From Bacteroidota bacterium (lineage in GTDB: Bacteria; Bacteroidota; Bacteroidia; B-17B0; Aurantibacillaceae): 64,000 nt of DNA. Positions 1 through 64,000 of the stretch are shown one piece after another. The translations under genes and the position numbers were made by a program. Where the stretch lies: the NCBI GenBank assembly GCA_013297775.1, contig JAAFIL010000011.1, forward strand, positions 1-64,000. The letters run 5' to 3'. Position 1 is the stretch's first letter; every line of letters starts with the position of its first letter. The notes below the pieces were generated by a model. It saw nothing but the letters and a program-made list of their open reading frames with translations. It was not told where the DNA came from and did not search any database.

Positions 1-128
1 TACAAACGCAGCTCTCAAACGTCCTCGTTACGCTTCGCTAAACAAGGACGAGATAAGGGTTCAAGTATTTTTACAGAGTTAGCTATTTTATTCTAAAGAC
101 CCTCTTTCTTAAAATCTCGGTTAAACAG
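1..128. repeat. right half of large palindromic intergenic repeat (copy 1, cut by window edge)
   Basis: The first ~120 bases match 56834-56953 almost base for base; I count only a handful of differences, for example at position 83. The complete copy at 56709-56917 is a long imperfect palindrome, so this is its right arm plus right flank, ending in the terminal word GAGTTAG followed by the flank TATTTTATTCTAAAG. The left arm lies outside the window. No coding capacity is apparent. Confidence 0.85.
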
Positions 129-148
129 ATTTGTATTTCTAATCAGTA

Positions 149-1540
149 TTAAAACGTAATTGTAAAATGACTATCTCCATTTAACAAGAACTTTACGTTT
201 TTATACTTTGGCGGAAGACCAAACCATCTCTTTTTATTTTTAAAAAAGGTATAGGGTTCTTTGGGTATTCCAAATAAGCCACCGTCTAATTTTTTATTGG
301 CATTCACATCGTGAAAACAAGCAATACCATACTCTCCCTTTTTAACGGCATACGCTTCAGAGTATAGCATAGTCGAATCTACCGTAATCATATTCGATAC
401 AACACCTCTTCTATTATTAAAATTTTGCTCGCCCTCCGCAACGGTGTAGTATAAATTGCCGCAGTTTTTTTTAAGTATGAATTTAATTTTTAAAGTACAA
501 TAGGTATTTATGTAAGTTGTGTCAAGCGATATTTTTGAAGGACTGAATGAATGATTAGCTGCCAATGCTGCATTCATACTTATGTTCATGGCCTTTAATG
601 AAGAAGTGAGTTCTTGTTGATTGAGCTCGTAGGTATAGACTTGTAGTGCAAGTTGATTAGTGTTTAAATTAGAACCGATGATTGGCGAGTTCGCACTAAA
701 ATCAACCTCTTTTATTTTTAATGATTTAACAGTAGTGTGCGTATATGTTTTGAAATGAATTTCTAAGTTGCTTAAATCATAAACGATAGACCAAAACGTT
801 TTATAATCCTTTTGATTTTCGGCACTCAACGAAAGAATTTTAAACGCATTTTGATAATTTTCGGGTTCATATTTTTTAATATTTTCGGATACTTGACAAA
901 ATCTATCTTCAGAAAGCCGCGATGCAGTATCGAGTTTGGATAAATTCATTTGGTAATAACTACACGACGCCAAATAATTGGTATTGGTTAAAACTTGACT
1001 AACTCCATTTTTTTGATTGATAAAAATTTTACCACCTATAAAATCAATTACCGCCGAGTTCCCCGTTTTATCAGCAATAAAATAATGCACTGTAGCCTTG
1101 ATGGGTTTTATTGTTAAGGTATTACTATTTTTTATGACCTCGTTCACGTTTTCAAAATTATCGAGTTGGAATTGTATCCATTCTAGTTCAGAAATAGTGG
1201 CGTTGTTATTATCTTGATAAGTTGTTGCGTGAAGCCAAAGTTGTTCAACAACCAATCCACGTTCATTTATTCCTCCATAAGGAAATTCTTTTCCAATTTG
1301 ATTAAATGTAAATGAACCAAATTTTGAAGTCCACGATGCCGGCTTTGTCAAACTAATCGAATAGGCGTATTTTGTTATCCCCTTATTATTTTTAATGATG
1401 TATCCTTCGCCATTATACCAATCCAAATTTCGGCCAAACAGCATTGTTCGACCCGTCCAAAAAAAAGCCGAGCAAGCTAAAGCGGAATAAGACCACAAAC
1501 CGATAGCCACCAATAAAATAACTATTTTCGTTTTCATCAT
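149..1540 (-). CDS. secreted choloylglycine hydrolase-like (linear amide C-N) Ntn hydrolase fused to DUF2141
   Basis: 463 aa. An N-terminal signal peptide (about residues 1-22) ends ...SALA before Cys23. Cleavage there would expose Cys23 as the N-terminal nucleophile of the choloylglycine hydrolase/penicillin V acylase family. The next segment, FGRNLDW, and the later LTNTNYL and SRLSEDRF segments fit the family's Arg/Asp, Asn and Arg positions. From about residue 345 the protein is different: the block GEYGIACFHDVNANKKLDGG with FGIPKEPYTF and a closing LPPKYKNVKF resembles the small secreted DUF2141 domain. The hydrolase would cleave an amide (bile salt, N-acyl amino acid or acyl-homoserine lactone type); the substrate cannot be told. 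The start is the first of two adjacent Met codons. Monocistronic, transcribed away from the HxlR gene. Family is fairly sure; the fusion is seen directly. Confidence 0.8.
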   Translation of the reverse strand: MMKTKIVILLVAIGLWSYSALACSAFFWTGRTMLFGRNLDWYNGEGYIIKNNKGITKYAYSISLTKPASWTSKFGSFTFNQIGKEFPYGGINERGLVVEQLWLHATTYQDNNNATISELEWIQFQLDNFENVNEVIKNSNTLTIKPIKATVHYFIADKTGNSAVIDFIGGKIFINQKNGVSQVLTNTNYLASCSYYQMNLSKLDTASRLSEDRFCQVSENIKKYEPENYQNAFKILSLSAENQKDYKTFWSIVYDLSNLEIHFKTYTHTTVKSLKIKEVDFSANSPIIGSNLNTNQLALQVYTYELNQQELTSSLKAMNISMNAALAANHSFSPSKISLDTTYINTYCTLKIKFILKKNCGNLYYTVAEGEQNFNNRRGVVSNMITVDSTMLYSEAYAVKKGEYGIACFHDVNANKKLDGGLFGIPKEPYTFFKNKKRWFGLPPKYKNVKFLLNGDSHFTITF

Positions 1541-1709
1541 TTAATTTTAGAATTTATAGAATGCTTACCAAGAAGAGTAAATCTAAATTAATAATTTTTA
1601 TAACATCTCAAACTGATTGTTGTGAACCAGAAGCACCATAAACCAATGCTTTCATCTTTTTTAAATTTTTTATTAGTAATACAGCAAAGATATCTACCTT
1701 TTATACACA

Positions 1710-1723
1710 ATAGTAATTACTAT
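1710..1723. promoter_or_regulatory. perfect 14-bp palindrome, candidate HxlR operator
   Basis: ATAGTAATTACTAT is self-complementary over its full length. It lies 27 bp upstream of the HxlR-family start codon in the divergent region between that gene and the hydrolase gene. The following bases (TATACTACTATACTTTGG) repeat TAGTAT-like half sites. HxlR/YodB regulators commonly bind such dyads and autoregulate; binding here is inference. Confidence 0.5.
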
Positions 1724-1749
1724 ACTCTTATATACTACTATACTTTGGT

Positions 1750-2109
1750 ATGGCAAAAATTAAAAAAATGAAACCTTCAAAAGTATGCGTCGAATATGTA
1801 CGTCCTGTAAGAGATGTCTTGGATATTATTAATGGTAAATGGAAGTTACCCATTTTAATTGCATCGTCGTTTGGCAATAAACGGTTCAAAGAATTGGAAA
1901 GAGATGTTGAAGGCATCACACCACGAATGCTCTCGAAAGATCTTAGAGATTTAGAAATGAATCCATTGGTTATTAGAACCGTTTATGATACGATACCCGC
2001 TAGTATTGAATATAGCTTATCAGATTACGGTAAGTCGTTAGATAATGTTATTGTAGCCCTGAGAGAATGGGGTAAAAAACACAGAGCTAAATTATTTACC
2101 AAATCTTGA
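1750..2109 (+). CDS. HxlR-family winged-helix transcriptional regulator
   Basis: 119 aa, the usual length for the family. The HxlR domain covers about residues 12-108: a Cys at position 13, then DVLDIINGKWKLPIL, the recognition-helix segment RFKELERDVEGITPRMLSKDL, and a wing segment ending in YSLSDYGKSL. In YodB/HypR-type members the Cys near the N-terminus senses quinones or disulfide stress, so redox sensing is possible but not shown. The start ATG follows a near -7 sequence (ATACTTTG). A perfect palindrome lies just upstream. No oxidoreductase target is adjacent; the divergent hydrolase gene and the downstream sigma factor are the obvious neighbours. Confidence 0.88.
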   Translation: MAKIKKMKPSKVCVEYVRPVRDVLDIINGKWKLPILIASSFGNKRFKELERDVEGITPRMLSKDLRDLEMNPLVIRTVYDTIPASIEYSLSDYGKSLDNVIVALREWGKKHRAKLFTKS

Positions 2110-2261
2110 AAAGTCCCAATTACTTTTTCATAAATCAAAATACTTGGCTCTAGTAAATGCCATCATTTCATTTTAGAATATTTTGATAAGTTGATACACG
2201 TTTTACAACGTTAAGCCGCATCACGTGCAAGTGCATTATTTCTATTCTAACTATTTCTTTT

Positions 2262-2269
2262 TACATTTG
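2262..2269 (+). promoter_or_regulatory. TAnnTTTG -7 box before ECF sigma gene
   Basis: TACATTTG matches the Bacteroidota -7 consensus TAnnTTTG. It sits only 4 bases before the GTG start at 2274, so a transcript from it would be nearly leaderless. I see no good TTG -33 element at the expected distance, so the box may be fortuitous. Confidence 0.35.
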
Positions 2270-2273
2270 TTAG

Positions 2274-3527
2274 GTGCTGAAAGAAAGTAATACGTTAATT
2301 CCCCATTTATTTCGTACAGAATTTTCTAAAATCGTTTCTGTACTAACGAAAACTTTTGGCTTAAATCATATCGAAGTTGCTGAAGATATTGTAAGCGATA
2401 CTTTTCTATTAGCGGCCGAAACATGGGGGAAGAAGGGTTTACCCGATAATCCAACGGCATGGCTATATACCGTTGCCAAAAATAAAACGAAAGATTATTT
2501 AAAACGTAACACATTATTTACTCAAAAAATTAGTGTAGATATAAAACATCAAACGAGTGCATCCACCGAAGTAGATATTGATTTATCGGACGAAAATATT
2601 TCGGATAGTCAATTGAAAATGATGTTTGCCATTTGTCATCCCACTATAGCTGCCGAAGCACAAGTTGGTTTATCGTTACGCATTTTATGTGGCTTTGGTA
2701 TTGATGAAATTGCTTCGGCTTTTTTATCGAATAAAGAAACCGTTAACAAACGTTTGTTTAGAGCTAAAGAAAAACTTCGCGAAGCAAAAGTAAATTTTGA
2801 ATTACCAGAAATACAGAACTTGAATGATAGATTACAAAATGTATTAACTACTTTGTATTTATTATTTAATGAAGGGTATTACTCTAACTCCACCAACACA
2901 GCCTTGCGCAAAGATTTGTGTTTAGAAGCCATGCGTTTAACTTTAATGCTTGTCAATAATGCCATTACCAATAAACCTCATGTTAACGCACTTTTAAGTT
3001 TAATGTGTTTTCACGCATCGCGTTTTGATGCACGATTAACAACCGATGGTGAAATTGTTTTGTACGAAGAACAAGACGTCAATTTATGGGATTTAGAGTT
3101 AATACTTAGAGGCGAATACTATTTGAATAAAGCTGCTATTGGCACTAACCTATCCAAATACCATTTAGAAGCGGCCATTGCTTATTGGCATACACAAAAA
3201 CAAGATACCGCCGAAAAGTGGGAGAAAATTTTACAATTGTATAACAAGCTGTTACAAATAGACTATTCGCCCATTGCCGCCTTAAACAGAACGTATGCCC
3301 TTTACAAAACAACCAATGCCTTAACTGCCATAAAAGAATTAGAGAAAATTAATTTAAAAGACAGCCACTTGTACCATGGGTTATTGGGTAATTTATACCT
3401 AGAAGTAGATGTAAAAAAAGCACACCTCCATTTACAAACGGCATTCACTAAAGCTAAATCGGAAGCGGAACGGCGTGTGTTAAAAGATAGGCTAGAAGAA
3501 ATAGACCGTATGGATAAGGGAAAATGA
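2274..3527 (+). CDS. ECF42-type RNA polymerase sigma factor with C-terminal TPR-like (DUF6596) extension
   Basis: 417 aa, about twice the length of an ordinary ECF sigma factor. Sigma region 2 covers roughly residues 8-80 (HIEVAEDIVSDTFLLAAETW, DNPTAWLYTVAKNKTKDYLKR). Region 4 is around residues 110-165 (LSLRILCGFGIDEIASAFL, NKRLFRAKEKLR). The rest is the long helical extension typical of ECF42 factors, with FNEGYYSN and the closing TPR-like segments (YSPIAALNRTYALYK). ECF42 factors usually sit beside YCII/DGPF-domain genes and lack a classical anti-sigma factor; neither is next door here. The start is GTG; no better in-frame ATG is near the beginning of region 2. Confidence 0.88.
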   Translation: MLKESNTLIPHLFRTEFSKIVSVLTKTFGLNHIEVAEDIVSDTFLLAAETWGKKGLPDNPTAWLYTVAKNKTKDYLKRNTLFTQKISVDIKHQTSASTEVDIDLSDENISDSQLKMMFAICHPTIAAEAQVGLSLRILCGFGIDEIASAFLSNKETVNKRLFRAKEKLREAKVNFELPEIQNLNDRLQNVLTTLYLLFNEGYYSNSTNTALRKDLCLEAMRLTLMLVNNAITNKPHVNALLSLMCFHASRFDARLTTDGEIVLYEEQDVNLWDLELILRGEYYLNKAAIGTNLSKYHLEAAIAYWHTQKQDTAEKWEKILQLYNKLLQIDYSPIAALNRTYALYKTTNALTAIKELEKINLKDSHLYHGLLGNLYLEVDVKKAHLHLQTAFTKAKSEAERRVLKDRLEEIDRMDKGK

Positions 3528-3971
3528 TGCCAACAAGTAACAAGTAGAATGGGCTACAACTTTCCTTTATCATTCTCACATCAAGTAGTTCTTAATGTCA
3601 TCTAAACTCAAAACGCGGCTACGCATAAATAAATCATAGAAATTTATATCGGGTGATATTGCTGGAGTTTTACGCTATCATGTTGCATTTATAACAAATG
3701 GTAGATCAAAGTCAAAAGTTGGGAATTAACATCAAAAAATAATCGGGTTTTAAAATTAGTATTATTTGATGTCCTGTTTCTATCAATAAAAGTGATTTAC
3801 CTTTGCTATTAAATGAAAGTATTATAACTGATATAAACTATTTATAAATTAGTATTAATTTTTTTTAGTAAAGAATTGCTTCATGCGCAAACGCTCAGTA
3901 TTACTCAACTCGATTCGTCTATTCGCAAAACAAATCTATACACGCAAAACTATTTAAGTATGCGTTCGTAT
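3528..3971. other. gene-free AT-rich interval
   Basis: About 440 bp between the convergent sigma-factor and hydrolase genes. Both strands hold only very short open frames, the longest being about 24 codons. I see no strong hairpin followed by a T-run, no TIR-type palindrome and none of the window's repeat families. Confidence 0.5.
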
Positions 3972-4970
3972 TTATTTCCGTTTTAACCAATTGCGCCAAT
4001 CGCTTGCTACTTTATCCCAATTGAAGATGTTGTAGTTTGGTTTTTCATCTTCTGTTAAAGGGAAAAAATTATGGTCTGTACCAATGTATGCTTTAAAGGT
4101 AAAATTATTTTTATTTTGTCGAATAAGGTTTATGCGCAAAAGGTCGTTGTAAGGAGAACTCCAATCTTTTGTTCCATAAGTAACTAAAACAGGGATTTTC
4201 AATTTCTCTAAATAGGTAATCATTGGCTCTGAAAATTCATAAGTTGTTTTGTAAGCATCGCCTTGCGAAGTTGTCATATCTGTTTTATTGGCAACAATGT
4301 CTGTCCAATAATTTATAGTGTCTTCGCCATATTTTGTGCTATCCGTATCCATTTCGTGAGCTCTGTTTTGTTGAATGATAGATAATATTCTACCCACTGG
4401 GTTTCCACCCGAATAAATTAAGTGAGTGATAGTTTTAAGTTCACTGGCCATTTTCGTTGCAATAGTGCTGCCCTCTGAATGCCCAGCAACAACAAGTTGT
4501 TTCGTAGAAACCCAATTTTGTTTTTGCAAGTATTTTACAATAGCTATGTTTCGTGGAACATAATAGCTTAACAAATTCCTTTCTATATATCCTTTGGGTG
4601 GATTTCCTGCATTATCAACATAAGTAAAATTTGATTTTAAGATTTTAACGTCTGCCATAAGAGGAACGTTTGGTTTGCCTACAATGACTAAATGGTATTG
4701 AATAGATAAACTATCGGGATTGAATGGAAAAGTACCATAAAGATTTTTACCTTGATGAATTATTAAAGGGATTGGTAAACTGCCTTGACAAAAAAAGAAA
4801 AGTGGTTTCGGAATATTCTCTTCGCCTTTTTTTGATTTAATGAGGAAGTCAACGCTATCCATTTTATACTTAAAAACAAAATGTTTAAATCCATAATCTT
4901 GTGCAGATTTCGTTTGTCCAAAGGCTGAGTAAAATACCAACAAGGTAAGTATGTAGCTTAGTGTTTTCAT
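3972..4970 (-). CDS. secreted alpha/beta hydrolase
   Basis: 332 aa from the ATG at 4970. This start gives a clean signal peptide (MKTLSYILTLLVFYSAFGQ) and overlaps the upstream glycosyltransferase stop by one base (TAATGA), suggesting translational coupling. A longer in-frame reading inside the glycosyltransferase gene is unlikely. The nucleophile elbow is GHSEGS (residues 163-168, Ser165). Asp269 in GTKDWSSPYN and His300 in GTDHNFF complete a plausible Ser-Asp-His triad. The fold suggests an esterase, acyltransferase or peptidase-like hydrolase exported to the periplasm; the substrate is unknown. Confidence 0.8.
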   Translation of the reverse strand: MKTLSYILTLLVFYSAFGQTKSAQDYGFKHFVFKYKMDSVDFLIKSKKGEENIPKPLFFFCQGSLPIPLIIHQGKNLYGTFPFNPDSLSIQYHLVIVGKPNVPLMADVKILKSNFTYVDNAGNPPKGYIERNLLSYYVPRNIAIVKYLQKQNWVSTKQLVVAGHSEGSTIATKMASELKTITHLIYSGGNPVGRILSIIQQNRAHEMDTDSTKYGEDTINYWTDIVANKTDMTTSQGDAYKTTYEFSEPMITYLEKLKIPVLVTYGTKDWSSPYNDLLRINLIRQNKNNFTFKAYIGTDHNFFPLTEDEKPNYNIFNWDKVASDWRNWLKRK

Positions 4971-6019
4971 TACCGATTTGGAGTGTTGTACTTTGATGCG
5001 TAACCTACAAATTGCCGAATAAAACATTTAGCCATCAATTTAAAAAGTTGGCGTTGACTCACCTTTATGTTGTTTCTAAGCGGCGATGCTTTGTACTGTT
5101 GGTAAGCATAAAGTCCCAAAGAGGTATAGCCGCAACTGTCCATCCAAAATTTATGCAGCGTATTTTGAAATGCTTCGGCATTAAAGCGTTGCAATAAGGT
5201 ATTTTGATGCGCCAATTGAATCAACCAGTGTTCAATAGCTTTTAAATGTTTAGCTGAAGTAATAAATTCGTTATTACCAATGCTGTTATGTAGCTCCAAT
5301 TCATTAAGCGTAACCGTAAACCCTAATTGGTTTAAAAAGTGTTGCCTAAGTTGATTACTATTTTCGATTTGCGCGCGGTGGTGAAGCACGCTTACTTGTT
5401 GCGTGTGCGATCGGTACTTTAACAAGGGTTCGTTCACATTATAAAATGCACCACGAAACGATAAATCCATCCACAGTTTATAATCTTCTACATGTTTAGC
5501 TGTTTCCGAATACAAACCATTCTCGTGCTGAAATACATTCTTCATCATCACCGTTGGATGACAAAAACAAGTAGCAAATAAAAGCGTTGATTTTAATACA
5601 TCCGATTCTGTTTGGTTATACACACGGGTAAGGGTCTGTTTTCCATTCCACGCATAATGGTCGCTCGATACAACAAGCGCATCGCTGTGCGTTTCAAACA
5701 CCTTAACTTGTTTTGCAAAACGTTCAGGTAACGATACATCGTCGGCATCCATGCGCGCAATGTAAGTGCCTTTAGCTAGTTTAAGGCCTTTGTTTAAAGT
5801 GGCAATTAATCCTAAATTTTTTTCATTTTTAATATAAACCAAGCGAGCATCGTTAAATGTTAAGCAAATGGCTTCAGAGTTATCGGTGCTGCCATCGTTA
5901 ATTAATAAAAGTTCAAAATGTGGATACGTTTGTTGCAGAATGCTTTGTATGGCCTGCTCTACATAGCTTTCGGCATTGTAAACGGGTAAAATAACCGAGA
6001 TATGTATTTTGTTTTGCAA
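4970..6019 (-). CDS. family 2 glycosyltransferase
   Basis: 349 aa. The GT-A fold N-terminal half is clear: VILPVYNAESYVEQAI at residues 9-24, LLINDGSTDNS near 38-48 and the metal-binding DADD at 91-94. The C-terminal third has no recognised motif and may define the acceptor. The product probably transfers a sugar to surface polysaccharide, lipid or protein at the inner membrane face. It lies downstream of the strong sucAB terminator, so it should have its own promoter, and its stop overlaps the hydrolase start by one base. Confidence 0.88.
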   Translation of the reverse strand: MQNKIHISVILPVYNAESYVEQAIQSILQQTYPHFELLLINDGSTDNSEAICLTFNDARLVYIKNEKNLGLIATLNKGLKLAKGTYIARMDADDVSLPERFAKQVKVFETHSDALVVSSDHYAWNGKQTLTRVYNQTESDVLKSTLLFATCFCHPTVMMKNVFQHENGLYSETAKHVEDYKLWMDLSFRGAFYNVNEPLLKYRSHTQQVSVLHHRAQIENSNQLRQHFLNQLGFTVTLNELELHNSIGNNEFITSAKHLKAIEHWLIQLAHQNTLLQRFNAEAFQNTLHKFWMDSCGYTSLGLYAYQQYKASPLRNNIKVSQRQLFKLMAKCFIRQFVGYASKYNTPNR

Positions 6020-6033
6020 AGGGTTTTAAAAGT

Positions 6034-6064
6034 AAAAAGGGGTCTTTATAGCGACCCCTTTTTT
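6034..6064. terminator. bidirectional intrinsic terminator downstream of sucB
   Basis: Stem AAGGGGTC / GACCCCTT with an 8-nt loop (6045-6052), flanked by A-rich sequence on the left and T-rich on the right, so it has a U-tract when read in either direction. It starts 4 bases beyond the sucB stop and separates sucAB from the glycosyltransferase gene, both on the minus strand. Confidence 0.85.
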
Positions 6065-6067
6065 GTA

Positions 6068-7318
6068 TTATAAACCAAGTAATACCTCTTCGGGTAATTT
6101 TCCACCAAACAATAAACGGTGTGGGTTTTCGAGCATGTCTTTAACGCGTACCAAAAAGCCAACGCTTTCTTTTCCATCAATAATGCGGTGGTCGTAGCTT
6201 AAAGCAACGTACATAATGGGTCTTATTTCTACCTTGCCATGCACCGCCACTGGGCGTTCTACAACATTGTGCATACCCAAAATAGCACTTTGTGGTGGGT
6301 TAATAATAGGGGTTGATAACATAGAGCCAAACACGCCGCCATTGGTAATGGTAAACGTGCCGCCTTCCATATCCGGAATGGTTAATTTTCCATCGCGCGC
6401 TTTAATGGCTAAGTCTTTAATGCCTTTTTCAATTTCGGCTAGGCTTAGTAATTCGGCATTGCGCAACACTGGCACCATTAAACCTTTAGGGGCACTAACG
6501 GCAATACCAATATCGCAATATTTATTATAAACAATTTCTTCGCCGCTAATCATAGCGTTTACCGTTGGTACGTGAAACAGAGCTTCGCAAACGGCTTTGG
6601 TAAAGAAACTCATAAAGCCAATGTTGGTGCCATATACCTCTTTAAATTTATCTTTGTAACGGGCGCGTATATCGTAAATGGCACTCATATCTACTTCGTT
6701 AAAAGTAGTAAGCATGGCGGTTTCGTTTTTCACACTTACCAAACGTTTAGCAACTGTTTTGCGCAACGAGGTCATTTTTACTTTTTCTTTATCGCGACCA
6801 CCTTGCCACGAGTTGCTCACCACTTGCGCTGCCGTCGGGAAACCGTTCGATAAAGCACTTAGTACATCTTGTTTGGTAATGCGCCCATCTTTACCAGTTC
6901 CATTGAGTTGCGTTGCTTTTATATTATTTTCGGCCATTAACTTAGCAGCAGCTATACTGGGCGTGCCAGTGGCATAGGTTGCTGTTGTAGCAGGGCTTTC
7001 TTTTTTAGGTTCTTCTTTCTTAGCTTCAACTTTCACTTCCGCTTTTGGCGTTTCCACAATTGCTTTGGCTTGGGGTTGAAAGGACGTGTCAATTTTCACA
7101 ACCACATCGCCAACCTTTACGGTATCGCCCTCGGCGGCTAATAGTTCAATTTTCCCACTATCTTCAGCGTTTAAGGTGAGTGTGGCTTTATCAGAGTCTA
7201 TTTCGGCTAATACTTCATCTTTTTCAACCACATCGCCGCTTTGTTTCACCCATCGGGCAATTACAACTTCGGTAATAGATTCGCCTGGACTCGGAACTTT
7301 TAATTCTACAATTGCCAT
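6068..7318 (-). CDS. sucB: 2-oxoglutarate dehydrogenase E2, dihydrolipoyllysine succinyltransferase
   Basis: 416 aa. The lipoyl domain (residues 1-77) carries Lys44 in EIDSDKATL. An Ala/Lys/Glu-rich linker follows (about 85-117), then the E3-binding domain (about 118-155, [12 protein letters not shown]...GRITKQDVL), then the catalytic acyltransferase domain with the active-site His377 and Asp381 in SYDHRIIDG. It transfers the succinyl group from E1 through lipoate to CoA. Length and domain order are standard for SucB. It lies 50 bp downstream of sucA and is followed by a terminator, so the pair forms one unit; no E3 gene accompanies them. Confidence 0.96.
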
Positions 7319-7368
7319 AATTTTAAGTCTAATTTTTTTATTGCTTTATTTATTTAAAGGACTAAGTT

Positions 7369-10092
7369 TTATTTCACCAATATTTTTTGAAACACCGTAT
7401 TCATAATTTCTTCGCTTTCGGCATTATGGCGTTTGCTAAAGCCCGTTGCAGGGCTGGCGGCTTCGTTGCGACCAATGTAGCGTAAATTTAATGGACGTAA
7501 TTGATAATCTACAAAACGCCAAGCACCCATGTTTTCACTTTCTTCTTGCACCCACACATGCGTTGTGGCCGAAGGGTAATTTTTTAGTACTGCATCGAGT
7601 TGTTTGTGCGGGAAAGGATATAATTGTTCGAGGCGAATAAAGGCAATATCGTTAACGCCTTCTTTTTCGCGTTGTTCAATAAGTTCGTAGTAAATTTTAC
7701 CACTGCACAGGGCAATGCGTGTAACGGCTTTCGGATGGGTTATTGAATCGTCCAATACTTCTTTAAAGCCACCTGTCGTAAAGTCGCTTAATTTGCTAAC
7801 ACAACTTGGGTAGCGCAATAATTTTTTGGGCGTAAAACAAATCAATGGTTTTCTAAACTCGCGTTTTAATTGGCGGCGCAATACATGAAATTGTTGTGCA
7901 GGTGTAGAAGCGTTTACAATTTGCATATTGTTTTCGGCACACATTTGTAAAAAACGTTCGAGGCGTGCGCTCGAGTGTTCGGGGCCTTGCCCTTCGTAGC
8001 CGTGTGGTAGCAACATCACTAGGCCATTCATGCGTCGCCATTTGTATTCCGAAGAGCTTAGGTATTGATCAATAATAATTTGTGCGCCATTAAAGAAATC
8101 TCCAAACTGCGCTTCCCAAATGGTTAAAGCATTGGGCGAGGCATAAGCATAGCCATATTCAAAACCCAACACGCCATATTCGCTTAATAACGAATTGTAA
8201 ATGTCTAATTTTTCGGGGGCGTTGATGTTGTTAAGTGGAACGTATTCTTCTTCACTGTCTTCTACTTTTAAAACGGCATGTCGGTGCGAAAAAGTACCAC
8301 GCTCTACATCTTGCCCACTAAATCTTACTTGATGCCCTTCGGTCATTAACGAGGCGTAAGCCAATAGTTCGCCCATGGCCCAATCAAAATTATCGTTGCT
8401 AATCATGGCTTGGCGATCTTTAAATAATTTTTCAATTTTATTAAAGAACTTTTTGTCGCTGGGTAATTGAGTTGTTTTTTGAGCGAGGTCTAAAAACAAT
8501 TCTTTACTGATGGCCGTATTTATTTCTAAATCAAACGCATCTTTAGTTGCCATTTTAACCCCTTGCCAAGGGCCTTGCAAAAACGAATTTACTTTTGCTT
8601 TCTCTACTTTTTTGGCTTCGTTTAAGTTTTGTTCTAAATTATCTTTATATGCTTTCTCAATGGTTTTTACTTCGGCATCGGTAAATGTATTTTCGGTAAT
8701 TAATTTTTTAGCGTAAATATCTTTCGAGTTAGGATGTACCGCAATTTGTTTGTAGAGTAAAGGCTGGGTAAAACGTGGTTCGTCGCCTTCGTTATGGCCG
8801 TATTTACGGTAGCATAAAATATCTATAAATACATCTTTACGAAATTTTTGGCGGTATTCCATGGCCATTTTAGCCACTAATACCAGGGCTTCCACGTCAT
8901 CGCCATTAACGTGAAACACGGGGGCTTTAATCACTTTAGCTACATCGGTACAATAAGTACTTGTGCGGGCATCGCGGTAATTGGTGGTAAAACCTACTTG
9001 GTTGTTAATTACTAAATGAATCGATCCTCCAACTTTATAACCATCTAAATGACCCATTTGTACTACTTCGTAAACAATGCCTTGCCCGGCAATTGCGGCA
9101 TCGCCATGCACAATAATAGGGCAGGCTTTGGTGTTATCTCCTTTGTGGCGATGATCTATTTTGGCGCGGGTAATGCCTTGCACAACAGGGGCTACAGTTT
9201 CGAGGTGCGAAGGATTAGGGGTTAACGAAATATGTACTTGTTTGCCCGAGTCGCTGGTAACGTCGGAGCTGTAGCCCATGTGGTATTTTACATCGCCATC
9301 AAATAAACTGTCTTCGCTAGGGCGACCTTCAAACTCAGCAAAAATATCTTTGGTGGGTTTGTTCATAATGTTGGCCAATACATTTAAGCGGCCTCGGTGC
9401 GCCATTCCTATCACATAATCTTCTATCCCTAATTTTACACCTTGTTCCATTAGTGCATTTAGGGCGGGTAAAAACGATTCGCCGCCTTCGAGCGAGAAAC
9501 GTTTTTGCCCAACAAACTTGGTTGCTAAAAAATTCTCAAACGTATAGGCTTCAATTAATTTATTTAAGATGGCTTTTTTTTCTTCTTTTGAAAAGGCAGG
9601 TGTATTTTGCGTTTTCTCCATGCGCTCTTGCAGCCAGGTTACAACGTCGGGGTTACGAATAAACATATACTCGGCACCAATGCTTTGGCAATAGGTTTTT
9701 TCGAGGTGCGTTATAATGTCGCGCAATTTAGCGGGACCCATTTCAATTTCGGTTCCTGCCTGAAAAACGGTATCTAAATCTTTATCAGAGAGGCCAAATA
9801 CATCTAACGACAAGTTGGGTTTATATTGGCGGCGGGTTCTAACGGGATTGGTTTTGGTAAACAAATGCCCACGCATACGGTAACCCGTAATGAGGTTTAT
9901 CACTTTAAACTCTTTACTAACGTTTTCAGGAATCTCGCCTTTAGTAGCGTTGTAATCGGTTCGAGCAAACTCAAATCCTTTAAAAAAATCTTGCCAAGTT
10001 TTATCTACGCTAGCAGCATCGTTTTGATATTGTAAGAAAAGCTCTTCAATGGCGTTTACATCGCTATTGCCGAGGTAGGAAAATTTATCCAT
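7369..10092 (-). CDS. sucA: 2-oxoglutarate dehydrogenase E1 component
   Basis: 907 aa, normal for the family. An N-terminal E2-interaction segment (FSYLGNSDVNAIEELFLQYQ, with DKTWQDFFKGFE) precedes the thiamine-diphosphate core. The core shows GMAHRGRLNVLANI, the ThDP/Mg motif around VHGDAAIAGQG and INNQVGFTT. The C-terminal transketolase-like part has LLPHGYEGQGPEHSSARLER and ends near QEESENMGAW. It decarboxylates 2-oxoglutarate and succinylates the lipoyl group of SucB in the TCA cycle. The first gene of sucAB. Confidence 0.97.
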   Translation of the reverse strand: MDKFSYLGNSDVNAIEELFLQYQNDAASVDKTWQDFFKGFEFARTDYNATKGEIPENVSKEFKVINLITGYRMRGHLFTKTNPVRTRRQYKPNLSLDVFGLSDKDLDTVFQAGTEIEMGPAKLRDIITHLEKTYCQSIGAEYMFIRNPDVVTWLQERMEKTQNTPAFSKEEKKAILNKLIEAYTFENFLATKFVGQKRFSLEGGESFLPALNALMEQGVKLGIEDYVIGMAHRGRLNVLANIMNKPTKDIFAEFEGRPSEDSLFDGDVKYHMGYSSDVTSDSGKQVHISLTPNPSHLETVAPVVQGITRAKIDHRHKGDNTKACPIIVHGDAAIAGQGIVYEVVQMGHLDGYKVGGSIHLVINNQVGFTTNYRDARTSTYCTDVAKVIKAPVFHVNGDDVEALVLVAKMAMEYRQKFRKDVFIDILCYRKYGHNEGDEPRFTQPLLYKQIAVHPNSKDIYAKKLITENTFTDAEVKTIEKAYKDNLEQNLNEAKKVEKAKVNSFLQGPWQGVKMATKDAFDLEINTAISKELFLDLAQKTTQLPSDKKFFNKIEKLFKDRQAMISNDNFDWAMGELLAYASLMTEGHQVRFSGQDVERGTFSHRHAVLKVEDSEEEYVPLNNINAPEKLDIYNSLLSEYGVLGFEYGYAYASPNALTIWEAQFGDFFNGAQIIIDQYLSSSEYKWRRMNGLVMLLPHGYEGQGPEHSSARLERFLQMCAENNMQIVNASTPAQQFHVLRRQLKREFRKPLICFTPKKLLRYPSCVSKLSDFTTGGFKEVLDDSITHPKAVTRIALCSGKIYYELIEQREKEGVNDIAFIRLEQLYPFPHKQLDAVLKNYPSATTHVWVQEESENMGAWRFVDYQLRPLNLRYIGRNEAASPATGFSKRHNAESEEIMNTVFQKILVK

Positions 10093-10114
10093 ATTACCTG
10101 TTTGAAATGACCCG

Positions 10115-10122
10115 CAAATTTA
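10115..10122 (-). promoter_or_regulatory. -7 box of sucA promoter
   Basis: On the minus strand this reads TAAATTTG, an exact TAnnTTTG match, 22 bp upstream of the sucA start codon. A TTG -33 element at the preferred spacing was not evident. Confidence 0.5.
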
Positions 10123-10250
10123 AGAAAAATATCGCAAAACTGGGTTTTTCAACTTAGAATGCCAACTTGATTACTCTTTTAGTTTAATATTGAATGGAAA
10201 GGTCATATTCTATTTTGCAGAAGGTAAGGGGAGTGATGTGTTTGCGAAAT

Positions 10251-10394
10251 AGGGTTGGCACGCTAAGACGCAAAGTGCGCAAAGGAGGAGGTGAAGGAAT
10301 TTTTAGTATTATATTTTAAGTGGATGGGTTTGGAGTAAACTATTTTTCGTTAGTAGGGTTGGCACGCTAAGACGCAAAGTAAGCAAAGGCGGAG
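10251..10394. repeat. two copies of ACGCAAAG-type short repeat cluster
   Basis: AGGGTTGGCACGCTAAGACG followed by CAAAG and another (G)CGCAAAGG-like unit occurs at 10251-10290 and again at 10355-10394. Related clusters occur at 18456-18686. Such CGCAAAG runs are common intergenic clutter in Bacteroidota. They do not encode anything and are not a CRISPR array, because spacers are absent or irregular. Confidence 0.75.
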
Positions 10395-10451
10395 ATAAAT
10401 TTTGAAAAGGGATTTTTAGAATAAATCATGGCTGTTATTTATTACCAGGAG

Positions 10452-10618
10452 TTAATACCAACATCATTTCTAAAAGATACGTTGACCCAGTTTCTTTTTC
10501 TCTTATACTTCCTCAAAATTTATACCCGTAGGCCTTGCTACGCCTATCATTTTTTCGTCGTCTAAAAGAAAAATAATTCTGGTTCAACTTGTATCTTTTA
10601 GAACCGATAGTGGTATAA
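10452..10618. repeat. 167-bp MITE-like element with ~38-bp terminal inverted repeats
   Basis: The left end starts TTAATACCA and the right end finishes TGGTATAA. Inside, TTCTAAAAGATAC (10468-10480) pairs perfectly with GTATCTTTTAGAA (10591-10603), and GTTGACCCAG pairs with CTGGTTCAAC with one mismatch. The middle is pyrimidine-rich and non-coding. It could be a non-autonomous mobile element or a large hairpin transcript; no transposase is nearby. Confidence 0.7.
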
Positions 10619-10674
10619 GTTATATGGAAGCAAGATTTTTCAAAATTTTAAATTGAACTTTTTTTACGTGGGGG

Positions 10675-10860
10675 ATATTTCGACTTCGCTCAATGTAAAT
10701 TCGGCGGCAGCCCAAGGCGAGCGTTGGCGTGCTTTTGTGCGAGCGAGGCGGCTGAGGCACGAAGACCCCGCAGCGACTTCGGCAGGCTCAGCGCAGACCG
10801 CTACAAAAGCCGCCAACGCCGCATTGGCTAAAGCCGATAGCCCGACCCCGACCTTAACCG
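10675..10860. repeat. GC-rich structured intergenic block with nested inverted repeats
   Basis: This block is visibly GC-rich in an AT-rich region. GCGTTGGCGTGCTTTTGT (from 10721) pairs with ACAAAAGCCGCCAACGC (about 10803-10819). Inside, GCTGAG...GAAG (10751-10764) pairs with CTTC...CTCAGC (10777-10792). Open frames exist on both strands but mirror each other and have no start context or protein-like composition. It is probably a REP-like palindromic repeat or a structured RNA; its base composition suggests acquisition. Confidence 0.6.
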
Positions 10861-11040
10861 TATGTACAATCATTCATTAGGCAACAGCTTTATGACTAAG
10901 CTAAACAGTAGAAATTGACAAGGGGACACGCCCAAAAAAAGAGTTAGTAATACTATTTGTATGTGTAAAATTATTCAATTGCCAACGAAAATTTTTAATT
11001 ATTCGTTTTATGCTGAAGTGATTTCTGTTTGTTAGTTGAT

Positions 11041-11556
11041 TTATTCTTTAAACCACGAGCTGTACATTAAATAGTTAGTTGCAATGCGATTAATTTCGCC
11101 GTGTATAAGTTCTTCGTTAATGTCTTTTATTTTTTTAGCTGGAACACCTGCAAAGATGCAGCCAGCGGGTACTTTGGTGCCTTCGGTTACTACTGCGCCT
11201 GCTGCAATAATAGTATTACTTCCAATTTCTACGTTGTCCATCACAATGGCACCCATGCCTATTAATACATTATCGTGTACCTTGCAACCATGCACAATGG
11301 CGTTGTGCCCAACGCTTACATTGTTACCTAAATGCACTTGTGTTTTTTGATACGTGCAATGCAACACGGCCCCATCTTGTATGTTTACTTTATTGCCAAT
11401 GCGTATGCTGTTTACATCGCCTCGCACAACGGCATTAAACCAAACGCTGCAATCGTTACCCATTGTAACATCGCCTACAAGCGTGGCATTGGGTGCTATA
11501 AAACAGTTCTCGCCCATTTGTGGCAGAATGCCTTTAACTGGTAAAATAATAGCCAT
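11041..11556 (-). CDS. gamma-class carbonic anhydrase-like hexapeptide-repeat protein
   Basis: 171 aa, the usual size of the YrdA/PaaY/gamma-CA group. Left-handed beta-helix hexapeptide repeats run through most of the protein (NCFIAPNATLVGDVTMGNDC, VRIGNKVNIQDG-like turns). Metal-ligand histidines are in HCTYQ and VGHNAIVHG. It ends in a short helical tail with the family's usual VPAKKIKDI segment. It probably binds a metal as a trimer; carbonic anhydrase activity is not certain in this subfamily. It is the last gene of the mlaE-mlaF-yjbR-like cluster, 2 bp after the previous stop. Confidence 0.88.
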   Translation of the reverse strand: MAIILPVKGILPQMGENCFIAPNATLVGDVTMGNDCSVWFNAVVRGDVNSIRIGNKVNIQDGAVLHCTYQKTQVHLGNNVSVGHNAIVHGCKVHDNVLIGMGAIVMDNVEIGSNTIIAAGAVVTEGTKVPAGCIFAGVPAKKIKDINEELIHGEINRIATNYLMYSSWFKE

Positions 11557-11558
11557 GT

Positions 11559-11915
11559 TTATTTTTTTAATAAAGCTTCTCGTTCTTTTTTGGGGAGGCT
11601 TTTTACAATTAATTGATAGGAGTCATCTATCCACGATAGGATTATTTTTTTAGGCACGCTTCCATCTACTAATACCGAATTCCAATGCACTTTACTCATG
11701 TGGTACCCAGGCGTTACGCAACTGTATTGACTGCGCAAGGCAATGGCGTTTTCTGGATCGCATTTTACATTAAACTGCAAGGGCTGCCGCTCTATGCCAC
11801 ACAACAAAAATAGTTTACCACTAACTTTAAATACTAAGGTTTCTGCATCAAATGGAAACGATTCGCTAACGCCATTTTTTGATAAACAATATTCTCTTAT
11901 TTCTTCGATGTTCAT
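11559..11915 (-). CDS. MmcQ/YjbR-family protein
   Basis: 118 aa. It starts MNIEEIREYCLSKNGVSESF with FPFDAETLVFKV, then LQFNVKCDPENA and GYHMSKVHWNSV, all typical of the MmcQ/YjbR fold (CyaY-like). The family is often called DNA-binding on structural grounds, but the function is not established. Its start overlaps the mlaF stop by 4 bp (ATGA), so it is translationally coupled to the transporter genes. Confidence 0.9.
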   Translation of the reverse strand: MNIEEIREYCLSKNGVSESFPFDAETLVFKVSGKLFLLCGIERQPLQFNVKCDPENAIALRSQYSCVTPGYHMSKVHWNSVLVDGSVPKKIILSWIDDSYQLIVKSLPKKEREALLKK

Positions 11916-12694
11916 GGTTTAAAACTATGTTTGGCGTTTTCGTTAGCGGCACTAAAAATAGATTTCATAAAATCGCTGGCAAAAACAAAATTGAAAAGTT
12001 CTTCGTTAGAGCGTTGTAAAATATTTTTCTTATTACCCGTCCACCAATTTTCGCCTTTGTAAATAAACATAATGTTTTCACCAATCTCTACTACGCTATT
12101 CATATCGTGGGTAATAATAATGGTGGTCATGTTAAACTCTTCGGTTAAATCTTTAATGAGTGTATCAATAATAATAGAGGTTTTAGGATCTAGCCCCGAG
12201 TTAGGTTCATCGCAAAATAAGTACTTGGGATTATTGGCAATGGCGCGCGCTAAGGCGGCTCGTTTTTTCATCCCTCCGCTTAACTCGGCTGGGTATAAGT
12301 GATTGCGACCTTCGAGTTTTACTTTAGCTAAACAAAAATTAACCCGATCGTCTTTTTCGGCTCGGCTTAAATTTGTAAACATATCTAAAGGAAATCTTAC
12401 ATTTTCTTCGACCGTTTGCGAATCGAATAAGGCGCCTGCCTGAAATAACATGCCAATTTGTTGCCGGATTTCTTGTTTGCCGGCTGGTGGCAATACCGGA
12501 AAATCGCGTCCATCGTATAAAATCTGTCCACCATCTAACTGGTGTAATCCTACCATTAACTTTAAAATGGTTGTTTTACCACAACCGCTCTCGCCAATAA
12601 TTAAATTGGTTTTACCTGGATGAAAATTAAACGACACATCTTTTACGACATGCCTGTCGCCAAACGTTTTATTAAGATTTTTAATTTCTATCAT
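11912..12694 (-). CDS. mlaF: MlaF-type ABC transporter ATPase (phospholipid trafficking)
   Basis: 260 aa. Walker A is GESGCGKT at residues 34-41, the signature is LSGGMKKRAALARA and Walker B is YLFCDEPNSGLDP. The Met-Lys-Lys in the signature and the NSGLDP ending are characteristic of the Mla/Mkl/Ttg2A branch rather than importers. It powers MlaE-driven lipid movement between inner and outer membranes. It overlaps mlaE by 4 bp. The partner MCE protein (MlaD) is not present in this cluster. Confidence 0.92.
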   Translation of the reverse strand: MIEIKNLNKTFGDRHVVKDVSFNFHPGKTNLIIGESGCGKTTILKLMVGLHQLDGGQILYDGRDFPVLPPAGKQEIRQQIGMLFQAGALFDSQTVEENVRFPLDMFTNLSRAEKDDRVNFCLAKVKLEGRNHLYPAELSGGMKKRAALARAIANNPKYLFCDEPNSGLDPKTSIIIDTLIKDLTEEFNMTTIIITHDMNSVVEIGENIMFIYKGENWWTGNKKNILQRSNEELFNFVFASDFMKSIFSAANENAKHSFKP

Positions 12695-13434
12695 TGGTTA
12701 AGGAAGAGGTTAGTTAAAATTAAGCCAAACAAGAGAATTAAAATACTGCTATAAACCACAGCGTTGGTACTGCTTTTACCTACTTCGAGTGCACCGCCGT
12801 TGGTGTAGTAACCAAAGTAAGAAGAAACAGAAGTGATGATGTAAGCAAATACTAAAACTTTTGTAAACGAATAATATAGTTTCCACGGATCGAAAAATGC
12901 TTGAATACCAAAGATATATTCGTACGACGAACAAGCTCCCGCAGCTACGCCCATGAAGTAGCCACCCCAAATACCTAAAAACATGCTAATGGCAATTAGA
13001 AAGGGGAAGATAAGCACCGCCGCTGCAATTTTCGGAAAAATTAAATAGCCTGCTGAATTAACGCCCATAATTTCGAGGGCATCTATTTGCTCAGTAATTC
13101 GCATGGAGCCAATTTCGGAAGCAATGTTACTTCCTACTTTTCCAGCTAAAATTAAACACACAATAGTAGGGCTAAACTCCAGCAAGATAGACTCGCGGGT
13201 GGTAAACCCAATGGCATAAAGTGGCACTAACGGACTTGTGAACCCGAAGGCTGCTTGTATAGTAATAATCCCCCCCATAAATACCGAAATAATGGCTACA
13301 ATGGGTAAAGAGGTAATACCGATGGTGTTAATTTCGTGGATAATTTGCCGCCAATAAACAGATGCTTTTTGTGGCTTGCTTAACACGCGCCCCATCAACA
13401 TAAAATAACGCCCTAAATGAAAAAAAGGTTTCAT
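12691..13434 (-). CDS. mlaE: MlaE-type lipid transporter permease
   Basis: 247 aa with about five hydrophobic segments. MlaE family marks are PIVAIISVFMGGIITIQAA, EIGSMRITEQIDALEIMGV and the closing TNAVVYSSILILLFGL. It is the inner-membrane permease of the Mla-type system. It is the first gene of a tightly overlapping set (mlaE, mlaF, YjbR-like, gamma-CA). The start ATG leaves the amphipathic N-terminal helix (FHLGRYFMLMGRVL) usual for MlaE. Confidence 0.93.
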   Translation of the reverse strand: MKPFFHLGRYFMLMGRVLSKPQKASVYWRQIIHEINTIGITSLPIVAIISVFMGGIITIQAAFGFTSPLVPLYAIGFTTRESILLEFSPTIVCLILAGKVGSNIASEIGSMRITEQIDALEIMGVNSAGYLIFPKIAAAVLIFPFLIAISMFLGIWGGYFMGVAAGACSSYEYIFGIQAFFDPWKLYYSFTKVLVFAYIITSVSSYFGYYTNGGALEVGKSSTNAVVYSSILILLFGLILTNLFLNQ

Positions 13435-13504
13435 AGATTAAAAGTTTTGTGCCTTTAAAAAATAAAAGACCTAAAACATTCATTAAAAGTACTAATATTT
13501 CGCT

Positions 13505-13512
13505 TATCTTTG
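13505..13512 (+). promoter_or_regulatory. -7 box before small lipoprotein gene
   Basis: TATCTTTG fits TAnnTTTG exactly and lies 7 bp upstream of the ATG at 13520, again suggesting a very short leader. No clear TTG -33 partner. Confidence 0.4.
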
Positions 13513-13519
13513 AAGGGTT

Positions 13520-13678
13520 ATGTCATTGAAAAAAGCCGTATCGGCCATTCTACTTTTTTCTTTTCTACTGGCTGGATTAGAAAGTTGCGTTTTGTTTCGT
13601 GGAAAAAATAAATGCGCCTCGTGCCCAGGCATATCTAAGCCTAAACGCACGCGCAAACAAAGTAAAGGTTCTATTTAA
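13520..13678 (+). CDS. 52-aa putative lipoprotein
   Basis: A short frame beginning MSLKKAVSAILLFSFLLAGL, followed by ESC. It has a basic start, a hydrophobic core and a lipobox-like LESC with Cys23. The mature part is only ~30 residues: a Cys pair in NKCASCPG, then a strongly basic tail (KPKRTRKQSKGS). A -7 box lies just upstream. Such tiny lipoproteins are common in Bacteroidota but I do not recognise this one. It stands alone between the divergent mlaE cluster and an orphan membrane-protein gene. Confidence 0.65.
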   Translation: MSLKKAVSAILLFSFLLAGLESCVLFRGKNKCASCPGISKPKRTRKQSKGSI

Positions 13679-13750
13679 TTTGTATTTCAAGAAATTGGAT
13701 GCGCCTAGACGCAATTGTTAGGCCCCAAAAGTGTTAGATATTAGGTCAAT

Positions 13751-14347
13751 ATGAGGAGACCCAAACCCAATTTAAAATCCATTCAAAAAGCACTGCAAAA
13801 GCTTGAACAAAATAACTTTCTTAACGAGAGACGTCGGAGACTTTACAATCGTAAATACAGGAAAAGTTTATTTTTTATTTCTGTGTGGGTTGGTCGAATA
13901 CTGTACTTCAGTTTGTTTATTATAGTTTGTTCGACGCATGAAATAATTAAGACCACAAGACCAGAGGTTTTAACTAAATGTGAAATAGAAGAATACTTGG
14001 GGCACTCAAGAAAAGGCTCTTATCGAGTAACAGAAGTTGCGCTTGAAACCCAATATGGCCATTACTTTGCCGAATTAATTGATGTGGATTTGCCAAAGTT
14101 GGTAAGCGGCGATACCGTAACCATAGCACGCAACTACTATGGAAAATCAATTTTTTTTACCCAACCGTCGTGGTCTGTTAGGTATGGCTTAACCAACCAT
14201 CTGATTATTTATTCATTTATTTTGTTTCCAACGTTTATTTCTTTTTTCTTCAACGATGGTTTTGACCGCTTTACTGACAAACTCTTACTCTTAATTTGGG
14301 CTGCAAACATTATAGCAATTGGTCTTTACTTCCTAACCGATTTTTAA
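13751..14347 (+). CDS. hypothetical membrane protein
   Basis: 198 aa, not recognised. The strongly basic N-terminus contains an Arg/Lys cluster around residues 27-38 (ERRRRLYNRKYRK). It is followed by one TM helix (about 40-61), a soluble central part of ~75 residues, and two further TM helices near the C-terminus (about 152-165 and 178-196). Immediately upstream of the R-M genes but separated by ~200 bp, so not obviously part of that system. Confidence 0.6.
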   Translation: MRRPKPNLKSIQKALQKLEQNNFLNERRRRLYNRKYRKSLFFISVWVGRILYFSLFIIVCSTHEIIKTTRPEVLTKCEIEEYLGHSRKGSYRVTEVALETQYGHYFAELIDVDLPKLVSGDTVTIARNYYGKSIFFTQPSWSVRYGLTNHLIIYSFILFPTFISFFFNDGFDRFTDKLLLLIWAANIIAIGLYFLTDF

Positions 14348-14544
14348 ATTGCTGTTCATTTACCAAAAATAATTTCGAATGATGCCATAGGATTAATAGT
14401 GAAAAAGTGAGCTATGCCAAGGGTTACGTGCCATTCTGGGGACAGTGCTACCATCGAAAGTTTGTGAATAAAATACAGAGCCACTTGCTAAAAGCCGACT
14501 TTTTTTTTGACTACATTTGAATTGACTTTTATTTAAACTTGAAA

Positions 14545-15432
14545 ATGGAAATATTAGGTAACAACCAACATAAAATTATTCACGGAGATGCCTTGGAGGT
14601 ATTGAAAACACTACCCGATAATTCTGTGGACTTAATATTTGCTGACCCCCCTTACAACATTGGCAAAAACTTTAACGGACACATTGAAAAATGGAAAACC
14701 GAAGAAGCCTATTTGGAATGGTGCTATGAATGGCTTGACTTGTGTGTTCAAAAACTGAAACCAAGCGGTAGTTTCTATGTAATGACCGCCACACAGTTTA
14801 TGCCGTTTTTCGACATTTATCTTCGTAAAAAATTGGACATTCTTTCTCGACTTGTTTGGTATTATGACAGTTCAGGCGTTCAAGCAAAAAAATACTATGG
14901 CTCAATGTATGAACCCATTTTATTTTGCGTAAAAGATAAAAACAACTATACATTTAACACAAACGAAATTTTAGTAGAAGCAAAAACAGGAGCAAAACGT
15001 AAACTCATTGACTATCGTAAAGCTGTTCCGACAGTTTATAATTCCGAGAAAGTACCAGGTAATGTTTGGGAATATGCAAGGGTTCGTTATCGTATGGACG
15101 AATACGAAAATCACCCAACACAAAAACCAATTGCTTTACTTGAACGAATTGTCAAAGCAAGTTCTAACGAAGGAGATTTAGTTTTAGACCCATTTTCGGG
15201 AACATTTACAACTTGCTTTGTTGCAAAAGAACTTGGTAGAAATTCCATTGGCATAGAACTACAAGACGAATATGTAAAAATCGGTTTGCGGAGATTACAA
15301 TTAGCGGAAGAGTTTAAAGGTGTAAAACTTGAAAAGGAAATTCGAACATTCGAAGTAGAAAAGTTGGCTACCGCTAACACCTTAAAATTATTTGAAGAGC
15401 CAAATGGAAAATATATTCACAGCAAACATTAA
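14545..15432 (+). CDS. type II beta-class N6-adenine DNA methyltransferase, YhdJ-like (predicted ATGCAT)
   Basis: 295 aa from the ATG at 14545; an upstream in-frame TTG is less likely. Catalytic motif IV is DPPY at residues 34-37 and the AdoMet motif I (DPFSGTFTT) is at about 215-223. This circular order is the beta class. Long stretches (DLIFADPPYNIGKNF, YDSSGVQAKK, GSMYEPIL, YTFN, RYRMDEYENHPTQKP) closely follow E. coli YhdJ as I recall it, an orphan enzyme reported to methylate ATGCAT. Here it overlaps the next gene by 29 bp, so it is the modification half of an R-M pair. The specificity is inferred from resemblance. Confidence 0.9.
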   Translation: MEILGNNQHKIIHGDALEVLKTLPDNSVDLIFADPPYNIGKNFNGHIEKWKTEEAYLEWCYEWLDLCVQKLKPSGSFYVMTATQFMPFFDIYLRKKLDILSRLVWYYDSSGVQAKKYYGSMYEPILFCVKDKNNYTFNTNEILVEAKTGAKRKLIDYRKAVPTVYNSEKVPGNVWEYARVRYRMDEYENHPTQKPIALLERIVKASSNEGDLVLDPFSGTFTTCFVAKELGRNSIGIELQDEYVKIGLRRLQLAEEFKGVKLEKEIRTFEVEKLATANTLKLFEEPNGKYIHSKH

Positions 15433-16453
15433 AGCGGTTTTAGAAAAACACTTTGGTAAAAATGCTGAAGATATTTTCTATAAAAGCCAACTAATCCAAT
15501 ACTTGAACGAAAAAACACGTTCAGCGAATAGAGGTTCAAAATCTCGTTCAAGTTTTGGGACTTTATATGCAATTTATACTATAATCGAAGATTATGTTAA
15601 GAATGGATTTGATAAAAAAGGAGACTATTCTAAATATGGTGGTGCTGCTTTTTCGACACTTCTTTCAAGCGCAAAATCACTTCCTTTTGGTGATAAAATG
15701 CAAAATCATTATTTCAACAATCGAACGAATTCTGAATTCAAAAAATTTTTTCCATTGTCAGAATTTAAACCAATTGAACACGAGCAAGTAAAAAAAAGAT
15801 ATTGGATTAATGAAAATTTATTAAAAATAAAAGTTGGCAAAGCCCACTTCAATATTGCAAAAGCTACTTTAGAAATTATTGAAGAATATACGAAGACAAA
15901 GCAAGATGCGTTTCAACGATTTATAAAAGCCTGTAAAAAATTGCAAAAAATCGGGAAGAAATCACCAAAAAAAATTGAAGAGTTTGTAATTGGTTTGCTT
16001 GCACCTAATGTGGATGCAAGGCTTTTTGAAACGGTGAGTTACTCTATCCTCAAATATTACTATCACGACCAACAAATTATATGGGGTTTTGAAATGAATA
16101 AACTCAAAACAGAAAATTTGAAGCTTTATAAGACAGGAAGAACTAATGCCAATGATGGAGGTATTGACTTTGTAATGAAACCACTTGGGCGATTTTTTCA
16201 AGTAACGGAAACAATAGATTTTAAAAAGTATTTCCTCGATATTGATAAAATTCAAAAATATCCAATCACTTTCGTAATAAAATCAACCGAGCCGACCGAA
16301 GACCTATTAAAGAAAATTCGAGATAAAGCAGGTAAAATTTATTCTATCAAAGCCACTGTTGACAGGTATATGGACTGCATTGAAGAAGTTATAAATATTC
16401 CCACCCTCAACAACAGATTTAACGATGCAGTAAAAGCATGGTTATCTAAATGA
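15404..16453 (+). CDS. putative type II restriction endonuclease, partner of the YhdJ-like methylase
   Basis: About 349 aa from the ATG at 15404; an in-frame TTG 12 bp earlier is less likely. I do not recognise a named family. The position, overlapping the methylase gene by 29 bp, points to a cognate endonuclease. A possible nuclease core is NDGGIDFVMKPLGRFFQVTE, a D...(Q/E)-type segment reminiscent of Mrr/PD-(D/E)xK enzymes but without the usual final Lys. The N-terminal ~180 residues are Lys-rich and helical, and AT content is high. Restriction activity is inferred from context. Confidence 0.7.
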   Translation: MENIFTANIKAVLEKHFGKNAEDIFYKSQLIQYLNEKTRSANRGSKSRSSFGTLYAIYTIIEDYVKNGFDKKGDYSKYGGAAFSTLLSSAKSLPFGDKMQNHYFNNRTNSEFKKFFPLSEFKPIEHEQVKKRYWINENLLKIKVGKAHFNIAKATLEIIEEYTKTKQDAFQRFIKACKKLQKIGKKSPKKIEEFVIGLLAPNVDARLFETVSYSILKYYYHDQQIIWGFEMNKLKTENLKLYKTGRTNANDGGIDFVMKPLGRFFQVTETIDFKKYFLDIDKIQKYPITFVIKSTEPTEDLLKKIRDKAGKIYSIKATVDRYMDCIEEVINIPTLNNRFNDAVKAWLSK

Positions 16454-16526
16454 GATTCTTGACGAAGTAGTAATTCAAAGTAAAGTTGAGTTTAATTATG
16501 AGGATACAGACGATGTTGATGACTAG
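16434..16526 (+). pseudogene. possible C-terminal gene remnant after the R-M pair
   Basis: An open stretch of ~30 codons without a start, in another frame than the endonuclease, ends with a protein-like acidic tail (VEFNYEDTDDVDD) and a TAG at 16524-16526. It could be the scar of a gene replaced when the R-M pair arrived, or chance. The rest of 16527-16761 shows no gene. Confidence 0.25.
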
Positions 16527-16761
16527 AAGACCGACACATAACGGCACATTAGCAATAGATGAGGTTTTGTACTCCACAGGCAGTTTTATGGTAGCCGAAA
16601 GTTCAGTTCTCCGCATCAGCAGTTGTGCTGAAAAGCGTACCCACCGAAAATCTACCCACCATTAAACGCCACACGATTATCATCCTATTATCGTTTCCAA
16701 AAGATAGACAGCAAAACGTATTACAATCTAATAAATAGCCTCAACCAAACAATAAAAAGCC

Positions 16762-16769
16762 TAATTTTG
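16762..16769 (+). promoter_or_regulatory. -7 box before PorG-like gene
   Basis: TAATTTTG fits TAnnTTTG. It lies 4 bp before the first possible TTG start (16774) and 16 bp before a second TTG (16786). Confidence 0.35.
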
Positions 16770-16773
16770 CGTT

Positions 16774-17598
16774 TTGTCAGTTGTATTGATTAAAAAACTA
16801 ATAGTCATTTTTTTACTCATCACCCATTGCGTAAGTTTTGCGCAAACACGTAAACGTAATTTTCGTCAGCACGAACTTGGCGTTTTACTGGGTACATCGT
16901 ATTATATTGGCGATTTGAATCCGCGCTTTCACTTTTTAATGCCGCAGCCCGCTGGGGGTTTATTTTACCGTTTTACCTGGAGTTACCGCTATGCTTTGCG
17001 TGCAGGGTTTAATTATGGGCGTATTATGGGCGATGATAGCCGTAGTTCGAATGCTGATTTAAAATTCAGAAACCTCAACTTTCGGTCGAATATTTATGAA
17101 TTTAATGTGGTAGGCGAGTTTAATTTTTTAGAGTACCGATTAGGGCATCAACGGCATTATTTTACGATGTTTTTATTTGGCGGCATGGCGGGCTTTCATT
17201 TTGACCCTAAAGGCAATTTAGGAGATGGCAAATGGCGCAGTTTAGCTCCTTTACAAACCGAAGGAACTCGATATAGCCGATTTCAAATTTCGATACCTTT
17301 TGGCATTGGGTTTAAATGGAATGTAACCGATAACATTGGTTTAAGTGTAGAATGGGGTCCTCGAAAAACTTATACCGATTATTTAGATGATGTAAGCGGT
17401 CTGTATTACGATTTCTCTAAAAATGCACCTAACAGTAGCGATACAAGAACTTTTGCTTACCGCAGCGGCGATACTTACAATTATGTTGGAACGGCGCGCG
17501 GAAATCCACGAACAAAAGATTGGTACTTTTTTACAGGTTTTAGTATAAACTTTAAATTACCAAAAGCCAATCAGCCTTGTTACGCAAAAGGGCTTTAA
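16774..17598 (+). CDS. outer-membrane beta-barrel protein, DUF6089/PorG-like
   Basis: 274 aa. A signal peptide ends ...VSFAQ, then HELGVLLGTSYYIGDLNPRF opens a barrel of the DUF6089 type. Repeated aromatic strands follow (YRYALRAGFNYGRI, YEFNVVGEFNFLEY, YFTMFLFGGMAGFHF, IPFGIGFKWNV) and the last strand is WYFFTGFSINFKL. Type IX secretion protein PorG belongs to this family, so an outer-membrane role in T9SS is possible. There is no ATG at the 5' end; the start is TTG, at 16774 or better at 16786 (MIKKLIVIF...). Confidence 0.8.
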   Translation: MSVVLIKKLIVIFLLITHCVSFAQTRKRNFRQHELGVLLGTSYYIGDLNPRFHFLMPQPAGGLFYRFTWSYRYALRAGFNYGRIMGDDSRSSNADLKFRNLNFRSNIYEFNVVGEFNFLEYRLGHQRHYFTMFLFGGMAGFHFDPKGNLGDGKWRSLAPLQTEGTRYSRFQISIPFGIGFKWNVTDNIGLSVEWGPRKTYTDYLDDVSGLYYDFSKNAPNSSDTRTFAYRSGDTYNYVGTARGNPRTKDWYFFTGFSINFKLPKANQPCYAKGL

Positions 17599-17608
17599 CT
17601 CAACTTGG

Positions 17609-18265
17609 TTAGTCGCGTTCGTCAATAATTTGATCGGCTTTCAATCCTTTGGTATCAAATGTAAACGTTGTTTCGACAATTTCGGTATTCGGTTTTAAAC
17701 TTTTTACTTCGTACGTGGTAGTGCCGCCATCCTTCATCATCATTTTTACCAAAGCCACTTGTTTTTTAGTTCTATCCACGTATAATTTAATGGTATGAAA
17801 CTTTTTCTTTTCGGGCTTGATGGTAGGGTACAAATCAACAATAGCGCAAGTACTAGTCCCTACTTTTTCGTCTTTATCGTATTTATAATTAAAACCTGTT
17901 TCGTAAATGGTAAAAATTTTGCTAGGATTTAATTGATCGTCGCTGGCCACTTCAAAATTTTTAATGGTTACTTCTTTGGCATCTTTATTATAGTTCCATA
18001 ATGTTTTACCATCGCAAACAATGGTATTACCTGGAATTTCCATACGAAATTTTTGACCCTTGATTTGCGCTTTGCCTACCCATTTTTCGAGTTGTTTTTT
18101 ATCTTTATTAGCCATTACAAAAACAAAGTCGGCCGTAATGGTTTTATACCCTTTGGTAGTTTTGCTTAAATCGTCTAATATAACTTTGGCTTTAGGATCT
18201 TGGGCAGATTGTGCCAATACGTTTAAACTAAAACTAATTAAAAGGAGGGATATTATTTTTTTCAT
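17609..18265 (-). CDS. lolA: LolA-like outer-membrane lipoprotein carrier
   Basis: 218 aa with a signal peptide (residues 1-18, ...NVLAQ). The LolA-type unclosed beta-barrel is suggested by ITADFVFVMANKDKKQLEKW, KGQKFRMEIPGNTIVCDGKT, LWNYNKDAKEVTI and DLYPTIKPEKKKF. It shuttles lipoproteins across the periplasm from LolCDE. It is convergent with the PorG-like gene (10 bp between stops). The usual ftsK neighbour seen in other Bacteroidota is not here. Confidence 0.88.
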   Translation of the reverse strand: MKKIISLLLISFSLNVLAQSAQDPKAKVILDDLSKTTKGYKTITADFVFVMANKDKKQLEKWVGKAQIKGQKFRMEIPGNTIVCDGKTLWNYNKDAKEVTIKNFEVASDDQLNPSKIFTIYETGFNYKYDKDEKVGTSTCAIVDLYPTIKPEKKKFHTIKLYVDRTKKQVALVKMMMKDGGTTTYEVKSLKPNTEIVETTFTFDTKGLKADQIIDERD

Positions 18266-18384
18266 AGTGTATGCTAAAACAAAAGTGATGCCAATTTAGA
18301 CGCACGAATTTACTAAAAGTTTAAAATACTCCTAGAAAATCTTAATAAATGCAAAAGTTATGATTATTTCAAGCTAAAATAGAC

Positions 18385-18423
18385 TTATACCAAATTTTAA
18401 GAAAGAGGGGCTTTAGAATAAAA
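18385..18423 (-). repeat. inverted copy of the flank of the large palindromic repeat
   Basis: TTATACCAA followed by ATTTTAAGAAAGAGGGGCTT and TAGAATAAAAT is nearly the reverse complement of the flank seen at 87-115 and 56920-56945. Degenerate pieces of the same word recur at 18508-18527 and 18706-18730. Confidence 0.6.
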
Positions 18424-18455
18424 TCTATAATTCGATTAAATAATAGAAGACACTA

Positions 18456-18686
18456 AAAATAGCACGCCAAGTTTGCAAAGGAAAAATAAATAAATCGTTG
18501 ATCTTAAATTTTTAAGAAAGAGGAATTTTGAGCAACTCAATTTCATTGGTAATGGCACGCAAAGGCGCAAAGAACGCAAAGGGAGCAATGAATTTATAGT
18601 TGGTGTGAGTTTGTTAAGCGAGATGAGCTAAATGATTTGGAATGGGAATGGCACGCAAAGACGCAGAGGTCGCAAAGGGAGCAATG
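18456..18686. repeat. CGCAAAG-type short repeat clusters
   Basis: GGCACGCAAAGGCGCAAAGA with further ACGCAAAGGGAGCAATG occurs at 18554-18590 and a near copy at 18650-18686. A weaker one (AGCACGCCAAGTTTGCAAAGG) begins near 18460. They are the same family as 10251-10394. Non-coding. Confidence 0.7.
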
Positions 18687-18774
18687 GTGGAAGCGTTAGA
18701 TTTTAAGAGAATGGGATTTAGAATAAAATGTGATACTTGACAACTAACCTCTAAATGAATTAAGCTGTATGGAA

Positions 18775-18925
18775 TTGATTTATAAGTTATCGTTTTATAC
18801 TTATACGAACTTGATTTATAATTTAATCCAATCGTTAACTAAGTTATAAATCAAATTAGCATAAAGTAAACTGTTCTTAAATTTAGAATGAACTCTTTTT
18901 ACGTGAGCGATATTTTATAAATCAA
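18775..18925. repeat. alternating copies of TTGATTTATAA
   Basis: TTGATTTATAA is at 18775-18785 and 18811-18821; its reverse complement is at 18844-18854 and 18915-18925. They could pair into hairpins. The segment 18886-18916 also shares a word (ACTnTTTTTACGTG..GATATT) with 10655-10680, showing a wider dispersed family. Confidence 0.5.
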
Positions 18926-18950
18926 GTTAATATGAAAGACCAAAAATAAA

Positions 18951-18978
18951 AAAGCCGCTTCTAATACGAAGCGGCTTT
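18951..18978. terminator. bidirectional intrinsic terminator downstream of infB
   Basis: A perfect 11-bp stem AAAGCCGCTTC / GAAGCGGCTTT with a 6-nt loop, with A-rich sequence on the left and T-rich on the right. Located ~205 bp past the infB stop; read leftwards it would end the rimP-nusA-infB transcript. Confidence 0.85.
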
Positions 18979-19183
18979 TTATTAGTTTGTATAAATCGAA
19001 TGGGTAATTATAGCTATTATGCAATCCACTCTGCTTGTTCTTTTTAATTTATACTTCTTCAAAAAATCTTTCGTAATTACTACTATGCAAGATTTTTTTT
19101 CTTCGCCTAAATAAAATTTATGCTCAGCACAGCCGAAGTGAATAACTTCGCATATTTAGACTACCTGATAGTTACAATTGGTA

Positions 19184-22030
19184 TTAGAGTTTAGCTTTTA
19201 TTTCTACCATGTCGTATCCTTCAATAATGTCGCCAACTTTAATATCGTTGAAGCCATCAATGTTTAACCCGCATTCGTAACCTGTGGCCACTTCTTTTAC
19301 ATCGTCTTTAAAGCGTTTTAAAGAGCCTAAAGCCCCCGAATGAACCACAATGCCATCGCGTATGATACGCACTTTTGTATGGCGGGTTACTTTTCCATCT
19401 AACACATAACAACCTGCAATGGTTCCTACTTTGGTGATGTTAAAGACTTCGCGAATTTCGATGTTACAAACAATTTTCTCTTCAAATTCGGGAGCTAACA
19501 TCCCTTCCATTGCGGCCTTAATTTCGTTGATGGCATCGTAAATGATAGAGTATAAACGAATGTCAATCTCTTCGGTTTCGGCTAACTTACGTGCATTGGT
19601 GGTTGGTCGAACTTGGAAACCAATAATGATAGCATTAGAAGCTGATGCTAATAATACATCAGTTTCACTAATAGCCCCTACTGATTTATGAATGATATTA
19701 ATTGCAATTTTTTCGGTACTTAGTTTCAATAAAGAGTCGCTCAAGGCTTCAATAGATCCATCCACATCACCTTTCACAATAACGTTTAATTCTTTAAAAT
19801 CGCCAATGGCTAAACGGCGACCAATTTCATCGAGTGTAATGTGTTTATGTGTGCGAATACCTTGCTCGCGTTGTAATTGTAGGCGTTTGTTGGCTATCTC
19901 ACGTGCTTCGCGTTCGTCGCTCATCACATTAAATTTATCGCCAGCTTGTGGCGCACCACTTAAACCTAATACTTTAACAGGCATAGATGGCCCCACTTCG
20001 GTTACTTTTTGACCGCGTTCGTTAAACATGGCTCTTACACGGCCACTAAAGCTCCCCGCCAACATAATATCTCCAATTTTTAGCGTCCCCGATTGTACTA
20101 AAATAGTGGCAACGTAGCCACGTCCTTCTTCGAGTGAGGCTTCGATAACGCTACCCGTGGCATTACGACTTGGATTGGCTTTTAAGTCCATTATTTCCGC
20201 CTCTAGCACTACTTTTTCGAGTAATAAATCTATGTTTTTACCCAATTTAGCACTTACTTCTTGGCATTGGTATTTACCACCCCATTCTTCAACTAAAATA
20301 TTCATTTGCGAAAGTGCTTCGCGAATTTTATCGGGATTAGCCCCTGGTTTATCCATTTTGTTAATGGCAAAAATCATGGGTACACCAGCCGCTTGGGCGT
20401 GGTTAATAGCTTCTTTGGTTTGCGGCATTACACTATCGTCGGCCGCTACTACAATGATAGCTAAGTCGGTTACCTTAGCACCCCGCGCACGCATGGCGGT
20501 AAACGCTTCGTGACCCGGTGTATCGAGAAATGTAACGGAACGGCCATCGCCTAATTTTACATTGTAGGCTCCAATGTGTTGGGTAATTCCACCCGCTTCG
20601 CCCGAAACAACATTGGCTTTACGAATAAAATCGAGTAAAGAGGTTTTCCCATGATCAACGTGTCCCATTACTGTAACAATAGGCGGACGCGAAACTAAAT
20701 CTTCGGGTTTATCTTTATCTTCTTCTTTAATGGTTTCAATGTCTTCGGCACTTGCAAACACTACCGAGTATCCGAACTCTTCGGCCACAATGGTAATGGT
20801 TTCGGCATCTAACCGTTGATTGATACTTACAAATAACCCCAAAGACATACAGGTTGAAATAATTTTTGTTACCTGCACATCCATCATTTGAGCCATTTGA
20901 TTGGCACTTACAAACTCGGCTACTTTTAATACTTTTTTGTCGGCTTCGAGTTGTTCTTGTTGTTTATCAAGGCGTTCGCGTACCTCTCCGCGTTTGTCGC
21001 GGCGGTATTTAGAGGCTTTTGATTTATTTCCTTTTTCGCTAAGGCGCGCAAGGGTTTCTTTAATTTGCTTTTGAATTTCCTCTTCGGTTAATTCGTGGCG
21101 TGGTTTATTTTGATTAGGATTAGTGCCTGGTTGTCCGGGCTTTTTATGACGCGGGTCGCCATACTTTTCTTTTGCTTTTTCTTTGGCAATGGCGGCTTGT
21201 TCTTTCCCAACTTTCTTAATTTCTTCTTGGCTCATGCCACCTTTAACAATGCGCTTACGTTTCTTTCTATCGTGCGAGTTGTTATCTGTTTTTTTCGCAG
21301 GTTCTTTGGTAACAGGGAGTTCTACACGGCCTAATATTTTTGGTCCATCTAACTTTTGGAAAACTGTTTCAATGTGTTCGGGGGTAGTATTTACTTCTGC
21401 TATGGGCGTAGGAATGACAACAGGTTTTTCCTCTACCTTTTTCTCGGGTACTACCACTTTAGGAGGTTCTACTTTTTTGACCTCACTTACTGGTTTCGGT
21501 TTTTCTTCCGCTTCTCGTTTGACTTTTTTGTCGGGCTTTGTTTTTAGGTTCATGCTGTCCAAATCCAGCCTACCTAAAACTTTTGGCCCTGTATCTTTAG
21601 CATCGGTAGTAGTAACAACGGGTTCCAATATCAATTTCACCTCAGGAGTATAGGTTTCGTTGATTTTTTTCTCTTCGTCTTTTTTCTCTTCTACCTTTTT
21701 AGAAGGGATGGTTAAATCTTTAATGCGAATTTCTTCTTGCTCGTGATCTTGATCTTCGCGTACTTTTTTGATTTTTACTTCATCCAATACAATTGTTTCG
21801 CGCTTCACTTTTGTGATGCTAAGCGAAACGTGTTCAGCTTCTTCACGAGCCGACCTATCGCCGCTAAACTCCTTTAGCAGCAAGGCATACTCATCTTCTC
21901 CAATTTTTGCATTTGGATTGGAGTCAACGGGTTTTCCTTTTGAGCCAAGGAACTCCACTATCTTTCCGAGCGAAAGATTAAATTCTCTGGCGACTTTACT
22001 TAGACGAAGTTGTTTTGGTCCTTCTGACAT
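19184..22030 (-). CDS. infB: translation initiation factor IF-2
   Basis: 948 aa. An N-terminal IF2_N segment (RLSKVAREFNLSLGKIVEFL) is followed by a long charged Lys/Glu/Pro-rich region to about residue 400. The GTPase domain has GHVDHGKTSLL, DTPGHEAF and NKMD, and domains II-IV run to the C-terminus. It places initiator tRNA on the 30S subunit. It is the last gene of rimP-nusA-infB. The low-complexity charged linker is typical for Bacteroidota IF-2. Confidence 0.98.
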   Translation of the reverse strand: MSEGPKQLRLSKVAREFNLSLGKIVEFLGSKGKPVDSNPNAKIGEDEYALLLKEFSGDRSAREEAEHVSLSITKVKRETIVLDEVKIKKVREDQDHEQEEIRIKDLTIPSKKVEEKKDEEKKINETYTPEVKLILEPVVTTTDAKDTGPKVLGRLDLDSMNLKTKPDKKVKREAEEKPKPVSEVKKVEPPKVVVPEKKVEEKPVVIPTPIAEVNTTPEHIETVFQKLDGPKILGRVELPVTKEPAKKTDNNSHDRKKRKRIVKGGMSQEEIKKVGKEQAAIAKEKAKEKYGDPRHKKPGQPGTNPNQNKPRHELTEEEIQKQIKETLARLSEKGNKSKASKYRRDKRGEVRERLDKQQEQLEADKKVLKVAEFVSANQMAQMMDVQVTKIISTCMSLGLFVSINQRLDAETITIVAEEFGYSVVFASAEDIETIKEEDKDKPEDLVSRPPIVTVMGHVDHGKTSLLDFIRKANVVSGEAGGITQHIGAYNVKLGDGRSVTFLDTPGHEAFTAMRARGAKVTDLAIIVVAADDSVMPQTKEAINHAQAAGVPMIFAINKMDKPGANPDKIREALSQMNILVEEWGGKYQCQEVSAKLGKNIDLLLEKVVLEAEIMDLKANPSRNATGSVIEASLEEGRGYVATILVQSGTLKIGDIMLAGSFSGRVRAMFNERGQKVTEVGPSMPVKVLGLSGAPQAGDKFNVMSDEREAREIANKRLQLQREQGIRTHKHITLDEIGRRLAIGDFKELNVIVKGDVDGSIEALSDSLLKLSTEKIAINIIHKSVGAISETDVLLASASNAIIIGFQVRPTTNARKLAETEEIDIRLYSIIYDAINEIKAAMEGMLAPEFEEKIVCNIEIREVFNITKVGTIAGCYVLDGKVTRHTKVRIIRDGIVVHSGALGSLKRFKDDVKEVATGYECGLNIDGFNDIKVGDIIEGYDMVEIKAKL

Positions 22031-22117
22031 ATTTTATTTTACTCCTTTTACTTTTTTACAACTGTTTTAAAAATGGGCACAGTTTAAGCCTAATTTCGTT
22101 ACTTCATACGTTTTACA

Positions 22118-23374
22118 TTACTCAAATTCTGAAGCTAAAATACTACGCACATGTTTAATAACTTGTTCATCTAATTGTGTGCGGCGTGCTAACTCTTCGG
22201 TATTTAATTCAAGTACCGATTTAGCAGTATCGCAACCAATTGCTTTTAATTCATCAATAATATGCGCTTCAATTTCATCGGCAAATTCATTTAAGTCCAC
22301 ATCTTCGTTATCTACCTCTACTTCATTATCGCGGAACACGTCTATTTCGTAGCCAGTAAGCTTACCCGCCAATTTAATATTGTAACCACCTTTTCCAATG
22401 GCTAAAGAAATTTGATCGGGACGCAGATAAACTTGCGCGCGAGTAGATCCGTCTTCAATTTTAACTGATGTTATTTTTGCGGGGCTAAGTGCCCGTTGAA
22501 TTAAAAGACTGGCATTAGTTGTGAAATTGATAACGTCAATGTTTTCATTTTTTAATTCGCGCACAATGCCATGTATGCGTGAGCCTTTCATCCCTACACA
22601 AGCGCCTACTGGGTCTATACGGTCGTCGTAACTTTCAACAGCTACTTTAGCGCGCTCGCCTGGTTCGCGTACAATTTTTTTGATGGTGATGAGTCCATCA
22701 AAAATTTCGGGTACTTCGTTTTCAAATAAGCGTTCTAAAAACACGGGACTGGTGCGCGAAACGATAATAGAAGGGGTACCATTTTTCATTTCTACTTTCG
22801 ATACAACGGCTTTTACGGTATCTCCTTTTTTAAAAAAGTCGCTAGGAATTTGTTCGGTTTTAGGTAAAAGTAATTCGTTGCCTTCATCATCAATCAACAT
22901 AATTTCTTTTTTCCATACTTGATAAACTTCGGCAGTTATAACATCGCCAACTTTTTCTTTGTATTTATTGAATACTTCGCTTTTTTCGAGTTCTAAAACC
23001 TTTTGAACTAAATTTTGACGTACCGATAAAACAGAGCGGCGGCCAAAATCTTCGAGTGATACGCGCTCCGAAACATCTTCGCCGATTTCAAAATCGGGTT
23101 CAATTTTTTGGGCATCGCTATAACTAATGTGTTTATTTTCGTCAAAGTCGAATGAGTCTTCAGCAAACTCATCATCCACGATACGGCGGTTTTTGTAGAT
23201 TTCTACATCCCCTTTATCGGGGTTCATAATAATATCGAAGTTTTTATCACTTCCATACTTTTTAATTAACATACTGCGAAACACGTCTTCAATGATGCTC
23301 ATTAACATGGCTCTGTCAATGTTCTTCATATCTTTAAATTCCGAAAACGATTCTATCAGATTTATGTTTTCCAT
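22118..23374 (-). CDS. nusA: transcription termination/antitermination factor NusA
   Basis: 418 aa. The N-terminal RNA-polymerase-binding domain is followed by an S1 domain (GDVITAEVYQVWKKEIMLID) and two KH domains (ACVGMKGSRIHGIVRELKNE; RPDQISLAIGKGGYNIKLA). The short acidic and helical tail lacks the duplicated C-terminal repeats of E. coli NusA. Lies 25 bp after rimP. Confidence 0.97.
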   Translation of the reverse strand: MENINLIESFSEFKDMKNIDRAMLMSIIEDVFRSMLIKKYGSDKNFDIIMNPDKGDVEIYKNRRIVDDEFAEDSFDFDENKHISYSDAQKIEPDFEIGEDVSERVSLEDFGRRSVLSVRQNLVQKVLELEKSEVFNKYKEKVGDVITAEVYQVWKKEIMLIDDEGNELLLPKTEQIPSDFFKKGDTVKAVVSKVEMKNGTPSIIVSRTSPVFLERLFENEVPEIFDGLITIKKIVREPGERAKVAVESYDDRIDPVGACVGMKGSRIHGIVRELKNENIDVINFTTNASLLIQRALSPAKITSVKIEDGSTRAQVYLRPDQISLAIGKGGYNIKLAGKLTGYEIDVFRDNEVEVDNEDVDLNEFADEIEAHIIDELKAIGCDTAKSVLELNTEELARRTQLDEQVIKHVRSILASEFE

Positions 23375-23399
23375 GACTTTGATATTTACTTTGTTAGTT

Positions 23400-23864
23400 T
23401 TAAAATTTTAATTTAATTTTTGATTCTACTACCTCGCTAAACGCCACTGTTTGCTGGTGTATAACGGTTACTTTTCCTTTTCCAAGGGGTTTGTTTTCGC
23501 GTGTGGAGTACTCTAAAACAAAACCATCGGGGTTAACCGACATTAAATCCCCTTCGGCCAAGGTATCGTTAGTTAATTTCACAACAAGGGTGCGCCCAAT
23601 GTGTTTGTGGTATTGACGCGGCAACACCAGAGGTGCGGTGGCACCCGGCGAACTCACCTCTAACGAAAAATCATCTTTTTCGCGATCTAAATTTTTTTCG
23701 ATATGGCGGCTTAAACTCACGCAATCGTGAATGCCAATGCCCGCATCGCCATCTACCAATACCTCAATGCGATTGCTGGTGCTTACCGATATTTTGGTAA
23801 CAAATTTATCGGACCCCCTAAGGTGCTCTTCGGCTAGTAATTCTATGTGCTTTTTTTCAATCAT
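23400..23864 (-). CDS. rimP: ribosome maturation factor RimP
   Basis: 154 aa from the ATG at 23864 (MIEKKHIELLAEEHLRGSDK). The N-domain has VDGDAGIGIHDCVSLSRHIE and DFSLEVSSPGATAPL; the SH3-like C-domain follows. It is needed for 30S maturation. A longer in-frame reading from 23930 would run through a terminator-like hairpin and gives residues atypical of RimP, so I chose the inner start. Confidence 0.93.
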   Translation of the reverse strand: MIEKKHIELLAEEHLRGSDKFVTKISVSTSNRIEVLVDGDAGIGIHDCVSLSRHIEKNLDREKDDFSLEVSSPGATAPLVLPRQYHKHIGRTLVVKLTNDTLAEGDLMSVNPDGFVLEYSTRENKPLGKGKVTVIHQQTVAFSEVVESKIKLKF

Positions 23865-23886
23865 TTTTCCAAATACATTGAATAAA

Positions 23887-23910
23887 AAAGGGAACTTAGT
23901 GGTTCCCTTT
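23887..23910 (-). terminator. terminator-like hairpin in the rimP-nusA-infB leader (candidate attenuator)
   Basis: Read on the minus strand: AAAGGGAAC, 6-nt loop, GTTCCCTTT followed by TTTATT. That is a perfect 9-bp stem and a U-tract, ending 22 bp before the rimP start and downstream of a -7 box. No minus-strand gene lies upstream to be terminated, so a leader attenuator for the NusA operon is the natural reading. Confidence 0.6.
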
Positions 23911-23932
23911 CTCTTTTCTTTATTTAGCATTG

Positions 23933-23940
23933 CAAAATTA
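23933..23940 (-). promoter_or_regulatory. -7 box of rimP-nusA-infB promoter
   Basis: On the minus strand TAATTTTG fits TAnnTTTG. It lies ~70 bp before rimP and just before the leader hairpin. No clear -33 TTG. Confidence 0.4.
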
Positions 23941-24025
23941 AGTAGTTTTTGGTTAATAAAAAAATTTTTTTGTTGAAAAGCGGTCTTTTTAAACCCTATC
24001 TTTAAATAATCAAAAAATAGTGGCT

Positions 24026-24337
24026 ATGGAGAAAAAGGCTAACACATCAAAATGGATAAAGATAACATTAAGTTTAACCGTTTTTACTACATCGGCAGCC
24101 TATGCAGATGGTTTCGATAAATTTAAAAATACAGTTGCCAACGAATTTTCGAGTTTACAAGGTTTATACATTGCGGGGGGCTTGGTTGTGGCTAGTTTAC
24201 TGGTGTATGTTGTTTATAATCACCTTATTAAAGAAAAAGAAGATCCTGAATTATCTAAACATGCTGCTAAACCTGGTCAAAATTACCGTCGGCATCGGCA
24301 ACACCACCAAGCGGCAAAATCAAATACAAAAAAGTAA
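24026..24337 (+). CDS. hypothetical small membrane protein
   Basis: 103 aa from the ATG at 24026. A signal-peptide-like start (KWIKITLSLTVFTTSAAYAD), a short polar stretch with DKFKNTVANEF, then a TM helix (GLYIAGGLVVASLLVYVVY). The cytoplasmic tail is basic and His/Lys/Gln-rich (HRQHHQAAKS). I do not recognise it. It is divergent from rimP and ~200 bp before acpP, preceded by a weak -7-like TATCTTTA (about 23998-24005). Confidence 0.6.
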   Translation: MEKKANTSKWIKITLSLTVFTTSAAYADGFDKFKNTVANEFSSLQGLYIAGGLVVASLLVYVVYNHLIKEKEDPELSKHAAKPGQNYRRHRQHHQAAKSNTKK

Positions 24338-24492
24338 TAATTTGATAAACAATAAGTTATAAACTTATGTTTTGCTTGGCTTTCTGTTACTAAAGGCGAA
24401 AACTTAGGGTTTAGAAGCGGTTGAAAGTTCGTATTTAAGCCAATAATGTAAAAAATTATTAAAAAACAAATCAAACTTTTTCATTTCTTATT

Positions 24493-24521
24493 TTGTTTTA
24501 TCCACTATATAATTATTTTTG
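24493..24521 (+). promoter_or_regulatory. Bacteroidota-type promoter of acpP (TTG-N18-TATTTTTG)
   Basis: TTG at 24493-24495 and TATTTTTG at 24514-24521, an 18-bp spacer within the accepted range for TTG...TAnnTTTG. The acpP ATG is 24 bp further. The best-formed promoter in the window. Confidence 0.65.
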
Positions 24522-24545
24522 TGCAAATTTTAAAATCAAATAACA

Positions 24546-24785
24546 ATGTCAGACATTAAAAGTAAAGTTGAATCAATCATCGTTGATAAATTAGGCGTAG
24601 ATGCTAAAGAAGTAACTGAAACGGCTAGTTTTACGAATGATTTAGGTGCCGACTCGTTAGATACGGTAGAATTAATTATGGAATTTGAAAAAGAATTCAA
24701 TATTGCTATTCCTGACGAGCAGGCTGAGAAAATTGCTACCGTTGGTGATGCAATTGCCTACATCAAAGCTAATGCTATAAACTAA
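24546..24785 (+). CDS. acpP: acyl carrier protein
   Basis: 79 aa, acidic. The phosphopantetheine attachment Ser37 is in [15 protein letters not shown]. It carries growing acyl chains in fatty-acid synthesis. Followed 12 bp later by fabF, the conserved pairing. A good promoter lies upstream. Confidence 0.98.
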
Positions 24786-24797
24786 AGATTCTTTTCT

Positions 24798-26048
24798 ATG
24801 CAGTTAAAACGTGTTGTCGTAACCGGTCTTGGAGCTGTTACCCCATTGGGCAATAGCGTAAGTGAATATTGGAATAATATTATGTTGGGGGTTAGCGGTG
24901 CTGCCCCTATAACACGTTTTGACGCATCGAAGTTTAAAACACGTTTTGCTTGCGAAGTGAAAGGGTTTAATCCTGAAGATTATTTTGACCGTAAAGAAGC
25001 TCGAAAATTAGATACATATACTTGGTATGGAATTGCATCTAGCGTTCAAGCGGTTAAAGACAGTGGGATTGATGCCGATGGGATTGATAAAAACGAAGTT
25101 GGCGTTATTTGGGGCAGCGGCATAGGAGGCTTAGATACATTTCAAACCGAAACCTTTGCTTTTGCTAAAGGCGATGGAACCCCTCGTTTTAATCCATTCT
25201 TTATTCCTAAGATGATTGCTGACATTTGTAGTGGTCATATCTCGATGCGTTTTGGATTTAGAGGTCCTAATTTTACAACTGTATCTGCTTGTGCCTCTTC
25301 TACCAATGCAATGATTGATGCGTTCAATTACATTCGAATGGGAAAGGCAGTAGCCATTGTAACAGGAGGCAGTGAGGCCGCTATCAACGAGAGTGGTATT
25401 GGTGGTTTTAATGCTTGCCAAGCCATGAGTACCAGAAACGATGAACCTTCAAAAGCGTCGCGACCCTACGATAAAGACCGCGATGGTTTTGTTTTAGGCG
25501 AAGGCGGTGGCGCAATTATTTTAGAAGAACTCGAACACGCTTTAGCGCGTGGCGCAAAAATTTATGCCGAAATTATAGGCGGTGGAATGAGTGCCGATGC
25601 ACATCACATTACAGCACCTCATCCCGATGGATTAGGAGCAACTTTAGTTATGTCGCGTGCTTTAAAAGACGCTGGCATAGACCCCTCCGAAATAGATTAT
25701 ATCAATACACATGGCACTAGCACGCCATTGGGCGATTTAGCCGAATTAAAAGCCATTACTAATATTTTTGGCGAACACGCTTACCTTATGAACATCAGTT
25801 CTACAAAAAGTATGACAGGGCATTTATTAGGTGCTGCGGGGGCTATTGAAGCTATTGCCACAATTATGGCTGTGCAAACCGATATTGTGCCACCAACTAT
25901 TAATAACGAAAACCCCGATCCAGATTTAGACCCTCGTTTAAATTTGACATTCAATACCCTGCAAAAACGCCCAATTCGTGCTGCCATCAGCAATACGTTT
26001 GGTTTTGGCGGACACAATGCAGCCGTAGTTATTAAAAAATACCAATAA
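24798..26048 (+). CDS. fabF: beta-ketoacyl-ACP synthase II
   Basis: 416 aa. The thiolase fold has the nucleophile Cys165 in TVSACASSTNAM, and the catalytic histidines are in NTHGTSTPLGD and TGHLLGAAGAIE. It condenses malonyl-ACP with acyl-ACP. Second gene of acpP-fabF-rnc-IPExxxVDY. Confidence 0.97.
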   Translation: MQLKRVVVTGLGAVTPLGNSVSEYWNNIMLGVSGAAPITRFDASKFKTRFACEVKGFNPEDYFDRKEARKLDTYTWYGIASSVQAVKDSGIDADGIDKNEVGVIWGSGIGGLDTFQTETFAFAKGDGTPRFNPFFIPKMIADICSGHISMRFGFRGPNFTTVSACASSTNAMIDAFNYIRMGKAVAIVTGGSEAAINESGIGGFNACQAMSTRNDEPSKASRPYDKDRDGFVLGEGGGAIILEELEHALARGAKIYAEIIGGGMSADAHHITAPHPDGLGATLVMSRALKDAGIDPSEIDYINTHGTSTPLGDLAELKAITNIFGEHAYLMNISSTKSMTGHLLGAAGAIEAIATIMAVQTDIVPPTINNENPDPDLDPRLNLTFNTLQKRPIRAAISNTFGFGGHNAAVVIKKYQ

Positions 26049-26055
26049 TTTTATT

Positions 26056-26799
26056 TTGATTAAGCGCCTGCTATCTAAATTAAATGGCACCATTACAAAA
26101 AGTGATAGAGCGTTTAAGAAAACGATTAAACGGCTAACTGGATTTACTCCTGTTAATTTAGCTTTATACCACCAAGCTTTTGCGCACAGCAGCACTGCGG
26201 CAAAAAAAACCAGTTGGCAACAAGTTAGTAACGAACGCCTTGAGTTTTTGGGCGATGCCGTTTTGGGTGCTATCATTGCTGAGTATCTGTTTAAACTTTA
26301 TCCCAAAAAAGACGAAGGGTTTTTAACCCAAATACGAAGTAAAATTGTAAACGGACAAAGTTTACACCAATTGGCTTTAAAGTTTGGCATTGATGCCTTA
26401 TTAAAAGCTACCCTTAGCAACCGAGAAAAAACAGCATCGAGTGCTTATGGCGATGCTTTTGAAGCTTTTGTTGGTGCTATTTATCTGGATCATGGGTATT
26501 TAAAAACAAAAAAATTTATCATAAGTAAAGTTATCAAATACCATGTAGATTTAGATTTACTCGTTAATACAAACGAAGATTATAAAAGTCTTTTACAAAT
26601 TAGAACGCAAAAGAGTAAACAAGTATTAGAGTATAAATTGATAGATGAAAACATGCGTGGTAAAGTTAAAATTTACACGGTTCAAATTTTTATTGATAAA
26701 GTACCTTATGTAACCTTTGAACATTTTAGTAAGCGTGTAGCTGAACAAAAAGCTGCGCAGTTAACATTAGAGCAATTAGATACGCTTACCGATGGCTAA
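26056..26799 (+). CDS. rnc: ribonuclease III
   Basis: 247 aa. The RNase III signature is ERLEFLGDAVL (residues 60-70), with a second acidic metal-binding segment EAFVGAIYLDHG. The C-terminal double-stranded RNA-binding domain starts near residue 173 and ends with KRVAEQKAAQLTLEQL. The start is TTG (TTGATTAAG), 7 bp after fabF; no in-frame ATG serves better. It processes rRNA and other duplex RNAs. Confidence 0.95.
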   Translation: MIKRLLSKLNGTITKSDRAFKKTIKRLTGFTPVNLALYHQAFAHSSTAAKKTSWQQVSNERLEFLGDAVLGAIIAEYLFKLYPKKDEGFLTQIRSKIVNGQSLHQLALKFGIDALLKATLSNREKTASSAYGDAFEAFVGAIYLDHGYLKTKKFIISKVIKYHVDLDLLVNTNEDYKSLLQIRTQKSKQVLEYKLIDENMRGKVKIYTVQIFIDKVPYVTFEHFSKRVAEQKAAQLTLEQLDTLTDG

Positions 26800-27280
26800 A
26801 CATGTTTTATCTTCGCAAGATGATTTGTTCGATTTCACTTTGTTTGGTTTACATTGTGTTAATAATCAATACGCACTTGTTACGCACCTCAATCACTTAT
26901 TAAGTATTGATTTATGTTTAAGTGATTACTTACAACTACACCTTAAAAACGGACGATCGTTCCCGTTTAGTTTATACCAATTTTCGGATGAGGAGTTAGG
27001 ACTGGAATATCATCTTATTCCGAATCGTAGTAATTTACAAGAACACGCCATTCAAACAAACAATTCGACCTACACGTTATTTAATGACATGGAAGTAGAT
27101 GAGAGTACTTACATTATACCTGAGTTGCCTCAAACTGATTATTTTTTATTGATGAAAGGCGATGGTTTATTTCAATACGAAACTTCAATATTACAATTGC
27201 TTAAAACCTCAACGTTGATTAGTGCTATTCAAGATATTATTCCTGATGAACTCCCAAGCAGGAGGAACTTAATGGTGTAA
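26792..27280 (+). CDS. IPExxxVDY-family protein
   Basis: 162 aa. The family's name motif appears as IPELPQTDY at residues 109-117, followed by FLLMKGDG. The N-terminus (DLFDFTLFGLHCVNNQYALV) fits the family, which is conserved in Bacteroidota next to rnc and of unknown function. It overlaps the rnc stop by 8 bp (ATGGCTAA), so translation is coupled. Confidence 0.88.
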   Translation: MAKHVLSSQDDLFDFTLFGLHCVNNQYALVTHLNHLLSIDLCLSDYLQLHLKNGRSFPFSLYQFSDEELGLEYHLIPNRSNLQEHAIQTNNSTYTLFNDMEVDESTYIIPELPQTDYFLLMKGDGLFQYETSILQLLKTSTLISAIQDIIPDELPSRRNLMV

Positions 27281-27336
27281 ACTTAATGAAGAGGTGCTTG
27301 GCTACAAGGCCCAAACAATGTGGAAACAAAGGGTAA

Positions 27337-27368
27337 TACCAAATAGTCCCATCTTTGGTAATTTTTTT
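27337..27368 (+). terminator. AT-rich terminator after acpP-fabF-rnc operon
   Basis: TACCAAA / TTTGGTA stem with a 10-nt loop, followed by a run of T (ATTTTTTT). It lies ~57 bp past the last gene. The stem is only 7 bp and AT-rich, so it is moderate in strength. Its left part coincides with a TAATACCAA word found in other intergenic repeats. Confidence 0.55.
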
Positions 27369-27453
27369 GGAATAGTTCCAATCACGTATAAAAAACAAAT
27401 CATGCCAAGTTTACTAAAGAAAAAATGAATAGGCGGTAAAATTTACGTTTCCA

Positions 27454-29700
27454 TCATTTGAACTTACTTTTTAGTGCCGCTAAAGCACTATTAAAATCAT
27501 TTGGGTTATACGCTTCTTCTGCCTTGGGTTTTGTTTTTGTTTGGCTAACGGGTTTTGCATTCCCTTCTCCTTTCATGCTTAATGCAATGCGTTTACGTTT
27601 TACATCTACCTCTGTAACGCTCACCCACACGGTTTGCCCAACCTTCACTATTTTATTGGGGTCATCTACAAAGCTATCGGCTAATTGCGAAATATGCACC
27701 AACCCATCTTGATGTACGCCAACATCTACAAAGGCACCAAAGTTGGTAACATTGGTAACAATGCCTGGCAAGCGCATACCTTCGCGTAAATCGTTTATCT
27801 CGTGTACCGACTCATCGAACGAAAAAGCCTCGAATGACTTGCGTGGATCACGACCTGGTTTTTCGAGTTCAGCCAAAATATCTTTTAACGTTGGTAAGCC
27901 AATTTTTTCGGTAACGTATTGAGGTAACTGAATTTTTTTTCGTAGTTCTTTATCGGTCATTAATGCCTCTATACTGCATTTTAAATCGTTAGCCATTTGC
28001 TCAACAATGTGATAGCTTTCGGGGTGTACAGCACTTTTATCGAGTGGGTGCAATGCTTGGCGGATGCGTAAAAATCCTGCCGCTTGTTCAAATACTTTTT
28101 CGCCCATGCGTGGTACTTCTAACAATTGCTTGCGGCTTTTAAACTCGCCATTTTGATTTCGATACTCTACAATATTTTGCGCCAAGGCAGGCCCAATGCC
28201 CGATACATAACTCAATAATTGTTTAGAGGCTGTATTTAATTCAACACCTACTGCGTTTACGCAACTGCTTACGACTTCATCTAATTTATTTTTTAAGTGA
28301 TGTTGATCCACATCGTGTTGGTATTGCCCAACGCCAATAGATTTAGCATCTATCTTTACCAACTCGGCTAATGGATCGGCTAAGCGACGACCAATAGACA
28401 CGGCTCCTCTAACCGTTACATCGTATTCAGGAAATTCTTCGCGTGCTACATCCGATGCCGAATAAACGGAAGCACCCGCTTCGCTAACCATAATAACAGG
28501 AATATCTTTAGGCAATACCTCTATGTTGCGCACAAACTGTTCGGTTTCGCGCGAGGCTGTGCCGTTACCAATGGCAATGGCTTCGAGTTGATGTTTGGCC
28601 GCAAAGGCTAAAATACTATTTTGTGCCTCTATCACTTTTCGTTGTGGCTCGTGTGGATAGATAACCGTTTCTTCTAATAGTTTACCTTGCTTATCTAAAG
28701 CTACTACTTTACAGCCACTTCTAAAGCCGGGGTCAATTGCTAAAATCGCTTTTTGTCCTAATGGAGAGGCCAGCAATAACTCGCGTAAATTATCGGCAAA
28801 AACGAGTATGGCTTTTTCGTCGGCTTGTTGTTTGGTTGCCACACGTGTTTCGGCTTCAATACTGGGTTGCAGCAAACGTTTGTAGCCGTCTTCAATGGCT
28901 AGTTTTATTTGTTCGGCAGCAGTACCTCGCGAGTTGATAAATTGACGTTGGATGCGTTCAATAGCTGTTTCGGCATCTACGGTAATATCTAAAATTAAAA
29001 AATCTTCTTTTTCGCCGCGGCGCATGGCAAGCATACGGTGGCTCGGACAAGTTGCTAGGGCTTCTTCCCATTCAAAATAATCTTCAAACTTTTCGGCTTC
29101 TGCTTCTTTTCCACGAATGACGCGGCTTTTAATGGTTGCCGTTTTTTTATAGAGTTCGCGCATGCCTTCGCGCACTAACGCCTCTTCGCTCACCAATTCA
29201 GCTATAATGTCACGCGCGCCTTGCAAGGCTTCTTCGGGCGTGTTAACCTCTTTCAGAGCATCAATGTATTTTTCAACCTCGGCGTCTAAAGCGGCATTGG
29301 TTTGCGCTAAAATAAATTGGGCTAAGGGTTCTAATCCCTTTTCGCGGGCAATGGTAGCCTTTGTTCGACGCTTGGGTTTATAGGGTAAATATAAATCTTC
29401 GAGTGCGCTTAACGTTTCGGTAGCTGTAATTTTTGCTTTTAACTCGTCGGTTAATTTACCTTGCGAGTCTATCGATCGCAAAATACTTTCGCGCCGTTGA
29501 CCAAGTTGGCGCAAACGTTCAATCTCATCGCGTATCTTGGCAATTTGAACTTCATCTAAACTCCCCGTTACTTCTTTTCGGTAACGCGAAATAAAAGGTA
29601 CGGTTCCGCCTTCATCTAAAAGGTTAACGGTTGCAGATACTTGCTTGGTATCTATGCTTAATAAATCGGCTATTTTAAAAAATAATTGTACATCGCTCAT
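27454..29700 (-). CDS. tex: Tex-family RNA-binding transcription accessory protein
   Basis: 748 aa. The N-terminal helical Tex domain starts with LLDEGGTVPFISRYRKEVTG. A YqgF/RNase H-like domain has AILAIDPGFRSGCKVVALD. Helix-hairpin-helix segments (LLSYVSGIGPALAQNIVEYR; LLEVPRMGEKVFEQAAGFLR) and an S1 RNA-binding domain (GIVTNVTNFGAFVDVGVHQD, LVHISQLAD) follow. It ends in a short charged tail. Single-gene unit. Confidence 0.95.
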   Translation of the reverse strand: MSDVQLFFKIADLLSIDTKQVSATVNLLDEGGTVPFISRYRKEVTGSLDEVQIAKIRDEIERLRQLGQRRESILRSIDSQGKLTDELKAKITATETLSALEDLYLPYKPKRRTKATIAREKGLEPLAQFILAQTNAALDAEVEKYIDALKEVNTPEEALQGARDIIAELVSEEALVREGMRELYKKTATIKSRVIRGKEAEAEKFEDYFEWEEALATCPSHRMLAMRRGEKEDFLILDITVDAETAIERIQRQFINSRGTAAEQIKLAIEDGYKRLLQPSIEAETRVATKQQADEKAILVFADNLRELLLASPLGQKAILAIDPGFRSGCKVVALDKQGKLLEETVIYPHEPQRKVIEAQNSILAFAAKHQLEAIAIGNGTASRETEQFVRNIEVLPKDIPVIMVSEAGASVYSASDVAREEFPEYDVTVRGAVSIGRRLADPLAELVKIDAKSIGVGQYQHDVDQHHLKNKLDEVVSSCVNAVGVELNTASKQLLSYVSGIGPALAQNIVEYRNQNGEFKSRKQLLEVPRMGEKVFEQAAGFLRIRQALHPLDKSAVHPESYHIVEQMANDLKCSIEALMTDKELRKKIQLPQYVTEKIGLPTLKDILAELEKPGRDPRKSFEAFSFDESVHEINDLREGMRLPGIVTNVTNFGAFVDVGVHQDGLVHISQLADSFVDDPNKIVKVGQTVWVSVTEVDVKRKRIALSMKGEGNAKPVSQTKTKPKAEEAYNPNDFNSALAALKSKFK

Positions 29701-29715
29701 CGCCTATCGTTTTAA

Positions 29716-29900
29716 TTTTAACCGTAAAAGTCAGTTGAAACCGTAATGAAAAACAAAAGCTGCAAGGATATTGGGAAGCGCAGGTTCGAGGACTTTAAGA
29801 ATAGCTGACGCTGTTTTGAAGACCGAAGAACCGAGCATTTTAATAACTGCCACAGATTTTGTTTTGTAATAGATTTCAACTGTCTATTTACGGTTTAAAA
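29716..29900. repeat. 185-bp palindromic intergenic element
   Basis: The left arm (TTTTAACCGTAAAAGTCAGT ..., to 29762) is complementary over ~47 bp at roughly 80% to the right arm (from 29852, ending TTTACGGTTTAAAA). An inner stem pairs GGTTC at 29783 with GAACC near 29828. The whole could form one long hairpin. Non-coding and clearly related in shape to 38634-38790. Confidence 0.65.
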
Positions 29901-29976
29901 ATAGTTTTCTGTTTATAGTTGTAGAAATTGAATTATTAACAAAGTTTAAAAGAACTATCTATAAATGCCAAATGGC

Positions 29977-30363
29977 TTAGCGACTTTTAAGCCAAGATAG
30001 AGCTTCTCGCTGGTCGGTAAATGCACGCACCTCGTTAATGTTACGCATAATACGAATGTAAAAATTAAGAAATATAACTTGAAGCGAACTACTTAATAAT
30101 ATGGCTTGGGCTTTAGATACAGTATTTTTTGGATCTTTTACATAAGGCATAATGGTGCTATCTGTGCTGGCACCTGGCCCCACCTTTACAAGGCATAAAA
30201 ATTTTTCGTTGGGTTTTAGTTGTATGCAAGCGTGTTTCATTTCGTCAGCTTTTGTTGCCGTTAATAAGGTGTTGGCACGTAAGTCAATCACCACAATATT
30301 ATCATCGAGCCAAACACGAGCATAATTTAACTCAATACCACCATTAATTAATTCAGCTGTCAT
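29977..30363 (-). CDS. hypothetical STAS/SpoIIAA-like protein
   Basis: 128 aa. No motif is decisive. The pattern (beta start with WLDDNIVVIDLRANTLLTAT, a helix with KADEMKHAC, then FLCLVKVGPGA and a C-terminal helix ending REALSWLKSR) resembles the SpoIIAA/STAS-like small proteins common in Bacteroidota. Cytoplasmic. Its start is 4 bp after the stop of the DUF2147 gene, so they are probably co-transcribed. Confidence 0.65.
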   Translation of the reverse strand: MTAELINGGIELNYARVWLDDNIVVIDLRANTLLTATKADEMKHACIQLKPNEKFLCLVKVGPGASTDSTIMPYVKDPKNTVSKAQAILLSSSLQVIFLNFYIRIMRNINEVRAFTDQREALSWLKSR

Positions 30364-30367
30364 TTAT

Positions 30368-30799
30368 CTATTTTGCTTTTTCTTCCATCCGCACCATGTA
30401 TTCGGTGCGCCCTAATAACGAAATTCCAATATATCCCCTAAGTTTCATATTGTTCTTTTCATCAATCATAATTTTGCAATCGTAGGTTTTACCTTCGTTA
30501 GGATCATAAATTTTTCCGTTTTTCCAAGTATCTTTTCCATCAAAAACAAAGCCCTGAGCCAGTACCATGCCTACTACTTTTTGTTCGCGCAACGACTTAT
30601 CTGGATTATTTTTATCTAAACGCTCTTTGTCTTTCCCCCAAATTAATTTGGCGGCGTAAGTTGTACCATCCTTGTAAAACTGCATCACCCCGTCGCTCTT
30701 AGGTGTGAAAAAACTTCCTACAATATCATCGGCTTTGCGCTGTGCAAAAGTTACCGTTGCAAAAAATAAAATAAATGTAGTAACCAAAATTGATTTCAT
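30368..30799 (-). CDS. secreted DUF2147-family protein
   Basis: 143 aa from the ATG at 30799, which gives a signal peptide (MKSILVTTFILFFATVTFAQ). DUF2147 features are DDIVGSFFTPKSDGVMQFY, YAAKLIWGKDKERLD, NPDKSLREQKVVGM, GKIYDPNEGKTYDCKI and LRGYIGISLLGRTEYM. A small lipocalin-like beta-barrel; the function is unknown. The longer in-frame N-terminus is not credible. Confidence 0.88.
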   Translation of the reverse strand: MKSILVTTFILFFATVTFAQRKADDIVGSFFTPKSDGVMQFYKDGTTYAAKLIWGKDKERLDKNNPDKSLREQKVVGMVLAQGFVFDGKDTWKNGKIYDPNEGKTYDCKIMIDEKNNMKLRGYIGISLLGRTEYMVRMEEKAK

Positions 30800-31017
30800 G
30801 TGTATATACTGCTTTATATTCGCTGTATCAAATAACCGTTTTGCTTTTACCCTTGTTTGTAATGGCGTCAAAACGACGTTTCATATTTGATATAACATTA
30901 TTAACAAAAATAAGTACTAAATGCTATAATTACAAATTACATTGCCTTTACTAATCAAAAAATTACTGTTTAGTATTAAACATTTTTTTTTTAATACTTA
31001 ATTTTACGGTATTTGAG

Positions 31018-31431
31018 ATGAACGCTACATTAAACAAGATCTTAAAATTTATTTATAAACATGCTTTACTAGTTTTGAGTTGCTGGTTTGTTTTTATTTT
31101 TGCGCTTTGTGGTATGCCAGGTAGCTTTATACCAAGCACCAGTTGGTTAGAACTGATTAGTTTTGATAAGTGGGTTCATGCAGGTATTTTTTTTACCCTC
31201 TGCGGATTGGGCTTCATTACTCAAATAAAATATAAGCAGCCCAAGTATTTTATTTTTTTAGCGGTGGTTGTAAGTATTTTTTATGGAGGTTGGATAGAAT
31301 GGATGCAAGCCCATGTATTTAGTGAGCGCAGTGCCGATTGGTATGATTTTACAGCAAACACATTGGGGTGCTTGGTAGCTTGGTGTTGTTATACATTCAT
31401 ACAAAAGCGTGTAGAATTAGTACGTCAATAA
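31018..31431 (+). CDS. VanZ-family membrane protein
   Basis: 137 aa, four predicted TM helices. VanZ-like marks are GSFIPSTSWLELISFDKWVH, GGWIEWMQAHVF and the SADWYDFTANTLGCLVAW helix. VanZ homologues are linked to low-level teicoplanin resistance in Gram-positives, but their role in Bacteroidota is unknown. Monocistronic. Confidence 0.88.
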   Translation: MNATLNKILKFIYKHALLVLSCWFVFIFALCGMPGSFIPSTSWLELISFDKWVHAGIFFTLCGLGFITQIKYKQPKYFIFLAVVVSIFYGGWIEWMQAHVFSERSADWYDFTANTLGCLVAWCCYTFIQKRVELVRQ

Positions 31432-31475
31432 TTGATTTAAAACTTAAATTATAAGAACGGATAACTTTACATCCA

Positions 31476-32237
31476 TTAACGTACAAAACTTTCATTTTTT
31501 TCTGATAGCTTGTTAGAAGTGGCTTGTAAGGTAGCCAAGAGTTCTATAATTTCGGTGTCAGGATCTTTCATATCGAACAAAGTATTTAAGTGGTTAACTA
31601 ATTTGATTTGAAAAAATGTACTCAGCTGATTCATTAAAAAATGCTTCTCCGTTTTATGAAGGCGAGGATTATCCAATTTTTGAATAATCGTATCCACCAA
31701 TTGTAAAATAGCTACTAAACTTTTAATAGCATTGTGTTGGTTACGATAAGCTAAACGGCCCTTGTGTTGCTTAATTACTTTTATAAGATGATAGATGGCA
31801 TCTTCGCCAATATAAACGGCTTCAACGGTTTTCATATCTTTGATGCTTGTTTTCTCGAACACGTATTGAAAATTATCTAAGTAATTTTTTAAGTCGGTAT
31901 AGGCCAAATGAATTAACTCCAGTTCTTTAGCTTTAATGCGTTCTTCTTTTTCATTATTGATAAGTCCGATTTGAATTTCGTTACTTAATAATTGTTGCCG
32001 AAACGAAAAGTAAATTAACACCACCGCAATTAAATTAATAAAGGGTGCTGTAATGCCGCCAATGGTGTCTCCAATTTGCCCCGAGTTGCTGAAATCCATC
32101 CCTCGAAACCATGAGAAACGTGTAAACAAATATGGTGCTAATGTAACAAACAATAAACCAGCAATTAGTAATAGATAGGCTAAACGACTTTGTTGAGCAA
32201 TTTTTTCTGTTTTGGTATGGAGTTCTGCTTTTGTCAA
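31476..32237 (-). CDS. putative phage abortive-infection-like membrane protein (putAbiC type)
   Basis: 253 aa. Two N-terminal TM helices (about 19-38 and 57-80) surround NSGQIGDTIGGITAPFINLI, the hallmark segment of the putAbiC family, followed by a cytoplasmic helical domain (LEHLAYTDLKNYL-like, KQHKGRLAYRNQHN). The start appears to be TTG (MTKAELHTK); the nearby ATG is in another frame. No other defence gene is adjacent, so a role in phage exclusion is only family inference. Confidence 0.65.
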   Translation of the reverse strand: MTKAELHTKTEKIAQQSRLAYLLLIAGLLFVTLAPYLFTRFSWFRGMDFSNSGQIGDTIGGITAPFINLIAVVLIYFSFRQQLLSNEIQIGLINNEKEERIKAKELELIHLAYTDLKNYLDNFQYVFEKTSIKDMKTVEAVYIGEDAIYHLIKVIKQHKGRLAYRNQHNAIKSLVAILQLVDTIIQKLDNPRLHKTEKHFLMNQLSTFFQIKLVNHLNTLFDMKDPDTEIIELLATLQATSNKLSEKNESFVR

Positions 32238-32496
32238 AATGCACTAATAACTATAAAGGTAGTTTTCTTTTTTGAAAAGGAGGAATTGCACCAATGAACG
32301 TATCGTTATAGTCTTCACTTCGTTTTCTCAAAATTTTGTACAACCAGTTCCTCACTTTTTTCTTTAGCGAACTTGATGTTTGAGTGTACTGTTCATGTTA
32401 TTCAGTTCAATGGTTAGCGCAGTGCTATCTCTTTTACAAATTTTTGGCGTTTGGATAAAGGCAGTATTTTATTTAATTTTATGTAAAATTTAAAAT

Positions 32497-33081
32497 ATGA
32501 GCAAAGGTTTAATTGGCATTATTGTATTTGGTATTCTTGTTGTATTTGGCGGCTTTTGGGCATGCAATAAAAAAAATAGTTTTGTAAGTTTACGCGAAGA
32601 TGCAAAAGCGCAGTGGCAACAGGTAGAAAGTCAATACCAACGCCGTGCAGATTTAGTACCCAATATTGTGGCCACCGTAAAAGGCGAAGCCGAATTTGAA
32701 AAAAGTACCCTAGAAGCGGTGATTGGTGCTAGAGCCAAAGCAACGCAAGTGAGCATTAATCCCGAAAATTTAGATGAAAATTCAATTGCAAAATTTAAAG
32801 CTGCACAAGGTGAGTTAAGTGGTGCGTTGAGCCGTTTATTGGTTGTTAGCGAAAATTATCCCAACTTAAAAGCCAATGCCGCGTTTGCCGATTTGCGTGT
32901 AACACTCGAAGGTTGCGAAAATCGCATCTCTAACGAACGCATGAAGTATAATGATTTGGTAAAGAACTTCAATAAATCCATTCAACTATTTCCGGGGAGT
33001 TTAATAGCAGGGTCCATGACCGCCATGCCGTATTTTGAAGCCGAAGCGGGAACTGACAAGGCTCCTAAAGTAGAATTTTAA
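32497..33081 (+). CDS. lemA: LemA family protein
   Basis: 194 aa. An N-terminal TM/signal anchor (residues 4-22) is followed by a helical bundle with the LemA signature YQRRADLVPNIVATVKGEA and GALSRLLVVSENYPNLKANA. It ends FPGSLIAGSMTAMPYFEAEA. Usually followed by TPM-domain genes in Bacteroidota; here the neighbour is a different small gene. Confidence 0.93.
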   Translation: MSKGLIGIIVFGILVVFGGFWACNKKNSFVSLREDAKAQWQQVESQYQRRADLVPNIVATVKGEAEFEKSTLEAVIGARAKATQVSINPENLDENSIAKFKAAQGELSGALSRLLVVSENYPNLKANAAFADLRVTLEGCENRISNERMKYNDLVKNFNKSIQLFPGSLIAGSMTAMPYFEAEAGTDKAPKVEF

Positions 33082-33095
33082 CCGGCTATTTTTCC

Positions 33096-33518
33096 ATGAT
33101 TCGAAAAGACTATTTGGTAAAACAGTTTGAAGAATTTGGAAAATTTATGGCTATTATTTTAGGCTTTCGGCAAAACGAAAGGTGGTTAGAACATGAGCAA
33201 AAAGTGCTAGAAGCCATGAAGCAATTTACCGCCTTAGAATTATTAAGCATTGAAGATTTGCCCAATGAACAATTTTTTGAACACCTACGCAGTAAAGCCC
33301 CTTTAAACGAAGACCAACTAAAAATAACAGCCGATTTATTGTTCGAGAAAGCGCATTACTATTTACACCAAAACGAAAATATAAACGCTTCTAACGCTTT
33401 GCAAAAAGCAAATATTTTATATAGGCATTTGGTGCAAACTGGCTCAGGCATTAATTTTAGTTTAGACAACCATTTTAAATTAAGTAGCATCGAACGTATT
33501 TTAGCGCAGTTAGATTAG
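33096..33518 (+). CDS. hypothetical protein resembling DUF6483
   Basis: 140 aa, cytoplasmic, all helical. The start MIRKDYLVKQFEEFGKFMAI with LGF recalls DUF6483 proteins (MIxxDYIxxxIEQ...LA.ILG). The C-terminal half looks like one TPR-type helix pair (ADLLFEKAHYYLHQNENINA). 14 bp after lemA, so probably co-transcribed. Function unknown. Confidence 0.65.
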   Translation: MIRKDYLVKQFEEFGKFMAIILGFRQNERWLEHEQKVLEAMKQFTALELLSIEDLPNEQFFEHLRSKAPLNEDQLKITADLLFEKAHYYLHQNENINASNALQKANILYRHLVQTGSGINFSLDNHFKLSSIERILAQLD

Positions 33519-33700
33519 TTATTCCTTTTCAATTCGTTACCAACTAGATTTATGATTCAGTTCAACTGCGACCAAAAATTTTTTAGATAAGGATACAGCT
33601 TTTCGTACTGTGCCGAAAATCATTCAGTAGTCAATTAGCAAGCAGCGAAGTCTTAATAAAATAAAACGCTCTACCTAAGTATAAAAATTTCAAAAACCAC

Positions 33701-34864
33701 CTACAACGCACGTTTACGCCGTTTGATATAAATCCCCGCCAAAGCAATCCCAACCATACCAATCCCAATAAAAACAAATAAGAGGCGTTTATTAAATCCT
33801 ACTTTACGTTGTTGAGTAATGGCTATTTTTTCATTGGCCCTCTTTACCAAATCCGCTAAATATATACTCGCCTTTTTTTCGTAATTTAATAAGGTATCTT
33901 TTAGCAGTTGCGCCGTCGAAACCTTATCATGTATTAAAGCCGATCGGTCTCGGGTGTGCGATACAATTTCTTTCACAATTTCTTCGGTTGTATTTATTTC
34001 TGACTTAATATCGTTGGCTTTTGCGTGTGCAAGGGCTTTATAAGCATACTCTTCGGCTTTGGTAAAATCCTTTGCATCGTAATAACACAAGGCGAGATTC
34101 TGATACGAATATAAAATTCCACGCGGGTCAGCATCTTCTATTTGTATTATCAAAGCCTCCTTATTATAATCAATAGCTACCAAAAATAAATTCTGCCTGT
34201 TTTTCACGGAAGCTAAACTATTTAAACTCCAAGCCATACCGTGGCGGTCGTTAATTATTTTTCGCAAGCCATAACTTTTATTAAAAAAATTAGCCGCTTC
34301 ATTATACAATCCTTGCCTAAACAACACGCTACCCGTATTACTTAACGACAGTGCCATACCGTCCGTTAGCTTGGCTTTGGCATAAGCACTATAGCCTTCC
34401 AAAAAATAATCTTGCGCCTCCATGTAATTTTTATTGAGTGCCAAAGAACTACCTATATTGTTGCAAGCCGCACCCAAGGCTTCGGCCACGCCAAATTGTT
34501 TAGCAATACTATACGCATTAAAATAGGCCATTAAAGCCTTTTCAGAATGCCCAGCATTATCTTCCAAATACCCTGTATTACTCCAAATAAACGATAAATA
34601 GTGGAAAGCTATTCTTACATTGGAATCAAGACCTGTATTTATTAAACTATCACTGTAACGAAACGCATGGGTGTTAAGTACTTCAATAACGCTATCGTTT
34701 TCCGAAACATCAATAAATGCTAAAATAGCTTATAAATGCGCTTTCGGTAATTTTGTAGTACATAAGAGCGAGCGAAGAGCAGTATCTGATTGCGCAAAAT
34801 GCCATCTCGAAATCAGTAATCCTAAACAACAACAACAAATTTTAATGTAAGTCTTATTTTTCAA
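33701..34864 (-). pseudogene. TPR membrane protein gene interrupted by one in-frame TAA
   Basis: The intact part from a TTG at 34567 would give 288 aa: TPR-type repeats (LSLSNTGSVLFRQGLYNEAA, YQNLALCYYDAKDFTKAEEY), a helical linker and a C-terminal TM helix with a basic end (IYIKRRKRAL). Reading upstream in the same frame, coding-like sequence continues (NTHAFRYSDSLINTGLDSNV, FHYLSFIWSNTGY) back to a signal peptide starting at 34864 (MKNKTYIKICCCC...HFAQ). A single TAA at 34730-34732 breaks it after 44 codons. The family usually ends in a kinase or HTH domain, absent here. Confidence 0.7.
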
Positions 34865-34900
34865 CGTATAAATTTAATATTATTACGGTTTAATTTTAAA

Positions 34901-35770
34901 ATGATTGTACTGCTTAACGATACCTTAAAAATTGAACTTGCCGAACTAGGTGCCGAGTTGCAAACCTTAACACATTTAAAACAGGAAGTACAATTACTTT
35001 GGCAAGGCCACGAGGCTTTATGGGCAAGGCGTGCACCCGTTTTATTTCCTATTGTTGGGCGGTTAAAAAATGGTGGATTCCGTTGTCAAAATCAATTTTA
35101 TCAAATGCCGCAACACGGATTTGCGCGCGATTGTGTATTTAATTTACTCTATCATACAAACACCGCTGCGCATTTCCAATTACAATACGACTCGCAAACC
35201 CTTACTAAATTTCCATTTAAGTTCAACTTACAAATTCACTACACCTTAAATGGAAATGAATTACTAACTACTTACATCGTAAAAAATCTTGGCGAAATAA
35301 CCTTACCATTTAGCATTGGTGCGCATCCTGGCTTCAAATTACCTTTTTTTGAATCTGAACGTGCTACCGATTATTTTTTAGAATTTAATCTACCCGAATT
35401 AGAACTAACAGCACTTACAGAGGGTTTAAGAAAAACTGAACGCCACCGCTTACACTTACCTAATAAAAAATTGGCGTTAAGCGATGCGTTATTTGCCAAC
35501 GATGCCTTAGTGTTCGAGTCGCAACAAATAGAAACAATTCATTTGCGTTCAAAAAATCACAACCTTTCTGTTCAAATAGATTGCCCGGGTTGGCCTTATT
35601 TTGGCGTGTGGTCAAAATCTGGCCCTCTGCAATTTGTTTGCTTAGAGCCATGGATGGGCATCACCGATTCGGTAGCGGCTACTCCCGATTTATTGAGTAA
35701 AGAAGGGATACTATTACTACCGCCGCATCAAGAACAAAAGATGCTATTTCGTATTGTAATTAATGATTAA
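34901..35770 (+). CDS. aldose 1-epimerase (galactose mutarotase)-like protein
   Basis: 289 aa. The beta-sandwich mutarotase fold is seen in ELAELGAELQTLTHL, LWARRAPVLFPIVGRLKNGG, MPQHGFARDCVF, SIGAHPGFKLPF and FVCLEPWMGITDSV. This is the LacX/YeaD-like branch with catalytic-type His in QHGFARD and GAHPGF. Intracellular. 9 bp before purE. Confidence 0.9.
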   Translation: MIVLLNDTLKIELAELGAELQTLTHLKQEVQLLWQGHEALWARRAPVLFPIVGRLKNGGFRCQNQFYQMPQHGFARDCVFNLLYHTNTAAHFQLQYDSQTLTKFPFKFNLQIHYTLNGNELLTTYIVKNLGEITLPFSIGAHPGFKLPFFESERATDYFLEFNLPELELTALTEGLRKTERHRLHLPNKKLALSDALFANDALVFESQQIETIHLRSKNHNLSVQIDCPGWPYFGVWSKSGPLQFVCLEPWMGITDSVAATPDLLSKEGILLLPPHQEQKMLFRIVIND

Positions 35771-35779
35771 TTTTACAAC

Positions 35780-36271
35780 ATGAGTGAAGCAAAAGTTGGA
35801 ATTATTATGGGCAGTGCCAGCGATAGGCCGGTAATGCAAGCTGCCGCCGATTTATTAACGCAATTAGGTGTCCCTTACGAAATAGATATTGTTTCGGCGC
35901 ATCGCACACCTGAAAAAATGTTTAATTACGCCCAACAAGCGCATAAACGTGGCTTACAGGTCATTATTGCTGGGGCAGGAGGTGCTGCTCATTTGCCAGG
36001 TATGGTAGCTAGTTTAACCCCACTGCCTGTTATTGGTGTACCCATAAAAAGTAGCAATAGCATTGATGGATGGGATAGTTTATTGAGTATAGTTCAAATG
36101 CCTAATGGCGTGCCCGTTGCTACAGTTGCGGTTAATGCCGCTCAAAATGCAGGCATACTGGCCGCACAAATTATTGCAACATCCAATCCAAATTTACTGC
36201 AACAACTCATTGCTTTTAAAGAAGAACTAAAAGCCAAAGTAATAAAGGCTTCGGAAGAATTTAAAAAATAA
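35780..36271 (+). CDS. purE: 5-(carboxyamino)imidazole ribonucleotide mutase
   Basis: 163 aa. Class I PurE motifs are IIMGSASDRPVM, DIVSAHRTPEKMF, IAGAGGAAHLPGM and PIKSSNSIDGWDSLLSIVQM. It converts N5-CAIR to CAIR in purine synthesis. The purK partner is not here. Confidence 0.97.
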   Translation: MSEAKVGIIMGSASDRPVMQAAADLLTQLGVPYEIDIVSAHRTPEKMFNYAQQAHKRGLQVIIAGAGGAAHLPGMVASLTPLPVIGVPIKSSNSIDGWDSLLSIVQMPNGVPVATVAVNAAQNAGILAAQIIATSNPNLLQQLIAFKEELKAKVIKASEEFKK

Positions 36272-36341
36272 AAAACGCTTTTATACCAAGTGAACTTATA
36301 TTTTAGAAACTCCGATTGAAAATGAAGGACAAAAGAAAGCA

Positions 36342-37097
36342 TTATTTTCCTTTAAACTTTTGAATGGCTTGCACCGTAAATTCGCTTAAAACCAAATGGC
36401 CGCTCATGCCTGCGCGCTCTAGCAATAGCTGATCCCAGTGTTCGCATCCCTCCCACATAATTTTTTTAAGCATTGCCATTGCCTCTGGGTTACTACTGGC
36501 TAATCGCTCAACTAAACCTGCAATGGCCTTATCCATATCCGATACCGTATCATATAAATCGGTGTACAATCCTTTTTCGTTAGCCCACTGTGCGCTGCGC
36601 CATTCGCTGGCGTTAATGGTTAATTCGCAAAACGCGCTTTTTCCAATTTTTCGCTCTACTGCTGGCCCTACCACAAAAGGACCAATGCCAACCGCTAACT
36701 CGCTTAATTTAACCGACGCGCCAGCTACCCCAAAAGTATAATCACCACTACTGGCTATACCCACGCCACCGCCAACCGCTTTGCCTTGTACCCGCACAAT
36801 TACAAACTTAGGAGCTTTACGCATGGCATTAATAACTCCTGCAAAGCCACTAAAAAAATGAGTCCCCGTTTCTAAATCTTTAATACTAATTAACTCATCG
36901 AAACTAGCGCCTGCACAAAATGCTTTATCGCCCTCGCTTTTTAAAACAATCACTTTAACCGAATCGTCGTTGCCCAATTTTGTTACCTCGTCGGCTAAAG
37001 CACGCAACTGAAACCCAGGCATACTGTTACTTTGCGGGTGGTAAAAAGTTATGCTACCCACTCCATTTTTAATCTCTGATTTTACAAATGCTTCCAT
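36342..37097 (-). CDS. enoyl-CoA hydratase/isomerase family protein
   Basis: 251 aa crotonase fold. DKAFCAGASFDELIS and GKAVGGGVGIASSGDYTFG give the oxyanion-hole regions. The catalytic Glu positions are not fully conserved as in ECH (LSELAVGIGPFVVGPAVERK), so the exact reaction (hydratase, isomerase or other) is unclear. 11 bp after the flavoprotein gene. Confidence 0.88.
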   Translation of the reverse strand: MEAFVKSEIKNGVGSITFYHPQSNSMPGFQLRALADEVTKLGNDDSVKVIVLKSEGDKAFCAGASFDELISIKDLETGTHFFSGFAGVINAMRKAPKFVIVRVQGKAVGGGVGIASSGDYTFGVAGASVKLSELAVGIGPFVVGPAVERKIGKSAFCELTINASEWRSAQWANEKGLYTDLYDTVSDMDKAIAGLVERLASSNPEAMAMLKKIMWEGCEHWDQLLLERAGMSGHLVLSEFTVQAIQKFKGK

Positions 37098-37108
37098 GAA
37101 TTTTTAGT

Positions 37109-38584
37109 TTAATTTAATTGAGTAATTGGTGTGCAAATTCCATTTTCGCACACGTAACATTTTAAACGATCTTTGAAAATATAAGGCTTATAAATAGATT
37201 TATTGAGTAACATTCGCAAACACTCTTGCACCCCCTCAATGATGCTTGGGTGCGGGTGCATCATATCTGCCAACTCGCGTATGCCTTGGTTGGTGTGCAC
37301 CAAATAGGCTACCGCTTGTATAGCACTACTGGCATGCTCGCCTACTGCACGCATCCCTAAAATGCGCATACCACTATCGTTGGTTACAATAATTTTAAAA
37401 AAACCTTTTGTTTTGCGCATGGCAATAGCACGGGCATTGGTGCTAAAATCGAGCTTTACTACTTTGTGCGGAATATTTTTCTTTACCAACTCTTGTTCAT
37501 TAACGCCTACCGCTGCTACCTCGGGATAAAGGAACATAATGGTAGAAATATTTTGATAGGTTAGCGGCTTAATGGTTGGGCCAAACATGCGCACAACGGC
37601 ATGCCGTGCCTCACGCTCCCCTACGTTTACCAAAGCCATTTCGGTAGTTACATCGCCAGCTACATAAATGTTACTAATATTGGTTTGCGTATCCATGTCG
37701 GCAATGCTCCCTCTTTCGTTTAAAGAGATCCCTGCATTTTCGAGTCCAATGTTTTCGATGTTGGGCACACGACCAATGCTAATTAAGGCTTTTTCAACTT
37801 CAAATAGCTCGGTATGTCCATCTTTAAACTCTAACTCGTACTCTACGCCCTCACCTTTTAAATTCATGCGTTTTAGAGATGCACCTTGGTGTACATGTGC
37901 CTCATTCGCTTCTAAATTCTGCTTAATAATAGTGGTTACATCCTCATCTTCAAAAGGTAAAATTCGATCGGCTTTATCTATTAAAAAAACTTTAGTTTTT
38001 CCGAGTAAACTAAAAATAGTAGCAAACTCGCAACCTACCACCCCTGCCCCTAATACCACCATACTTTTAGGAAATGCTTTTAGGTTTTTAATGCCATCGC
38101 TCGTTAAAATATTTTTTTCATCAACGCTAATGTTAGCGGGTAAGCGTGGTCGCGAACCGGTTGCAATTAAAATAAAATCGGCGGTAACCGTCCGAGTATG
38201 TCCATCTTCTTTTGTAATCCGAATGGTATTTTTATCTAGCAAATACGCTACACCCTTCTCGTAATAAAATAAACGGCTTTCTTGTTTTTGTAATAACTGC
38301 AAATGTACCGTCATTTGTGTTTTGCGCTCAAACACTGCCTCGTTAACGGTGTTGGCCGTATCGGCAAAATTAACCTCATAATCCGGTATCAAATCCCGAA
38401 CAGAAGCAACCTTCAGCGCATACTCCCAAAGCGTTTTAGAAGTAAGCACACCGTTATAAATGCCCGCGCCTCCTATTTTGTGCTTTTCGATGAGTAATAC
38501 TTTTTTATTAAAATCAATAGCACGCATGGCACCAGCATAACCACTAGGGCCTCCTCCTATTATTACTAAATCGAAATGTTCCAT
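37109..38584 (-). CDS. dihydrolipoamide dehydrogenase-like flavoprotein without the redox disulfide
   Basis: 491 aa. FAD motif IIGGGPSGYAGAM (8-20), NAD motif VVLGAGVVGCEF and the FAD-binding YVAGDV segment are intact, as are the C-terminal dimerisation domain and His445/Glu450 (HPSIIE). But the disulfide motif GGTCLNxGCIPSK reads GGAGIYNGVLTSK (38-50): both cysteines are replaced (Gly41, Val46). The C-terminus adds a KCYVCENGIC tail with Cys476, 479 and 484. It may act as a transhydrogenase-like or other NAD(P)H flavoenzyme rather than E3. Followed by a crotonase gene. Confidence 0.85.
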   Translation of the reverse strand: MEHFDLVIIGGGPSGYAGAMRAIDFNKKVLLIEKHKIGGAGIYNGVLTSKTLWEYALKVASVRDLIPDYEVNFADTANTVNEAVFERKTQMTVHLQLLQKQESRLFYYEKGVAYLLDKNTIRITKEDGHTRTVTADFILIATGSRPRLPANISVDEKNILTSDGIKNLKAFPKSMVVLGAGVVGCEFATIFSLLGKTKVFLIDKADRILPFEDEDVTTIIKQNLEANEAHVHQGASLKRMNLKGEGVEYELEFKDGHTELFEVEKALISIGRVPNIENIGLENAGISLNERGSIADMDTQTNISNIYVAGDVTTEMALVNVGEREARHAVVRMFGPTIKPLTYQNISTIMFLYPEVAAVGVNEQELVKKNIPHKVVKLDFSTNARAIAMRKTKGFFKIIVTNDSGMRILGMRAVGEHASSAIQAVAYLVHTNQGIRELADMMHPHPSIIEGVQECLRMLLNKSIYKPYIFKDRLKCYVCENGICTPITQLN

Positions 38585-38590
38585 TTTTAC

Positions 38591-38617
38591 GCCACTAATT
38601 TACAATTTTTTAGTGGC
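38591..38617. promoter_or_regulatory. inverted repeat immediately upstream of the flavoprotein start
   Basis: GCCACTAA and TTAGTGGC, perfect 8-bp arms with an 11-nt spacer, end 6 bp before the start codon on the minus strand. It could be an operator or an mRNA stem that limits translation. Confidence 0.45.
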
Positions 38618-38633
38618 ATATTGCTTAAACCGA

Positions 38634-38790
38634 GATTATGAAATAGGAATCGTAGTGAGAGGTGAAAGCCCAATAAAACATGCACTTTTTCGACTGAGGC
38701 ATAGTGCTGCTATGGTGAAGGAGAAAAAGTGACGAAGTTTACTGTTTTGAAGGGATTTCGGCTCGTAATAGATTTCTATTGCATAATTCC
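38634..38790. repeat. ~157-bp palindromic intergenic element
   Basis: The left arm (ATTATGAAATAGGAATCGTA ...) pairs imperfectly with the right arm (...GATTTCTATTGCATAATT). Inside, CACTTTTTC (38682-38690) pairs with GAAAAAGTG (38723-38731), and CATAG/CTATG form the apex (38700-38714). It is related in shape and right-end sequence to 29716-29900. Confidence 0.6.
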
Positions 38791-38875
38791 ATCTAACTCA
38801 TTTTTTAAATGTTGATTTTAAATGTTTTACAGAGTTAGATATTTTATTCTAAAGAACCCGATCTCTTTAAATTTA
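38791..38875. repeat. compact copy of the large palindromic repeat
   Basis: ATCTAACTC (38791-38799) and GAGTTAGAT (38832-38840) are the same terminal inverted words as at 56709 and 56909, with the same outer flanks (ATTCC upstream; ATTTTATTCTAAAGA downstream). The ~160-bp core is missing, as in an internal-deletion derivative. Confidence 0.65.
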
Positions 38876-38904
38876 GCGTAGCTCAAAACAACTTTTAATT
38901 TTCT

Positions 38905-38912
38905 TACATTTG
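38905..38912 (+). promoter_or_regulatory. -7 box before mini channel-like gene
   Basis: TACATTTG, exact TAnnTTTG, 18 bp before the ATG at 38930. No obvious -33 TTG. Confidence 0.45.
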
Positions 38913-38929
38913 GGTTTCGTTTAAAAGCT

Positions 38930-39268
38930 ATGGCAGCATTAAAAAAATTACCCCATCATACCTTTTTTGCTAACCGAATGTTGCGAAATATTTTAGCAGC
39001 AAGTGGCATCATTTTTTTTTCTTTAGGTATTGGTATATGGGGCTATTGTTATTTTTTTAATTTAAGTGTTGTGGATGGGTTTTACAATGCCTCAATGATT
39101 TTAACAGGCATGGGACCCATTGATGCCGCCCCAAGTGCCGCCGCAAAACTATTTGCAGGGTTTTATGCCATTTATAGCGGCGTTGCTTTTTTAACAAGTG
39201 TAGCCGTCATTTTAGGACCTGTTGTTCATCGGTTTTTACACCAATTCCGTTTAGACATTGAAGAGTAG
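38930..39268 (+). CDS. two-TM protein with K+-channel-pore-like layout and degenerate filter
   Basis: 112 aa. TM1 is about residues 21-43, a re-entrant-like segment DGFYNASMILTGMGP is at 49-63 and TM2 about 74-96 (KLFAGFYAIYSGVAFLTSVA), followed by a short basic/acidic tail. The order and residues recall a two-TM K+ channel pore (D-A-x-Y-x-S-x-x-T-x-T-V-G-Y-G then G-K-L-F). The filter reads TGMGP instead of TVGYG. I know similar small proteins only as hypotheticals, so K+ conduction is doubtful. 1 bp before the next gene. Confidence 0.7.
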   Translation: MAALKKLPHHTFFANRMLRNILAASGIIFFSLGIGIWGYCYFFNLSVVDGFYNASMILTGMGPIDAAPSAAAKLFAGFYAIYSGVAFLTSVAVILGPVVHRFLHQFRLDIEE

Positions 39269-39269
39269 C

Positions 39270-40346
39270 ATGAAACAGGTTTTAATTTTGGTGGCACACC
39301 GCCCACAACGTTCGCCCAGCCAACGCTACCGTTTCGAGCAATACCTTCCCTATTTAGAACAGCAGGGCTATGCGTTCACGTACTCACATTTAATTAATGA
39401 AGCCAACGATCAATTATTTTACGGCTCTGGCAACATTCTTAAAAAAGTTCTTATTTTACTAAACACCATTCGCATCCGTTGGAAAGATATACGACGGTTT
39501 AAACAATTCGATATTATTTTTATTCAGCGCGAAGCCTTGTTTTTTGGGACTTCTTTTGTTGAGAAAGCGGCTTATAAAAGCGGGGCAAAAGTGGTGTTCG
39601 ATTTTGACGATAGCATTTGGTTGCCCGATACCAGCCCCAGTAATAAAAAGTTTGCTTGGGTAAAAAAACCACAAAAATTTTTCGAGACGGTAAACCATGC
39701 CCATTTAGTTATTGCTGGAAATGCTTACCTAGCCGCCAAAGCCAATGTACCCGCCACAACACGGGTTATTCCAACAACCGTTGATACCAATTTTCATAAG
39801 CCAATGCCCGTAAAAAAAGTAAGCAACGCCGTTACCATTGGTTGGGCGGGTAGCCTTAGCACACTTAAACATTTTGAAACACTCCTTCCTGTTTTGGAAC
39901 ACTTAAAATCAGAATTTGGTAATCAATTGCACCTCAAACTCATTGGTCAAGCCAATTATCAGCATCCACAGCTAGAAGTAGAAAGTGTGATTTGGACTCA
40001 CGAAACCGAAGTGCAACACATCAACACGTTCGACATTGGAGTAATGCCCTTACCTAATGACGAATGGACCAAAGGCAAATGCGGCCTTAAAGCCTTAACG
40101 TATATGGCCTGTGGCGTGGTTACGGTGGCATCGGCAGTAGGAGTTAACACCGAAATTATTGAGCCCAATAAAAATGGGTTTTTAGTGAGTACCGAAAACG
40201 AGTGGCTAGAGGTTCTTCGCCGTTTAATCCTCAATCACGAGCTGCGCCAACGCATAGGCGAAGCGGGTCGGCAACGGGTCGAAACAGCGTATTCGGTTCA
40301 GAAATGGAAAGAAGCCTATTTAGAATCGTTCAATTCATTGTGTTAA
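39270..40346 (+). CDS. glycosyltransferase (GT-B, family 1/4 like)
   Basis: 358 aa from the ATG at 39270, one base after the previous stop; an upstream TTG overlapping that gene is less likely. The N-domain begins MKQVLILVAHRPQRSPSQRY. The C-domain shows VTIGWAGSLSTLKHFETLLP, FDIGVMPLPNDEW and KCGLKALTYMACGVVTVASA, the nucleotide-sugar binding region of GT4-type enzymes. Probably builds a surface glycan. Coupled with the two-TM gene. Confidence 0.88.
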   Translation: MKQVLILVAHRPQRSPSQRYRFEQYLPYLEQQGYAFTYSHLINEANDQLFYGSGNILKKVLILLNTIRIRWKDIRRFKQFDIIFIQREALFFGTSFVEKAAYKSGAKVVFDFDDSIWLPDTSPSNKKFAWVKKPQKFFETVNHAHLVIAGNAYLAAKANVPATTRVIPTTVDTNFHKPMPVKKVSNAVTIGWAGSLSTLKHFETLLPVLEHLKSEFGNQLHLKLIGQANYQHPQLEVESVIWTHETEVQHINTFDIGVMPLPNDEWTKGKCGLKALTYMACGVVTVASAVGVNTEIIEPNKNGFLVSTENEWLEVLRRLILNHELRQRIGEAGRQRVETAYSVQKWKEAYLESFNSLC

Positions 40347-40391
40347 GCCAAACAAAGCAACCTTTATAGTGTTAAATTATTGAGTGTAAAC

Positions 40392-40407
40392 TTGCCAATT
40401 TTGGCAA
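40392..40407. promoter_or_regulatory. 16-bp palindrome in the nuo promoter region
   Basis: TTGCCAATTTTGGCAA is self-complementary and lies 35 bp upstream of nuoA. It is bracketed by direct repeats TGTAAACTT at 40385-40393 and 40413-40421. A candidate operator; no clear TAnnTTTG box was found here. Confidence 0.45.
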
Positions 40408-40442
40408 AAATATGTAAACTTACGCTCGCTAAAATGTAATTT

Positions 40443-40817
40443 ATGGGAAGTTTAAATACACCAATTGACTATTTGCCAATTGTTTTAATGTTTATTGTTG
40501 CGCTTGGTTTTGTGGTAACCACCATGGTGGCTTCGCATCTATTGGGGCCTAAACGTAAAACAAAAGTTAAACTCGAAGCGTTCGAGTGTGGGGTAGAGGG
40601 TCAAGGTAACGCACGTATGCCCTTCTCTATCAAATACTTTTTGGTAGCTATTTTGTTTGTGCTATTTGATGTAGAAGTTATTTTTATGTATCCATGGGCT
40701 GTTAACTTTAAACAGTTAGGAATGGTTGGTGTTATAGAGGTATTCACATTTGTAAGCCTTTTGTTAGTAGGGTTTTACTACATGTTATCGAAACGCGCTT
40801 TAAAATGGGAAGAGTAA
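40443..40817 (+). CDS. nuoA: NADH-quinone oxidoreductase subunit A
   Basis: 124 aa, three TM helices. ND3-type loop KLEAFECGVEGQGNARMPFS, then KYFLVAILFVLFDVEVIFMY and PWAV. A membrane-arm subunit at the quinone-site junction. First gene of the nuoA-N operon. Confidence 0.96.
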   Translation: MGSLNTPIDYLPIVLMFIVALGFVVTTMVASHLLGPKRKTKVKLEAFECGVEGQGNARMPFSIKYFLVAILFVLFDVEVIFMYPWAVNFKQLGMVGVIEVFTFVSLLLVGFYYMLSKRALKWEE

Positions 40818-40837
40818 TTAGTTAACGAACTTTTAAA

Positions 40838-41410
40838 ATGAAAGATATGGGAAATGAAGTGGTGAAACGTACAAAGTTAGAAATGGCTAAAAGTCCAGAA
40901 GGCGTTGAAGGGCCTGGGTTTTTTGCCACTTCTATAGATAAAGTAATTGGGTTAGCCCGTGCCAATTCGTTATGGCCTTTGCCTTTTGCTACCTCTTGTT
41001 GTGGCATCGAGTTTATGGCCACCATGGCATCCGATTACGATTTGGCAAGGTTTGGAAGCGAGCGTTTAAGTTTCTCGCCCCGCCAAGCCGATTTATTAAT
41101 GGTAATGGGTACTATTGCTAAAAAAATGGGACCTACCTTGCGTCAAGTTTACGAACAAATGGCCGAACCCCGTTGGGTATTATCGGTAGGTGCTTGTGCC
41201 AGCAGTGGTGGTATTTTTGACACTTACAGCGTATTGCAAGGCATAGACCGTATTATTCCGGTAGATGTGTATGTGCCAGGCTGCCCGCCACGCCCCGAAC
41301 AAATTATAGAAGGGATTTTAAAAATTCAAGAGTTGGCTAAAAACGAGTCGTTGCGCCGCCGCAATGCACCCGAGTATCAGCGTTTGTTAAACAGTTACGG
41401 CATCGAATAA
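40838..41410 (+). CDS. nuoB: NADH-quinone oxidoreductase subunit B
   Basis: 190 aa. Cluster N2 ligands are in [23 protein letters not shown] and [12 protein letters not shown]. It passes electrons to quinone. Confidence 0.97.
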
Positions 41411-41466
41411 TTCTTATAAGTCTTCATAAAAAAAAATGCAATTAAAAACCTTAGGTTAAATTTAAA

Positions 41467-41967
41467 ATGAGTCAGGAGTTATTAGATAAAGTTCAAACGT
41501 TGCTAAATACAGCTTTCCCCGAGGCCACCGAAACGGCCGAATTACTTTATAATTTTCCAGTATTTACCATTAAACGCGAGCATATACACGCCGTATTAAA
41601 ATGTTTAAAAGAAGATCCTTCTTTAAACTTTCATTTTTTAACGGATTTAACGGGAATGCAAACCGCCGATGAAAAATACTTGGGCGTTATTTATCACTTG
41701 CACAACATGCCTAACAATTATCGGGTGCGCCTGAAAACCTTTGTACCCATAGATAAGCCCGAAGTGCCTACTGCAACGGATTTGTGGCCAGCTGCCAATT
41801 GGATGGAACGTGAAACGTACGATTTTTATGGCGTTCGGTTTAAAGGACATCCTAATTTAAAGCGCATCTTAAATGTAGATGAAATGGATATTTTTCCGCT
41901 GCGAAAAGAATACCCACTTGAAGACCAAAGTCGTGAAGATAAAAACGACAGCATGTTTGGCCGATAA
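41467..41967 (+). CDS. nuoC: NADH-quinone oxidoreductase subunit C
   Basis: 166 aa. The 30-kDa subunit signature is in NWMERETYDFYGVRFKGHPN and LKRILN, followed by FPLRKEYPLED. Separate from nuoD here, not fused as in E. coli. Confidence 0.96.
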   Translation: MSQELLDKVQTLLNTAFPEATETAELLYNFPVFTIKREHIHAVLKCLKEDPSLNFHFLTDLTGMQTADEKYLGVIYHLHNMPNNYRVRLKTFVPIDKPEVPTATDLWPAANWMERETYDFYGVRFKGHPNLKRILNVDEMDIFPLRKEYPLEDQSREDKNDSMFGR

Positions 41968-42006
41968 ACGAACGAATAGAACATTAAAAATTTTGAAACA
42001 CGGAGC

Positions 42007-43221
42007 ATGAGTAAAACTGGAAATACAGAATTAGATAAAGAAATTATAGAGGAAAAGGAATACTCTATTTTAAATCTAGGGCCTACGCATCCTGCCACCC
42101 ACGGCATCTTTCAAAATGTATTGAAAATGGATGGCGAAATTATTCATGAAGCGCAACCCACCATTGGGTACATTCATCGTGCTTTTGAAAAATTAGCCGA
42201 ACGCCGCCCTTACAACCAAATAACACCAATTACCGACCGCTTAAATTATTGCTCATCGCCCATCAACAATATGGCTTGGCACATGACGGTCGAAAAACTC
42301 ATCCAATGCAAAGTACCCAAACGGGTAGATTACATGCGGGTGATTATTATGGAGTTGGCGCGTATTTCTGACCACCTAATTTGTAACTCGGTAGTTGGAG
42401 TAGATACTGGTGCCATGACTGGATTTTTGTACATCTTTCAATGGCGCGAAAAAATATACGACATTTACGAAAGCATTTGTGGTGCACGCCTAACCACCAA
42501 TATTGGGCGCATTGGCGGTTTTGAGCGCGAGTGGAGCGCAGACACTTGGAAACGCATCCAAAGTTTTGTGGACGAATACCCAAAAGGCTTACAAGAATTT
42601 GCCAATCTATTAGAACGCAATAAAATTTTTATGGATCGCACCATTAACTGCGGACCTATCTCGGCCGAAATGGCTTTGCAATACAGTTTTACAGGACCTA
42701 ATTTACGCGCTGCGGGGGTAGATTACGATGTGCGCGTGATGAATCCTTACGCCTCTTACGAAGATTTTAAATTCGATATTCCTTTAGGGCAAAGTGGCGA
42801 TACTTATGATCGTTTTATGGTGCGCCAACACGAAATGTGGCAATCGCTCGAAATCATTCGTCAAGCCATGAAAAACATGCCTAAAGATGAACCTTTCCAT
42901 GCGGATGTACCCGATTTTTATTTGCCACCTAAAGAAGACGTTTACAATAACATGGAAGCCCTTATTTATCATTTCAAAATTGTGATGGGCGAAATGGATG
43001 TCCCTAAAGGCGAAGTGTATCATGCGGTAGAAGGTGGAAATGGCGAATTGGGCTATTACCTAATTAGCGACGGCGGGCGTACACCGTTCCGTTTACATTT
43101 CCGTCGCCCTTGTTTTATTTATTACCAAGCCTATCCCGAAATGATTAAAGGCATTATGTTAAGCGATGCTATTATTACCATGAGCAGCATGAATGTTATT
43201 GCAGGGGAATTAGATGCTTAA
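42007..43221 (+). CDS. nuoD: NADH-quinone oxidoreductase subunit D
   Basis: 404 aa. The 49-kDa subunit motifs are LGPTHPATHGIFQNVLKMDG, YIHRAFEKLAERRPYNQ and GELGYYLISDGGRTPFR. It lines the quinone pocket with NuoB. Its last 8 bases are shared with the start of an inserted small gene. Confidence 0.97.
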   Translation: MSKTGNTELDKEIIEEKEYSILNLGPTHPATHGIFQNVLKMDGEIIHEAQPTIGYIHRAFEKLAERRPYNQITPITDRLNYCSSPINNMAWHMTVEKLIQCKVPKRVDYMRVIIMELARISDHLICNSVVGVDTGAMTGFLYIFQWREKIYDIYESICGARLTTNIGRIGGFEREWSADTWKRIQSFVDEYPKGLQEFANLLERNKIFMDRTINCGPISAEMALQYSFTGPNLRAAGVDYDVRVMNPYASYEDFKFDIPLGQSGDTYDRFMVRQHEMWQSLEIIRQAMKNMPKDEPFHADVPDFYLPPKEDVYNNMEALIYHFKIVMGEMDVPKGEVYHAVEGGNGELGYYLISDGGRTPFRLHFRRPCFIYYQAYPEMIKGIMLSDAIITMSSMNVIAGELDA

Positions 43222-43627
43222 AACGCTAACCTACATAATCTTGTTCGTCTTTTTCACAAGTTCACCATGCTTATTGGGACAAGAAAATGTTGTATCTTTA
43301 TTGAAGGAAAGCAATGAAAAAATAACGCAATTGCAAATAGAAAACGCCGCTTTAAAAGTAAAATTAGAAACTTATATTAGTGAAAGCGATAAAAAAATTG
43401 GCATTTTAACTTGGCCCTTAGGAGCAATTATAACGTTATTAGTTTTGATATATGGATTGGGTGCATTTCGTTCAACTCAATTAGCTAAACAAGAGGCTCG
43501 GAAAGCATTTAAAGAAGATTTTGAAAAAATAAAATCTGAAGTTGAACAATTAAGAAAACAAGCTGAAAAGGAATTAGAAGAAATAGGAACCTTAAAAGAT
43601 GCAGCTAAAGCCTCTCTAAACGGATAA
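43214..43627 (+). CDS. inserted hypothetical: signal peptide, coiled coil, TM, coiled coil
   Basis: 137 aa, not recognised. A signal peptide (residues 1-22, ...SSPCLLGQ), a short heptad-like region (SNEKITQLQIENAALKVKL), one TM helix (about 64-84, TWPLGAIITLLVLIYGLGAF) and a Lys/Glu-rich coiled coil to the end. Starts inside the nuoD stop (8-bp overlap, ATGCTTAA), so it is translationally coupled to complex I genes. Not a known Nuo subunit. Confidence 0.65.
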   Translation: MLKTLTYIILFVFFTSSPCLLGQENVVSLLKESNEKITQLQIENAALKVKLETYISESDKKIGILTWPLGAIITLLVLIYGLGAFRSTQLAKQEARKAFKEDFEKIKSEVEQLRKQAEKELEEIGTLKDAAKASLNG

Positions 43628-43936
43628 ATGGATACGATAGGTTTAAATAAGTTAGATAACGAGTTAGCTCAGGAAATTAGAGTACTGCGTAACAAAATTG
43701 ATATGGGTATTGCGTCCGAAAAACAATACCAACGCTATCACGAACTTATTAATTTAGGAGGAATAAACGATGAGTATATTCAATCTAAATTAAAGCCTTA
43801 CAATATAGAAAAAATAGAAGAGTATAGAGAAAAGAAAGACACAATAAAAGACGAACACAAGGCTTTGGGAGTAATCCTTGGACTCGGACTAGCCGCCTTG
43901 TTTTTATGGACATTAACGGAAAAAGATAAAAAGTAG
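43628..43936 (+). CDS. inserted hypothetical tail-anchored protein
   Basis: 102 aa. A charged helical N-part (NELAQEIRVLRNKIDMGIAS) and a C-terminal TM helix (GVILGLGLAALFLWTL) with a lysine end. It begins directly after the stop of the previous gene (TAAATG) and ends 2 bp before nuoE. The pair 43214/43628 looks like a unit threaded into nuo. Function unknown. Confidence 0.6.
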   Translation: MDTIGLNKLDNELAQEIRVLRNKIDMGIASEKQYQRYHELINLGGINDEYIQSKLKPYNIEKIEEYREKKDTIKDEHKALGVILGLGLAALFLWTLTEKDKK

Positions 43937-43938
43937 TT

Positions 43939-44520
43939 ATGAGCTCACAATTACACGGTACACAAACATTTGATAAAAGTAAACGCGCTGAACTAAAATT
44001 TAGCGATGAAGCAATGGCTACTGTTCAAAAAATAAAGAGCAGCTACCCAGAGGGTAAACAAAAATCGGCATTATTGCCCGTATTGCACATTGCACAAGCC
44101 GAATTTGGCGGTTGGTTAAGCCCCGAGACAATGGATTACGTGGCAGCGGTGCTTGCTATTCAACCCATTGAAGTGTTTGAAGTGGCTTCGTTTTACACCA
44201 TGTATAACCTAAAGCCAGTTGGCAAATGCGTTTTGGAAGTGTGCCAAACCAGTTCGTGTTGGTTAAATGGTGCCGAAGACATTGTAAACTATATCGAAAA
44301 AAAATTAAACATTAAAGTTGGCGAAACCACCAAAGATGGAATGTTTACCTTAAAAGTGGTAGAATGTTTGGGAAGCTGCGGCACCGCACCCATGTTGCAA
44401 TGTGGGGCTAGTTACCACGAAAATTTAACTTACGATAAGATAGACTCACTTTTAGAAACGTACAGAACAGAAAGCAGACAACGAAATTATACAGATTTAG
44501 ATTATAAAAATACTTTGTAG
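43939..44520 (+). CDS. nuoE: NADH-quinone oxidoreductase subunit E
   Basis: 193 aa. The thioredoxin-like [2Fe-2S] domain has VCQTSSCWLNGAED and VECLGSCGTAPMLQ, giving the four Cys ligands. The N-part has LLPVLHIAQAEFGGWLSPET. It receives electrons from NuoF. Confidence 0.95.
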   Translation: MSSQLHGTQTFDKSKRAELKFSDEAMATVQKIKSSYPEGKQKSALLPVLHIAQAEFGGWLSPETMDYVAAVLAIQPIEVFEVASFYTMYNLKPVGKCVLEVCQTSSCWLNGAEDIVNYIEKKLNIKVGETTKDGMFTLKVVECLGSCGTAPMLQCGASYHENLTYDKIDSLLETYRTESRQRNYTDLDYKNTL

Positions 44521-44523
44521 GTA

Positions 44524-45783
44524 ATGCCTTTTATCAAAAAATACAGTTTAATACTTATTCTTTTAGGAATGAGTTTTCAGTCCAATAGCCAAGTGTGGAC
44601 TCAAAAAACCAGTTGTCCGTATGGTTCGTTCGAGCCTGGGTTTTATTTTTCCCATAACAACGGGAATAAAATATACGTTGCAAAAATTTCTGCGACAGGA
44701 AATGACTCTATCGTGTATTACAATACATTAACAGACTCTTGGCATTACTACGGCTTGTTTCCCGGGCAAGCAAAATATTCAACAGCAATTTGTGTAAATA
44801 ATAAAGCTTATGTTTTTTCTGGAAAACGATGTTTTAACTTCGTGTTTGCTTGTTATACATCTGAGGTTTGGGAACTTGACTTATTAACGGATGTTTGGAC
44901 ACAAAAAAATAATTTCAATAGCCGTCGAATGGATCACTCTTTAACTTACAATGCTTCCACCAACAAAATCTACATAAATTTTGGACTCTCTGCTATAAAT
45001 TTCACATCTGCTGAAATCCCGCAGGTAGATTCGTATGCTTACGACATTGCAACAGATACCTACTCTGTTCTTCCCAGTTTTAGTATTTCAGGTTCAGGTA
45101 GGTTCGGTCATACGGCATATAGCACGGGTAATGCCATCAATATTTATTGGGGAGGAAGTAGTATTTCTCCAGCATTTACGTTTGGTAATAACTTAACATT
45201 CAATCTCTCAACCAACACTTGGTCAGCAGTTGGTACACCAATTCAACGCAAGTATGGTGCCACTTTCGAAATAGGAGGTGTCGTATATGTTGGAATGGGC
45301 TTTTCGGGCGGCGACCCTGTAACACAAAATACTGATTTTTATGCTATAAGTCCTTTCAATAATTCTATTCCTGCTTTTCCTGGTATTCCTTTTCACAGAG
45401 GTCTAGCGGTTTCATGTGGAGGAAAAGGGTATCTTGGATTAGGTACAAACTTAACGAGTGGTTTTGAACCCGCTCCAAGAATCAAATTAGATCAACTTTG
45501 GGAGTTTAATCCAATTGCTTTGAACTTAGATAAAAAAAGTAGTACCCCAAAGCAACAAACAATCAGTGTTAATGCCACCTTGGTTGATAATGAACTGGTT
45601 TTTGACACCGAACGCATTAGTTTTAATGTGGAGATTCAAAATATGCTGGGACAATCTGTACTTAAAACAAATTTGGAGAACAAAAAAACCTTGACAATTT
45701 CTGAACTTAATAAAGGCATTTATAATTTACGAATGCAAGATGCTGAGGGCAATACTTATATTCAAAAAATAATAAAATATTAA
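44524..45783 (+). CDS. secreted kelch-repeat protein with T9SS C-terminal sorting domain
   Basis: 419 aa. A signal peptide (1-22, ...FQSNSQ) and about five kelch-type blades (YNTLTDSWHYYGLF, VWELDLLTDVWTQKNNF, DIATDTYSVLPSF, FNLSTNTWSAVG with Gly-rich turns). A type A sorting domain occupies the last ~75 residues (QNMLGQSVLKTNL, LTISELNKGIYNLRM, IQKIIKY). A type IX cargo, secreted or surface attached. Wedged between nuoE and nuoF with 3 bp upstream, which is odd for such a gene; the ligand or role is unknown. Confidence 0.85.
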   Translation: MPFIKKYSLILILLGMSFQSNSQVWTQKTSCPYGSFEPGFYFSHNNGNKIYVAKISATGNDSIVYYNTLTDSWHYYGLFPGQAKYSTAICVNNKAYVFSGKRCFNFVFACYTSEVWELDLLTDVWTQKNNFNSRRMDHSLTYNASTNKIYINFGLSAINFTSAEIPQVDSYAYDIATDTYSVLPSFSISGSGRFGHTAYSTGNAINIYWGGSSISPAFTFGNNLTFNLSTNTWSAVGTPIQRKYGATFEIGGVVYVGMGFSGGDPVTQNTDFYAISPFNNSIPAFPGIPFHRGLAVSCGGKGYLGLGTNLTSGFEPAPRIKLDQLWEFNPIALNLDKKSSTPKQQTISVNATLVDNELVFDTERISFNVEIQNMLGQSVLKTNLENKKTLTISELNKGIYNLRMQDAEGNTYIQKIIKY

Positions 45784-45833
45784 ATTAATTAATGAAGCGA
45801 TTGTTTTTTATAGATTAAGAAATAAATGAAATT

Positions 45834-47171
45834 ATGGGTAAGAAATTATTAATACATAACGATCACCTCCCCAACATTCATACGTTGGAAGTTTATCGAG
45901 CTAACGGTGGCTACGCTTCGGTTGAAAAGGCTTTAAAAACAATGTCTCCCGACCAAGTAACCGACGAGGTAAAAAAATCGGGCTTGCGTGGTCGTGGTGG
46001 TGCAGGTTTCCCAACGGGCATGAAATGGAGTTTTTTAGCTAAACCCGAAGGTGTGCCGCGTTATTTAGTGTGCAATGCCGATGAGTCGGAGCCTGGCACA
46101 TTTAAAGATCGGTACTTAATGGAAAAAATTCCACATGCACTCATCGAAGGGATGATAACTTCTTCTTATGCCTTAGGTGCCAAAGTATCTTACATCTACA
46201 TCCGTGGCGAATATTTTTATGTGGCACGTATTGTAGAAGCTGCCATTGCCGAGGCTTACGCAGCGGGTTGGTTAGGAAAAAATATTTTAGGAACAGAGTT
46301 CTCGCACGACTGTTACGTGCAAGTGGGCGGAGGTGCTTACATTTGTGGTGAAGAAACAGCTTTATTAGAATCGTTAGAGGGCAAGCGTGGTAACCCACGT
46401 ATTAAGCCTCCCTTTCCAGCAGTGGCAGGGTTATGGGGTTGCCCAACAGTAGTTAATAATGTAGAAACCATTGCGGCCGTTTGCCCTATTGTTAACATGG
46501 GCGGCGAAGAATATGCCAAAATTGGAATCGGAAAATCTACTGGAACAAAATTAATTTCTGCGTCGGGACATATTAATAAACCTGGCGTTTACGAAATTGA
46601 ATTGGGCATTCCAGTTGAAGAATTTATTTATAGCGATGCGTATTGCGGCGGTATTCGCAATGGTAAAAAATTAAAGGCAGTTGTAGCAGGCGGTTCATCG
46701 GTGCCTATTTTACCAGCCGATTTAATTTTAACCACAGCCAAAGGCGAACCCCGATTAATGACTTACGAAAGCCTTGCCGATGGCGGTTTTCAAACGGGAA
46801 CGATGTTAGGCTCGGGCGGATTTATTGTAATGGATGAAGACACGAGCATTGTAAAAAATTTATTCACGTTTACACGCTTCTATCACCACGAAAGTTGTGG
46901 CCAATGCTCGCCCTGCCGCGAAGGAACAGGATGGATGGAAAAAATATTAAAGAAATTTTTAAATGGAACCGCTACCGAAAGCGATGTGGATTTGTTGTGG
47001 GACATTCAAAGTAAAATTGAAGGTAAAACCATTTGTCCCTTGGGCGAAGCAGCAGCTTGGCCTGTGGCGGCGGCTATTCGTCATTTTAAACACGAGTTTT
47101 TAGAAATTGCCAGAAGTAAAAAATTTATAGACATTAGTCATTACGAACGTTTAAACTTGATAAGAGCCTAA
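45834..47171 (+). CDS. nuoF: NADH-quinone oxidoreductase subunit F
   Basis: 445 aa. NADH/FMN motifs are [29 protein letters not shown] and [20 protein letters not shown]. The N3 cluster ligands are in [12 protein letters not shown] with [10 protein letters not shown]. It oxidises NADH and passes electrons to NuoE/NuoG. Confidence 0.97.
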
Positions 47172-47174
47172 CTG

Positions 47175-47642
47175 ATGCCATTAAAACTAATATATTTATT
47201 TAGTGCTATGATTCTTTTAAGTTTCACGCTATCGGCGCAAAAAACTAAAAAAAGTACGTCAACCAAAACGGTAAAAGAACCCGAGGTTTATACCAAGGTG
47301 GACGAAACCGCTGAATACGCCACAGGTACCGAGGCTTTGCAACAGTTTATTAAAGAGAACTTAAATTACCCACCAACAGCAATAGGCAGTGGCAAGTGTA
47401 ATTTAAAATTAACCGTTAACGAAACAGGTAAAATTGTTAACTCAGAAGTGCTAAAAGGCGTGCCAGCGTGCAGCGAATGCGACACCGAAGCTCAACGCTT
47501 GTTAACCCTCATGCCTAACTGGAAACCCGCTACTGTAAAAGGGAAAGCCGTTAAAAGTTATGTGTTGTTTAGTATTGAATTTGTAAAACCCAATCCGCAA
47601 TTGGAAGAGAGTAACGGGTTAAAGAAAAAATATTTGGATTAA
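47175..47642 (+). CDS. inserted periplasmic protein with TonB C-terminal-like domain
   Basis: 155 aa. A signal peptide (1-20, ...TLSAQ) is followed by a Lys/Thr-rich linker and a TonB_C-like domain (KENLNYPPTAIG, LKLTVNETGKIVNSEVLKGV, TLMPNWKPATVKGKAVKSYV). The Cys pair CSEC is between its helix and strand. It lacks the N-terminal anchor of true TonB. It follows nuoF by 3 bp, again inside nuo. Function unknown. Confidence 0.8.
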   Translation: MPLKLIYLFSAMILLSFTLSAQKTKKSTSTKTVKEPEVYTKVDETAEYATGTEALQQFIKENLNYPPTAIGSGKCNLKLTVNETGKIVNSEVLKGVPACSECDTEAQRLLTLMPNWKPATVKGKAVKSYVLFSIEFVKPNPQLEESNGLKKKYLD

Positions 47643-47725
47643 AAAAATACGAACGATTATGCGCAAATTTTGTAAATAAGATTTCGTTAAATAAACAGAT
47701 GGATTGTGTAAAATTGTAAAGGAAT

Positions 47726-48709
47726 ATGAAAGTAACAATAGATGGAATAGAAATTGACGTACCTAAAGGCACTACTATCCTTCAGGCGGCGCGTATGATT
47801 GGTCCGGAGGTAGCACCTCCTACCATGTGCTACTATTCAAAATTAAAAACAAGCGGGGGCTATTGCCGCACCTGCATTGTAAAGGTTACCAAGGGCAGCA
47901 CACAAAACCCAAACCCTATGCCTAAACCTGTGGCCAGTTGCCGCACCGAGGTCATGGATGGCATGGAAGTACAAAACGTAACCTCGCCCGAAATTTTAGA
48001 AGCCCGCAAAGGAGTCGTTGAATTTTTATTAATTAATCATCCGCTCGATTGCCCCGTGTGCGACCAAGCAGGCGAATGTAAGCTGCAAGATTTAGGGTAC
48101 GAACACGGTGCCGTAAAAACACGTTACGAGTTTAAACGCCGCGAGTATGAAATGATTGACATTGGCGATAAAATTAAACTCCACATGACCCGTTGCATTT
48201 TATGTTACCGCTGCGTAAAAACAGCCGAACAAATTACCAATGGTCGGGTGCATGGTGTGGTTCACCGTGGCGATGCCGCCGAAATTTCGACGTACATTGA
48301 GCAAGCCATTGACAATGATTTTAGTGGAAATGTAATAGATGTTTGCCCCGTAGGAGCCTTAACCGATCGCACCTTTCGCTTTAAAAGCCGTGTGTGGTTT
48401 ACCAAACCCGTTGACGCGCACCGTAAATGCACAACTTGCAGTGGCAAAGTACGCTTATGGTTAAAAGGCGAAGAGGTTTTACGTGTAACCGCGCGTAAAG
48501 ACCAATGGGATGAGGTAGAAGAATTTATTTGCAACACTTGCCGATACGATAAAAAGAAAACCAGCGATTGGGTTATTGAGGGTCCATCGCCTATTCATCG
48601 CCAATCGGTTATTTCTCAAAATCATTACAGTAACCTCAACGAATTAAAAGTGCAAGTACTAAAGCAACAAAAAGCACTTGGTTTTATGCCCATTGATAAA
48701 CGTCCCTAA
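47726..48709 (+). CDS. nuoG: NADH-quinone oxidoreductase subunit G (short form)
   Basis: 327 aa, against ~900 in E. coli. It has the [2Fe-2S] ferredoxin part (MCYYSKLKTSGGYCRTC), the His-Cys cluster (INHPLDCPVCDQAGECKLQD), a [4Fe-4S] cluster (RCILCYRCVKTAEQ ... VCPVGAL) and a remnant of the next Fe4S4 domain (KCTTCSGK, ICNTCRYD). It stops before the molybdopterin-type domain. This length is usual for Bacteroidota, so it is not a damaged gene. Confidence 0.93.
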   Translation: MKVTIDGIEIDVPKGTTILQAARMIGPEVAPPTMCYYSKLKTSGGYCRTCIVKVTKGSTQNPNPMPKPVASCRTEVMDGMEVQNVTSPEILEARKGVVEFLLINHPLDCPVCDQAGECKLQDLGYEHGAVKTRYEFKRREYEMIDIGDKIKLHMTRCILCYRCVKTAEQITNGRVHGVVHRGDAAEISTYIEQAIDNDFSGNVIDVCPVGALTDRTFRFKSRVWFTKPVDAHRKCTTCSGKVRLWLKGEEVLRVTARKDQWDEVEEFICNTCRYDKKKTSDWVIEGPSPIHRQSVISQNHYSNLNELKVQVLKQQKALGFMPIDKRP

Positions 48710-48720
48710 TAAAAAAAGAT

Positions 48721-49779
48721 ATGCTAAGTTTTATAATTTATAAGTTATTGGTTTGTGTAATTGTGTTTGCCATTTCCTTAGGTGTGGCAGCCTACTCAAC
48801 CTTGTGGGAACGAAAATTTGCAGCGTTTTTGCAAGACCGTGTAGGCCCCGACCGTGCAGGACCTAAGGGCATTTTACAACCCTTGGCCGATGGAGGAAAA
48901 ATGTTTTTTAAAGAAGAAATCATTCCCAATGTATCGAACCGTTTTTTATTCATTTTAGGGCCTAGCTTATTTATGCTAACCGCTTTAATGACTGGTACCG
49001 TTATTCCGTGGGGGAAAGATTTTACAACTACTGCGGGCAATACCTATTCATTTCAAATTACCGACATCAACATTGGGGTATTGTATTTATTAGGCGTTGT
49101 ATCTATTGGGGTTTATGGAATTATGATTGGTGGTTGGGCTTCCAATAATAAATATGCCTTGTTAGGAGCCATTCGCGCCTCTTCACAAATGATTAGTTAC
49201 GAAATAGCAATGGGCATTTCCATTATTGCGTTAATTGTTACCTCGGGTGGCACTTTAAGTTTGCGCGAAATTGTAGAATCGCAAGATGCAGGCGTTTGTA
49301 ATGTGGTTTGGCAGCCATTGGGTTTCCTCATTTTCTTTGTGTGCGCCTTAGCCGAAACCAACCGCGCCCCTTTCGATTTACCTGAATGCGAAGCCGAGTT
49401 AGTAGGGGGGTATCACACCGAATACTCTTCCATGAAATTGGGTTTATTTTTATTTGCCGAGTACATCAACATGTTCATCTCATCGGCTATTATGAGTGCC
49501 TTTTATTTTGGCGGGTATAACTTTCCATTTGCACAAGAACTATACAATACATTAGGATTAGAAACAGGTTCTATTTGGATTTCAATTATTGGTTTTGGTG
49601 CCTTCTTCACGAAAATAATTATTTTTATCAATGTGTTCATGTGGATTCGTTGGACCTTGCCACGTTTTCGCTACGATCAACTAATGAATTTAGGTTGGAG
49701 AATTTTATTACCTCTATCTTTACTTAACTTAGCCATCACAGTGGTGGTCGAATATTTTAGAGGCAATATTCAATTTTAA
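48721..49779 (+). CDS. nuoH: NADH-quinone oxidoreductase subunit H
   Basis: 352 aa, eight or more TM helices. ND1 marks are ERKFAAFLQDRVGPDRAG, the loop ETNRAPFDLPECEAELVGGY and IRWTLPRFRYDQLMNLGWR. Forms the quinone channel entry. Confidence 0.97.
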   Translation: MLSFIIYKLLVCVIVFAISLGVAAYSTLWERKFAAFLQDRVGPDRAGPKGILQPLADGGKMFFKEEIIPNVSNRFLFILGPSLFMLTALMTGTVIPWGKDFTTTAGNTYSFQITDINIGVLYLLGVVSIGVYGIMIGGWASNNKYALLGAIRASSQMISYEIAMGISIIALIVTSGGTLSLREIVESQDAGVCNVVWQPLGFLIFFVCALAETNRAPFDLPECEAELVGGYHTEYSSMKLGLFLFAEYINMFISSAIMSAFYFGGYNFPFAQELYNTLGLETGSIWISIIGFGAFFTKIIIFINVFMWIRWTLPRFRYDQLMNLGWRILLPLSLLNLAITVVVEYFRGNIQF

Positions 49780-49827
49780 ATACGAGATTAGTAAAGAAGA
49801 AGTATCTATAAAATTAAGTAGCCCTCA

Positions 49828-49841
49828 CCACAACGTTGTGG
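49828..49841. promoter_or_regulatory. 14-bp palindrome between nuoH and nuoI
   Basis: CCACAACGTTGTGG is self-complementary. The nuoH-nuoI gap of 185 bp is the longest inside the operon. A second dyad, AACAGTT tc AACTGTT, lies at 49899-49914. No T-run follows; this could be an mRNA processing or regulatory site. Confidence 0.4.
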
Positions 49842-49964
49842 CTTATTGAAAAAAAATTAAATTAATGAACGCACTCAATAAAAAAATAATGGCAAGCAAA
49901 ACAGTTTCAACTGTTGACTTGTGTTTATTTAATATACTTACATCCTCCATAAAAACTTTATCAC

Positions 49965-50564
49965 ATGCAACTCACAAATAGAAGTAAAGTCGTATCCGAC
50001 AAACACCAAACCGCTTTAGAAAAGTTGTATTTGCCAGCGGTGTTAAAAGGCATGAGCATTACTATTTCGCACTTGTTTAAACGCAGTGCTACCGTTAAAT
50101 ATCCCGAGCAAAAGCGGGCTATGGCCGGCGTTTACCGAGGGCAACACATTTTAAAACTCGACGAAAACGGAGCCGAGCGTTGCACCGCCTGTGGCTTATG
50201 TGCGGTGGCTTGCCCAGCCGAAGCCATTACCATGGAAAGTGCCGAACGTAAAAAAGGAGAAGAACATTTATACCGCGAGGAAAAATATGCTCAAACGTAT
50301 GAAATCAATATGTTGCGTTGTATTTTTTGTGGCTTATGCGAAGAAGCTTGCCCCAAGGAAGCTATATTTTTAACCGATCGCATTGTTAATACCGAATTTG
50401 AACGCGATGATTTTATTTATGGTAAAGATAAATTAGTAGAAAAAATAGATAAACGGATTGATGTTACCAAACGTCAAACCTTAGAAGTGGCTAAGTTTAA
50501 ACAATTGGCCGACACTAAACACAACACCGTTTGGACAGGTAAACAGATTAAAGGAAAACATTAA
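49965..50564 (+). CDS. nuoI: NADH-quinone oxidoreductase subunit I
   Basis: 199 aa. Two [4Fe-4S] motifs: CTACGLCAVACPAEAI and CIFCGLCEEACPKEAI. An N-terminal helical membrane-associated part (LKGMSITISHLFKR). Carries clusters N6a/N6b. Confidence 0.97.
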   Translation: MQLTNRSKVVSDKHQTALEKLYLPAVLKGMSITISHLFKRSATVKYPEQKRAMAGVYRGQHILKLDENGAERCTACGLCAVACPAEAITMESAERKKGEEHLYREEKYAQTYEINMLRCIFCGLCEEACPKEAIFLTDRIVNTEFERDDFIYGKDKLVEKIDKRIDVTKRQTLEVAKFKQLADTKHNTVWTGKQIKGKH

Positions 50565-50585
50565 TAGTAATAAGACTCAATTTAT

Positions 50586-51098
50586 ATGTTAGGATATACA
50601 ATTACGCAATGGTTATTTGGAGTACTTTCTTTTTTATCCATTATGTTCGGTTTAATGGTTGTGTTTAGTCGAAACCCCGTTAGTAGTGTACTTTATTTAA
50701 TATTAACTTTCTTCTGCATTGCTGGCCATTATTTATTAATGAACGCCCAATTTTTAGCAATAGTACACATTGTAGTATATGCTGGGGCCATCATGGTTTT
50801 ATTTTTATTTGTCATTATGTTAATGAACCTCAACGAAGATCAGGAGCCGCAACGTACATGGCTTACTAAAATTATTGCAGCGGTTGCAGGTGGTTTAATG
50901 TTAGTTGTATTAGTAGGTTCTTTAAAAGGAAGCGAACAATTGCAATTACAACATTATGGGTCTTCGCAAGTAGGATTAGTTAAAAACTTAGGCATGGTTT
51001 TATTTCGCGATTTTTTATTTCCATTCGAAATTGCTTCGGTACTTTTATTAGCGGCTATGGTAGGTGCTATTATGATTGGTAAACGTGATATTAAATAA
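50586..51098 (+). CDS. nuoJ: NADH-quinone oxidoreductase subunit J
   Basis: 170 aa, five TM helices; ND6-type segment FLAIVHIVVYAGAIMVLFLF with the pi-bulge region, then VIMLMNL. Ends with the GAIMIGKRDIK tail. Confidence 0.95.
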   Translation: MLGYTITQWLFGVLSFLSIMFGLMVVFSRNPVSSVLYLILTFFCIAGHYLLMNAQFLAIVHIVVYAGAIMVLFLFVIMLMNLNEDQEPQRTWLTKIIAAVAGGLMLVVLVGSLKGSEQLQLQHYGSSQVGLVKNLGMVLFRDFLFPFEIASVLLLAAMVGAIMIGKRDIK

Positions 51099-51123
51099 AA
51101 CTAAAACAATCCATTAAAAAAAT

Positions 51124-51435
51124 ATGATAAACGGAATTTCAATCAATATGTATATGGTACTCAGTGCCATCTTATTTATCATTGGTGCAGTAGGTGTAAT
51201 GGCGCGTCGCAACTCCATTATTATTTTTATGTGCATCGAACTCATGTTAAACGCAGTTAACCTTTTATTGGTGTCGTTCAGCACCCTTCATAACGACCCT
51301 AAAGGACAAGTATTTGTATTTTTTATTATGGCAGTTGCTGCTGCCGAGGTAGCCGTTGGGCTTGCCATTTTAAGTATGGTTTATCGAAACGTAAAAAGTA
51401 TTGATACCAATTTAATGAGTAACCTTAAAAATTAA
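51124..51435 (+). CDS. nuoK: NADH-quinone oxidoreductase subunit K
   Basis: 103 aa, three TM helices with ND4L-type acidic residues in [16 protein letters not shown] and [17 protein letters not shown]. Confidence 0.96.
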
Positions 51436-51460
51436 TTGCATAACACGATAAAGTAAACGT

Positions 51461-53347
51461 ATGGTAAAGTTAGTCGGTTTAGTTCCTTTGTTCCCTTTAA
51501 TTGGTTTTCTAATTAATGGATTTTTCGGAAAGAAGTTAAGTAAAAGTATATCAGGCACCATTGCTTCGGTGGCGGTGTTAGCCTCATTTGTAGTAGCCCT
51601 CTTATTATTTTTTGAAGTGCAACATTTACCTGGACACAAAGCCGAGGTGTCGCTATTCAGTTGGATAAGCGCGGGTACCTTAAACATTCCGTTTGCATTT
51701 TTAATAGATCCTTTGTCCTCGTGGTTTTTATTAATCATTACAGGCATTGGATTTTTGATTCACGTTTACTCAATTGGCTACATGCACACCGACGATGGCT
51801 TTCAACGGTTCTTCACGTATTTAAACCTGTTTGTCTTTTTCATGTTATTACTTGTGTTAGGTAACAATTACCTTATCATGTTTGTAGGTTGGGAAGGCGT
51901 TGGCTTGTGTTCGTATTTATTAATTGGCTTTTGGTTTAAAAATACTGAGTATAACAACGCCGCTAAAAAAGCGTTTATCATTAACCGCATAGGCGATTTA
52001 GGCTTTTTACTTGGCATCATTTTAATTTTTATTAGTTACGGAAGCATCACCTACAGCGGTGTATTCGAAAAAGCTGGCATAGTTAACGAAAGCACCATTA
52101 CTACTATTGCGCTGTTATTATTTATTGGTGCCATGGGTAAGTCGGCGCAAATTCCTTTATACACATGGTTACCCGATGCCATGGCTGGGCCAACACCCGT
52201 ATCCGCTTTAATTCATGCGGCCACTATGGTTACAGCAGGCATTTACATGATTGTGCGCTCTAATGTATTTTACTCCATTAGCGAGGTGGCCTCCGAGGTG
52301 GTGGCTATTGTTGGTGTAGCAACCGCATTATTTGCAGCCACAATTGGTTTATTACAAAACGATATTAAGAAAATTTTAGCCTATTCTACCGTATCACAAT
52401 TAGGGTTAATGTTTCTAGGCTTGGGTGTTGGGGCATTTAGCAGTTCGGTATTTCATGTAACCACACATGCTTTCTTTAAAGCCTTATTGTTTTTAGGAGC
52501 CGGCTCTGTTATTCACGCTATGGGCGGCGAGCAAGATATTCGTAAAATGGGTGGCTTAAAAGGGAAAATCAAAATCACATTTTTAACCATGTTTATCGGT
52601 ACAATAGCTATTAGCGGCATTCCGCCGTTTAGTGGATTTTTTAGCAAGGATGAAATTTTAGCGCATGTTTACGAACACAGTCCAGTATTGTGGTTTTTCG
52701 GAATGCTAACGTCTATGCTGACCGCATTTTATATGTTTCGGATGTTATACGTTACGTTTTGGGGCAGCTTTCGTGGCACTAAAGAGCAAGCGCATCATGT
52801 ACACGAGTCGCCCTCTAGCATGACTATTCCACTCATCGTTTTAGCCGCATTATCTGTAATAGGAGGCACTTTAGGTTTACCCGAGTTTTGGGGTACACCC
52901 AATTGGATGCACCACCATTTAGATGCGGTAATCTATCGTAAAAATACAAGTCTATTAACTCATGAAACCGAGTGGCTATTAATGGGTTTAGCAGTTGCTT
53001 CGGCCGTTGCCGTTATTTTCTTTGCCCATCAATTATTTGTTAAAAATGGGGTGTTGCCGCAAACTAATGAAAATAAATTAAAGCCTTGGCAAAAACTAGT
53101 GGCTAATAAATATTATGTAGATGAATTTTACACAGCCATCATTCAAAAACCAATAGATTTAATTTCGGGGGCATTCCATAAATTTTTTGATGTGCAGTTA
53201 ATAGATGGCATTGTAAACGGCGTGGGCACTTCGGTAAAAGGATTAGGTGCGGTTGTGCGTTTGGTGCAAAACGGAAATATTGGGATGTATGTTATTAGCA
53301 TGGTGTTAGGAATTATTTTAATCTTCTTAACCCTGTTTATTCTGTAA
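51461..53347 (+). CDS. nuoL: NADH-quinone oxidoreductase subunit L
   Basis: 628 aa, about 15-16 TM helices. ND5 marks are FVGWEGVGLCSYLLIGFWF, TWLPDAMAGPTPVSALIHAA, THAFFKALLFLGAGSVIHAM and a C-terminal transverse helix region. Distal proton-pumping subunit. Confidence 0.97.
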   Translation: MVKLVGLVPLFPLIGFLINGFFGKKLSKSISGTIASVAVLASFVVALLLFFEVQHLPGHKAEVSLFSWISAGTLNIPFAFLIDPLSSWFLLIITGIGFLIHVYSIGYMHTDDGFQRFFTYLNLFVFFMLLLVLGNNYLIMFVGWEGVGLCSYLLIGFWFKNTEYNNAAKKAFIINRIGDLGFLLGIILIFISYGSITYSGVFEKAGIVNESTITTIALLLFIGAMGKSAQIPLYTWLPDAMAGPTPVSALIHAATMVTAGIYMIVRSNVFYSISEVASEVVAIVGVATALFAATIGLLQNDIKKILAYSTVSQLGLMFLGLGVGAFSSSVFHVTTHAFFKALLFLGAGSVIHAMGGEQDIRKMGGLKGKIKITFLTMFIGTIAISGIPPFSGFFSKDEILAHVYEHSPVLWFFGMLTSMLTAFYMFRMLYVTFWGSFRGTKEQAHHVHESPSSMTIPLIVLAALSVIGGTLGLPEFWGTPNWMHHHLDAVIYRKNTSLLTHETEWLLMGLAVASAVAVIFFAHQLFVKNGVLPQTNENKLKPWQKLVANKYYVDEFYTAIIQKPIDLISGAFHKFFDVQLIDGIVNGVGTSVKGLGAVVRLVQNGNIGMYVISMVLGIILIFLTLFIL

Positions 53348-53386
53348 TAAAATTTAGTAATCACAAAACATTAAATACGATAAAAT

Positions 53387-54853
53387 ATGTTAGCAGGACT
53401 TTTAGTAGTAGTTCCATTGATAGCGAGCCTGGTGTTATTTTTAATGAAAGGAAAACCCGTTAAAAACATTGCCTTAGTTTTTTCACTAGTACCCTTTGCC
53501 ATAGCCATAGCTGCCTATGTACAATTAACGCATAATCCCGACTCATCTACCTTACTTTTAAACTGTACGTGGATTAAAAGCATGAACGTACATTTTGCAA
53601 TTGCTTTAGATGGCATGAGTTTATTGTTGGTATTATTAACCACCTTTTTAGTACCGCTAATTATTTTATCTTCTTATCAAAACAATTACGACAACAGCCA
53701 TTCGTTTTATGGCTTAATATTACTCATGGAAATGGCTTTAGTGGGTGTGTTTATGGCTAACGATGGGTTTTTATTTTATGTGTTTTGGGAACTCGCACTT
53801 ATTCCCATTTATTTTATTTGCTTATTGTGGGGCGGAGCCGACCGTGCCCGCATCACCTTTAAATTTTTTGTTTACACCCTGTTTGGTTCATTATTTATGT
53901 TGATAGGCTTAATTTATTTGTATAACCACACCTACACCACAGCCGGCATTAAATCGTGGGCTATTATGGATTTATATGCAGCTGGACAAGCCTTAACCGA
54001 AGTGCAACAAGGAGCGGTGTTTTGGTTAATTTTTATAGCCTTCGCTATTAAGATGCCTATTTTTCCCTTACACACTTGGCAACCCGATACTTATGTTACC
54101 GCACCCACACAAGGCACCATGCTACTATCGGGCATTATGCTAAAAATGGGAACCTTTGGGCTTATTAAATGGCTATTGCCTATTGTGCCTTTAGGTTTAG
54201 CCAATTGGGGCGGCACAGCCATTACCCTTTCGGTAATAGGCATTGTATATGCCTCGTGCATTGCCATTGTGCAAAAAGATTACAAACGTTTAATCGCCTA
54301 CTCTTCCATTGCGCACGTTGGCTTAATTGCGGCAGGAATATTAGCGGCTAACGCACAAGGCGTGCAAGGCGCATTAATGCAAATGTTAGCGCACGGAGTT
54401 AACGTGGTGGGTTTATTTTTAATTGCCGATATACTGTTGCGTCACACGGGTACACGCGATATAGATAAGCTGGGCGGCATCCGCAGCATGAATGGAAATT
54501 TTGCAGTTATGTTTTTAATCATTCTATTAGGTTCTGTAGCTTTGCCTTTAACCAACGGGTTTGTAGGTGAGTTTTTATTAATTAACGGCGTTTATCAGTT
54601 TAGTCCAATAGCTGCTACCTTTGCGGGCTTAACCGTTATTTTAGGAGCTGTATATATGTTACGCAGTTACCAAAATATTATGTTAGGCGAACGACGCGAT
54701 GCTGCCATTACATTTGGTTCGGTAGCCAGTAGCGATAAGTGGGTACTCATCATTGTTTGCTTGGTCATCATTGCGTTTGGTGTTTATCCTAAGCCATTAA
54801 CCGATTTGGCCGAACCCGCAGTAAAACAAATTTTATCAGTCATTAATAAATAA
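53387..54853 (+). CDS. nuoM: NADH-quinone oxidoreductase subunit M
   Basis: 488 aa, about 14 TM helices. ND4 marks are FYVFWELALIPIYFICLLWG, FPLHTWQPDTYVTAPTQGTM and IAYSSIAHVGLIAAGI. Proton-pumping antiporter-like subunit. Confidence 0.97.
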   Translation: MLAGLLVVVPLIASLVLFLMKGKPVKNIALVFSLVPFAIAIAAYVQLTHNPDSSTLLLNCTWIKSMNVHFAIALDGMSLLLVLLTTFLVPLIILSSYQNNYDNSHSFYGLILLMEMALVGVFMANDGFLFYVFWELALIPIYFICLLWGGADRARITFKFFVYTLFGSLFMLIGLIYLYNHTYTTAGIKSWAIMDLYAAGQALTEVQQGAVFWLIFIAFAIKMPIFPLHTWQPDTYVTAPTQGTMLLSGIMLKMGTFGLIKWLLPIVPLGLANWGGTAITLSVIGIVYASCIAIVQKDYKRLIAYSSIAHVGLIAAGILAANAQGVQGALMQMLAHGVNVVGLFLIADILLRHTGTRDIDKLGGIRSMNGNFAVMFLIILLGSVALPLTNGFVGEFLLINGVYQFSPIAATFAGLTVILGAVYMLRSYQNIMLGERRDAAITFGSVASSDKWVLIIVCLVIIAFGVYPKPLTDLAEPAVKQILSVINK

Positions 54854-54873
54854 CGTAGTAAGAAATTAGAGAT

Positions 54874-56265
54874 ATGTTGAGTCTTTTTATAGTTAGCGGT
54901 TTAGGCGTATTGGCCATGATAGCCGAAATTTTTAAGTTCAAAAAGTACGTGTTTCCTATTGTATTAGGTGGGTTAATTGGAGCACTCGTTTCTATTTACA
55001 TGGAATGGCAACACCCTGCCTCTTATCCACTTTTCGATAACATGATTGTTTTTGATAGATTAGCTTTGGCTTTTAGTGGTGTTATCTTAATTACAGCTTT
55101 CTTTTGGTTTATTTTTGCCAACGATTATTTTGAAGAAGAAAGCAATGTGGTTGATCATACAGCCTTGGTTTTATTTGCATTAACAGGGGCTTTAATGCTA
55201 ACTGCTTACCGCAACATGACCACCTTGTTTTTAGGAATCGAAATTATGAGTATTCCTTTATACGTTTTAGCAGCCAGTAAGAAACGCTATTTAGCCAGTA
55301 ACGAAGCAGGGTTTAAATACTTAATTATGGGTTCGTTTGCCAGTGGCTTTTTATTATTTGGCATTGCTTTAATTTATGGTGCAACAGGTTCATTTGATAG
55401 TGAAGAAATTCGACAATACCTAGCCAACAGTAAAGGAAGTGTTCCTTCGTTTTTTATAGCGGGCGTTGTGATGATGTTAGTAGCCATGTGCTTTAAAGTA
55501 AGTGCGGCACCATTCCATTTTTGGGCACCCGATGTATATCAAGGTTCGCCAACAGTTATTACGGCTTTGATGAGTACCATTGTAAAAACGGCAGCGTTTA
55601 TTGCCATCATTAAATTATTTATGATAGGCTTTGGAGCCATGAGTGGCGTGTGGGCTGGCGTGTTAGCCGTTATTATTGCTTTATCTTTAATCATTGCTAA
55701 TTTTTCGGCTGCTGTGCAAAGCAATGTCAAACGCATGTTGGCCTACTCAAGCATTAGCCACACCGCATTTATGTTAATGGTGGTCCTAGCCAATGTGCGC
55801 ACCAATGCTAGTGTAAGTGCCATTTTATATTATTCTTTAGCGTATTCGCTAGGCAGCATTGCCGCTTTTACAGTTTTATATAACGTAAGCCGTAAAGGCG
55901 ATGAAAGCATTGATTCGTTTAATGGCTTGGCCAAACGAAATCCTTTGTTAGCGGCGTGTATGGCGGTTGCTATGTTAAGTTTAGCTGGCATTCCCATCAC
56001 TTCGGGCTTTTTTGCAAAATATTTTGTGTTTACAACCATGATAGGAACGAGTTATAAGTGGCTACTCATTTTAGCTGTGATAACTAGTGCGGTTGGCGTG
56101 TATTATTACTTTAAACTAATCATTGCCATGTATTTTAAAACCAGCGAAACCAACGAACCTGTATTTTTTGAAACCTCTAACAAAGTTGTGGTTGTCCTAA
56201 CAACACTTATCACTCTAGTTATTGGGTTTCTGCCCGATTTAATTACTGGATTATTTGCATATTAA
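54874..56265 (+). CDS. nuoN: NADH-quinone oxidoreductase subunit N
   Basis: 463 aa, about 13-14 TM helices. ND2 marks are TLFLGIEIMSIPLYVLAASK, APFHFWAPDVYQGSPTVITA and LAYSSISHTAFMLMV. Last gene of the operon; no clear terminator follows. Confidence 0.97.
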   Translation: MLSLFIVSGLGVLAMIAEIFKFKKYVFPIVLGGLIGALVSIYMEWQHPASYPLFDNMIVFDRLALAFSGVILITAFFWFIFANDYFEEESNVVDHTALVLFALTGALMLTAYRNMTTLFLGIEIMSIPLYVLAASKKRYLASNEAGFKYLIMGSFASGFLLFGIALIYGATGSFDSEEIRQYLANSKGSVPSFFIAGVVMMLVAMCFKVSAAPFHFWAPDVYQGSPTVITALMSTIVKTAAFIAIIKLFMIGFGAMSGVWAGVLAVIIALSLIIANFSAAVQSNVKRMLAYSSISHTAFMLMVVLANVRTNASVSAILYYSLAYSLGSIAAFTVLYNVSRKGDESIDSFNGLAKRNPLLAACMAVAMLSLAGIPITSGFFAKYFVFTTMIGTSYKWLLILAVITSAVGVYYYFKLIIAMYFKTSETNEPVFFETSNKVVVVLTTLITLVIGFLPDLITGLFAY

Positions 56266-56332
56266 CGCTGGTAATACCATTCACACATCAATTTTTTTTA
56301 AAGGATTAGACTTTTTTCGTGGATAAATAGCG

Positions 56333-56539
56333 ATGGAACTGGGCTTGTATAAACATTATAAAGGAGGGCTATACGAAGTGCTTGGCCTTGCTACACATAG
56401 CGAAACGCTAGAAATTGTTGTGGTGTATAAAGCTACCTATTTACCCGAGGGACAAAATCTGTGGGTTAGACCATTGGTCATGTTTACAGAAACGGTAGAA
56501 GTTAATGGAAACGCAGTAAAGCGATTTGAGAAGATTTAG
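56333..56539 (+). CDS. DUF1653-family protein
   Basis: 68 aa. Typical DUF1653 sequence: GLYKHYKGGLYEVLGLATHS, VVVYKATY, LWVRPLVMFTETVEVNG and RFEKI. A small cytoplasmic beta-protein of unknown function. 67 bp after nuoN, possibly read through from it. Confidence 0.93.
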   Translation: MELGLYKHYKGGLYEVLGLATHSETLEIVVVYKATYLPEGQNLWVRPLVMFTETVEVNGNAVKRFEKI

Positions 56540-56703
56540 CCCATAAACCTTTAACATACAGTTCAAAGGGAAAAATTGTCTGCGATTAAGTATCTGTAAG
56601 CATTTCAAGGTAAATCATTTGTCAGAAATCCTAACAGTTACTAAATGGAAGCCTGTCCGCACTAAGACAGATAGTTCGCCAAAAAATTTAGCTTCTACTG
56701 TCT

Positions 56704-56960
56704 ATTCCATCTAACTCATTTTTTAAACCGGTTCTTAATTTCTCTTTTGCCCTCGTCCTTGTTTGAGCGTTAGCGGAAACGAGGATGTGCTAAACGGGCG
56801 TTTGTAACGCCCACACCATCACTTTATCTGCGTTACAAACGCAGCTCTCAAACGTCCTCGTTACGCTTCGCTAAACAAGGACGAGATAAGGGTTCAAGTA
56901 TTTTTACAGAGTTAGATATTTTATCCTAAAGACCCTCTTTCTTGAAATTGCGGCTAAAAC
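56704..56960. repeat. complete large palindromic intergenic repeat (copy 2)
   Basis: Terminal inverted words ATCTAACTC (56709-56717) and GAGTTAGAT (56909-56917). Inside, CTCGTCCTTGTTT (56752-56764) pairs with AAACAAGGACGAG (56873-56885), and GCGTTTGTAACGC (56798-56810) pairs perfectly with GCGTTACAAACGC (56830-56842) around a 19-nt loop. The right half plus flank recurs at 1-128. Non-coding; it could be a MITE or encode a long hairpin RNA. Confidence 0.8.
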
Positions 56961-56975
56961 TGTTCGTTACTGCAC

Positions 56976-57003
56976 AATAAGTGTCCACTTTCGGACACTT
57001 ATT
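56976..57003. terminator. perfect 11-bp hairpin with T-rich tail
   Basis: AATAAGTGTCC / GGACACTTATT around a 6-nt loop, followed by TTATTTTG. It lies between the palindromic repeat and the 57127 gene. It may end transcription from nuoN/DUF1653 or the repeat; the T-tract is short. Confidence 0.55.
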
Positions 57004-57050
57004 TTATTTTGTAAATCTTAATAACAATTGATAATCAGCTATTTACGAGT

Positions 57051-57080
57051 TTGGCACAGCTTGGCACAACTTTGGCATTA
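57051..57080 (+). promoter_or_regulatory. sigma54-like promoter with repeated TTGGCAC
   Basis: TTGGCACAGC, TTGGCACAAC and TTTGGCATTA follow one another. The second and third give GG (57063-57064), ten bases, GC (57075-57076), the invariant sigma54 spacing, with TGGCAC-N5-TGGCA against TGGCAC-N5-TTGCA. The start codon is ~50 bp downstream. No TAnnTTTG box was found. The match is by eye. Confidence 0.55.
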
Positions 57081-57126
57081 ACTAAAGCAAGAAATTAAAA
57101 TTTAAAAACTTAAAATACTTAACACC

Positions 57127-57456
57127 ATGAAAACAGTAAAACAAATGATTGCCGCCTTAGCTTTAGTAGTTGTATCTTCTAACATGATTGCTACCAATGC
57201 TCCCACGTTAAACACCAATGCTATGGTAAACGAAATTAAAAATAACGTTACTTATACTGCTGCTAAAAGTGGCGAAGTAAGAAAAGTAACCTTCACGTTT
57301 ACGGTTAACGAAAATGGAAAAGTAAATGCAGTAGCCGCTAACGTAAATAATACCGAAGAACGTCAAACTTTAGAAACACAATTCTCAAAATTAACTTTCG
57401 GTAAATTAGCACAAGGTATTACTTATAACATCACCGTTAATTTTATTAATTACTAA
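57127..57456 (+). CDS. small secreted hypothetical protein
   Basis: 109 aa. A signal peptide (about 1-23, ...SSNMIATNA). The mature part has an Ala/Asn-rich lead and a beta-rich segment (VRKVTFTFTVNENGKVNAVA, FGKLAQGITYNITVNFINY) faintly like TonB-C-type or other small periplasmic beta proteins; I do not recognise a family. It is preceded by a sigma54-like promoter and 45 bp before the exporter adaptor gene, so it may be the first gene of that unit. Confidence 0.6.
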   Translation: MKTVKQMIAALALVVVSSNMIATNAPTLNTNAMVNEIKNNVTYTAAKSGEVRKVTFTFTVNENGKVNAVAANVNNTEERQTLETQFSKLTFGKLAQGITYNITVNFINY

Positions 57457-57501
57457 GTTAACTGTTCCCAATAAAAAATATTATTTTACAGCTTAGTAAA
57501 A

Positions 57502-58743
57502 ATGGATAAGGTAATTGAAAAGAAAGGTATCGGCAAAAAGAAGATACTGTATATATTAAGTGCGGTGGGTTTGTTGGCCTTACTTACATGGGCTTATTCG
57601 TTTTCAACCAAAAAAATTGTACGCATCGAATCCGACAAAATAATTACAGGCTCAGTTAGCTTTGGCGATTTTGAAGATGTGATTTTACAAAGTGCAGGGG
57701 TAGAGCCGCTCAATAGCGTGTATGTAAACTCGTTACAAGGCGGGGTGGTCGAAAAAATATTTATAGAAGATGGCGGGGTGGTGCAAGAGGGAACGCCTTT
57801 ATTGAAATTAAATAATCCAGCCGTACAAATGAATTACCTTGGTCAACAAACGGGTATCATTCAAAACATTAGTCAATTGCGCAACATTAGGTTGCAATTA
57901 GAAACCAAAGAACGGGAGTTAAAGGAAAATCAAATAGACTTAGATGCCCGATTAGATAAAGCCTATCGCCAATTTTTAATAGACTCGACACTATACAGTA
58001 AAGGAGCTATTTCCAAACTAGAGTATGACAATTCGGTTCGCGAAAATAAATTGCAATCGAGTAAAAAATATATTTTAAAAGAAAGCATTGAACTCGAAAA
58101 TAAAAACCGTACACGTCAATTAAACGACATCAATAACTCTATTTCAAGTTTAGAAACTCAACTTGGACTCATCCGCGAAAACTACGAAAACTTAACTATT
58201 AAAGCTCCTGTTACTGGCCGCCTCAGCAGTTTTGAACCCATCATTGGTAAAAATTATAGCAGCGGCGAGTTACTCGGAAAAATAGATGTATTAAACGGGT
58301 ATAAGTTAGTAGCGCAAATAGATGAGTACTACATCAACCGTTTACACGAAGGTCAAAAAGGACGCGCTACTTTTAACAGCAAAGAATATAATTTAATAGT
58401 AAAAAAAGTTTTACCCGAAGTAGTAAAAGGCATGTTTACAGTTGAACTCAAATTTGAAAATGAAGTACCCGAAAAATTAAGCCGCGGATTAACCGCACAA
58501 ATTAAAATTTCTTTATCTAACAACGTTCAAACTATTTTAATTCCTCGCGGTCAGTTTTTTGAAGCCACGGGCGGCAATTGGATTTTTGTAAAAAAAGGAA
58601 ACAAAGCCATTAAGCGCGCTATAAAAGTTGGGCGCAAAAATTACCAATCGTTTGAAGTATTAGAAGGGTTAGAAAAGGGCGAAGAAGTTCTTATTTCGGG
58701 CTACGATGGTTTAACGGAATATGAAGAGGTAATTATTGACTAA
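57502..58743 (+). CDS. periplasmic adaptor (HlyD/MacA-type membrane fusion protein)
   Basis: 413 aa. One N-terminal TM helix (about 13-31), a lipoyl-type half domain (GGVVEKIFIEDGGVVQEGTP), a long coiled-coil hairpin (about 110-215), the second lipoyl half (NLTIKAPVTGRLSSFEPIIG) and a beta-barrel/MP domain to the end (LEGLEKGEEVLISGYDGL). It links inner-membrane MacB-type permeases to an outer-membrane channel. First of four exporter genes. Confidence 0.9.
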   Translation: MDKVIEKKGIGKKKILYILSAVGLLALLTWAYSFSTKKIVRIESDKIITGSVSFGDFEDVILQSAGVEPLNSVYVNSLQGGVVEKIFIEDGGVVQEGTPLLKLNNPAVQMNYLGQQTGIIQNISQLRNIRLQLETKERELKENQIDLDARLDKAYRQFLIDSTLYSKGAISKLEYDNSVRENKLQSSKKYILKESIELENKNRTRQLNDINNSISSLETQLGLIRENYENLTIKAPVTGRLSSFEPIIGKNYSSGELLGKIDVLNGYKLVAQIDEYYINRLHEGQKGRATFNSKEYNLIVKKVLPEVVKGMFTVELKFENEVPEKLSRGLTAQIKISLSNNVQTILIPRGQFFEATGGNWIFVKKGNKAIKRAIKVGRKNYQSFEVLEGLEKGEEVLISGYDGLTEYEEVIID

Positions 58744-58757
58744 TAAAATTAAAACGT

Positions 58758-59456
58758 ATGATACAAATTTCACAATTAAAAAAAGTTTATCGCACCGACG
58801 AAATTGAAACCACAGCTTTAAACAATATTGATTTACACATTAAAGAAGGCGAGTTCCTTTCCATTATGGGGCCTTCGGGCTGCGGCAAGTCAACCCTCTT
58901 AAATATTATTGGTTTGCTCGACGATGCCGAAAATGGTTCGTATCAATTTAGTGGTCGCGAACTCATCCATTTAAGTGAAAAAGATAAATCTATTTTCCGT
59001 AAAGAAAACATTGGCTTTGTATTTCAAAATTTTAATTTAATTGATGAGTTAACCGTTTTTGAAAACATTGAGTTGCCTCTTATTTACAACACGATACCCA
59101 GTGCCGAGCGCAAAACGCGGGTGAACGAAATTTTACAGCGCATGAACATTATGCACCGTTCTAAACATTTCCCACAACAACTATCGGGTGGGCAACAACA
59201 GCGGGTGGCAGTAGCGCGCGCATTGGTTACCAAGCCCCGCTTAATATTAGCCGATGAGCCTACCGGAAATTTAGATAGCACCAATGGCAACGAAGTGATG
59301 GAGTTGTTGTGCGAACTTAACGAAAAAGGAACAACCATTATTATGGTAACGCACAGCAGTTACGATGCTAACTTTTCTAAGCGCATTATTCATTTAAAAG
59401 ATGGACAAATTATTTCTGAAAAAATGAATAAAGACAACAAAGCGCAACTCATTTAA
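58758..59456 (+). CDS. MacB/LolD-type ABC transporter ATPase
   Basis: 232 aa. Walker A GPSGCGKST (38-46), Q-loop GFVFQNFNLIDELTV, signature LSGGQQQRVAVARAL, Walker B LILADEPTGNLDS. 14 bp after the adaptor gene. It energises the following FtsX-type permeases by mechanotransmission. Confidence 0.95.
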   Translation: MIQISQLKKVYRTDEIETTALNNIDLHIKEGEFLSIMGPSGCGKSTLLNIIGLLDDAENGSYQFSGRELIHLSEKDKSIFRKENIGFVFQNFNLIDELTVFENIELPLIYNTIPSAERKTRVNEILQRMNIMHRSKHFPQQLSGGQQQRVAVARALVTKPRLILADEPTGNLDSTNGNEVMELLCELNEKGTTIIMVTHSSYDANFSKRIIHLKDGQIISEKMNKDNKAQLI

Positions 59457-59548
59457 TTTTTAAGTTTTATAAACGAAATGCCTACCCAAAGCCTGCTTTA
59501 ATTTAAAATTCATGGTGTGTGTAAAGTAACAGCAGGCTGGGGTTTGGC

Positions 59549-59700
59549 TTATACCAATTCCACATCTAACATTCTAAGGTATGATAATAAAATTTTCTAG
59601 TAGTCAAGGCGAAAAACGTAAACATTGCAAATACGCTGTTGCATTTTTTCAACAAGGAGGAAAAGAAAATTTTTGTTCAAGAGGAATTAACTATTTTATA
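59549..59700. repeat. intergenic element inside the exporter operon
   Basis: The 270-bp gap between ATPase and permease starts a TTATACCAA word at 59549 as seen in other gaps, then an inner GCAAATACGCTGTTGC hairpin (59627-59642) and purine-rich sequence. No clear matching right end was found. It separates genes that are normally adjacent. Confidence 0.4.
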
Positions 59701-59726
59701 AATGTATTTTATATTAATCGTGCTGT

Positions 59727-62102
59727 ATGACCAGTGTTCATTTTAAAATAGGATTACGTGCGCTTCTCAAAAACAAGATGTACAGTACGGTTAATATTTT
59801 AGGATTAGCGTTTGGCTTGGCTACATTTATTACGATTCTATTATTCATCAATCGCGAGTACAGCTTCGATACGTGGAATCCTCGTAACGACCGTTTAGTG
59901 CGAATCAATATTGGAAGTCAAGACTCGGGAACTACCCAAAGCGAAATGCGTGCCGTGGGTCCTAGCGATTTAGGTCCTATTTTTAAAGAACAGTTCAATG
60001 AGATAGAGGCTTATACCCGGTTCTTTGTTTGGGAAATGGATAAAAAATTATTTAAAAAAACAGATCAAACAAAAATTTACGCAGAGCATGTCTTAAATAC
60101 CGATAGTGCTTTTTTTGAATTGTTTCCATACGAATTTATTTACGGCTCACGCTCAGAAGCCTTATTAAAGCCCAATGGCATTGTGTTAGAGGAGAATTTC
60201 TCAAAAAAATTATTTGGCGATAAAAATCCTATTGGGCAAGTGTTACAATACAATGCCAAAATAGATTTAGTAATTACAGGGGTTGTGCGCATGCCACTCA
60301 CGCCGCAGCATTTTGAATTTGAAGCCATTAAACGCTTAGAAAATACACACGCCGATTGGGAAAATCAAGGCTATTATTGTTATGCCTTTTTAAAGCCTAA
60401 CACCAATAAAGTAGCCTTAGAAAAAAAGTTAGCGGCTTATATCAATCAATATAAATACAAACTCCCCGAAGACGAACGCTCCAAAACATTTAGCATTTAC
60501 CTCGAAGCCATTCCAGATATTCATTTGCATGGCGATGTACATTCGCAAATTGGAGCCACTAACGACGAGCGTACACTTTATATGCTATTTATTTTTGCAT
60601 TGCTCGTTTTACTCATTGCTTGTATAAATTTTACAAACCTTGCCATTGCCCAATCTAGCGGACGTGCCAAGGAAGTAGGAATTAAAAAAGTATTAGGTAC
60701 TAGTCGTTTAGGTTTAACTTGGCACTACATCGGCGAAACATTTATACAAGTAATGGCGGCATTGCTGTTGGCACTTATCTTAGTAGAGTTTTTTATTCCT
60801 TTTATTAATAGCAGCCTCGATACCAATTTATCTTTATTTAATTCGGGAATGCCCTTGCGCTTATTGATACAACTAACAGGCATCGTGTTAGGCGTGAGTC
60901 TTATTTCGGGTTTATATCCGGCCTTTGTGCTATCGCGCTTTCAACCTTCGCGGGTATTAAAAGGCAATTACACATCTAGTCTTAGCGGAAAATTATTACG
61001 CAAGGTATTAATGGTTTTTCAATTTACGACCACTTGTATTTTTTTAATTTACTTGTATGTGGTTCACCAACAGTTTTCGTATTTAAAAAAACTACCGCTT
61101 GGTTTTGTGCCCGAGCAAGTGATTCGCATCAACTCTACCTCTCCTAATTTATTAAACAGCTACGCCACTTTAAAAAAAGTATTACTCAACATTCCCGAAG
61201 TGAAATCCGTTTCACGTACCAACTTCGAGCCCGGAAATGGCTCTACCGTTCACTCGCGTAATGCGAGTCGCGATAGCACAGGCGAGTATGTATATGAGTA
61301 CGATGGCTTTTATGCTGATTTAGATTATTTTGAAACCCTTCAAATGAAATTAGTTCAAGGTCGTTTTTTTGATGTGAACTATAACGATAGCAACTCGGTT
61401 ATTATTAACGAAGCTGCGGTAAAACAACAAGGCTTTAAAAATCCGATCGGACAAAAATATGCCAATGGTACTATTGTTGTTGGTGTGGTGGGTAATCATT
61501 ACCAGCGCAGTTTACGATCCGAAATAGGTGCTATGGCTTTTTTCCTCCCGCCTAACAACGAAGATGTGAATAACATTGTAATTCGCTTAAACACCAACGA
61601 TTTTCAAAACACCTTTCAAAAAATAGAAAAAGTTTGGAATCAAATTGAACCTAATTTTCCGATGGATTATGTTTTTTTAGATAAATTTTTTGGTCGGCGA
61701 TTAGAACGGCAATTGCGCACCGAAACTGTATTTTTTACTTTTAGCATCATCACCCTTTTAATATCGGTTATTGGCTTGTTTGCTCTTTCGGCATTTGTTA
61801 TTCATCAACGTAGTAAAGAAATTTCGGTACGAAAAATTTTGGGAGCAACTGATACTACTATTTTAAAATTACTAATCAACGATTTCTTAAAACTTATTTT
61901 GTTATCAGGACTCATTGCCGTTCCTTGCGCCTATATGCTTTCTAAACGTTACCTCAGCGAATTTGCTTACCGCATTGATATACCTATCGAAGGGTTTGTA
62001 ATCGTCATCTTAGGCTTATTAGTCATTTGTATGTTAACCATTCTTTTTCAATCGTACCGTGCATCGCGCATAAAACCCATTACAGTATTAAAATACGAAT
62101 AA
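59727..62102 (+). CDS. MacB-type ABC transporter permease (FtsX family)
   Basis: 791 aa. N-terminal TM helix (NILGLAFGLATFITILLFIN), a large periplasmic MacB_PCD-type domain, then FtsX helices (LYMLFIFALLVLLIACINFT and AKEVGIKKVLGTSRLGL), a second periplasmic domain and the last helices (FALSAFVIHQRSKEISVRKI, LGATDTT). The duplicated layout is common in Bacteroidota. Exports or pulls a substrate through the envelope; the substrate is unknown. Confidence 0.93.
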   Translation: MTSVHFKIGLRALLKNKMYSTVNILGLAFGLATFITILLFINREYSFDTWNPRNDRLVRINIGSQDSGTTQSEMRAVGPSDLGPIFKEQFNEIEAYTRFFVWEMDKKLFKKTDQTKIYAEHVLNTDSAFFELFPYEFIYGSRSEALLKPNGIVLEENFSKKLFGDKNPIGQVLQYNAKIDLVITGVVRMPLTPQHFEFEAIKRLENTHADWENQGYYCYAFLKPNTNKVALEKKLAAYINQYKYKLPEDERSKTFSIYLEAIPDIHLHGDVHSQIGATNDERTLYMLFIFALLVLLIACINFTNLAIAQSSGRAKEVGIKKVLGTSRLGLTWHYIGETFIQVMAALLLALILVEFFIPFINSSLDTNLSLFNSGMPLRLLIQLTGIVLGVSLISGLYPAFVLSRFQPSRVLKGNYTSSLSGKLLRKVLMVFQFTTTCIFLIYLYVVHQQFSYLKKLPLGFVPEQVIRINSTSPNLLNSYATLKKVLLNIPEVKSVSRTNFEPGNGSTVHSRNASRDSTGEYVYEYDGFYADLDYFETLQMKLVQGRFFDVNYNDSNSVIINEAAVKQQGFKNPIGQKYANGTIVVGVVGNHYQRSLRSEIGAMAFFLPPNNEDVNNIVIRLNTNDFQNTFQKIEKVWNQIEPNFPMDYVFLDKFFGRRLERQLRTETVFFTFSIITLLISVIGLFALSAFVIHQRSKEISVRKILGATDTTILKLLINDFLKLILLSGLIAVPCAYMLSKRYLSEFAYRIDIPIEGFVIVILGLLVICMLTILFQSYRASRIKPITVLKYE

Positions 62103-62105
62103 GTT

Positions 62106-64000
62106 ATGATAGGTCTTTTTTTTAAAACGATATGGCGTAGCATTCGTGCAGATGTGTTTTATGCCTCTATTAAATTAGTTGGGTTAGCATTAGGGTTTGC
62201 GGTGTTTATACTAATAGTGGTGTATGCGCAACACGAGTATAACTACGAAAAGTGGAACAGTAACGCCAATCGAATTTACCGTGTGGAAATGCAATATAAA
62301 AATTTAGATGGAACCATTAATAATATGATTATTTGTCCATCGGATTTAGCTTTAAAATTACAAGAAGATATTCCCGAAATAGAACACATTGCGCGTTTTA
62401 ACGGTGCTGAAATGGGCGAACGCTTATTAAGCAACGAAGCTAAAAAGGGCATTTACATTGATCACATACTTAGTAGCGATAGTATTTTTTTTCAAATGTA
62501 TAAGTACCGTTTTGTTTATGGCGATGCCGCAAGTGCTTTGGTGCAGCCAAATAGCATGGTACTTACCTTAGAAACAACGACCCGTTTATTTGGGAATATA
62601 AATCCACTTGGGAAAAAGGTATATGTTAGTTCTAAATTTGAATATGTAGTAACAGGCGTTGTTGATACCAAAAAAACCTACGGCCATTTCAAATTTGATG
62701 CCATACGAAACCTAAAAGAAAAACATAATACGTGGAACAATTATAACTACTACTCTTATCTAATGCTCAAAAAAAATAGCGATAAAAATGAAATTGAGCG
62801 TAAAGCCAAACAAGCTGTTTTAAAAGTAGAAGGGATAGCCAACGAATTAAAAGAACAAAATGTTATAGAGTCCTTTGCCATAAAATTAGTACCAATAGAA
62901 GCTATACACTTGCATTCGGCTAACGACAATGAATTGGAAGAGAATGGGAACGCTTTTATGGTTAATCTACTTTTGGTTTTGGCTGCTTTAATTTTAATCA
63001 TCTCTTTTATCAATTTCACTAATTTATCGGTTGTGCAAACCATTAGCCGCGCCCGCGAAATTGCACTTAAAAAAGTTAACGGTGCATCCAAACATCAAAT
63101 CAATTGGCAATTTTTTTCTGAGCAACTTGTTTTAGTGTTGTTAGCGGCTTTGTTGGGCGTTGTTGTAACCGAATTGAGCTTACCTTGGTTTAATCAGTTT
63201 TTTAATTTAGAATTACAATTAAGCCAGGCGATTAGCTCTAATTTATATATAGCCGGAAGTTTAATTGGTATTGTGGTCGTGTTTGCCTCAATAGCGGGGC
63301 TTTATCCAGCATCGCTTATTTTACATTACCCAGCCTCTTTGGTTTTGAAAGGTAGTTTTTCTACCAGCAATAAAGGAACATGGTTACGCAAAAGTTTATT
63401 GATTGTTCAATTTGCTATTGCATCGGTATTTATGATTTGTTTATGGATTGTGAGTAAACAAGTACACTACATAAAGTCGAAAGATGTGGGGTTTAATGCC
63501 GACCAGGTTTTAATGGTTAAAATTCATGGCGACAATAGCTTGGATAATTTTTTGAATTTAAAAGCACGATTAAAAAGTAAACCTCATATAAAAGAGGTGT
63601 CGGCATGTAACAACGAGCCGGGCGTATCGCGGGTACAAACGCAAGGCCGAACGCACAAAGGAAGAACTCTAACCATGGCTATGATTAATATAGACTTTGA
63701 TTATTTTAAAGTATTAAACATAAAGCTAAAGGCTGGGCGGTTTTTAGAGAATATAGCTGGAGACTCGATGGCCATTGTTTTGAATGAGGCGGCCGTAAAA
63801 GAGTTTGGATTAAAAGAGCCTTTAACCGAAGTTCTATTCGATCTGCGTCCTGTGGTGGGTGTTATCAAAGATTTTAATCAGAAAAAAGTAGATGTACCCA
63901 TTGTGCCCACAGGCTTTGTTTATAATAGCGGCGGCGGCTCTAAAAATAAATTATTAATTAAGTACGATAGTCAACACACCGCCGAAGTAATTGCTGCGAT
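62106..64000 (+). CDS. second MacB-type ABC transporter permease, 3' end outside the window
   Basis: At least 631 codons from the ATG at 62106, 3 bp after the previous stop, open to the window end. It begins MIGLFFKTIWRSIRADVFYA with a first TM helix (VGLALGFAVFILIVVYA) and has the FtsX block SFINFTNLSVVQTISRARE. It is a paralogue of the preceding permease, so the exporter probably uses a permease heterodimer or two alternative ones. Final part not visible. Confidence 0.9.
   Translation, partial: MIGLFFKTIWRSIRADVFYASIKLVGLALGFAVFILIVVYAQHEYNYEKWNSNANRIYRVEMQYKNLDGTINNMIICPSDLALKLQEDIPEIEHIARFNGAEMGERLLSNEAKKGIYIDHILSSDSIFFQMYKYRFVYGDAASALVQPNSMVLTLETTTRLFGNINPLGKKVYVSSKFEYVVTGVVDTKKTYGHFKFDAIRNLKEKHNTWNNYNYYSYLMLKKNSDKNEIERKAKQAVLKVEGIANELKEQNVIESFAIKLVPIEAIHLHSANDNELEENGNAFMVNLLLVLAALILIISFINFTNLSVVQTISRAREIALKKVNGASKHQINWQFFSEQLVLVLLAALLGVVVTELSLPWFNQFFNLELQLSQAISSNLYIAGSLIGIVVVFASIAGLYPASLILHYPASLVLKGSFSTSNKGTWLRKSLLIVQFAIASVFMICLWIVSKQVHYIKSKDVGFNADQVLMVKIHGDNSLDNFLNLKARLKSKPHIKEVSACNNEPGVSRVQTQGRTHKGRTLTMAMINIDFDYFKVLNIKLKAGRFLENIAGDSMAIVLNEAAVKEFGLKEPLTEVLFDLRPVVGVIKDFNQKKVDVPIVPTGFVYNSGGGSKNKLLIKYDSQHTAEVIAA

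What the first reader, a model, noticed from the sequence alone, without database searches (positions are those of the whole stretch)
14545..16453. R-M pair predicted to target ATGCAT, and ATGCAT not found in the 64 kb
The methylase resembles E. coli YhdJ (reported to methylate ATGCAT) through most of its length, and overlaps a Lys-rich gene with a Mrr-like GGIDFV...FFQVTE segment. Reading the + strand by eye (the word is palindromic), I met no ATGCAT, while ATGCAA, ATGCAC and ATGCAG occur about fifty times in total (for example ATGCAC at 1085, ATGCAG at 5153). Such absence would be strong avoidance and suggests the endonuclease is, or was, active.
Basis: partly seen in the sequence, partly recalled or inferred. 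Interest (0 to 1): 0.75.

Follow-up and report, generated by a model that had tools for sequence, protein, structure and literature searches.

The report
Frameshifted YhdJ-type R-M pair
A common kind of bacterial DNA-defence gene pair, probably aimed at ATGCAT, sits here with its cutting enzyme truncated, and the missing ATGCAT sites are part of a general shortage of such palindromes rather than a footprint of this enzyme.

Summary
In detail: ATGCAT occurs 0 times in the window, and a YhdJ-like methylase (60% identical to E. coli YhdJ) overlaps a type II endonuclease gene (PADLOC PDLC03455, E 6e-138). A relative of the methylase lies beside this endonuclease in 79 of 80 related loci, so the R-M pair is real, and ATGCAT is the likely methylation target by homology.

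The inference from avoidance fails. The genome has 169 ATGCAT sites. ATGCAT is one of 12 absent palindromes in the window. In 464 kb of this genome, 6 palindromes are more depleted. A same-genus genome without the pair is equally poor in ATGCAT. Genomes carrying the pair are poor in ATGCAT, but poorer still in CATATG and GTATAC.

The endonuclease gene here also carries a frameshift that removes about 28 C-terminal residues, whereas 76 of 80 relatives have long open frames. The pair travels as a sharp 2.1-kb unit whose edges look like an integron gene cassette in some relatives. It is a new, probably decaying, member of a known kind.

The parts
14545..15432 (+). YhdJ-type beta-class N6-adenine DNA methyltransferase, 295 aa; DPPY at residue 34, DPFSG at residue 215 (the class name beta is recalled)
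   Evidence: NF008572 478.8 bits against cut-off 292; PF01555; 60% identity over 278 aligned columns to E. coli K-12 YhdJ; motifs
15404..16453 (+). Type II restriction endonuclease gene, truncated open frame of 349 aa (intact relatives mostly 366-378 aa); predicted N-terminal winged-helix-like part and C-terminal PD-(D/E)XK-like nuclease part
   Evidence: PADLOC PDLC03455 458 bits, profile positions 7-345 of 382; alignments A1, A3; models and pdb_via
16430..16439 (+). Frameshift (+1 relative to six relatives) near the 3' end of the endonuclease gene
   Evidence: DNA alignment A2; three-frame reading
16440..16526 (+). Out-of-frame remainder of the conserved endonuclease C-terminus (GYLNEILDEVVIQSKVEFNYEDTDD-like), free of stops up to its end
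14423..14432 (+). 5' edge of the mobile unit, GTTACGTGCC (GTTATGTGCC in close relatives)
   Evidence: homology to seven relatives in other surroundings starts here; letters checked
16533..16542 (+). 3' edge of the mobile unit, GACACATAAC (GGCACATAAC in close relatives, the complement of their 5' edge); degenerate here

Best explanation
This is a compact, horizontally moving type II R-M module. It pairs a YhdJ-type N6-adenine methyltransferase, predicted to methylate ATGCAT, with an overlapping cognate endonuclease of the PADLOC PDLC03455 family, and it was acquired as one unit of about 2.1 kb. When intact it would protect the host's own ATGCAT sites by 6mA and cut unmodified incoming DNA. In this assembly a frameshift has removed the endonuclease's conserved C-terminal helix, so the copy is probably drifting towards a solitary methylase, unless the shift is a sequencing error. 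The absence of ATGCAT in the window belongs to a genome-wide shortage of many 6-bp palindromes and is not a specific footprint of this enzyme. Shown by sequence: the pair, its conservation, the sharp unit edges, the frameshift, and the general palindrome shortage. Inferred from homologues: the ATGCAT target. Inferred only: loss of cutting.
For: Methylase: NF008572 well over its cut-off; 60% identity to E. coli YhdJ. YhdJ methylates ATGCAT in Salmonella, and the methylation is gone in deletion mutants (passages of PMC9239280). Endonuclease: PDLC03455 E 6e-138. A methylase relative lies beside it in 79 of 80 loci; the exception has the endonuclease at a contig end, and in L163 and L165 only part of the methylase aligned. 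yhdJ is annotated next to it on the five plasmid records read, of 11 with a match: Leptospira, Lactiplantibacillus, two E. coli, Acetobacter. Frameshift: with 76 of 80 relatives holding frames of 356-386 aa from the match start. Unit edges: homology to seven relatives starts at the same base and in six of them ends within 6 bases of one another. General palindrome shortage. Recent arrival: only 2 of 40 same-genus genomes score over the YhdJ cut-off, and the other one, which is also the closest by one marker protein, carries the pair in other surroundings.
Against: ATGCAT is really depleted here: 14 against 82 expected (max-order Markov) in 464 kb. Carriers as a group have fewer ATGCAT sites than non-carriers, and two intact carriers are the poorest of their genus samples (1 of 21, 1 of 65), so part of the depletion may still come from this family. 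The frameshift may be an assembly error. The shifted tail is otherwise intact, so truncation could be very recent, or the enzyme could tolerate it. No methylome exists for this organism in the tools.
Confidence: 0.77

Rival explanations
1. One reading: an active ATGCAT endonuclease has purged its site from this genome.
For: 0 sites in 64 kb; 0.17 of max-order expectation in 464 kb; 50 carriers against 383 non-carriers have a lower ATGCAT:TACGTA ratio (median 1.49 against 2.66, p 2e-7) and a lower ATGCAT density (138 against 215 per Mb, p 7e-6); 8 of 10 isolate carriers have a ratio under 1.
Against: CATATG and GTATAC fall further in the same 50 carriers than ATGCAT does (0.22 and 0.23 of the medians of 144 non-carriers; ATGCAT about 0.64 of the median of 383), and ATGCAT is the most depleted of four words in only 5 of 50. 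Part of the ratio effect comes from TACGTA being commoner in carriers (107 against 80 per Mb). Six palindromes are more depleted than ATGCAT in this genome. G019, without the pair, has the same ATGCAT density. In flanks, ATGCAT ranks only 22nd of 64 for carrier-versus-control depletion. The endonuclease gene is frameshifted.
Confidence: 0.12
2. The frameshift is an assembly or sequencing error and the pair is an ordinary, intact R-M system in the living organism.
For: One net inserted base near an A run, with the rest of the frame well conserved; 76 of 80 relatives hold long open frames; the assembly is a draft of 128 contigs.
Against: No reads are available. Other relatives also carry broken frames (L152, L164, L168, L180; and G447, G356), so decay of this gene may really happen, although those are drafts too in part.
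Confidence: 0.35
3. The methylase is kept as an epigenetic regulator and the endonuclease frame is a passenger.
For: YhdJ is solitary in E. coli K-12 (its annotated neighbours are fis and yhdU); the methylase frame here is intact.
Against: In the wider family the endonuclease is retained as a long open frame in 76 of 80 loci, and the unit is rare in the genus, which fits a mobile defence module better than a conserved regulator.
Confidence: 0.15

Closest known systems
YhdJ (E. coli b3262; Salmonella), ATGCAT N6-adenine methyltransferase
   Same: 60% identity over 278 columns and nearly the same length; scores over the YhdJ model cut-off
   Different: Solitary in E. coli K-12; here paired with an endonuclease gene. 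Target here not measured.
PADLOC type II endonuclease family PDLC03455 with yhdJ neighbour (for example E. coli plasmid pEC22, Leptospira noguchii plasmid p2)
   Same: 458-bit match of the window protein; yhdJ-type partner on the five plasmids read
   Different: On the E. coli and Acetobacter plasmids the two genes converge and a small HTH gene precedes the endonuclease; here they are in tandem with a 29-nt overlap and no such gene. The window copy is truncated.
NsiI/AvaIII/EcoT22I-type ATGCAT restriction enzymes (recalled, from no call)
   Same: Would share the predicted ATGCAT target
   Different: No sequence comparison was possible; relationship untested
Integron gene cassettes with attC sites
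   Same: In close relatives the unit edges are complementary (GTTATGTGCC / GGCACATAAC) and candidate hairpins of about 133 nt lie beside them, up to seven on one 10.9-kb contig
   Different: No integron integrase over the model cut-off in 40 same-genus genomes or nine carriers; window edges degenerate, no hairpin detected at them

Membership tests
Type II R-M system | Methyltransferase gene beside an endonuclease gene, conserved as a pair | tested here: met
   79 of 80 loci; five plasmid records read of 11
Type II R-M system | Intact endonuclease frame | tested here: not met
   Frameshift between 16,430 and 16,440; 349 aa against 356-386 aa in 76 of 80 relatives
Type II R-M system | Cleavage of unmethylated target and protection by the partner | not testable with these tools
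   Needs bench work
YhdJ methyltransferases | Score over the curated model cut-off and catalytic motifs DPPY and DPF(S/A)G | tested here: met
   478.8 against 292 bits; motifs
YhdJ methyltransferases | 6mA at ATGCAT | not testable with these tools
   No methylome; inferred from Salmonella YhdJ (PMC9239280, passages)
PADLOC PDLC03455 type II endonucleases | Match along the profile | tested here: met
   Positions 7-345 of 382, E 6e-138; the C-terminal end is missing because of the frameshift
PD-(D/E)XK nucleases | Nuclease fold in the C-terminal part | tested here: inconclusive
   EcoT38I 7edb Z 8.7, rmsd 4.3, 150 aligned, model residues 185-366, with BspD6I, FokI and MspJI lower in the list; Foldseek has nothing at E <= 0.001
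Mrr-like endonucleases | Match to a Mrr catalytic-domain model | tested here: inconclusive
   No Pfam family at E <= 0.1; the resemblance of GGIDFV...FFQVTE to Mrr is recalled
Restriction-driven site avoidance | Depletion specific to the enzyme's target | tested here: not met
   CATATG and GTATAC are more depleted in carriers than ATGCAT; six palindromes more depleted in this genome
Integron gene cassette | Complementary edges and attC-like hairpins around the unit | tested here: inconclusive
   9-10 of 10 complementarity in nine loci with one edge pair and in L173 with a different pair, of 78 loci examined; in five of the 78 the 3' edge was not properly examined (short frames), and no shuffle control was run. 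Candidate hairpins exceed shuffles clearly only in L109, L111, L113 and L124. In the window 8 of 10 by eye (letters) and no hairpin at the edges
Integron gene cassette | Integron integrase in the genome | tested here: not met
   0 of 40 same-genus genomes and 0 of 9 carriers over the TIGR02249 cut-off; one 139-aa partial match of 176 bits in G531, and split weaker matches elsewhere

The most novel reading that the evidence does not exclude
A YhdJ-type R-M module spreads across Bacteroidota and other phyla as an integron-like gene cassette, in genomes without a recognisable integron integrase, and the window copy is caught at the step where loss of the endonuclease turns an R-M pair into a solitary YhdJ methylase. 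This would be a route by which orphan methylases such as E. coli YhdJ arose.
Probability: 0.25. Interest if true: 0.45.

Novelty: new member of a known kind. Interest (0 to 1): 0.27.

Why it matters
It corrects a tempting inference. A missing palindrome beside an R-M gene looks like a footprint, but genome-wide and cross-genome controls with other palindromes show that it is not specific. It also documents a widespread yhdJ-endonuclease module, its sharp mobile edges, and a copy whose endonuclease is truncated. That bears on how solitary methylases arise and on using site avoidance to guess enzyme targets.

Tried and rejected
Avoidance as proof of target: tested with within-genome palindrome ranks, flanks of carriers (ATGCAT 6th most depleted of 64 over 80 loci; 55 carriers against 35 control stretches), whole-genome ATGCAT:TACGTA ratios and a CATATG/GTATAC control.

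Common descent with G019 as the reason for shared depletion: unlikely, since its copy of the marker protein (window 12691-13434, an MlaE-type permease by recall) is only 75% identical, against 97% for G032. This is one protein, not a tree.

Simple empty site in G032: not found. Homology to the window stops at 13,678 and no match follows in the 20 kb read.

Phage or viral origin: no match in phage records; in viral contigs 6 stretches matched a pattern and none encoded a relative, a search that reaches close relatives only. Solved homologue of the endonuclease by sequence: none at E <= 10. Foldseek gave no significant match.

Literature: in the listings of searches I saw no title or abstract opening that describes this endonuclease family or its target. 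I opened passages of PMC4676702, PMC5578853, PMC9239280 and PMC10359461 only, and the library lacks most subscription papers.

At least two of these 50 (L117, L119) appear to be the same genomes as G298 and G346 of the phylum sample, judged by equal counts. Five titled Desulfobacterota or Planctomycetes were left out of the 45-genome test. Five of 40 control stretches under 8 kb were dropped, and eight of 40. The 8 full-length and 3 fragmentary carriers and G000 were taken out of the 395-genome sample to give 383; G000, G091, G099 and G122 were taken out of 148 to give 144. 38 of 76 intact relatives were used for the structure alignments.

Full report
What was checked. ATGCAT is absent from the 64-kb window on both strands, against 24 expected by dinucleotide shuffles and 24, 24, 19 and 10.5 by Markov models of order 1, 2, 3 and 4. 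But 12 of the 64 palindromic hexamers are absent from the window, among them TACGTA, GTATAC, CTTAAG, AGCGCT and CATATG, each with 7 to 12 sites expected at maximal order.

Genome level. The genome (G000, 4.35 Mb, 128 contigs) holds 169 ATGCAT sites, so 2.5 would be expected in 64 kb at its own density and none has probability 0.08. In 464 kb of this genome (window plus 20 stretches), ATGCAT has 14 sites against 82 expected, ratio 0.17. CATATG (0 against 42), GTATAC (0 against 95), TACGTA (1 against 68), CTCGAG (2 against 49), GTCGAC (1 against 11) and ATCGAT (7 against 72) are lower. Whole-genome counts are CATATG 17, GTATAC 18 and TACGTA 28. The depletion is therefore real but general.

The genes. 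The methylase scores 479 bits on the YhdJ model against a cut-off of 292 and is 60% identical to E. coli K-12 YhdJ over 278 columns. YhdJ methylates ATGCAT in Salmonella, with no such methylation in the deletion mutant (PMC9239280, passages). A Neisseria strain with M.Nme2594ORF759P shows 6mA in ATGCAT (PMC4676702, passages), but I could not compare that protein. The second gene matches PADLOC's type II endonuclease PDLC03455 at E 6e-138, has no Pfam match at E <= 0.1 and no solved relative by sequence. AlphaFold models suggest an N-terminal winged-helix-like part (best matches are ORC2 proteins, Z about 8, residues 27-169) and a C-terminal nuclease part (EcoT38I, Z 8.7, residues 185-366; BspD6I, FokI and MspJI lower). 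These Z-scores are middling, and Foldseek found nothing significant.

The pair is conserved. One genome scan gave 448 relatives of 475 matching stretches, of which the best 80 were kept. A YhdJ-like methylase lies beside the endonuclease in 79 of 80; in the exception the endonuclease is at the contig end, and in L163 and L165 only part of the methylase aligned. By record title the carriers include Bacteroidota, Planctomycetes, Desulfobacterota and Nitrospirae; many are metagenome bins, where wrong binning is possible. PLSDB plasmids hold 11 matches; the five records read all have yhdJ next to it, three of them in convergent order with a small HTH gene. In the phylum sample 12 of 395 genomes match, three of them only as fragments or interrupted pieces and a fourth, G447, with two stops inside; in the family 3 of 87. 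No phage match was found, and no viral-contig relative in a search for close relatives.

The endonuclease frame is broken here. The open frame has 349 aa, while 76 of 80 relatives have 356 to 386 aa counted from the match start. A DNA alignment with six relatives shows a +1 shift between 16,430 and 16,440, and the conserved tail GYLNEILDEVVIQSKVEFNYEDTDD continues in another frame from 16,440 to the stop at 16,524-16,526. The lost part holds the last predicted helix (residues 348-362 in the intact model of L108), a region with invariant or nearly invariant positions. Since the shifted tail has no earlier stop, the change is recent or an assembly error; I cannot tell which without reads.

Does avoidance point to this enzyme? 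Against: G019, in the same genus, has 118 ATGCAT in 3.2 Mb, no PDLC03455 match and no YhdJ over the cut-off. G032, the closest by one marker protein (97%), has the pair and 647 sites in 4.6 Mb, ratio 0.70 in a 348-kb sample. For: among 50 carrier genomes the ATGCAT:TACGTA ratio has median 1.49 against 2.66 in 383 non-carriers (p 2e-7) and ATGCAT density is lower (p 7e-6); 17 of 45 carriers (after leaving out five of other phyla) have a ratio under 1 against 25 of 383; 8 of 10 isolate carriers do so; and two intact carriers are the poorest of 21 and of 65 in their genus. The other genus comparisons are mixed: G447 is 2nd of 2, and the fragment carriers G099 and G356 are 1st of 3 and 6th of 7. 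TACGTA is itself commoner in carriers (107 against 80 per Mb), which enlarges the ratio effect. The control settles it: in the same 50 carriers CATATG and GTATAC fall to 0.22 and 0.23 of the median of 144 non-carriers (p 3e-13 and 9e-6), further than ATGCAT (138 against 215 per Mb, about 0.64), and ATGCAT is the most depleted of four words in 5 of 50. In flanking DNA ATGCAT ranks 22nd of 64 for extra depletion in carriers, with bootstrap intervals of 0.57-1.03 (order 3) and 0.58-0.99 (maximal order) for the carrier-to-control ratio. Carriers thus tend to avoid palindromes broadly; palindrome avoidance is known in bacterial chromosomes and plasmids (PMC10359461, passages). Avoidance cannot name the target or show activity.

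How it moved. Between the window (10,001-20,000) and seven relatives, homology starts at 14,423 in all seven and ends between 16,542 and 16,547 in six; L108 runs on to 16,613, and three of the seven have a further match of 39 to 68 bases elsewhere. In nine of 78 loci the edges are GTTATGTGCC and GGCACATAAC, complementary at 9 or 10 of 10 positions, and L173 has a different but fully complementary pair; five of the 78 had frames too short for the 3' edge to be found, and no shuffle control was run. Candidate hairpins of about 133 nt adjoin the unit in several relatives. L111 has seven (six of 132-133 nt, one of 109) against none in two shuffles, and L109, L113 and L124 also exceed their shuffles, but L108, L110, L112, L114, L126 and L173 hardly do or do not. 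Folding energies are only partly better than shuffles (z from -0.7 to -3.6 in five relatives, -0.2 in the window). This looks like integron gene cassettes. However, no integron integrase scores over the cut-off in 40 same-genus genomes or nine carriers, and the window's own edges are degenerate with no hairpin found at them. G032 has the pair in other surroundings and 2 of 40 genus members have the methylase over the cut-off, which fits separate acquisitions. The genus is probably Sediminibacterium, since G032's contig has the same length as a Sediminibacterium MAG contig; this is an inference.

Verdict. An ordinary type II R-M pair of a widespread family, probably with an ATGCAT target, carried on a mobile unit, with its endonuclease truncated in this assembly. 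The striking absence of ATGCAT is real but not specific.

Noticed in passing
G000 whole genome; window: Extreme shortage of several other palindromes: GTATAC 18, CATATG 17 and TACGTA 28 sites in 4.35 Mb, while the relative G032 has 915 TACGTA sites.
   Followed up: partly
L111 (10.9 kb): Seven candidate hairpins, six of 132-133 nt, separate gene-sized intervals, like a gene-cassette array; the R-M unit lies between two of them.
   Followed up: partly
window 13751-14347: 198-aa predicted protein without Pfam, NCBIfam or PADLOC match at E <= 0.1, just upstream of the R-M unit; a GTTAGGC word lies ahead of it, so it may be another cassette (read by eye).
   Followed up: no
G000:C36:6010-7225: Four ATGCAT sites within 1.2 kb, a local cluster in an otherwise depleted genome.
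   Followed up: no
L152, L164, L168, L180: Endonuclease frames interrupted early in these four relatives, so decay of this gene beside a methylase gene may recur.
   Followed up: no
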